Shown piece by piece: positions 1-64,000 of a DNA stretch of 64,000 nucleotides (position 1 is the first letter of the stretch; each line of letters starts with the position of its first letter). The stretch lies in assembly GCA_017654935.2 (NCBI GenBank), contig CM065686.1:31530387-31594386 (forward strand), written 5' to 3'. The translations under genes were made by a program, and so were the position numbers. The notes under the pieces were generated by a model, which ran no database searches, was not told where the DNA came from, and saw only the letters and a program-made list of their open reading frames with translations. This DNA is from Phymorhynchus buccinoides. Its lineage: Eukaryota; Mollusca; Gastropoda; Neogastropoda; Raphitomidae.

Positions 1-396
1 ATGACCGGGGCCTCGGGACATCACTGCCTGTGTGAATGAGACTAGCGTCCTATCGGTCGTAGACCCTTTTGGACGAAATAGTTTCATTTCCAAGCTTTTA
101 TGTTTAATTTTCATTTGTACATGGATCTGCATGCATAATTTATTTCAGGTTAAGAAAGACCCCCCCCCCCCCCTCCAACACACACACACCTTCCCAATTA
201 AAATAAAGCTGTAAGTGTAAAGTTTTATGCAAACTGTTTCAACACTTATCCAGTATTTAGTTAAGTTTTCCAGTTGAAAATGATTTTTTGGGTGTGATTC
301 TGTTTTGCTTGCAAATTGTAGGGAATAATAATAATAATAATAAACGGATATTTATATAGCGCTTTTTATCGAGCACAAAGCGCTTTACAATCAGCA

Positions 397-1080
397 TTGA
401 AAAAACTCACACACGCACAACAGACACACACGCACTTACGTGCACGCACGAGAGTGAACGCGTTCTTGCACACAGACATACACACACATCCCCACACACA
501 TTTCATCAAACACACAGAAAAACACATTCTCACTGAAACGCACACAAACTTACTCGAACATACACTTGTACAAACACGTGCACACACACACATACACACG
601 CGCGCGCGCACACGCGCACTCACATACACAAAAACACTCACGTGTACTCACACTCACAGACACATGCTCGCATACACTCTCCCCCTCCGGCCTCTAGCTG
701 AACACAATCTCTCCTGCGCACGCATACACTTATGCACATGCAAGCAGATATACCCACACAGAACACACACAACACACAAAACACTCACACACACACACCT
801 GCTTGGAAGCGCGGCCGTGGGCGCACGCACACTCACATTCGCGCACACGCTCACAAATTACATACATATACATACACATACACAAATTACATACATACAT
901 ACAAATATATGGACATGCATCGCACAATCACACACACGCACATGCACACACACACATCGCACATCACACAATCACACACACACACATGCGCACGCATGCA
1001 CACAAACACACGCATACGCGCGTGTGTACACAAACACATGCATAGGCACGTGTGTACACACACGCACACGTGCACATGGA
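397..1080. repeat. CA-rich cryptic simple repeat
   Basis: About 680 bp of imperfect CA/CG/TA dinucleotides (CACACA with ACGCAC and ATACAT variants). It lies in what would be the 3' untranslated part of the LINE. Long open frames on both strands here (His/Thr-rich on +, Cys/Val-rich on -) are artefacts of the dinucleotide composition. Confidence 0.85.
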
Positions 1081-1090
1081 GATGGGGGTG

Positions 1091-1852
1091 TTATTGGAAA
1101 GACTGCTGGAACAGATGGGTTTTCAGGTTAGTTTTGAACGATGCTAAAGATTGACTATGTCTGACAGCAGAAGGCAATGAATTCCAGAGTTTGACTGCTG
1201 ATGATGTAAAAGCTCTACCACCGTGCCTATCATGTTTACATTTTTGTATTCGAAAAATCGTATTGTCATTTGCTGAGCGGAGAGATCGAGATGGAACGTA
1301 AATTTCAAGAAGCTCAGAGAGGTATTGCGGTGCTGTTCCCGATATGATCTGATAGCAGAGACAGGCAGCTTTGTAGTTTATTCTTTGTTGAACGGGTAGC
1401 CAATGTAACTCTTTAAGTAGAGGTGATGTGTGTTGAAGACGCTTGGCTTTGTAGACCATTCTAGCAGCAGAGTTTTGGAGTTGTTGTAAGGGTTTGAGAA
1501 GCGCCTGTGGGCAACCAAGTAGAAGGGAGTTGCAGTAATCTAATCTAGACAAAATGTATGAACTGACTAGTGTTTTGGTTGCCTCGGTCGTGAGAAAGGG
1601 GCGTATAGAGCTGATTCGTCTGAGTTCGATGTATGCAGCCTGGCAGATCTTAGTGATATGATGTTGCATGGAAAGGTCTTCATCCAAGAAAGCGCCAAGG
1701 TTGCGAACATGTTCAGAAAATTTGATGTTGGAATCTCCAAGGGCAATGGTGGAGGTCAGAGAGCTAGAGTCAATAGATGGGGAAAGCACTCTGAGTGCTT
1801 CAGTCTTGTCATCGTTTAGCTTAAGCTTATTGTTTGACATCCATGTTTTCAC
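1091..1852 (-). pseudogene. LINE reverse transcriptase, C-terminal fragment (253 codons open)
   Basis: The frame is open for 253 codons. It begins inside the RT palm (NNKLKLNDDKTEAL at the N-terminus), continues with a thumb-like stretch containing LGAFLDEDLSM, SSYILSRLDYCNSLL and HWLPVQQRINYKAACLCYQ, and ends near LWNSLPSAVR. These phrases are characteristic of the C-terminal third of L2/CR1/Rex-type RT proteins. The YxDD catalytic box and the endonuclease are absent because of 5' truncation. The lack of internal stops suggests a fairly recent insertion. No function is expected. Confidence 0.8.
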
Positions 1853-2172
1853 TTCAGTGACAGTCTTGAATAATGTGCTGTAATGAATATAACCATAAAA
1901 TACTAACAGGGAAGGAATTTAAACAACCCACACACACAAAAACAACAACCCCACAGTGTAATGTGTAATAAAACAATATTTTCTTGAAAACAACAAATTC
2001 CATCATTGAGGGTGAAAATGTTTCACTTTCAGTTTTTCGAACTTTTACTAAACGGCCTTGTTTTGTTCTTCTGACAATGGCACCATCATTTTTATTATAC
2101 TGACATGCACACAGGAAAAGTAGAGACTGAAGGTGTGACAATTACTAGCCCTGAAGATATGGCAAATTGTTA

Positions 2173-2302
2173 TTAAAGACCCACCACGTCACATGTCAAA
2201 ATCACGGTTTTCATGTCTTTTCCCTCTTATAACTGGTAAGAAATCTTAAGGAATCTTCTTAGCATCAGAGGGAATGTGACACTTGACGTGGGGGGTCTTT
2301 AA
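2173..2302. mobile_element. MITE flanked by TTAA, TIR starting AGACCC
   Basis: The ends are inverted: left TTAAAGACCCACCACGTCA, right TGACGTGGGGGGTCTTTAA. The pairing has one or two mismatches. TTAA at both borders is the target duplication expected of piggyBac-type elements. The body of about 120 bp has no coding capacity. Superfamily is inferred from the TTAA only. Confidence 0.6.
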
Positions 2303-3075
2303 GGAAAGTGAAGGCACTCATTTTTTATGACCCATCTGAAAGTCAAATGTCCTGTTGAGCTGGTCTTAGAAATGTTCTTCCTTGGAAGCTGGACAGTTTT
2401 CTTTCTTATCTTGCAGTCTGTAGTTAAACTTAGATGTGTGGGAAAGATAGAACGACCGTCTCGGTTATTTTAAACACTGTCATGCAATGTTTTTAATCTC
2501 ACGAGGCTCTTTTCCTTGTTTTTGTTAGCAGGATGTAGATAAATAAATCACAGCTGAAACCGGAATATAAAAGTCTTGTAAGTAGTTTGAAACTCTTGTT
2601 TTGTCTGACTAAACAATTTGGTCATTTTATAAGGCTCAAGGGTCTTTTGGGGGGTAACATGTATTCATAAAATCTTTGAAGTATGGTACTCAATGCAAGT
2701 GTTTGGCGATTTGTTTTCAATGTCTTGTTGATCCAGTCTTCCACATAGAATTTCCATATTGAAATCCTTATTTCATCAACACAGTTTTTGTTGTCATTGT
2801 TGCTGTTTTGTTTTAGAGTACTGAACTGAAGTGGCTGGTTTTGTTTTTTGTTATAGAGTAGTTAGAGTGGGTTTATTTCAGTTGAGATTATTGTGGGCAC
2901 GTACAAAAAGAATGCAAAGCTCTTCAGATATATTTGCACCCGCCCACACTATGACATACATAATACAGTATACAGCTGCATCACAAACACACACACACAG
3001 AGGATAATAACTTTCTCTCTCTCCCTTTCACACTCTGAGACTGAATTTTTTCGTTCTTTTTCTCACTCACTGCCT

Positions 3076-3246
<171 letters not shown>

Positions 3247-4499
3247 GGCATGCATCCACTGTGAGTTTGAATCAAAGTGCGTTTTGCTGCTATTACTGTG
3301 AGCTATTGACTGAAAGTGAAGCAGATGAGCAACAGCAGTGAGTGACTGATGGTGACAAGGCTTAACGCACACACTGACACAGCATGCTGACAAAGTAGCA
3401 GTAACACACTCAGCTTTGGTAAATCCCAACAACCAATGCGTCAAAATAGGATGAGATATAGGCTGAACACTGTTTCCTCTGTTTTTCACTCTCTGTAAGT
3501 GTAACTATATAAAGGATGCTTGCTTTTGAAGTCGGGGGAACCGAGAAAGTGTATAAACGTAACTTACTTTAGGAAAACTTGTGAGGAAACTGAATTTTAG
3601 TTGTTTTTGTTGTTGTTATTTCCTTGTTGGTGTGTAAGTTGTGGGTAAGTGGTAACATGTTTCATTTTAGATATATAAAAAATAATGAGAGAGGCAGAGA
3701 GAGGCATAATGTTTTTTGTGTAACTTAGCATTGGGCATGTGCATGTCTTTTTTTTCCTTAGAAAACCAGCAAAACATAATATCACGAAATTGAAGATTGA
3801 CAGAATGCAGCAGTTGGTGGTCAAAAATAGATGATAGACTTGATGGATGATGTGCGCATTCTCTGGGTGCATGAAAAATGACCCACAACACTGTTGACTT
3901 TGCTGCTATTACTGTGTGCTATTGACTGAAAGTCAAAGAGTTAATTTTTGTAGAAAGGCTGGCTGTCAAATACCAAGAAGGTACCTGGCCTGAAGTTGGA
4001 ATAGCTCAAGAATAGCTGAGTAAAATGGTACCTTGTCTGCTCTGTTGGCTCCTATCCTTGGGCGCTGCTGGTTTAAATACACCTAAAAACATTTTCAAAG
4101 ACGACGCATTTAGGGCGTTTTTCTTTCCCATCATTTACGTTGGTTTTGAGGCTGAATGAGACTGCCTGTACGTGTATTAAAATCATGTGGAGAAAAAAAA
4201 AAAAATTTGATAAACTGATTTTGTTCGCTTTTTGTTTGTTTTTCGAAAGAGCGCACAATTTATGTCACTTCTGCTTATGGTTCCACCAACTCAGCCAGCT
4301 CCACTGTTAGCAAAAGATATAAACTGGTACTAGGAGTGAACAAGGAAGCTGCAGCCACACGACAATGCTGTACCAAGTGCTGCTCGTAAACTTTGTGCTA
4401 ACATACGAAATGCTGTCCTCGTGTAATCCTGTATGAAAGTTGTTAAAATCAGACCATGGGGATATCCATGCAATGAGTTAACTTTTGTTGTTGAGAGAA

Positions 4500-4745
4500 T
4501 TAACCCTTTCACCGCCAAAGTCGCATTTTAGCACCACATTGATTTAACACCTATGTCACTAAAAGGCATCAGATTGGGGTCTATTATCCAAAGACCCTAT
4601 TGTCTTAGTTTTGGGAAGTAAGGATAGACCTTATTTTATGTATGTCACAGAAGAATCCCCAATGCTGCAGATGGATTTTGTTCTCTTCCCAGGTAAATTT
4701 AATGGACATGTTTGGCTGAAATATGGCTGGCGGTGAAAGGGTTAA
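4500..4745. mobile_element. piggyBac-like MITE, TIR CCCTTTCACCGCC
   Basis: TTAA at 4500-4503 and 4742-4745 flanks exact terminal inverted repeats (CCCTTTCACCGCC / GGCGGTGAAAGGG). A second copy of about 242 bp lies at 34040-34281 and matches along its whole length. TTAA target sites and TIRs starting CCC are the piggyBac hallmark. No transposase remains. Confidence 0.85.
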
Positions 4746-5111
4746 AGTGAAAAATTTAATGACTGGAATTAGACTAAATTGTGATTTTGAAAAGTAAACT
4801 AGTAAAGATAATTTCTAAATGAAATTTAAGTTTCAGTATAAAATTTGTGTTATTACTAATATTTAATAATAATGATAATCATGAGAGGTTTTCTTTGGTT
4901 GTTTTGTTGTTGTTGTACTTGCAGCCAGTCAGGAAAATTATAACAATTGGACTTCACTTTGTTTTTGAAAAGTAAAGAAATAATTTCTAAGTGAAATTTT
5001 CATCATGGTATTATTACTGATAGTGATTGGGATGAGTCCTTTTTTTAAAATGTATATATTTTTTCGTCACTCGGAGAAATTAACTTTGATGGGCATTTTG
5101 TGTGTGTGCAG

Positions 5112-5264
5112 ATAGAGCTGAGATAGCGGCCGTGTGCAGTGTGAGGGCATTGTGTCTAGTAAGCCGTGAGGGGTGAACACCATGCCAGCCACCAAACGGG
5201 ACATGAGCTACTACGATGTACTGGGGGTGGAGCGCAATGCTTCAGAGAAAGACGTCAAGAAAGC
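5112..5264 (+). CDS. DNAJB6: DNAJB6 coding exon 1 (5' UTR tail plus start of J domain)
   Basis: Acceptor TGTGTGTGCAG at 5101-5111, ATG at 5182, donor gtgagt at 5265. Encodes the start of the J domain ([20 protein letters not shown]). The acceptor implies an upstream untranslated exon. Confidence 0.9.
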
Positions 5265-6023
5265 GTGAGTACTTAAATCAGTGTTGACTTTTTTTTGGAT
5301 GTCATATTTCTTAACTGTCAGGGCTCCCAATCGTCCCGCAAAACAAGGGCTCCCAGGGACTCTTTCACTTACAGTATAGAGGGTCCTAGAGGCGGGATAG
5401 AGGGTCCCAGTGGCATTGTGAATGCTAAAAAGAATTTTTCTAGTGCATCCCTGGGACCCTCTGCACATTCTTTTAGAGGGTCCTTTAGAATTTCAGTACT
5501 TCATAAACCCCCAAATGGGGGTCCCTGGGAGCCCTGACTGGCGAAAATGGCAAGATAACTTTTATTCAAATATATATTTGGATAACATGTTTCTTACTAT
5601 GGAGGAAATATCAGAGCTTCTTTAATTCAAATGCAGCATGCATGTTTGAAAATGTCTCCACGAAGACCAATAATAAATCAAGAAGATGAATGCAGTTGTG
5701 TAATGATGGACTAAAAGTTAAAAGGGAAAGGTGTCTAGATGTAATAAAGCGCGTTTTAATGTCATTCATTGTTATAATGGATCTCAAAAGTATTAGGTAT
5801 TAGGTACTTTATAGTCACAGAGGCATCTCTGTGAAATTCAGGTTGCTCCCTCCCACCTGGAGAGCTCATCGCAGCCAGAGGCGTGCCACCCATTTTATTT
5901 TATTTTTGCATGCAATGTTTTGTGTGATTGACGAGGAAGGAGAGGGGGGTGGGTAAATTTTGACCAAATTATAACTTTTTCATTGCCACTGGGTTTAACG
6001 TGTGCTAAATGCATGGGCATATG

Positions 6024-6054
<31 letters not shown>

Positions 6055-9000
6055 TCCAATTCAGACCGTAAGGCCTAGTGCAAAGTGAGAGGAAAAATCC
6101 CCTGTACCCAGGTTTAAACTCGGGTTTACTTGTCTTGCCACGAAGCGAACGCGTTACCACTGTGCCACTCGACAAGTTTACGAATTGTTCCATAATGTCA
6201 TTGTATTTTGGTGGACAGATACCGGCGGCTTGCTCTGAAGTGGCACCCGGACAAGAACCCCAACAACAAAGACGAAGCGGATAAAAAGTTCAAAGAAATC
6301 TCAGAAGCCTATGATGTGCTGTCAGACAGTGAGTTACCCCGATTTTTTAATATTATATACATTATGATATAAGGTTACTTCATCTGAAAATGGGAGCAAT
6401 AGGTCAACTGTTTGGAAAGTCTTTTATTATTTTTAACTTCTTCTGAAGAAAGTAGTGGCTGTGAGTGATTTAAAAATTCTACTCCTTCAGTCCGTCACTA
6501 GGATCAGCGAAAAAACAAAATGTTTTTTTATATAAAAAAATTAAATTATTGAGTCACAAATAATGAGCAGACAATGTCACAAAATATAGAGCGGTGATTT
6601 CAGTACACTTTTTCTTGTTTCCATGGTAATGATTGTTGTGTTCGCGTTGTAGAACTTGCCTTGGATCTGAGGATTTGAACTCTTCTAGCGCCAAGTATTT
6701 TCTGTTCTTTGTTACCTTTTCAAGGGAACTAAAAATTATCACCTGCTTTACTATATGTGTTAAATGAACAGAAATGCACTGATAAGCTCTAAAAATAGAC
6801 AACCACATGGAAGATTTTTACTGGCGCCCACCTACTGGCAATGACGTATAATATATGTGACCCAGCACCACGAAAGGGACATTAACTACGATTAAGTCGC
6901 TGGGCTAGTTTCTCACAACAGGCTTGCAAAGTCAAAAATCAATTATTTTTTTTTATCGATCTGCATATTTTAGAGGGTTTCTGTTAATTGTTTTATTGAA
7001 AATTCGCTACGTTAAGTGCTTCACTGGTTTTGAAACCCAGTGCGTCAGATGGCAGTTTTGAACGTCAAAGACGCATGTATTATGTGCACAGAAGATGAGC
7101 ACTGTTATGGGTGCCTGTGAGAGCAAGATAAGGACCACATGATGCTGCAATGTTGAATTCTGTCTACAGAACAGAAGCGAGAGGTGTACGACATGCAGAC
7201 CTGCCTACTGCTATGATTTGGCCGTAGCAGCTACGAAAAATAAAGCTTGGCTACGGAGCTACGGCAACCTTAGCATTGCTACGGAGAAAACAAAATGCCG
7301 CCGCATTTTATTTTTGCTTATGCCGTTCCCGGTTTTGTCTGTTTCTAAGAGCAGACGCTGTGTCACGCGCGATAACCTAGTCACTTCCGTTTTTATCAGT
7401 GACTGCGCATGCGTTCTTATTACTTTCTCTGAAAAAAATGGCGGACTCCAGCAGCAGTAGCGATTCGGGAGATGTTTCAAACGAAAAAAACCGAACCCAA
7501 ACCAGAAAACGAAAATCATCTGGCACACCATCTTGTTCTAAGAAAAAACATCGGCCTGACGCACAAGTTTTCAAAATAGCTTACACGGAGGAGTGGCCTT
7601 GCATCGTCAGAAGTCGACTTGGTGCGAACCATGCTCACTGCAACCTCTGCCATGCAGACTTCGCTGTGAATCATGGCGGTAGAGACGACCGTCAACACGT
7701 TCAATCGGCGAAACATAAACAGTACGTTTCGGCTCAGGAAGAGAACAAATTGATTGCCGTCGTTTGTGGATGCTACGAAAAAATTTGCCATGCTACTGAA
7801 AATTGATGGCTGGGCTACTGATTGGGAAAATTCCAAGTAGGCAGGTCTGCGACATGTACGGCAAGAACGGGGTGCACGATGTTGCAATGTTGAATTCTGT
7901 CTACAGAACAGAAGCGAGAGGTGTACGACATGTACGGCAAGAACGGGGTGCACGACCACCCAGGGTTCCAGGAGGATGACTTTGCCGGTGGTGGTCAGCA
8001 CGGACACTTCCACTTCCAGTTCCGCAGCCCCGAGGAGATCTTCCGCGACTTCTTCGGCACCTCAGACCCCTTCTCCAAGATCTTCGGAGGTCAGGGTTGT
8101 GTTTGTTTCGTACCTAAGACTTTTGAGGATCAGGCTCAGATTTGTTCTTCCTTTCGGGGATAGCATAGTGTGATCAGACACCCCCTCCACTCTTTAAAAT
8201 AGCCTAATGAAGAAAACGTTCTTTTAGTTTCATGTACGTTTGTAATACCATGGAGCTCTTTTTCGATGGTGATTTTAAGAGAATAATGGACAGTGTGTGT
8301 GCAGATTAGTTTATTGTTGACGTTTAGTGCATTTGTCACTCGTTTGCATCTCTCAAACTTAGAGCCGGTTTTTTTGTCGTTGAAGATTCAATTAAAGAAA
8401 TCTGTAGATCCCAATTGTTTTTGTCTACATGGTGGATTATGGATACAAGTAGACAGTCTATTACTTTATGCCATTTCCATCATTGTCTGTAAGCTTTATG
8501 CTCGCAAAAGTGAGAGATTGCTTTGCTTTAAGAAAAATAATGCTGTCAGAGATTATTTTGCTTACAACAAGATTTAGAGTGATTGTTTAGACAAAGAACT
8601 GAATTTTCCTAACTGACATTATTGTTTCAGGAACCAGACTGCAGATTACCCTCTTGTGTTGATATTTTCCTTTGAATAGACATTGCATAAGCAGTATTAC
8701 CATTGTATTCAAAGAGAAGATGCTTTAATAGGCTTAACTCATTCGAGTCATTCTGGCCATATATGTCCGGAATTAATATTTAGCTGTCAATTTGATGCAT
8801 TTGCTTCAAGGGAAGTAAATCTGTGCACCCTGGTCACTTCTAAACTCGCTTCCCTCCCTTAGACCACAATTTTGCCTCTAACTTTGCTTTTGTAGTGGTT
8901 TGTTGTGGGGAAACCAATCGGTGTAGAGAGTTTTTCTATATAAAGTTTATATATAAAAAAGTCTGATCTACCACTTCCCTATTTTCCCTGAAGTAAAAAC

Positions 9001-12000
9001 CCATAATGTTCTTTCATTTCTCCTTTAGTTTATGTATGTTTTGTTTGTGTGTATGGCTGGAGTGATTTGTGATTTTTTTTTAATAATTCAAAATCGTTGC
9101 GATGCGAATAAGGTTGGTGATAGGTTTCAGGAAAAAGGTGGGATTGAACACAAAGTAGAAGACTTCATGGCTTCATTATACATTTTGGAGAGTAGGGGTG
9201 GTAAAACAAATACGATCCTGTTACTTTGTAATCAGTGGGTATATTGCCTGGTGTTATCTGTAGACGGTAGACTAATGTGAAATACAACTGAGTGACTGCT
9301 AACTGTTTAGGGATGAAAGTGTTAAAAGGAGAAAAAAACACCTTTAATTGTTCTGCAATAACAGTTCTATGATAAAGAGGAAGACTTTTTGTTCAGGAAT
9401 AAGTATGAGAATTAAATGTCGGAATAAGAAATGCTTCCACTGTTAGGGGGATAAAGGCATAAAGAAAGAAAAAAGCTTTTATGCATGTGATATTCATCAA
9501 TTATTTTATTTTATTTTGTTTATGAATTTTACTGACCAGAGTGTTGCTTGTCCTCAGGTGGGTTCCAGTCAGGAAACATGTTCGAACAATCTTTTACAGG
9601 CTTCCCTGGCAACGACGATTTCTTCGCCTCCTCCTTCTTCTCCAGCGACCCCTTTGCTAGCTCTGGGTGAGTCGCTAATGAGGGCTGCCGAATAGATAAC
9701 AGAGACGTTTACGGGGGTGATGAAGCTACCTACGTCCACGTTTAGTCCCTCTGAAGAGGAGATCAGTTTGCTGCTCGGGAACAGTGTTGAGGAATGCCTG
9801 CTGTGTGAGGTCCTCGTTTCTGACAGGAATGTTTGAACGGAGACGAGGCCTGTGCGCAGGCATTTCCCGATATTGTTCTGCTCTGGATATTTCAATTTTT
9901 AAAAAAAGAAAAGAATTGATCTAATTTGAAGAACAACAGTTCAAGTTGCTGTAATTTTATATTTTGAGGCAGTGTGTGTTGTTAGACGTAGACATTGTTC
10001 TCTTTTTCTCTCTCAACTGTCTTGCTCAAAATTTTAGGTGTATGAGTTTTTACAGAATTTTTGTCCAAGCGCTGAACAAACTGTGCAAAGAAAATGATTC
10101 TTTGTAGATTGTCTCCTCTTTCAGGGCTGAACGTGGATGTTGCAGTGTGATATCCTTACTGTTTGCAAGAAACTAATATTCTGTACTACTTTTGTGCACA
10201 GTTACCATGATGTTCAGCGTAAGCCTCTGTTAGTACCCTGTGCTGAATGCAGGCACTTTTGCTTGATTATGTTTGGGGTATTTCAAATGTTTAAGAATTT
10301 TTTTGGCTTTGAGTTGTATTCACCTCCCTCCCCCTCCCTTCTTTACTTCTGGATATAGAATCAAATCTTTAGTACTGAAGATGCCACATGAGTTTGACAA
10401 CTTTCTTTCAGGCTGCCTTTGCCCTGGAAAGAAACAAGAAGAAAGAAAGTTAAAAAAAAAAAATCAATTGACAGACTAAAACTAAAATTGAAAAAGATAC
10501 TTTCAAAATTAGAATTGTATTCAGCCGTGTCAAAATACCTTGTCATTGCTCCATGCGGAAATAATCTTGATCGTACAAGTTATCGATTTCAATCAGTAAC
10601 TGTGCACTAACAGTTGTTTAATTATTAACCAAACCTTAATTCATTTTCTCCTCAGACCTTTCATGCGTGCTTATAGTGGATGGAACTCCTCATTTTTCTA
10701 ACCCGTTACCCAGACTAATTTATTTCCGTATATCCCCAGATTGGTTTGTGGAAATCAAACAAACTGCTTTTACTGTGCCCACTGCATTTTTTGGTTTAAT
10801 GTCAGTTGGGGTGATAGTTGGGGGTTGGAATCTTTGAACGTTTTGCTTCTTTTTATTTCTGCACTGTTGCCCGTGATGGTGTTACTAACTGTTAGTATCT
10901 CTAGGAAGAATAATCATCAAGAGTATTTCTCTTATCGACTTTCAGAGTCTTTATGAAACAGTGTAAAAGCACAGCCGTGATGGTGTTACTAACTGTTAGT
11001 ATCTCTAGGAAGAATAATCATCAAGAGTATTTCTCTTATCGACTTTCAGAGTCTTTATGAAACAGTGTAAAAGCACAGCCAGCTGGACTGATTGAAATTT
11101 GGGGGCGACAAGGCGAATATGGAGTTGTTTTACGTCCTCTTGGTCTGAATCAGACACATATGGGACATTTGTAAATACAAATATGGTGGGAACAATACTG
11201 GAGGCAATACCCGGAGGCAGTACGAAACCAGTAAAGTCCTGATTTTTTAAAATTAATACAGATAGCTGTAGCGGTGACCACGCCTCGGTTAAACCTCATC
11301 GGCTATGGCACCGCCACAAGAGGTTTTTTTTAGAGTTGAAATTTGGGGGCAATATTTTTAATTCAAAGGGCTCTTTAAAATTAATTTGTCTTCTCAAAAC
11401 TGTAATAATGTTTGGCATATAAACGTTTTTTGTGGTCCTCTCAAGTCTGAAAGATTAGTGGCAAGACTTTGAAGGAGATGTTTTTAAAAATATCTTTTAA
11501 TGTAGTTGAATTGCAGTCCACATCAGTATATTGTTTTTTTCCTTTGGTTTGTAACAAAACTTGGTGCATTATTGCCAGGAAACTCTTTCTGTCCCTTTGT
11601 TTAGCTGTTCTTGTTCTCAATAACTACATACTTAGCCTTGTCCCTTTCTACCACACACACTCATAAACGCACAAAGGATTATGGATATTTTAGTTGTTTT
11701 CATCAAGTATTTGCACATGTTTGGCTCTGGGGAGAGCATTTGCAGTGGTATTGTATAGCAAGCATGTTTGAAAGGCTTAGCGCTATTATTTGCCATGCGT
11801 TTTTGGTTTGGACCAAATCCTGTTGCGGCATGTTACAGCACTTGTGTCTTAGAGTGGCTATTAACAATCTAAAGACGAAGAGGCTGAGCAGCTTGTAGGG
11901 TATGCTTTGGGGTTACTTATGCGTATTTGCCCACAGAGAACTCGTTTTGAGTTCTCCCTTTGTTTCCATCACAAGTAGAGTAGGAGTGCCGGTTTATTTA

Positions 12001-15000
12001 TTTATTTGATTGGTTGGTTTTTGCTAGAGTTATCATTATACCATTATCATTTGCTTGCAGTCAAGTATTTTGTGACCTTTTGTTTTTCATCTACTCTTTC
12101 AAAAGGAACAGGGTTGGTTTTTGGGGTGTGTTTTTTTACTTATCTGTTTCAACGTATTGGTTGATTGTCATCCACATTCTCCTCTTGAACATAATTATTT
12201 TGCTCTTGCAAAGGGAGATTATCACTTCATTCAGGACTCGGGGACAGGACAAAAGTAGAGTGTGTCTTCCTTTGATTACTGTATCCTGTTAGCAACTGAT
12301 TTCCATCTTCTAGAGATTCTTTCTTTCTTAATATTTCTTTTTTGTTTTCTTGTTCCGAAAGAGGAGCCTATCCTCGTTTATTAACATTGCTTGATGTTGG
12401 TACACATAAACTTGTGTGGTCAAATTGACATCCCAGATGCGATAACCATTTTCTGTCTCGTTTTGCGTTCGCACATTTGTTAATTCTGTTGCGAAAATGG
12501 ATGGAATTAATCCAATAACATTAATTGTTCGAAAAGCAAAGCTTTGGTTGTATTGAAAACGTAAGGTAAGGACAGGATAAAAGAACATGGAAGTTTTTCT
12601 TGATTTCTTGAATGTTTGACACCATTTTCAATGTTGTCACTGATATTTGTTTTTGTAAAATTTTACTTGTTTTGTCTCAGATCTAACATCGTGGCTTTGT
12701 CTAAATCAATGTTTGGAAATATACGCTTTATCAAAATTTGATTTCTAAGTTATTGATGGTTCAACCAAGGATCTGCTTCATTGGTATTAATTTTATTTGA
12801 CTACCGGTAGCTTCAAAATGGAGCACACTTTTACAATCACTTGTACAGGATTTTGACTAACTGTTTTTTTCTCATTGAAAGTGGACATAGTTTGGGTCCC
12901 AGAAAGTGACACCGAAAGGAACAAGCTTTGCTTTTTGTCAAGCTGGCTCTCTCGTTTTCCACTGACTGCATTGGTCTCTAAAAGACTTAGTCGCTGCATG
13001 TTCTCTCAAAACCATCAGGGCGAGCTTAACCATTTTTGAGGTCGTTATTGTGGGGTGGTGGGTGGGTGGGTGGTTCCAAGCATGCCGCTGATCTCTGCAT
13101 GCAGCTGTGAGCCGGTTCGCAGAGTGGTAGACGTAGGCAGAAAGCTTGGGTAGTCGTGGCGGCCAGAGAAAAGAAAAGAGCTAAAGGGGGGTGGTCAAGG
13201 GGAGAGGTGACGCTGTGAGCGCTGCTTGCAGTTTGTGGCCCCCTGCTCACCATAGGGCTCACCACCACCACCACCACCATCACCACCACCGGCGTCGCCG
13301 GGGGGACGGGGAACAGCCCGGGGAGGGAGGAGCCGCGGTTCACCCCAGGACCTACATGGCTCACCCTCTGTTGGCCCCCGGGGGCTTGTACCCCTTCATC
13401 CCTTCTTTCGACACTTACTTCCCTGTGGGGCACTTCGGAGGGTAAACCTAACAACGTTTTTTATTCCTTTCTGCCTCCACATTGTTTCCGCTTTTTCACT
13501 AACTCCTTACTGCGGCCTATGTTGTCTTTTTAGTTTCTTCTTTGGTTCGCTTTCTGTGGGCCGGTATGTCGCTGTTGTGATGTAATCGGAGCTCCAGATT
13601 TTTGTGATTTTTTTTTAACCTGCATCGCTGCTGAGAAGGAACTGATTTTGTAGGAGTACTAAGCGCTGTTGTGAAAAGTTTTTACTTTTACTCTGTGGCA
13701 TCTAATGGTTGAGATGGGTATTGCTTCTAATTGATGTGATGGGTTGGTGTCTGTGTTATGCTTGCCTGATAAGTTTGTGGGCAGGTGACCTTGGGCTTGG
13801 CATTGGGTTTTGCTGTTGTTTTGCTGAAAACAATTAATGGACCCAGACCCTCAAACTAAGGCTTAAGTATTAGATTTGATTTTGTAATGTGTACATTTTG
13901 TTTCCAAGTGAAAATTAACTACTGTATTACATTTTATAAAAAAAACAATTAAAGTGTATTGGCCTAGAATCCAAGAGATGGTAAATTTGCGTGTTGACAC
14001 AAATTACATAACCCTTTTTTTTTTTAGGGGTGGGGCACAGGGAGTGTGTTGCTTTTATTATTTTTTTTATTGAAAACAGTGCTGATTTTTGCATGACTAC
14101 ACCCTATTTTGTATAGAAATAAAACTTTTTTTGTTTGGTTTGTATTTATAATTCCGCAATTGTACTGCTTTTTTTTTTTGGGGGGGTGAAATGGGATGGG
14201 AATATATTTCCTAAATTGAAAGTCATTTGATTGGTATTTGAATGCGCCTTTTTTCTCTCCATTTTGGGGGGTTGTTGTTTAGGATTGTCGTCAAAGCATG
14301 TTTTACACTTCTTCATTTGTTGTAGGTTTAGAGTATGTTAAGAGCTTGCTAATGTAAAAAAATATATTTGAAAGCTAGAGCATGAAAACGCTAGATCAAC
14401 CAGCCATGCGGCAGCATTTTCGGGTCCAGTGACCTTGCAGGAACAAACAGATCAAACACCCCTGAAACTAAAGTCCGATCAAACAATCTACACCTGCACT
14501 TCACAGTACCACTGCGCCAGCCAGGATCTTGCACGGCAGCATTTTCGGGTCCAGTGACCTTGCAGGAACAAACAGATCAAACGCCCCTGAAACTAAAGTC
14601 CGATCAAACAATCTACACCTGCACTTCACAGTACCACTGCGCCAGCCAGGATCTTGCACGGCAGCATTTTCGGCTCCAGTGACCTTGCAGGAACAAACAG
14701 ATCAAACACCCCTGAAACTAAAGTCCGATCAAACAATCTACACCTGCACTTCACAGTACCACTGCGCCAGCGAGGATCTTGCACGGCAGCATTTTCGGCT
14801 CCAGTGACCTTGCAGGAACAAACAGATCAAACGCCCCTGAAACTAAAGTCCGATAAAACAATCTACACCTGCACTTCACAGTACCACTGCGCCAGCCAGG
14901 ATCTTGCACGGCAGCATTTTCGGCTCCAGTGACCTTGCAGGAACAAACAGATCAAACACCCCTGAAACTAAAGTCCGATAAAACAATCTACACCTGCACT

Positions 15001-18000
15001 TCACAGTACCACTGCGCCAGCCAGGATCTTGCACGGCAGCATTTTCGGCTCCAGTGACTTTGACCAATGACCTTCATGTTAAAACTTGGCCTAGATATCC
15101 TAAATTCCGGTACCCGCATGCAAAATTTGAGCCTCCTAGGTCCCTGTGTTCAAATGTTATTGTGTTAACATAGACAGATGATCACATAGTCAGGAAGAGA
15201 CTGACTGACTGAAAGCATTAACCAGCTTTTGCTTTGCGGCTGGTTAAAGAAAAAGTATAGGGCAATTTTTGGTGCTGGCTTTGCACCTTTGTGTTTCTTT
15301 TGTTGTGATCTTCTCATAGGTGTTAGATAAATAGGTAAATGTGTGAATACATAGGTATTTATACATAGGTATAATACATAGGTATTTATATCGCACTCAA
15401 CTCGGGCAAAGCTGCAAGTGCTTCACAATCACTAAGTCACAGTGGGCTGCACTATCCACTCAGAGTTTATACTACTGCTACATGTACCTATCGGATATTT
15501 TACCTCTTTCAGATAATAATCAAACACGCAACGAAGAAGCGAGACGCCGTGCATGCAGATCTAAATAATACTAACCACTTCACCGTAGCAAGAAAATCCT
15601 AATCATCCACAAATAATATAGTTCTCCAAGTTAGAAAGTCGTGAGCTATTTTGATCTTGCACAAGCGATACATTATGAAAGGAAACTGATTATTAATAGA
15701 AACATGAACCGTACTGGCCTTAGCTGCATAAGAAATAGCCTTTACAATAACATATTCTTCTTACACTGCAATCACTAGGCCATAGTTATTGTCATTTAGC
15801 CAATGACGAACTTTCAATGATGACATAATTTCAGTGAATGCGTAAGTTCACTAAGATGACGTTTTGGGATGTCCCGGTAAGGAGGCTCTATTTGCAGTGA
15901 CACTACCTTGAGTATCTGGTTGTTAGCCGCTGTTTTTATCATTTGCAATTTCACTAACAATTACTCTTCACAATGTAAAATGTTCATCAGAAACAACCTT
16001 TTGCATTTATCGAGTTAAGGCATAGGGTTAGGAGTATGTTTTGGCTTTTTGTTTTACTAAGCATCACTTGATGCAAATAAAGAAAATATGGTTTGAGTAC
16101 TGCAGATAGTCGCATGCGAGTGTACCTTGATGTGTGATAATGATAATGATATGTCAAGATATATAACTGTGATGTCAAGTTTCTAATAGCAACGGTGTAT
16201 TCTTGCACCTTTTCTCACGTGCGTTTACACTGAGCCTATGGGTTAATATACGCAAATGATATCTCTGGATATTGTTTTATATCCCACGCTTGGCAGGCCT
16301 CTTTGGCACTACTTGTACATCGGTAAATTGCTTTTTGTGTGGTGGTTGTTTTTTCTTCTCTTTTTTTCTCCCTGTCAGAATTTTTGTTTGTTGTGTCGGC
16401 ATAGGCTTTTGATTGCTTTTGTTGCCAAGTTGAAAAACTATGTTGCTAGCATGTAGCTCGCTGAGTTCTGGTGGCTGTGCTTGCTGACTCAGCAGACATT
16501 ATTTTCTTTTCGCTTATGACATTCATTGGAGGTTGTCGTCTGGAATGTCGGAAGGTGTGGGAAGCCACTGGACTTGTTACTCTCTTCTTGGCAGGAAGAA
16601 TAGTGTAAAATGAAGTCTGCAGTTCAATAACTGCAGTGGAGTACAATTAAGACGAAATTCAGGGGACAAACATTTTTGTGTGTGTTAACAGTATTTTGTG
16701 TTAAGCATTGAGTAATAATAAAGAGGGGTTTCAGATGTTTGTGTGTTAACCAATATTTAGTGTTATCCAGTTTTGTGTTCAGAGTAAGTACTCCACAGTT
16801 TATCTCCATGTGATATTAAGGGTGATCATTTCCTACATAAAGAGGGGTTTCAGATGTTTGTGTGTTAACCAATATTTAATGTTATCCAGTTTTGTGTTCA
16901 GAGTAAGTACTCCACTGTTTATCTCCATGTGATATTAAGGGTGATCATTTCCTACACTCAACTGTATCCTCATTCATGCCCTCCCCCCTCTCCTCCCCAT
17001 CCTCTTTCCTCCCAAACCTTCCAAGTCACCGGATTTGCCGCACTGCCTGCGTTGATGTGACGCTGCTCTTTGCTGAAACTCGTACTCAAAAATCAACCTA
17101 CTTGCTCGAGCACAATGCATCCACACACATTTGTAGTGAGAGGAAGAGGAAAGAATCCATATCTGCACTATGACTGGTTTGGACAAGCGAAAGGGAAAGA
17201 ACTCGTTAGCCCGACGACTTCTGTCGTTTTGTGCTTCTAGCATCAGGGTTCGTCAGTTTGCGACAGCTTTCTAAATTGGTGCCTGCCTGGCTTTTGCTGA
17301 TCACTAATTGGTTTGGAGCGAGTACAGTCTGCATATACGGAAGCGATCATTGTCACTGTGTGTGTAGCATGCCTTTGTAAAGCCTTTTCTTCTTCTTCGT
17401 TCGCTCAGACAGTTTCCTGTCACATGAGCGTAGATGCATCATGCTGCCGTTATGCGCCTAACTTAAGAAATAGCTAGGCCCAGCATGTCCGACTTCAGCA
17501 GAGTAAAGCCTTTTGAAAAGCCTAGCTGCGCATGGTAGTAAACAAGAGTAAATGTGTGAAAACTAAGGAGCTTGTTTGAAGCGTCCAGCTGCGCATGGTA
17601 GTAAACAAGAGTAAATGTGTGAAAACTAAGGAGCTTGTTTGAAGCGTCCAGCTGCGCATGGTAGTAAACAAGAGTAAATGTGTGAAAACTAAGGAGCTTG
17701 TTTGAAGCGTCCAGCTGTGCATGGTAGTAAACAAGAGTAAATGTGTGAAAACTAAGGAGCTTGTTTGAAGCGTCCAGCTGCGCATGGTAGTAAACAAGAG
17801 TAAATGTGTGAAAACTAAGGAGCTTGTTTGAAGCGTCCAGCTGTGCATGGTAGTAAACAAGAGTAAATGTGTGAAAACTAAGGAGCTTGTTTGAAGCGTC
17901 CAGCTGTGCATGGTAGTAAACAAGAGTAAATGTGTGAAAACTAAGGAGCTTGTTTGAAGCGTCCAGCTGTGCATGGTAGTAAACAAGAGTAAATGTGTGA

Positions 18001-21000
18001 AAACTAAGGAGCTTGTTTGAAGCGTCCAGCTGTGCATGGTAGTAAACAAGAGTAAATGTGTGAAAACTAAGGAGCTTGTTTGAAGCGTCCAGCTGCGCAT
18101 GGTAGTAAACAAGAGTAAATGTGTGAAAACTAAGGAGCTTGTTTGAAGCGTCCAGCTGTGCATGGTAGTAAACAAGAGTAAATGTGTGAAAACTAAGGAG
18201 CTTGTTTGAAGCGTCCAGCTGTGCATGGTAGTAAACAAGAGTAAATGTGTGAAAACTAAGGAGCTTGTTTGAAGCGTCCAGCTGTGCATGGTAGTAAACA
18301 AGAGTAAATGTGTGAAAACTAAGGAGCTTGTTTGAAGCGTCCAGCTGTGCATGGTAGTAAACAAGAGTAAATGTGTGAAAACTAAGGAGCTTGTTTGAAG
18401 CGTCCAGCTGTGCATGGTAGTAAACAAGAGTAAATGTGTGAAAACTAAGGAGCTTGTTTGAAGCGTCCAGCTGCGCATGGTAGTAAACAAGAGTAAATGT
18501 GTGAAAACTAAGGAGCTTGTTTGAAGCGTCCAGCTGCGCATGGTAGTAAACAAGAGTAAATGTGTGAAAACTAAGGAGCTTGTTTGAAGCGTCCAGCTGC
18601 GCATGGTAGTAAACAAGAGTAAATGTGTGAAAACTAAGGAGCTTGTTTGAAGCGTCCAGCTGCGCATGGTAGTAAACAAGAGTAAATGTGTGAAAACTAA
18701 GGAGCTTGTTTGAAGCGTCCAGCTGTGCATGGTAGTAAACAAGAGTAAATGTGTGAAAACTAAGGAGCTTGTTTGAAGCGTCCAGCTGTGCATGGTAGTA
18801 AACAAGAGTAAATGTGTGAAAACTAAGGAGCTTGTTTGAAGCGTCCAGCTGCGCATGGTAGTAAACAAGAGTAAATGTGTGAAAACTAAGGAGCTTGTTT
18901 GAAGCGTCCAGCTGTGCATGGTAGTAAACAAGAGTAAATGTGTGAAAACTAAGGAGCTTGTTTGAAGCGTCCAGCTGTGCATGGTAGTAAACAAGAGTAA
19001 ATGTGTGAAAACTAAGGAGCTTGTTTGAAGCGTCCAGCTGCGCATGGTAGTAAACAAGAGTAAATGTGTGAAAACTAAGGAGCTTGTTTGAAGCGTCCAG
19101 CTGTGCATGGTAGTAAACAAGAGTAAATGTGTGAAAACTAAGGAGCTTGTTTGAAGCGTCCAGCTGCGCATGGTAGTAAACAAGAGTAAATGTGTGAAAA
19201 CTAAGGAGCTTGTTTGCAGGGTCCAGCTGCGCATGGTAGTAAACAAGAGTAAATGTGTGAAAACTAAGGAGCTTGTTTGAAGCGTCCAGCTGTGCATGGT
19301 AGTAAACAAGAGTAAATGTGTGAAAACTAAGGAGCTTGTTTGAAGCGTCCAGCTGCGCATGGTAGTAAACAAGAGTAAATGTGTGAAAACTAAGGAGCTT
19401 GTTTGAAGCGTCCAGCTGCGCATGGTAGTAAACAAGAGTAAATGTGTGAAAACTAAGGAGCTTGTTTGAAGCGTCCAGCTGCGCATGGTAGTAAACAAGA
19501 GTAAATGTGTGAAAACTAAGGAGCTTGTTTGAAGCGTCCAGCTGTGCATGGTAGTAAACAAGAGTAAATGTGTGAAAACTAAGGAGCTTGTTTGAAGCGT
19601 CCAGCTGCGCATGGTAGTAAACAAGAGTAAATGTGTGAAAACTAAGGAGCTTGTTTGAAGCGTCCAGCTGCGCATGGTAGTAAACAAGAGTAAATGTGTG
19701 AAAACTAAGGAGCTTGTTTGAAGCGTCCAGCTGCGCATGGTAGTAAACAAGAGTAAATGTGTGAAAACTAAGGAGCTTGTTTGAAGCGTCCAGCTGCGCA
19801 TGGTAGTAAACAAGAGTAAATGTGTGAAAACTAAGGAGCTTGTTTGAAGCGTCCAGCTGCGCATGGTAGTAAACAAGAGTAAATGTGTGAAAACTAAGGA
19901 GCTTGTTTGCAGCGTCCAGCTGCGCATGGTAGTAAACAAGAGTAAATGTGTGAAAACTAAGGAGCTTGTTTGAAGCGTCCAGCTGCGCATGGTAGTAAAC
20001 AAGAGTAAATGTGTGAAAACTAAGGAGCTTGTTTGAAGCGTCCAGCTGCGCATGGTAGTAAACAAGAGTAAATGTGTGAAAACTAAGGAGCTTGTTTGAA
20101 GCGTCCAGCTGCGCATGGTAGTAAACAAGAGTAAATGTGTGAAAACTAAGGAGCTTGTTTGAAGCGTCCAGCTGCGCATGGTAGTAAACAAGAGTAAATG
20201 TGTGAAAACTAAGGAGCTTGTTTGAAGCGTCCAGCTGCGCATGGTAGTAAACAAGAGTAAATGTGTGAAAACTAAGGAGCTTGTTTGAAGCGTCCAGCTG
20301 TGCATGGTAGTAAACAAGAGTAAATGTGTGAAAACTAAGGAGCTTGTTTGAAGCGTCCAGCTGTGCATGGTAGTAAACAAGAGTAAATGTGTGAAAACTA
20401 AGGAGCTTGTTTGAAGCGTCCAGCTGTGCATGGTAGTAAACAAGAGTAAATGTGTGAAAACTAAGGAGCTTGTTTGAAGCGTCCAGCTGCGCATGGTAGT
20501 AAACAAGAGTAAATGTGTGAAAACTAAGGAGCTTGTTTGAAGCGTCCAGCTGTGCATGGTAGTAAACAAGAGTAAATGTGTGAAAACTAAGGAGCTTGTT
20601 TGAAGCGTCCAGCTGTGCATGGTAGTAAACAAGAGTAAATGTGTGAAAACTAAGGAGCTTGTTTGAAGCGTCCAGCTGTGCATGGTAGTAAACAAGAGTA
20701 AATGTGTGAAAACTAAGGAGCTTGTTTGAAGCGTCCAGCTGTGCATGGTAGTAAACAAGAGTAAATGTGTGAAAACTAAGGAGCTTGTTTGAAGCGTCCA
20801 GCTGCGCATGGTAGTAAACAAGAGTAAATGTGTGAAAACTAAGGAGCTTGTTTGAAGCGTCCAGCTGCGCATGGTAGTAAACAAGAGTAAATGTGTGAAA
20901 ACTAAGGAGCTTGTTTGAAGCGTCCAGCTGTGCATGGTAGTAAACAAGAGTAAATGTGTGAAAACTAAGGAGCTTGTTTGAAGCGTCCAGCTGTGCATGG

Positions 21001-22416
21001 TAGTAAACAAGAGTAAATGTGTGAAAACTAAGGAGCTTGTTTGAAGCGTCCAGCTGCGCATGGTAGTAAACAAGAGTAAATGTGTGAAAACTAAGGAGCT
21101 TGTTTGAAGCGTCCAGCTGTGCATGGTAGTAAACAAGAGTAAATGTGTGAAAACTAAGGAGCTTGTTTGAAGCGTCCAGCTGTGCATGGTAGTAAACAAG
21201 AGTAAATGTGTGAAAACTAAGGAGCTTGTTTGAAGCGTCCAGCTGTGCATGGTAGTAAACAAGAGTAAATGTGTGAAAACTAAGGAGCTTGTTTGAAGCG
21301 TCCAGCTGTGCATGGTAGTAAACAAGAGTAAATGTGTGAAAACTAAGGAGCTTGTTTGAAGCGTCCAGCTGTGCATGGTAGTAAACAAGAGTAAATGTGT
21401 GAAAACTAAGGAGCTTGTTTGCAGGGTTTTACAGCATCAACGCTTACTTTTGTTTAATGCATTACCATATTTTTTACTATAAGGCGCACCTTTTTATTTT
21501 AAGGCGCACCCTCCAAATTTTAAGCACAATTCAGATTTTGTTGTTATGCTTTCGGACTACATTATTCGTCATATTATAAGGCGCAGGGGTCTCAGTCTGG
21601 GGGAAAAAAGTATCGCCTTATAGACCGAAAAATACGGTACATAGAACGCTTGTTGCATTTTGAAGGATCATTACTTGTTTGGAATGGGGTTTTTTTTTCA
21701 TGGTTTAAAGATTAGAAGCCTTACACTTACCCCCACAATGTTTGTGAAGTGGTGACATTGCTGATAACACCTGTTCAAATTGAGACTAATTTAAAATATT
21801 AATCAGACTGAGACCCCTGCTGCCTTATATAATATGACAAATAATACATCAAACCTGTATTCTAAGACTTCCAAAAAGTCGGGGATAATCGGTCAAAGTG
21901 AAAGTTTTACGTCCTCTCAGCCGAAAATATGTTACATAATCGGTCTTAAATTGGAGGGGTCTAATAACAGAGGTTGGTTTTATACATAAATTATAGTAAG
22001 ATACATTACATCCATGCCAAAAAAAAAATCAGTCTTAAGCTAGAGGATGTCTTATGACAGAGGTTTGACTGTATGTTAGTAAGAAACTGCTATGCTAACA
22101 TCCCAATTTTGTGTGAAATTTGGAGGGTGCGCCTTATCCTGTGGGCGCAGCTTGTTGTCAGTATGCGTACGGTACGTCTCCAAACCTCAATGCAAACTTG
22201 TGCTGAGTGCCTGCATGCTGTGTTGTGTGCTGTGCTGTGCAGGACCTCCCAGTTTTCCAGCACCAGTTTCGGGGGGCCCACGGGGGGAGGCAACTTCCGC
22301 TCCACCTCCACCTCCACCAAGTACGTCAACGGCAAGAAGGTCGTCACCAAGAGGTCAGTGCGCGCCCCACCCCAAACAACACCCATTCCTCTCTCCCCCC
22401 CCCTCTCTCTCTCTCT

Positions 22417-22480
<64 letters not shown>

Positions 22481-24373
22481 GTTTCTATTGTTGTCTATGC
22501 TTAATTGTTTATTATTGTTTTGCTTTATTATGAATTTCATGCATAAGTAACCCTTGTATTGCCTCCATGTTATTACAGAGCTGCCAACCGTTACGTTCCG
22601 GCCGTATTTTGATACGGCGACCTTAAAAAAATACGGAAATACGGTCCGGTACAAATTAATACGGTGACAAACTTGCGAAAAATGTACGGCCTTCTATAGC
22701 TTATCTTCTTGTCAATCCGAGTAGGCTAATCGAGCCAACAGACCTGCCAGGCCTATAGCCGACCTAGAGTGGCTGTAACAGACTTTCAGCCGTTTGTGGC
22801 GTAACTTCTAGTGAATCCGAGTAGGCTAATCGAGTCGAGAGTCTAGCTTGGTCAATTTTATGGCTGAAACAGACATCGCCGTTGTTGTGGTAACTGCCTA
22901 GGTAATCGAGTCAAGAGTATGACTGAGGCTATTTTTAGTAACAACAATTGGAAAGCGTCATAAGAAAAGGACCAATCGCTGCTCTTTACTCAAGATTTCT
23001 TGTGATTTCATCCAATCAACGAAGGCGGCAGAAAAGCATGCGAAGTTTGTCCCTTTTCCGTCCATTGCGTTCTCGAAGCAGCAAGCAGTTAGCACTACCT
23101 AGGCCTGGTTCTTATTCTTCAAAGTTCGTCATCCTATTCAAAATGGACAACAGCGCGAAAAAGAGAAAAAATGCGGAGACTGCACCTTCGGGGAGTGGTG
23201 GAAAAAAACGGCAGCAGCACTTTTTGGCTTCATATACAACGGACTTTCCGTGCATCATCGCATCGAAAATGGGTCCGACGTACGCAAGGTGCACCGTCTG
23301 TGACATGGATTTTGTCATCAGTCACGGCGGCGCAAACGATGTTTCAACGCACACGAAGTCTACCAGACATAAAAAGAAAGGCGCTGCCATCGAACAGTCA
23401 TCAAAATTGACAAACTTTTTCACAACTGCGACTCCTCCAAGTGCAAAAGCGGACGAATCATCTTTGATTAGGGCCGAAACGTTGTTCGCGCACTTTTTGG
23501 TGGAGCACAACATTGCACTCAGTGCTGCTGATCACGCAGGAGAGCTGTTCAGAGAGATGTTCTCTGACAGCAAGATTGCCAAGGAATACGCCAGCGGTCG
23601 GACAAAAACGACAGAAATTGTGAGAGTCTGTGGCAAGGAAGTTTGCACACAACTTGCTGAGGACATGCGAAATGGCCCCTTTGTACTCGGCACTGACGGT
23701 AGCCAGGAAGGGGGAGAAAAATACTTCCCAATTGTGGTCACTGTTGAACGTGACTTCAAACATCACACTGAACTCCTCAGTATCCCTACTTGCGACGGCC
23801 CTGCAACTGGAGAAGCCATCTTTACACTCTTGGAGGATGAGCTAAAAGAATTCAACATTGCATGGTCCAACTGCCTCTCCCTTGTGGTGGACAACGCCAA
23901 TGTCATGACTGGCAGACACAAGGGGGTCATTGCGTTTGTTCGACGAAAGGTAGAGAAAGTCCACCTGGCTGGCTGTGTCTGCCACCTCCTACATCTGGCA
24001 GTGAAAAAGGGGATCAAGGCGTCCAGCAAGTTCGACCTTGATGAGACTCTGAGACAGCTGACCTGGTACTTTGACAAGAGCACAGGCAGGCAGCAAAGGT
24101 TCCAGGCCCTGCAGAAGGAGTGCCAAGTCCCTGACCACAAACTGCTTCAGCATGTGCCAACAAGGTGGCTGTCACTGGGTGCTGCACTTCGCCGAACGTT
24201 GGAGCAGTGGGAACCTCTCCAGCGCTTCTTCAAGGAGGAGTGCCAGACGAAACAGGATGCCTCCCAATGCTCGACTATAAGGATGCGCCTGAAAGACTTT
24301 TTCCGGCGCAGAACTCCGAAAGTCTATGTCTCTTTCTATGAGTCTGTCATTGAGGTGAGTTCAATTCATTTAT

Positions 24374-24440
<67 letters not shown>

Positions 24441-25809
24441 TGCGAAAAGACATTAAATTAAAGAACAGAGGGAGAGAGAGAGTGTGTCACACAGTGTTCT
24501 GATTATACTGGATGTAAATTGCACTCAAGACATGTTCTAAATCTAATAGATCTACATGATATTGTCTTTGCTGAATTGTACTTGCAATTTGAATAACTAA
24601 GCCCTGAGTCTTTCACACTCATGGCAGTTATGCATAAGCATGCACACACTCACACACACATGTATATATGTTATGCTGGGAGATCTTTAAATGTAACACT
24701 TTTTTCCAGATGTTCGAGAAGACCAACAAGCAGCTGCAGTCAGAAGCCAGCAGGATCCACCTGGTGAAAAGGGACTTGGAACGGCTGTTCCGGAGTCTCC
24801 TGACCTGCTTTGTTAAGCCAAGCGCCATGCATGGGGTCCTGTTGGAGGTTGATTTTGAGGCAGCCTACAACATCAAAGCTGACAAGGACCTCTTCATCGG
24901 CAGCAAAACAAAGCAGCTCTTGGAAGCAGGCATGGATTCAAGAGAAAAGGAGGCCTTCTTCCAGAATGTGAAGACCTACTACAGGAGTGCCTGCAAGTAC
25001 ATGGTGAACAGCATCAATCCTACCAAAGAGCCCTTGTGGAAACATGCGGAGGTGGCTGACATCAGGCTGAAAGTGGAGAAGATGCAGAGGAAAGAAGAAG
25101 GGCCTCGGTGGGATTCCCTGGACTACTTCCTTGAGAGGTTTCCATGCCTGCTGCCAACTGGAGCCTCAAAGAATGAAGTCCAGACTCAGTTCCAAGACTA
25201 CCAGGCTGAAACTGACCTTTCAGCTGTCTTGGAGGTGCCCACAGCAGCAGAGCAGTGGACAATGATGTCTACCAGGACTGACCACAACGGAGTGCTCATG
25301 TTTGACATGCTGGCAAAAGTGATGCTGAGGATTCTTCTCATCCCAGTGTCCAACTGTCCCTGTGAGAGGATCTTCTCTCTGGTGAGGAAGAATAAAACAG
25401 ACTTTAGGGGATCCATGGGCAGCAAGACCCTCAACGCTGTGCTCCAGATCAAGTCTAGAACCACCAAGTGCTACGAAACACCCCTTTCCAGTGACCTCTT
25501 GGTCAAGTGCAAGAAGGCCACAAAAAAGGCCAACTCAAAGTGAAAAGAAAAAAAAAGATCAGCAAGTTTGTATATAGTGTACATAAACTTAGTTCATGTG
25601 TTAGAAAAACAAGTGACAATGTTAAGAGTGTGTGTTGTATTGAACTTTGAGTAAACATTTTATAAAGTGTGCCTAACAAAAAACAATGATTGTTCAACAA
25701 GAAACTGATCCCCATTGTTTTATTTTGGAAGAAAGCTTGCATGCTATCAACTTGAAGGTAAGCCTTATATTTACTTTTTAAGTTTGACCTTCTTTGTGTG
25801 TGTGTTGTG

Positions 25810-25863
<54 letters not shown>

Positions 25864-27493
25864 TGTGTGTTGTCACTGTCTGTGACTGTAACGTGTTTGT
25901 GTGTATGTCTGTCTTAGTGTCAGTCTCAATCTGTGATTGTGTGTGTGTGTAAGAGAGAGAGAGTAATAGTATTACTATTAGCAGTAGTATTAAAGTATGT
26001 TATTGTCAAAGAAAAACTCTTTGTAATATAATCACTCATACAGTCAGTGATAGTTTTCTTAATCTATATTTGTTCAACTAAAGAAAAGCACACACAAAAT
26101 AACCGCGTAAAAAAAATACTGTATGAAAAATACTGTCGGATGTTGAAAAATACTGAGAAGAGTCATAGGTAGTACTGAGAAGAGATTTTGGGGTTGGCAG
26201 CTCTGTTATTAGGACCTGTATTTTGGTTGATGACATTAAACTTGTCCAGTGTCTGTGAAAATACATATGAATTATAGTTAGATTTATGGCGACCTGCTGC
26301 TATATGTTTAGGATGTTGGTAGAATGGTAAATACAGTCAGTAGTTGACTGTGCTGTGTGTGTTGATGCAGGGTGGTGGTAGAATGGTAAAGACAGGCAAT
26401 AGTTGACCGTGCTGTGTGTGTTGATGCAGGGTGGTGGTAGAATGGTAAAGACACAATAGTTGACCGTGCTGTGTGTGTTGATGCAGGGTGGTGGTAGAAT
26501 GATATAGACAGGCAATAGTTGACCGTGCTGTGTGTGTTGATGCAGGGTGGTAGAATGATAAAGACAGACAATAGTTGACCGTGCTGTGTGTGTTGATGCA
26601 GGGTGGTGGTAGAATGGTAAAGACAGTCAATAGTTGGCCGTGCTGTGTGTGTTGATGCAGGGTGGTGGTAGAATGGTAAAGACAGGCAATAGTTGACCGT
26701 GCTGTGTGTGTTGATGCAGGGTGGTGGTAGAATGGTAAAGACAGTCAATAGTTGACTGTGCTGTGTGTGTTGATGCAGGGTGGTGGTAGAATGATATAGA
26801 CAGGCAATAGTTGACCGTGCTGTGTGTGTTGATGCAGGGTGGTGGTAGAATGGTAAAGACAGTCAATAGTTGACCGTGCTGTGTGTGTTGATGCAGGGTG
26901 GTGGTAGAATGGTAAAGACAGTCAATAGTTGACCGTGCTGTGTGTGTTGATGCAGGGTGGTGGTAGAATGGTAAAGACAGTCAATAGTTGACCGTGCTGT
27001 GTGTGTTGATGCAGGGTGGTGGTAGAATGGTAAAGACAGACAATAGTTGACCGTGCTGTGTGTGTTGATGCAGGGTGGTGGTAGAATGGTAAAGACAGAC
27101 AATAGTTGACCGTGCTGTGTGTGTTGATGCAGGGTGGTGGTAGAATGGTAAAGACAGTCAATACTTGACCGTGCTGTATGTGTTAATGCAGGGTGGTTGA
27201 ATGGTAAAGACAGTCAATAGTTGACTGTGCTGTGTGTGTTGATGCAGGGTGGTGGTAGAATGGTAAAGACAGACAATAGTTGACCGTGCTGTGTGTGTTG
27301 ATGCAGGGTGGTGGTAGAATGATAAAGACAGGCAATTCATTGTCCGTGATGTGTGTGTTGATGCAGGGTGGTGGAGAACGGGCAGGAGACAGTGTTGGTG
27401 GAGGAGGACGGGGTGATCAAGTCGCACTGCGTGAACGGCGTGCAGCAGGCTCTGGACGACGGGGGACGCTCCCGACCAAGCATTCGCTCATAG
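5182..27493 (+). CDS. DNAJB6: DnaJ homolog subfamily B member 6-like co-chaperone, seven coding exons
   Basis: Exons: 5182-5264, 6219-6328, 7907-8089, 9558-9666, 13232-13441, 22243-22353, 27367-27493. Every junction is GT-AG and the phases agree, giving 310 residues. Class B Hsp40s of this type stimulate Hsp70 ATPase and suppress aggregation (polyQ and amyloid) in cytosol and nucleus. The J domain occupies about residues 8-75 with the HPD catalytic motif at 37-39 ([20 protein letters not shown]). A G/F-rich region follows ([36 protein letters not shown]). Exon 5 supplies a His-rich segment (ten His then four Arg, about 172-185) ending [13 protein letters not shown]. Exon 6 gives FSSTSFGG and [16 protein letters not shown], and exon 7 gives [16 protein letters not shown]. 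The order J, G/F, S/T and C-terminal VNGKK..TKR..VENGQE is diagnostic of DNAJB6/DNAJB2-type proteins. The start ATG is preceded by AACACC and matches the family N-terminus. Without exon 5 (210 nt, phase 2-2) the product would be 240 aa, the usual short-isoform size. Confidence 0.93.
5319..5536. mobile_element. hAT-like MITE, TIR CAGGGCTCCCA
   Basis: Exact 11-bp terminal inverted repeats (CAGGGCTCCCA / TGGGAGCCCTG) about 218 bp apart. The inside has repeated GAGGGTCC motifs in both orientations. TIRs starting CAGGG are common in hAT elements, but I see no clear 8-bp target duplication. Located in DNAJB6 intron 1. Confidence 0.6.
5790..6185 (-). mobile_element. tRNA-derived SINE in DNAJB6 intron 1
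   Basis: On the minus strand the head resembles a tRNA: box A-like GGCACAGTGGTAACG and box B-like GAGTTTAAACCTGGG. It is followed by a body and a 3' part (TCTCTGTGAAATTC on the plus strand) shared with the SINEs at 44520 and 58370. The insertion ends about 35 bp before exon 2. Confidence 0.65.
6219..6328 (+). CDS. DNAJB6: DNAJB6 coding exon 2 (HPD motif)
   Basis: Acceptor ...GTGGACAG at 6211-6218, donor gtgagt at 6329. Encodes [13 protein letters not shown] and [13 protein letters not shown], covering J-domain helices II (end) and III with the HPD loop. A minus-strand SINE ends only about 30 bp upstream of the acceptor. Confidence 0.93.
7143..7195 (+). pseudogene. Duplicated 3' splice site and 5' part of DNAJB6 exon 3, disrupted
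   Basis: A unit of about 76 bp (intron end, acceptor, and the first 49 nt of exon 3) occurs twice in tandem. Copy 1 is 7143-7195 plus 7857-7879; copy 2 is 7880-7955. Copy 1 is split by the 654-bp hAT derivative. The upstream acceptor (cag ending 7169) is intact. If used, translation runs through YDM into the transposon and meets TGA within a few codons, so it would act as a truncating exon. Confidence 0.85.
7196..7849 (+). mobile_element. Non-autonomous hAT derivative keeping a BED-type zinc finger
   Basis: Terminal inverted repeats CAGACCTGCCTAC (7196) and GTAGGCAGGTCTG (ends 7849). Direct repeat CGACATG on both sides (7189-7195, 7850-7856). Subterminal GCTACGG-type motifs recur near the ends. 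The only coding region is a zinc-finger frame related to the N-terminus of the transposase at 23143; the catalytic RNase H domain is gone. The insertion lies in the duplicated copy of exon 3. Confidence 0.85.
7438..7806 (+). CDS. BED-like zinc-finger protein encoded by hAT derivative (122 aa)
   Basis: Intact frame beginning [11 protein letters not shown], with a basic nuclear-type stretch ([15 protein letters not shown]). Next is [18 protein letters not shown] and the finger [14 protein letters not shown] with downstream [10 protein letters not shown]. The arrangement C-x2-C ... H-x4-H parallels [14 protein letters not shown] in the autonomous hAT at 23143. It stops (TGA 7804-7806) about 30 bp before the right TIR, so the element is little more than TIRs plus a DNA-binding domain. 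Expression is unknown. The start could also be 7399, but 7438 aligns with the related transposase. It may simply be a deletion derivative. Confidence 0.6.
   Translation: MADSSSSSDSGDVSNEKNRTQTRKRKSSGTPSCSKKKHRPDAQVFKIAYTEEWPCIVRSRLGANHAHCNLCHADFAVNHGGRDDRQHVQSAKHKQYVSAQEENKLIAVVCGCYEKICHATEN
7907..8089 (+). CDS. DNAJB6: DNAJB6 coding exon 3 (end of J domain, G/F region)
   Basis: Acceptor TGTCTACAG ending at 7906, donor gtcagg at 8090. Encodes [18 protein letters not shown], then a G/F-rich stretch. Its 5' part and acceptor are tandemly duplicated upstream; the upstream copy (7170-7195) is broken by an hAT insertion. Confidence 0.9.
9558..9666 (+). CDS. DNAJB6: DNAJB6 coding exon 4 (G/F region)
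   Basis: Acceptor TCCTCAG ending 9557, donor gtgagt at 9667. Encodes [20 protein letters not shown] and [16 protein letters not shown]. Ends in phase 2. Confidence 0.9.
10871..11078. repeat. 104-bp direct tandem duplication
   Basis: Two adjacent, nearly identical 104-bp copies (10871-10974, 10975-11078) starting CCGTGATGGTG, in DNAJB6 intron 4. The near identity suggests a recent event. Confidence 0.9.
11107..11335 (-). mobile_element. Short interspersed element with 15-bp target duplication
   Basis: Exact 15-bp direct repeats TTGAAATTTGGGGGC at 11092-11106 and 11336-11350 flank a 229-bp element. A second copy lies at about 60622-60820. On the minus strand it begins with a poly-A-like stretch and a self-complementary GGCGGT...ACCGCTAC segment holding a box A-like TAGCCGATGAGG. 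The long target duplication indicates retrotransposition. Orientation and a pol III origin are inferences. Confidence 0.7.
13051..13073 (+). promoter_or_regulatory. Intronic G-quadruplex motif upstream of exon 5
   Basis: Four runs of three or more G with short loops (GGGG, GGG, GGG, GGG within 23 nt) on the sense strand, about 160 nt before the exon 5 acceptor. Such motifs can affect choice of nearby exons; here the role is inference. Confidence 0.45.
13232..13441 (+). CDS. DNAJB6: DNAJB6 exon 5, in-frame 210-nt His-rich exon (possible cassette)
   Basis: Acceptor GCTGCTTGCAG ending 13231, donor gtaaac at 13442. Phase is 2 at both ends and the length is divisible by three, so skipping keeps frame. 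The exon is much more GC/CpG-rich than its introns. It encodes ten consecutive His and four Arg, a Gly/Glu stretch, then [18 protein letters not shown] and [11 protein letters not shown]. The last part, joined to FSSTSFGG of exon 6, resembles the S/T-rich segment of vertebrate DNAJB6 (family knowledge, not aligned here). This supports a genuine exon. Confidence 0.75.
14395..15248. mobile_element. Element with 125-bp tandem core and terminal hairpin (Helentron/HINE-like?)
   Basis: A left end with AACCAGCC is followed by five full and one partial 125-bp repeats (14409-15058). A unique tail then ends in a 9-bp perfect stem TTAACCAGC / GCTGGTTAA (15218-15247, 12-nt loop). A tandem core with a 3' hairpin and no coding sequence matches the structure of Helentron-associated elements and bivalve pearl-type elements. 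Family assignment is inference. Confidence 0.5.
14409..15058. repeat. 125-bp tandem repeat, 5.2 copies
   Basis: Units start CGGCAGCATTTTCGG at 14409, 14534, 14659, 14784, 14909 and 15034 (partial). They differ at a few positions (GGGTCC/GGCTCC, CGATCA/CGATAA, ACACCC/ACGCCC). Open frames across it are by-products of the repeat. Confidence 0.95.
15340..15440 (-). mobile_element. LINE-type 3' tail fragment
   Basis: TTTATATCGCACTCAA followed by AAGTGCTTCACAATC resembles the 3' terminal part of the LINE at 325-400 (TTTATATAGCGC ... GCGCTTTACAATC). Probably a very short 5'-truncated or tail-derived copy. Confidence 0.4.
16718..16955. repeat. 119-bp direct tandem duplication
   Basis: Two adjacent copies (16718-16836, 16837-16955) starting ATAAAGAGGGG, with only a couple of differences. 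In DNAJB6 intron 5. Confidence 0.9.
17395..17500. repeat. Dispersed repeat, second copy near 41325-41420
   Basis: The phrases TTTCCTGTCA..CATGAGCG, ATGC(A/G)TCATGCTGCCG and ATGTCCG occur in the same order in both places. No coding potential. It directly precedes the 63-bp array. Confidence 0.6.
17522..21425. repeat. 63-bp minisatellite, about 62 copies
   Basis: Homogeneous array of a 63-bp unit (CTGCGCATGGTAGTAAACAA ... GCTTGTTTGAAGCGTCCAG) in DNAJB6 intron 5. Because 63 is divisible by three and one minus-strand frame lacks stops, a 1288-codon open frame exists with a 21-residue period. I regard it as non-coding. Almost the only variation is C or T at one CpG (GCTGCGCATGG / GCTGTGCATGG), each in about half the units. 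Two internal units (near 19215 and 19910) and the right border have TTTGCAG in place of TTTGAAG. Confidence 0.97.
21465..21637. mobile_element. TA-flanked MITE, 'ATAAGGCGCACC' family
   Basis: TIRs CCATATTTTTTACTATAAGG and its partner reading CCTTATAGACCGAAAAATACGG, with TA on each side (21463-21464, 21638-21639). The same family is at 21805, 37688, 44438 and 60542. The TA target suggests Tc1/mariner-like mobilisation (inference). Confidence 0.75.
21805..22150. mobile_element. Truncated 'GGCGCACC' MITE with nested insertion
   Basis: GACTGAGACCCCTG ... CCTTATATAATATGAC on the left and AAATTTGGAGGGTGCGCCTT on the right match the 37688 copy. The two halves are separated by the element at 21847-22071. 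Confidence 0.65.
21847..22071. mobile_element. Tigger/pogo-like MITE nested in another MITE
   Basis: TA on both sides (21845-21846, 22072-22073). Inverted ends CAAACCTGTATTCTAAGAC and GTCTTATGACAGAGGTTTG resemble those of the 42386-42949 element. It interrupts the 21805-22150 MITE at a TA present in intact copies (AATAATACAGTAAG). Confidence 0.7.
22243..22353 (+). CDS. DNAJB6: DNAJB6 coding exon 6 (S/T-rich region)
   Basis: Acceptor GTGCTGTGCAG ending 22242, donor gtcagt at 22354. Encodes [30 protein letters not shown] and VVTKR, the most family-specific part of the protein. The donor is followed within about 30 nt by a C/CT-rich tract. Confidence 0.92.
22387..22479. repeat. C/CT microsatellite after exon 6 donor
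   Basis: C-run followed by (CT)n with a few interruptions, starting about 30 nt after the exon 6 donor. Confidence 0.95.
23143..25543 (+). CDS. hAT-superfamily transposase with BED-type finger, two exons
   Basis: Exon 1 23143-24354 (donor gtgagt) and exon 2 24710-25543 (acceptor TTTTTTCCAG), phase 0, 681 residues with no internal stop. The N-terminus is basic ([10 protein letters not shown]). A BED-like finger follows ([14 protein letters not shown] ... HTKSTRH). RNase H-like catalytic features are [17 protein letters not shown] (first acidic), [17 protein letters not shown] (second) and [12 protein letters not shown] (RW motif). An all-alpha insertion follows, and the C-terminal dimerisation block has [20 protein letters not shown]. 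This matches the hAT/ZNF862-like architecture. An upstream in-frame ATG at 22948 would add 65 residues, but 23143 aligns with the start of the short relative at 7438. The 355-bp intron holds a (CA)n(GA)n tract. Confidence 0.88.
25811..25860. repeat. (CT)n microsatellite in hAT 3' region
   Basis: About 50 bp of CT between the transposase stop and the right TIR. Confidence 0.95.
26311..27366. repeat. 59-bp minisatellite ending at the last DNAJB6 exon, about 18 copies
   Basis: The unit includes TGTGTGTGTTGATGCAG then GGTGGTGGTAGAATGG and TAAAGACAGTCAATAG. The last unit runs into the genuine acceptor TGTGTTGATGCAG and exon start GGTGGTGGAGAACGGGCAG, so every unit carries a copy of the 3' splice site plus a mutated copy of the first ~28 nt of the exon. 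Units differ by A/T/G changes in GACAG(T/G/A)CAATAG and by small deletions. Confidence 0.95.
27367..27493 (+). CDS. DNAJB6: DNAJB6 last coding exon (C-terminal domain and stop)
   Basis: Acceptor GTTGATGCAG ending 27366, stop TAG 27491-27493. Encodes [20 protein letters not shown] and [20 protein letters not shown]. The acceptor and first bases of this exon are the seed of the 59-bp minisatellite immediately upstream. Confidence 0.92.
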
Positions 27494-29853
27494 CTCCTCC
27501 GCCCCCGCACCCTTCCTTCCTTCTTCAGATTCCTTTCCCTGCTGCTTCTTCTTCATCTGCCCTGCCAACATCTGCCCTTTCTTCAAATACCCATTGTCAA
27601 TATTATTTTTTTCGTGTGTTGAGTTTTTGTCCATTAGCCTTTTGTTTGTTTCTTTCTTATTTTGAAAGAAATTTGTTTTGTTGTTCTTATCCATCTTTTG
27701 TGATACAGCAGGGATTAAATATTTGAAGAGTTGTATCATTAAATTTTCGACGTTTCAGTCCAGGAAGTAACTTGTGTCCATATTTTCTTGTCCCGCGCAT
27801 GCCATTTTGAAAACACGAAGAATAAGTTCTTTTTTTTTTTTTAAAGCTTGTTTGAAACTTATAAAAAGTGTTGGTCTGATTTAGTACATTCACTAATTAA
27901 AATTTTGTTTATAAGTTTGTTGCAGAGCGCACAATGTATTTTTAGAATATATACTGGGAGAACTTGTCAGAAACTTGCCACAATCACGTATGGTTGTACT
28001 GGTGGGATGCAATTTGTTCATGCTTGTGCAGAATTTTAAAAACAACAGAATTGAAAGTAACAATTCTTTTTCTTTTTTTTGTCAATCGAGTATGAAGCTA
28101 CTGCATTGAGAATTACATCATTACCGAAAAGTTTAAAAACATTTTGGCATATTGGTTGTTGAAGAGTTGTGGTTGAATATACTTTTGTTGTTGTTGCAAA
28201 AACACTACATTGTTTTCAGTCATTTTTAGATGGAGAACATTTGATACCGCATATAAGATAAATTATATGGAATTTTGTTATACCTTTCTACAGCGCATGC
28301 TAACCAAGTTGAAATTCTGAAATGTTGCGTTTAAGTCGGTTTCATTTGAAAAGTTACTACTATCAGAACCCATGCATTGTGGTGTGCAATTTATTAAATA
28401 TCAGCTCAGTATATATAAAGGATGGATCTGTTTTCAAAAGTAAAGAAATCCAGTCATCGGAAAGCATGGAGAAGAAGAGTGTGATGCTTTGGGACAGGAC
28501 TGTTTGCAAGGATGTGAGAGTTACACGTAAGTGCGTCAATACACTTTTTCTATTCGACTGCCTAATTTAAAAAAAGGAACAAAACGTACAGAGAGCAGAC
28601 AAGATCGTACAGATTGTTGAATTTGGTAGTAGACTTTCTTCTTATGCGCACGGTGAAGGCGAAAGAAGATTGCAGCGTGCATGTTTTCATTTTCAATCAT
28701 ACCAATTTTACATCACATTATAGATTGAAGAAAGAGGAGATTGACAAAGGATGTCAACACAAATTTGACAGGGCTTGGCTGGATGAAACTGTATCGGACT
28801 ACAAGATCCGTGAAGCCAAGCCGCAAATTTGATGTCGCAGGCAAAAGTTTTGTTGGAGTACTTTTGACAATGCCATCGGCTACGCTTTTTTGTTTTGGAC
28901 CCTCTCACATCCCTGTGTTTGTTGAAGCTTGAAATCAAACACTATCATCTAAACATGAAAGTATAGGCTCCTCTGGCAGGGTGGATTGTGTGACATTTCG
29001 TGATGCAGTGGTTTTTGTCTTATCATTGTAGCTGTAACATTGGTATTTTCTTTCCCTTTTTTTTTTATCTACTATTTAAAAACTTTTCATCTTTTTTGAT
29101 TTTTTTAACGTTTTGTTTCTTCTCCACCCCCCCACCCCCCCCACCCCACCCCCATGTTTTGGTCCGATTTTTTTTGTCCAGTTCAAAATACACTGGAATC
29201 GCAGGATCGGTTTTTCGGTTGAACTGTCTTGGGCAAAGTAACCCTCGCTGTGACGTTGACGCTGCTTTCAAGGGTTGGAATTTAGGTATCCAGTTTCCAT
29301 GACAAATTCACAGATTCTAGACCTTTCTTATTTCTAACCCCTCGCCCTTTTTTGGTCTAGATATACTCGCCATGTTTGATATTAGTGTATGTTACTCCAA
29401 TTAACTTAGAACTATTGTAAGTTCGTTGGGTTTAGGAAGGTGGGGGGAAATGTTAAGTGGGTAAAGGATTTTTTTTTTTTTGGGCTAGAAGAAAACTACG
29501 CTTGGCTGTTTTCAGCAGGTTATTGGATGGGAAGTGTCAGTCTGAAGCTTTCCTCTTGCCATAATGATATATTGTCCCTGAGGTTTGGGCTTTTTCGGTT
29601 AAATTTCTTTTTAATATTGGTTTTTCTTGTAGCCCAAATGCGGCCCAAGACATGACTCAAGCGTCATTTCTTCGACGGAATAAAAATGTTGATGCTTGCT
29701 TGACGCGGTAGTGAGCTGGTCCATTTGCGTCTGTCTCTGTTGTGTAACATTTTGGTGTTATTTTCATCTGCAGTTTTCTGATTTGAGCAGTGTGCTTTTC
29801 TTTGGTTTCATCATTAACTTCTTTTTCTATCTTTTTATTTTTGTTATGTCTTT

Positions 29854-30343
29854 GAGACCTGTTTACCATCCCGATTTTGCCGTAATTTTTACTGGAAAAA
29901 AGTCAAATTACGGCTACGAGTTTTTCTCCTAAATATTAAAAAAACCCAACTACAGTTGCGTCGGTAAGCGAAGCTTTTGAAACGATGCGGTGAAAAGTCA
30001 TTTCGCGCCATTTCCTTTTCTGTTTCAAAATGGCGTCCAAGCAAGTGCATTCCGAAGCTTCTGTATCTTCTGGTCGAAAATCAAAAGAAAAGACATCAAA
30101 AGTGGCACAGAAATTCCGGGAAAGTTACCTCCAAATTCCAGGAATACGTCACTCAGCACTAGGTGACAAGCATGCATTCTGAGTCTACTGCTCGATGGAC
30201 ATTAGTATTGCACACTCAGGTCAGTACGATATCGACGTTCATTGTGATACGCAGAAGCACGTGTTGGATTACAGTTTTTTTCTTCTCAAAATTAGTTTTT
30301 GGTTTCAGAAATTACATCTTTGCAAAATAGGGGTAAACAGGTC
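29854..30343 (+). mobile_element. hAT zinc-finger relic with 8-bp target duplication
   Basis: ATGTCTTT occurs exactly on both sides (29846-29853, 30344-30351). Inverted ends are GACCTGTTTACC (left, preceded by GA) and GGTAAACAGGTC (right). A degraded frame from ATG 30030 (MASKQVHSEASVSSGRKSKE) reaches HAF, then a TGA where the first zinc-binding Cys would be, then VYCSMDISIAHSG and DVHCDTQKHV. This is the same BED-type finger as in the elements at 7196 and 22577. The catalytic domain is absent. Confidence 0.8.
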
Positions 30344-30919
30344 ATGTCTTTCTTGTTTTTTCCCTTTGCGCTTTTTGAAAGTGCACTACTTTTGCTGTGC
30401 AGATAATGCATATCCAAACCTCCTAATCTGCTGAGGTGATGTAGATGCTTAGATTTCATTTTGTCTCAAACTCTTGACCAACAACAGCATATGTCAGTTT
30501 TTTTTAATCTGACGTTAACTGTTTTCGTCTTTTTGTTGTTAGTTTCATAATCGTTTGCTTTGTTTGTCACAAACATAATATTTGGTTTTATTATTTTTAA
30601 TGTTTCGTTCTTAATATTTAAAAAAAATCAAGAAAGCTGCCAGGCATCTTTGACATTTCCGTGTAACCCTAGATGTAAATGTTTCATGTAAATATGGAAA
30701 ATATTAACAAAATTCATGATACCGATTGTATCTAGCACCACAACAATTACTAACGAACGGTGATGCTGCCATTTGTGAGGCACATTACTAAAAGGCTACA
30801 TATTATTTTTTACTGCAGAGCTTTTGATGTGTATAAAAGTTGATCTTTTCGTGCGTTACGTGTACATTCAGTGTTGTAGATCTGTGTTTTAATTCGAATT
30901 ATGACGGGATGGAGAAACC

Positions 30920-30925
30920 AATAAA
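30920..30925 (+). terminator. Candidate polyadenylation signal AATAAA (DNAJB6)
   Basis: AATAAA followed about 15 nt later by a GT/T-rich stretch. It is the last strong signal before the convergent gene. Confidence 0.35.
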
Positions 30926-30945
30926 AGTCTGAGCACAGTTTGTTC

Positions 30946-32640
30946 ATTGGATGCTTTCTCTCGTTTTGCCTCGAATGAAGGGTCTACGTTTCTGTCTGCG
31001 TCGATTTATCCGTCTGCCTGTGACCAACTGGAAAAGATATGAGTCGATCACGATTGAAATTTGAATTGATTTTGATGAAATTCCATTGAGGAGTAGGGTA
31101 TACAGGCATGAAAGAATTCTGCGTTTCGCGGAATAAGAAAACAATTCCGCGTAAAGGACCGATCTTGCCGTATTCTTATATCTACAAGTCTCTATTTGGC
31201 GATTCTCAAACTGGTTAACCGGAAGTCGCTTTAGCTCACTCGCTTCATTTGTGCGAAGGAAGGCGAAATGAGTAGCTCCCGCTCAACAAAAGTAGCGATG
31301 TTAGCTGAAAATGTGGGTGGAAGGATATTTGTGCCGACCAAATTTTCGGAATAGATTATCCCCCCTCCCCGCTGAACAAAACTTGTGACGTGAGCTAGGT
31401 GAAAAGGTGGTTGGAACTTTTTTTTTGGGAACGTTCTGCTCAACAAAACTTCGGACGTTAGGTGAAAATCCGGGTGGAAGGATTTTTCTCGGTTGAAAAA
31501 ATCTCATTCTTTTGATGCCTGAAAGATGTTTGTGCTGGAAAAAAATTGGGGGGAACGTTCTGCTCAACAAAACTTCCGACGTTAGGTGAAAATCCGGGTG
31601 GAAGGATTTCTTGGCTGAAAAAATCTCCTCTTTTTTTTATCTTCATCCACTTTCATGCCTGGGTATAACAGAAATTTGGGCCGTTGATCAGTCATTCAGA
31701 ACCATGAAATTTGAATTGATTATGTTGAAATTCCATTGAGGAGTAGGGTATAACAGAAATTTGGGCCGTTGATCAGTCATTCATAACCATGAAATTTGAA
31801 TTGATTATGTTGAAATTCCATTGAGGAGTAGGGTATAACAGAAATTTGGGCCGTTGATCAGTCATTCAAAACCATGACATTTTTATTGATTTTATTCAGT
31901 GCTTGTTTTTGTTGATGGTGCTGGTGGTTTAAAAAATAATAAATATTTGGAATTGCCAAGTAATGAACAGTTTGAACATTTTGGTAAGATATGCATTTTT
32001 TGAACATCATGTTAAAATACACTAAAGGTCTGAGTTTATCGAGTACATTTGGTGACAGGATTCTTTTATCTGTCATTCTTCCCTTTTACAAATATGTCTT
32101 GTTACGAGCTCTTCTGGTGGCCTGATAGGAAGGAGATCACTCTCATGGCTTATTTTTACTTCCCTTGGTCAAACAGAAGGCATCTATTTATGCCGCTCAA
32201 GCGCCAAAGAGACAGAAACGGAGAGAGTGAGCTTGTCCTCGTTCACAAAATGTCTTCTAGTGCGCCATCTATGTGAAAGGGCAATAAATCCACCTAAAGC
32301 ACTCATAACTACTAGACTGTCACAGTTGTTTTCCATAGTAGAAACTAGTACTGTATTATGCTTAAAATGTTTTTTTCAATTTCTGAAAATGTGATGAAAA
32401 GCAGTTCATGCGGAATTCCCATGCGCAAGGAAGAAGGGTAAAACTACTGATTAGGGGAAATACGGACATGTGCGCAAATCTTTTCCCTTCTTTCTTTTAC
32501 TTATTGACGGATTGCGCACAGGTTTACGCACGGAATCTCCGCATGTATGCGTACATACCCTAAGTCAATATCATGCTGGGCATTTGCAATCACTCGCACC
32601 CACAATAGAGACAACTCAAACAGTTCCTTTTTTTCCATAA
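30946..32640. other. Intergenic region between convergent genes
   Basis: Contains the tandem repeats above. No gene recognised. Sequence 32400-32560 contains imperfect inverted phrases (GCGCAAGG, GTGCGCAAATC, GATTGCGCACAGG). Confidence 0.4.
31040..31875. repeat. Two interleaved tandem repeat families
   Basis: A unit of about 120 bp with GCTCAACAAAACTT and GTTAGGTGAAAATCCGGGTG recurs three to four times between 31270 and 31625 with decay. A unit of about 95 bp containing GAAATTTGAATTGATT and CATTGAGGAGTAGGGTAT recurs at 31055, 31705 and 31790, with GGTATAACAGAAATTTGGGC between copies. The arrangement suggests the first array was duplicated into the second. Confidence 0.8.
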
Positions 32641-32649
32641 TCGAAACCT

Positions 32650-32655
32650 TTTATT
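32650..32655 (-). terminator. Candidate polyadenylation signal AATAAA (RECK)
   Basis: Minus-strand AATAAA in TGAATAAAAGGTTTCG. If used, the RECK 3' UTR would be about 7.4 kb. Confidence 0.35.
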
Positions 32656-33000
32656 CAGACACATAGTATATAACACGACGTCACAGATTTGATGCATGAA
32701 GTGTTGACAATGTCTCCCGTGTAATAACAACCACCAAGTTAATGCCATGGATCCCAGTGAGGTCCCCAACCTCCACTCCCCTCCCCCCCTCTCCCTGTCT
32801 CTCCCCCAACAGTGGCAGACAGTCATCGATAACGGGCCACAAATGTGGGGGCACAACAAAACGATGATGATGAAAAAAACAAAAACTTGTCAAATTACTG
32901 TGCAGCACATCTAACGTACAGACTAGCTCGTCAACCTCACACATATGCACACAGACACACAAGCTTAAGCACACACACACACACATACTTGCATGCACAC

Positions 33001-33039
<39 letters not shown>

Positions 33040-34039
33040 GACTGGCACGCATACACACACACACGCGCATACACACTCAAAGATGCACACACACACTGGG
33101 TTACTGAACGCATGTACTCAAAACATGATGAAGTTGCTGTATGCCATCCACTGGGGCACAAGTCACAAAGCAGGGAGGGAGGCAGACTGGAAAATAACAC
33201 CACAAGATGAACGGACCACAGACAAGAGTTTGTGTCCAAACAATGCACAGAGGAACATGAGGTATAAAGCATACACCCTGATTTGTAACATTCCCCAACC
33301 CAACCTTATACCCCCCCCCCCCCCCCCTCTTCTCCCCCCTCCCTGTCCATTGAAGATGTGAATGTTCAATGATAACCAGCCTCTGGGTTTCTTGCACAGC
33401 TCTCAAAAGGCATTGCTTCTCTATCTTGAATTTGTGTGTAATTAAGTTTAACGTACAAAGTCGTAACGCAAAGCGCATGCGCTGCTCGATTCGATGCTTA
33501 GCTGGCATATCAACCAAGCTAGCTAGGGAGTGTTAAGTTGACATATTGGGATCAAAATTGTGGTTGGGGAGATCGGCTTTCATTTTTTATTGGCTTTTAC
33601 TTCAGAATTATTTTCCTCTTAGTACAAGATTAGTTTAATTGGTTCTAAGTTTAAACAGCAAAAGGTATCAAATGAGACATAATTTTGTTTTGTCTGTGTG
33701 TGTGTGTGTGAGAGCACATTTATAATTTCCTCGCCATAGACGAAAGGGAAAGAAACCCCAGGGCTGGTTGATGGCCGATTCAAGCGACACATACTGTAAC
33801 CTGACTAGAGAACATAACGCCATTCAACTCAACGCATGGAACAGCTTTCACGTAATGCCAACACCACACCAAACATTCTGTCCACCATTCTCACTGAAAA
33901 CAAATAAAAAACATGTACACCTACAAGGGTGAAACCTGGCCAAGATGCAAAGCAGGAAGACATGGGTTCTGTCAGGCCACCTTGCTGGGGTCAAGGGGCG
34001 ATGTCACTTGTGGGGGTCAGGGGGCAAAGCCCCTAAAGC

Positions 34040-34281
34040 TTAACCCTTTCACCGCCAACGTCGCATTTATGCACCACAATGACTTAACACCCATGTCACT
34101 AAAAGGCATCAAATCAGGGTCTGTTATCCAAAGACCCTATTCTCATAATTTTGGGAGGTAAGGATAGGCCTTACTTTAAATATGTCACTGAGGAATCCCC
34201 AATATTACAGATATTTTTGTCTACCCAGGTAAGTTTAATGGAAATGTTTTGCTGAAAAATGGCTGGCGGTGAAAGGGCTAA
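34040..34281. mobile_element. piggyBac-like MITE, second copy of the 4500 family
   Basis: Matches 4500-4745 end to end. Left TTAA is intact, right border mutated to CTAA. TIRs CCCTTTCACCGCC and GGCGGTGAAAGGG. Confidence 0.85.
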
Positions 34282-37200
34282 AGTTTGTTTTTTACACTAA
34301 TAAAATCAGAGCATTTAGAGACAACTTTCTTCTTTTGTTAACAATAAAACAAGTTTTTTCTTTCGTTTCAATGTAATTATTCTACAATAAAGCATTGGAA
34401 ATTCAGGATTTCCTGAAAAATTACAAAGCCCAAATCAGGATTCCTGCTTTTCCTGCCTTGCGGTTTCATACATGCACCTTGTGCTAAAGACCAACTACAG
34501 AGAAGACAGGATCAACAAATTTTGTGGTAAAACATTTAGTGCTCCTTGGTGTGAAAAGGTTCTGGAAAGAAAGTCCTTTGCATGCCGAAGATCTTGCAGA
34601 TAAACGTCGAATTTATAGCCTTCATAGGCTCCTTCCACGTACAAATCCAGATCCAGAACCAGATATATCCTAGAAATCCCTGAAACTGATTTACCTTTCA
34701 CAACACCGTTCATGTCGCAAAAGAAACGTAATCATCGCTCGAAGCTCCAAGAACTGGTGTGTTGTGAGAGGTCAGCACAAGAGCATAAGATCGAAAATAA
34801 ATCTTAAAGTTTGAGAGCATGGGAAACACGTTTTTATTTATAACCATTAATTTTGATTGTACAACAGCTAGTTCTAGTAAGATAGGAAAGTTATTACTCT
34901 TCTGAAAGAATGTTCCTGGAAGAACTTTGTCTTTGGCAGTCCTGGAGTTGTTAGGATTTGTTCCTTCATTGGTTTCACATTAATTTCTGTATGTCATTTC
35001 AATACACCAATGCTTATTCAAGTTATTGTATACTGAAATAATATCAATTTTAGATAGTCTGTTCAAATCCCTGGAGCTTCGGAGGACACACAATGAATAT
35101 TACATTTGAAACAAACACGGTCAACAACAAATACCGATACAACGATGACGTGTAGTAATAACACAAACACAATATGCAAAGGGAAGGAACTGCTGAATAA
35201 AGAATAGATTACCTCCTTTTTGTAACAAACCTTGTCAATGCCAACAAACACAACCCACTTAGAAAATGTTTAATATACTCTACATCTCTGTACACACACA
35301 ACCCAGTCACATCCACCGAATCAACACATGCTGTGCATTATTTACAGTGATGTAGAACATTCCACACACAACATAATAACTGCTATGTAAATTGCATTCC
35401 ACGTACAACATAATGAGAACTGCTATATAAAGTCACAAAAAAAGCCATTTCTGGGTTTGGTATAAAAACTTTGGGTCTTGCTGTAAAACGGAAAAATAGA
35501 ACACCGTCAATTTTAAAATTAAAAAAAAGTAGAAAAAAACTGGGACTGAAACATAAAATGGAAAATGCACCATCCCTAACATGCTGGCGTCTGGCCGTAA
35601 ATAGAACCTAAAGACATGTATAATTTGTATCTAGTTTTTTTGCAAAATTGGCAAATAATTGCTCATCATCGCAGACTTCGGTCTTGTGCGAGTGGTGAAG
35701 CAAAAAACTTAGATGTGTTGCAATAAGAACAAGAACAAGAAATATATTGTATAATGCAGAAATGCTCTTACCGGTGCATTTCACTGACTGGTGGTTGTTG
35801 TTTTTATCCCCCGAGTTGGATGAAATATGATTTCCAATTATATTGCCTTGGGCAATTTGTGAAGATGGTAAATACACCGTTTTATCCGAAGATCTGGACT
35901 GATGCAATCAATACATGTAACAGCAACGTTTCTTGCATTCTATAAACAACTAACAATATTATTCTCATAAGAATAACAGAATGATACAAAGAACAATATC
36001 ATCGGTTTTCAGCTAAATGTATAATAAATACGACATAAAAATTGAGACAAACTTAGCTACATGAACGTGCGTGATGAAATGAAATTAAAGCTTCATGTCA
36101 AAATTACATACAAACATAATTGCAACAACTTTTCCCAACCACTTTCATTGCTAGGAAAATATGTTTTTGTGGGACAGAAACATAAAAACAATGTTCAACA
36201 AGAATGAAAAGGCAATCGTACCATCCACATCCAAAGTTACACGATGTAGACAAACGGCGACTGATTCCCAATGCTTTTATCTGATCTGATCAACTTGCTT
36301 TCAATTCTGTGAAATATCACCCTCTGGCTCATGACGGGGAGAAAAAAAAGTTGTATCAACTCAAGAATACACCTACCTGCTTTGCTTAGGTGAAGAGCAA
36401 TCTCACCAATAAATAGGGCTAATTATTTTCTGGCTTCTATATAAAAATGAAACCATTATTAATTATTTTTTTCATCTCTAGAATCAATCACCTGTCTGCT
36501 GTCAAGTTTTTTCCCTCCTGCTTTCCTCAAAATATTGTGTTCCCTGTAACTCGCATTTTGTACACACACGTACGTACATAAAGAATATGAAATTACACAC
36601 TAATCATGACGTGTACTTTATGTACTATGTATCAATCAATGCCTTCCATGATCTCTCAATATACATTCTCCAGGCACGGTTACGCAAGAGAAGGAATACA
36701 CGAGGTACACTAGGAAACGATTCCCCAATAAATATGATTTGTCTGCTATCGTGTTCTCCACATTTACATCCAGAAACGATACACTTGGCGTCAGGCACAT
36801 ACAGAGCTGCACTGGTCTAAGATGAAACCAGAATAACTCGACTGTAAATTAAACAAACAGTCATTTCTCAAATTTACTACCATCCTGTCTTTACTTCTGA
36901 CTCATTTTTCATTTCCCTCTGTAATGAGAGACTTGGTGCGATTTTTCTCACACCAGAGGGCATGATGCTCGTGTGGGGCTAATCCTCTCTCTATTATTAG
37001 TTGGGGATAAAGAAAGAGAGAGAGACAGTGAGTGGTCCTACCATCACTCTCTCTCTCACTACGCCCAAGTAGAAAATCTCGTGACAAGCCCCTAGTGCAT
37101 TGACTGCCCTCTGGCGTGAAAAATATCGCCATAGGTTGACCATTGATTCCTTCCTTCCCTAGCTTCTCCCCTACTCTCCTGGACAAGTAGACTACATTCC

Positions 37201-37687
37201 TCTTTTCATGAAAACATCAGCTTCTTCAGCGGAACAGGAGGCAGTGAGTGTCAATAAATAAAGGACCAACATTTCACAACAAACAACACAGGTTCAATCC
37301 TCCGCAGAAGGAAACTGTCCGTGTTATACATTTTAAAGCTTCGAAACAAAATTCTGCACGATGGGACATCAATGAATGAATCAAAACATATAATAATGCA
37401 ACATAATAAAGTCAGCAGTAACCCTGCTTGATAACTGCCTGGCATCAGCAATACTGAACAGAACAAAATAACCCGTAAAGGGATCAAACTAGAAAAAGAA
37501 AAAAAAGGAACTAACGGGAAATCAAACATCCACAATTAAAAACTTCAGGGCAAATTTAAAAAAAAAAGATAGTTTAAAAAAACCAATGAGACTGTAATTC
37601 AAAACAAGCTAATGTTTATTAGAAAAAACACATAAAAATGAGAAAGTTCCATTGTCAATATTCAACAAAAATTGTAAATTATTATTA

Positions 37688-37858
37688 CCGTATTGTACGG
37701 ACTATAAGGTGATACTTTTTTCCCTAGACTGAGACCCCTGCGCCTTATAATGTGACTGATAATACAGTAAGAAACTATAATAACAAAATCTGAATTTTGT
37801 GTAAAATTTGGGGGGTGCGCCTTATTATCAGGTGCGCCTTGTAGTCCGTAAAATAGGG
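37688..37858. mobile_element. TA-flanked 'GGCGCACC' MITE (most intact copy)
   Basis: TIRs CCGTATTGTACGGACTATAA and the partner TAGTCCGTAAAATAGGG. TA on both sides (37686-37687, 37859-37860). 171 bp, uninterrupted. Confidence 0.8.
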
Positions 37859-40061
37859 TACCTTTTTTCAGAATGAAAGCCAGAAGGTACTATCGCTAAA
37901 GGAATAAAGAGTACTGGTAGTACCTTCAGGCTTTAATAAGATATATAATTTACCGTTCACACCCAAACATACAGATACAGTTGTTTTCCCTTTGTTTCAG
38001 ACTAACACTCTCTACAAAGAAGTGCAAAGCCATCAAATCTACACAACCACCCCAACGTACAGATACCGCGACGCATGTACAGAGAGTCTATATACACATG
38101 GAAACATGTACATAATTATATTATCACAACTGGGGGGTGGGTCACTGAAGTGACGGCTACAGGCCCGTCTAGAGTATATATACGCAAAAATTCTCGTTGA
38201 AACGTGGGTATGTTTTGCAGTAGTAAGAGTGACACTCTTTTAACACTGCTTTGTGGTTCCTCTCTCCAAAGACGACTGATAAGTGATTGACGTAATTGAA
38301 TACTATTATACCTGCGCGTACGCACACACACGCACACACACACTTCTCTTATTAGAACTCTGTGACATACAAAGCGCTTTCACTCTGTCTCAGCTGCATA
38401 ACACACATTCTTTTGGCAGATTCAACATTCTCTCTCTCTCTCTCCCTCATCTCTACAAAAACAGGTCTCTTTACAATCTCTCTCTTTCTCCATTTATAAT
38501 ATCCTTCAACTCTCTCTCCAACATAAAACACATTCTGTCGCAATTTTCAACACCACCCAGTCTCTATTACCAACTTTCTCTCTCTCAACAAACATGACAT
38601 TCTCTAATTACCTCTTGAACATACACGAGCACACTGACAGCATAGAAAGGTTCCACACACTACCTCACAAACCTGCACACACATCCTTCCACAACTCTTT
38701 TCTTCAAACAAAACAACACATCTGCCAAATTTGACCATTTCTGTTTCACATCGGTCGACAGCAATGCCACTTCACTCTTCAAACCCTCCCCAACCCCTCT
38801 GGCTCTCCCATCGTCATTAGACACACGTTTCTCAGACCTTTTCTACGCCGTTCCTTTCTCTTTGGCTTAAGCTTTCCTTTGGCAATAAAACGCATATAAC
38901 CAATTCCAACAGCCAACCAAATTCCAGCCAGAACGATGATGCATGGTGTCTCTCGAAAGGGAGTGAACAGTAAGATACAGCAATCTGGTAGGAAATCTCG
39001 CGACGCTGCTTGTACGATGAGATTGTCCACAGCATCACACACTTTCGCTTGCAACCACCTCTCCTCTCCTGAACAATGTCTTGGCTGTTGCTTCTTCTAT
39101 TTGTCTCTGTCTTCACAATACACACACAAACACAAGTATGGCCACCAATTCACACACACACAAAGACAAATATTCAACATGCAAACATACAACTAAAAAA
39201 AAGGGCGGATTGGTACGGGAGAACAAAAACATTTCCCCTAAAAATTTGCAGCAAATAATTAATCCACTGATATATTTTTATAGAATAATTTCACCCTATC
39301 ATCCAGAATATCATCATCATTAATTTTGTTATCAACCGATAATCTCAACATTCACAGATGTGTGTGTGTGAAATAACTGCAGAACTCAATCATATGTAGT
39401 ACATTATCACCCGCATGGCCTTCATTACAAAATCCCCTAAACATAGAGGACTGAAACAAAAAAATATCCAATTCACTTACCAATCAAAAATTGGTGGGGA
39501 AAAAAAAAATTGCTGTTCAAAATACTTTCAAGAAAAAGAATTGCTGACCATATAAATATTTTTTCTTTTAAATGCTGTTAAAATTCGATTCCACTCTTGA
39601 GTTTTGAGTAAAATGTTTTGACATCTCCGTTGTGGAAACATCTACACTTGGACAAAGTGGTGAAGAACAGACTGTTTATTGGGCAAAATCTCTGACTCTC
39701 CAGGAAACGCACTGGGCAAAAAATCTTCCTCTCTTGAACTTCCCCAAAGAAACAATCCTCAGAGCGTTTTTCTTGACTTTTCCCTCTGGTAGGAAACCAG
39801 CCTCCCCTGCTTTACGATAATCTCAACGGTAACTGTCACACTTCCGGTCGGGAGTCTCTGTCTTGCCTTTTGTCACCGCAGTCGTGGTTCACTTCACTCT
39901 GCCAGTTTTCGCTCTCACATCCTTTTCTCCCACATCCTCCCCATCCCATCCCACCCTAATCCATCACACCCCCGACTCCCCCCACCAAAGCCTTTCCAAA
40001 GCTGACTTAGTAGACAGGGTCACTTCTCGTCAACGAGGAAATCAGCTTCTTCCCTTTATCG

Positions 40062-60466
<20,405 letters not shown>

Positions 60467-60541
60467 CTGAAAATAAAGCAACAAGAAATATATACACATA
60501 TATTTATCATCAACACTCGTAAACCGACACAGATTTTTGTG

Positions 60542-60929
60542 CTATATTTTACGGACTACACGGCGCACCTGATTATAAGGCGCACCCCTCAAATTTTTAC
60601 ACAAAATTCAGAATTTGGCGAAAATGGTGTTTTACGTCCTCTTGGTCTGAATCAGACACATATGGGACATTTGTAAACACAAATATGGTGGGAACAATAC
60701 TGGAGGCAATGCCCGGAGGCAGTACGAAACCAGTCCCGATTTTTGTATTAATACAGATAGGTGTAGCGGTAACCACGCCTCGGGTAAACCTCATCGGCTA
60801 TGGCACCGCTACAAGTAATTGAAGTAATCGAGGGGTCAGATTTTGTTATTATAGTTTCTTACTATATTATCAGTCACATTATAAGGTGCAGGGGTCGCAG
60901 TCTAGGAAAAAAGTATCGTAAAATACGTT
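60542..60929. mobile_element. 'GGCGCACC' MITE interrupted by a short retroposon
   Basis: Left TTTTACGGACTACACGGCGC and right AAAAAGTATCGTAAAATACG match the MITE family. Between about 60622 and 60820 lies a copy of the 11107-11335 element (CGTCCTCTTGGTCTGAATCA). Confidence 0.7.
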
Positions 60930-61000
60930 ACACCATTTTGTTTAACCAGACCACATTTCTGTTTACAGAGTTTTAAAAGAAGGATTTGTTTCCTTACAAA

Positions 61001-61500
61001 NNNNNNNNNNNNNNNNNNNNNNNNNNNNNNNNNNNNNNNNNNNNNNNNNNNNNNNNNNNNNNNNNNNNNNNNNNNNNNNNNNNNNNNNNNNNNNNNNNNN
61101 NNNNNNNNNNNNNNNNNNNNNNNNNNNNNNNNNNNNNNNNNNNNNNNNNNNNNNNNNNNNNNNNNNNNNNNNNNNNNNNNNNNNNNNNNNNNNNNNNNNN
61201 NNNNNNNNNNNNNNNNNNNNNNNNNNNNNNNNNNNNNNNNNNNNNNNNNNNNNNNNNNNNNNNNNNNNNNNNNNNNNNNNNNNNNNNNNNNNNNNNNNNN
61301 NNNNNNNNNNNNNNNNNNNNNNNNNNNNNNNNNNNNNNNNNNNNNNNNNNNNNNNNNNNNNNNNNNNNNNNNNNNNNNNNNNNNNNNNNNNNNNNNNNNN
61401 NNNNNNNNNNNNNNNNNNNNNNNNNNNNNNNNNNNNNNNNNNNNNNNNNNNNNNNNNNNNNNNNNNNNNNNNNNNNNNNNNNNNNNNNNNNNNNNNNNNN
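61001..61500. other. Assembly gap, 500 N
   Basis: Exactly 500 N, a conventional scaffold-gap length. True size and order of what lies beyond are uncertain. It falls in or upstream of the RECK gene. Confidence 0.99.
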
Positions 61501-61694
61501 TCTTCTCTTCTCTCGTTTCATCAATTTCTCTCTCTTCTATCTCCCCTCTCTCTTTCTCTTTATCTTTTCTTTCCCTTGTCTCTCCTCTTTCCTCTTCTCT
61601 CTCTCTCTCTTCTTCTTCTACTCTCTCTCTTCTTCTCTCATCCATCTCTTTTCTCTTATACTCTCTCTTTTATCTCTCTGCTTTCTTCTTCTTA

Positions 61695-61730
<36 letters not shown>

Positions 61731-61735
61731 GTTTT
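61501..61735. repeat. CT-rich low-complexity sequence
   Basis: Imperfect CT/CTT sequence ending in a pure CT tract and T-run. Open frames here are compositional. Confidence 0.9.
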
Positions 61736-61996
61736 TTTTTGTCGAGTTGCTTTATTGCTTCTGGGCTAATATTAACGGTGCTAATTGATTGGTTTCCGCT
61801 TCTTTCTACGGTTTTACCAGTAGTCTATTAGGCAAGAGAACGGTTTTTCTCTCTTTGAGTTGCATTAACTATACTATTGTAGTGTTTGCGTGTTTACTAG
61901 ACGTGGTGTAGGCATCACTGTCGGTTGTTTTGTTACCCGCTATAATTTTTGCTCACTCACGAAGTGAGTCTATATTATGATAGTTATGTCTGGGTT

Positions 61997-62027
<31 letters not shown>

Positions 62028-62127
62028 GTCCGTCTACTCATCCTTCCCGTCTCTCTCGTCTCTCTCTCTCTCTCTCTCTCTGTCTATCCCTTCTCTCTCT
62101 CCTCTCTGTGGGTGTGTGTGTGTGTGT

Positions 62128-62159
<32 letters not shown>

Positions 62160-64000
62160 GTTGCGTCAGTGGTCTAATCTCCAAACTTTAAACGTTTTGG
62201 CCTGTTTCTCGGGGAAATAAAGGCATACATTGTTCAAGACATGCACACATCTACCCATTGTCTATGCAAGCTTTCAAGCACTATGATTTGAATAATTACA
62301 TACTTAAAACAAGCAGTAACAGATACAAACAGATACTATTTTTGATTATTGGGTTAGAGAGTATTCACCAGGCACTTGAGTTAAGAAACTCCTCAACACT
62401 GAAAGCCTCGATAGCTCATTGGTAGAGTGTCTGTCATGCTCATTGGTTCCGGTACATAGGCATTTGGCCACGAGTGTTAGTTCTCTATACTAGACTACTA
62501 ATTTGCCCTCACTCGTTCTGCCCGAGTTACGCTGACCTTTCTAACTCAACTCTCTAATTCAACTCGGTGAAATTCCAGGGTCGCCCTCACGTGCAAAGCC
62601 CTATTTCGACACGGCACTCTTTTTTGTCCGTCGACCATAGGTTGATCGGACTTTGCGGATGGGCTGGTTTTGTATTTTTTCCCCTTTCATTTTCTGTCTT
62701 GTCCTAAGGAGACTCCCGAACCGCTTGACCGAATCGGCGTCCAAAATTTGGTGTGCTGGTGTGTCAACCATTGAGAGGAGGCAACCGCGCAAAGGGTTTT
62801 TCCGTCTTGACCTTGACCTTGGCGTACGACCTTGAAAACGCGATAAATCTTTACGGGGCCATACCTCCCACACCGTTGGTGTTAGAGTCTTCAAATTTGG
62901 CCTGAAGGTACTTTGGTTTTTTATGCTCGTTCCGTTGGTGGCATACCGATCAAGGGTCAAGGTCACGGTCCTGGAGATCGTTAGCCTTGAAGTGGTAGGC
63001 GGTCTACACCTTGTGTTTTTTAAGCCATATTTTCACATTTGTACTTGACAGAACGCTTCCGATTGTGTGTGGCAACTGCATACCCTAGATAAGAACACAT
63101 CCGAGCATAAATTATCGCCATGCTGATCTTGACCTTGAGTGTGACTGATCCTGAATTTCTTCTTTCAAGGCTGTATCTCGTGAACTAGAAGTACAAAATC
63201 CATTCAATTTTGTGTAGGAATGTGACTGCTACGGGTGTCGCAAAGTGCGTGGCATTGCTGGTACGACATGTCTGCTGCTGCGGCTGACGCCCTTGTTTTT
63301 TGGTTTGTGTGGTGTGTGTGTGTGTGTGTGTGTGTGCGTGTGGTGTGTGTGTGGTGTGTTTAAGTTGTATCCATTAACGTAGTTTCCATTGTACTTTACA
63401 TTGTGTATTGTCCTCGTGTACTTTTGACACCCCCTCAATGTTTTTTTGTTGTCCCCATGTTCTTGTTCGAGTGAGCCTTGAAGTGCTTGCCCTCTTGTTG
63501 TTCTTCTTCTGCTCACTGTCAGTGTCTGTTACCCGCTTATCAGTTTGATTGCACCCACCCATACCTGACACTTCAGTATCGGCGGAGTCCATATTACTCC
63601 ACAATAACATTGTGCATTGGCAACGCCTCCTAGTGCCCTCAAAAACATTCTTGTGTATGTTTTGCCTACGATAAGGTTCAGTGATAAAGTTGGAATCCAA
63701 CGTTTCACGTAACGCACGGCGACGGCAACGACAAGGCAAAAACGATGTTAAAATAAATCGCTCAAACTAAGGCACTTTCTACTGCTTGATCCATAAGAAA
63801 CGAACGGCAAACGGCAAGTCCCGATACCGTCGACGGCACCGGCACGGGCAGGGAGTTGTTTCGGAGCATGTAGCGCATTTCTGCCGTTGTGGACGGCAAC
63901 CATGAAATTTGAGTAGAAAATGCATCTTTCAGCTATGGAAAGGTGCGTGTATGTGTGGTGGTGTAGGGTTGGGGGGGGGGGGGGGGGGTGGGGAGGTCGG
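61736..64000. other. Region beyond the gap; no gene recognised
   Basis: Contains CT tracts (62000-62105), GT microsatellites (62106-62158, 63306-63360), a tRNA-like remnant (62405-62490), repeated AAGGTCAAGGTCA / TGACCTTGACCTTG phrases (62810-62975, 63125) typical of interspersed repeats, and a terminal G-run (63971-63988). No RECK exon recognised. Confidence 0.5.
62405..62490 (+). other. tRNA-like remnant (SINE head or pseudo-tRNA)
   Basis: A strong box A-like TAGCTCATTGGTAGAG follows GCCTCGA. The expected box B is degenerate (CCACGAGTGTTAGTTCTC) and no cloverleaf closes, so it is not a functional tRNA gene. Confidence 0.4.

What the first reader, a model, noticed from the sequence alone, without database searches (positions are those of the whole stretch)
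26311..27400. Minisatellite made of ~18 copies of the last DNAJB6 splice acceptor plus exon start
Each 59-bp unit contains TGTGTTGATGCAG, identical to the real acceptor, followed by GGTGGTGGTAGAATGGTAAAG, a mutated form of the exon start GGTGGTGGAGAACGGGCAG. So the array was seeded by duplication of an exon-intron boundary and expanded into the intron. Each unit is a decoy 3' splice site. The change GGGCAG to GGTAAAG also makes a donor-like G|GTAAAG 15 nt after the acceptor. Spliced units would add 15 nt (in frame, no stop), giving a ladder of isoforms at the junction between the TKR and VENGQE motifs.
Basis: partly seen in the sequence, partly recalled or inferred. Interest (0 to 1): 0.85.

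Follow-up and report, generated by a model that had tools for sequence, protein, structure and literature searches.

The report
Snail minisatellite of copied splice acceptors
A short stretch spanning the start of the last exon of a snail's DNAJB6 chaperone gene has been copied about 17 times into the neighbouring intron, leaving look-alike splice sites; such "mirage" repeats are known from amphioxus, where splicing is reported undisturbed, so this looks like a new example of a known kind.

Summary
Window 26310-27366, in the last intron of a snail DNAJB6 gene, holds 17 tandem decoy copies of the terminal 3' splice site (59-bp unit), ending at the real acceptor 27366|27367. The unit's exon part matches the real exon start in register (1-3 of about 20,000 null draws), and that exon encodes conserved residues, so the boundary was copied into the array. 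No other place was found in the 2.12-Gb genome. Exon 3 of the same gene has a two-copy duplication of the same type.

The splicing claim is only partly supported. The decoys scored are no weaker than the real acceptor, but a decoy used alone gives a short truncated tail (VVVEW* or variants), not a ladder; 15-nt cassettes would need 42-44-nt introns or skipped units. Such arrays are described as "mirages" in amphioxus, reported not to disturb splicing (PMC3087553, PMC3902484); human donor-side counterparts are ABCA7 and IFI6. Verdict: new member of a known kind, probably mostly silent, untested at RNA level.

The parts
26310..27366 (+). Mirage minisatellite: 17 decoy 3' splice-site units plus the real intron end; unit 59 bp (56-61)
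   Evidence: no other place found
26310..26370 (+). First (distal) unit, edge copy, 7 differences from the consensus
27307..27366 (+). Last (exon-proximal) unit ending in the real acceptor; 7 differences from the consensus; lacks TTGAC, has TTCAT at -28
27367..27493 (+). Coding part of the real last exon (VVENGQETV...RPSIRS stop); source of the exon part of the unit
22243..22353 (+). Penultimate exon; its donor 22353|22354 opens the intron that holds the array
22942..25543 (+). hAT-like transposase remnant in the same intron (two ORFs; only the second has a Pfam match, Dimer_Tnp_hAT)
7143..7195 (+). First part of a duplicated exon-3 acceptor boundary (27 nt of intron end + 26 nt of exon)
7196..7849 (+). 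654-bp transposon-like insert with terminal inverted repeats and a 7-bp target duplication CGACATG, inside the duplicated exon-3 boundary
7850..7879 (+). Rest of the duplicated exon-3 boundary copy (76-bp unit without insert and second target copy)
7907..8089 (+). Real exon 3

Best explanation
This is a 'mirage' minisatellite. A short tandem duplication spanning the last intron's 3' end (about 33 nt) and the first 26-28 nt of the last DNAJB6 exon was expanded and homogenised, probably by unequal exchange or slippage, leaving the edge copies diverged. It lies in the intron and is normally removed with it, because the terminal exon with its real acceptor is the one defined and used. Decoys are used at most occasionally, and then give a DNAJB6 cut off after TKR with the tail VVVEW, VVVE, VVE or VVEW. 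Shown here: anatomy, direction of copying, no second locus found, the tail after each decoy. Inferred: the expansion mechanism and the low use of decoys.
For: Interior units differ from the consensus at 0-5 positions, the two edge units at 7 each. In-register exon homology. Exon residues conserved in the 18 proteins aligned. No second locus found for unit or exon. A second boundary duplication at exon 3 of the same gene; 2 of the 7 exons tested have a local copy, both at the acceptor side. Minisatellites are common: 23 arrays, 4.65% of bases, in 20 evenly spaced 10-kb pieces of the same chromosome. Amphioxus Adh, globin and TnC mirages are reported not to disturb splicing.
Against: The decoys scored are no weaker than the real acceptor (a typical decoy differs at one of the last 20 intron bases, to its advantage), most have TTGAC where the real site has TTCAT, and they are transcribed first. 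The human donor-side ABCA7 array does yield retention of one unit, about 2%, and IFI6 uses repeat units as donors. No transcripts of this species were available.
Confidence: 0.72

Rival explanations
1. The decoys are used at an appreciable level, so the gene makes a truncated DNAJB6 isoform (TKR-VVVEW stop and variants) whose share depends on the array. The stop lies in the terminal exon, so the mRNA may escape nonsense-mediated decay.
For: 17 of 17 decoys keep AG and 16 of 17 have TTGAC at -24; the four scored are as strong as the real site or stronger. 17 of 17 give a stop within 4-6 residues.
Against: Amphioxus mirages are reported silent. No relative's protein ends at this junction (0 of 119 with the motif), though they may lack the array.
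Confidence: 0.2
2. One reading: units are spliced in as 15-nt in-frame cassettes between TKR and VVENGQE.
For: 13 of 17 units have an intact donor, and the one cassette read through (unit 26371, 15 nt) keeps the frame with no stop. Only 7 of 243 GTs elsewhere in the intron, and 151 of 4229 in the window outside the array, score as high (recalled weights).
Against: Donor weaker than four real donors of the gene; introns of 42-44 nt between neighbours, or skipped units (100-104 nt), needed; exon of only 15 nt; 4 of 17 donors lost.
Confidence: 0.03
3. The minisatellite came first and overran the exon boundary, or its likeness to the exon is chance.
For: A free local alignment of exon and unit is weak (37 of 2000 shuffles as high).
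Against: The in-register test gives about 1 in 10,000; the exon's residues are conserved in snails, bivalves, octopus and fish.
Confidence: 0.05

Closest known systems
Amphioxus 'mirage' minisatellites: Adh3, globins BflGb6 and BflGb9, TnC, PGBD5 (PMC3087553: section 16 and passages read; PMC3902484: one passage read; the original Adh report, Canestro 2002, seen only as a reference)
   Different: Here a gastropod and 17 decoys of 59 bp (BflGb6: 6 and 3 units of 150-160 bp in two haplotypes); allele variation and RNA not tested
ABCA7 intron-18 VNTR (PMC5954066, passages read)
   Same: Minisatellite whose unit carries the splice site of the neighbouring exon; one unit can be retained, causing a frameshift
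   Different: Donor side, 25-bp unit; unit retention did not change with array length there, whereas skipping of the next exon did
IFI6 (6-16) minisatellite with repeated splice donors (Turri 1995, seen only as cited in PMC4526556 and PMC3618361, passages)
   Same: Repeat units serve as alternative splice sites
   Different: Donor side, use reported; here acceptor side, use unknown
Potato RdRp intron gain by tandem duplication of an intron-exon structure (PMC4974935, passages incl. part of the abstract)
   Same: Duplication takes along branch site, pyrimidine tract and 3' splice site
   Different: There one duplication made a new intron and exon; here many copies and no evidence of a new intron
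Earthworm metallothionein genes with intronic minisatellites and a duplicated exon absent from the transcript (PMC12783039, passages read)
   Same: Another lophotrochozoan gene with intronic minisatellites and silent exon copies
   Different: The passages do not say that the repeat unit spans a splice site

Membership tests
Mirage minisatellite (amphioxus type) | Tandem repeats that span an exon-intron boundary of the host gene | tested here: met
Mirage minisatellite (amphioxus type) | Splice signals in many, not necessarily all, units | tested here: met
   AG in 17 of 17 decoys, donor GT in 13 of 17
Mirage minisatellite (amphioxus type) | Interior homogenised, cluster edges excluded | tested here: met
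   0-5 differences inside, 7 at each edge
Mirage minisatellite (amphioxus type) | Length instability between alleles | not testable with these tools
   one assembled copy only
Mirage minisatellite (amphioxus type) | Regular splicing not disturbed | not testable with these tools
   no transcripts of this species held; 0 of 119 relatives' proteins are cut off at the junction, but their arrays are unknown
Intron gain by tandem duplication | A new intron or exon produced by the duplication | tested here: inconclusive
   the frame allows a 15-nt exon but the signals are weak
ABCA7/IFI6 donor-type splice minisatellite | Repeat unit carries the splice donor of the upstream exon | tested here: not met
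   the array borders the acceptor of the downstream exon

The most novel reading that the evidence does not exclude
The array is a copy-number rheostat: more units means more decoy acceptors (and more UG-rich tracts), hence a larger share of a DNAJB6 isoform lacking the last 41 residues. Allele length would then set chaperone isoform ratios in wild snails. Not excluded, but in ABCA7 unit retention did not vary with array length, although exon skipping did.
Probability: 0.06. Interest if true: 0.72.

Novelty: new member of a known kind. Interest (0 to 1): 0.38.

Why it matters
It appears to carry mirage minisatellites, which in the papers I saw were described under that name in cephalochordates, into molluscs, with two examples in one gene at different stages (2 copies, and 17 decoys plus the real site). 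If RNA shows the decoys silent, it is a natural experiment on how the spliceosome picks one acceptor among near-identical ones; if they are used, it is a possibly length-variable switch in a conserved chaperone.

Tried and rejected
Chance similarity: rejected by the in-register test, although free alignment alone was not convincing. Array as a dispersed repeat: no other place found (the tool warns that its DNA search skips very common words). A paralogue or haplotig with the empty boundary: none found. An own-species protein: none among the 120 best listed of 7141 hits; the best-scoring is Nucella lapillus, 79% in the alignment (a short Babylonia isoform reaches 84%). The query was a hand-built model lacking at least the exon at 9557, with guessed exon junctions in its middle. 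Genome-wide base rate of boundary capture: not obtained. As a weak stand-in, 23 arrays per 200 kb on one chromosome would mean roughly 240,000 genome-wide; with an assumed few hundred thousand exon boundaries (recalled, no call), about one array in a hundred would touch one by chance, before selection. Splice scores use frequencies recalled from memory. The E5 donor was misplaced by me and is not used. Eleven of 295 AGs elsewhere in the intron score at least as high as the real acceptor, so these scores discriminate only modestly.
Full report
Observation. Window 26310-27378 is a 59-bp tandem array of 18.3 copies at 94% matches. Cutting at the acceptor gives 18 pieces, 17 ending in decoy acceptors (26370 to 27306) and the last in the real acceptor 27366|27367. 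TGTGTTGATGCAG is exact in 17 of 18, GGTGGTGGTAGAATGGTAAAG in 12 of 17.

Gene. tblastn of five DNAJB6-type proteins (four from named snails) places exons at about 5182-5265, 6219-6328, 7907-8089, 9557-9613 (four of the five queries), 22243-22353 and 27367-27493. A further, His-rich exon at about 13230-13444 was assigned by eye. The best-scoring protein is from Nucella lapillus, then Babylonia areolata, so I infer a caenogastropod; the genome has 2.12 Gb in 3962 contigs. The last exon encodes VVENGQETV..., and E, N, G, E and V of this stretch are invariant in the 18 proteins aligned, from snails to a fish.

Origin. The unit's exon part follows the real exon in register through GACAGT. The in-register score is reached by 1 of 20,000, 3 of 19,484 and 2 of 20,000 null draws; an unanchored alignment is much less telling (37 of 2000, and 736 of 2000 without the first 8 bases). 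Two of the differences (AAC/AAT, GGG/GGT) fall at synonymous third positions, as expected if the unit keeps an older version of the exon (my reading; few sites). Because the exon is constrained and old, copying ran from exon to array. Interior units differ from the consensus at 0-5 positions, the two edge units at 7 each. No other place was found for the unit or the last exon.

A second case in the same gene. The last 27 nt of the intron and first 49 nt of exon 3 are duplicated in tandem (76-bp unit; the 49 exon bases are identical once the insert is passed over). A 654-bp element with terminal inverted repeats and a 7-bp target duplication lies in the first copy. Of the 7 exons tested, these two have a local copy. 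Arrays are common in this genome: 23 (period 15-200, at least 3 copies) in 20 evenly spaced 10-kb pieces of the same chromosome, 4.65% of bases; the window itself has 7, covering 13,898 bases. Contact between arrays and exon boundaries is therefore to be expected now and then.

What the decoys could do. Of 17 decoys, 16 have TTGAC 24 nt upstream; the real site has TTCAT at -28 instead. With weights recalled from memory, the four decoys scored reach 2.29-2.52, the real site 1.20, the E2, E3 and E6 acceptors 1.59, 2.68 and 3.84; 11 of 295 other AGs of the intron also reach 1.20. Used alone, decoys give VVVEW* (12), VVVE* (3), VVE* (1) or VVEW* (1) after TKR: one short truncated tail with slight variants, not a ladder. 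The donor-like ATG|GTAAAG is present in 13 of 17 and scores 5.36, below the E1, E2, E3 and E6 donors (5.8-7.64). From it to the next acceptor is 42-44 nt, to the one after 100-104 nt (13 and 13 cases). So the 15-nt ladder is unlikely.

Relatives. Among the 120 proteins listed (of 7141 hits) the junction motif was found in 119, and none ends there: 103 match a strict ENG pattern, 16 a variant; the one without the motif also continues. Whether any of these species has the array is unknown: no eukaryotic relatives are held.

Known kind. Tandem repeats spanning exon-intron boundaries were named 'mirages' in amphioxus; one in globin BflGb6 duplicates the intron 3' end and exon start, shows concerted evolution inside and excluded edges, and has 6 and 3 units in two haplotypes. 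The authors say Adh3 data and their RT-PCR suggest no interference with regular splicing (PMC3087553, section 16). A later paper says the same of Adh and TnC and describes PGBD5 (PMC3902484, one passage). The human ABCA7 VNTR begins with the exon-18 donor; retention of one unit (about 2%, not length-dependent) and length-dependent exon-19 skipping are reported (PMC5954066, passages). The IFI6 array provides donors (cited in PMC4526556). A potato case took branch site, tract and acceptor by duplication (PMC4974935, passages). Earthworm metallothionein genes have intronic minisatellites and a duplicated exon not seen in the transcript (PMC12783039, passages). None of my ten answered paper searches listed a mollusc mirage, but none was aimed at molluscs, the listings are partial (20 of 243), and the library holds only part of the literature.

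Conclusion. By structure this is a mirage minisatellite in a snail DNAJB6 gene, most likely mostly silent; use of the decoys and length variation are untested.

Noticed in passing
7143-7955: Exon 3 of the same gene has a 76-bp tandem duplication of its acceptor boundary, the first copy split by a 654-bp transposon-like insert with a 7-bp target duplication.
   Followed up: yes
17524-21421: 63-bp minisatellite of 62 copies at 99% matches in the preceding intron; long open reading frames run through it on the minus strand.
   Followed up: no
45600-53211: 49/147-bp array of about 154 copies of the 49-bp unit with many insertions and deletions.
   Followed up: no
22942-25543: hAT-like transposase remnant in the intron that holds the array (Pfam match in the second ORF only).
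   Followed up: partly
14409-15062: 125-bp tandem repeat of 5 copies, 98% matches, inside the gene.
   Followed up: no
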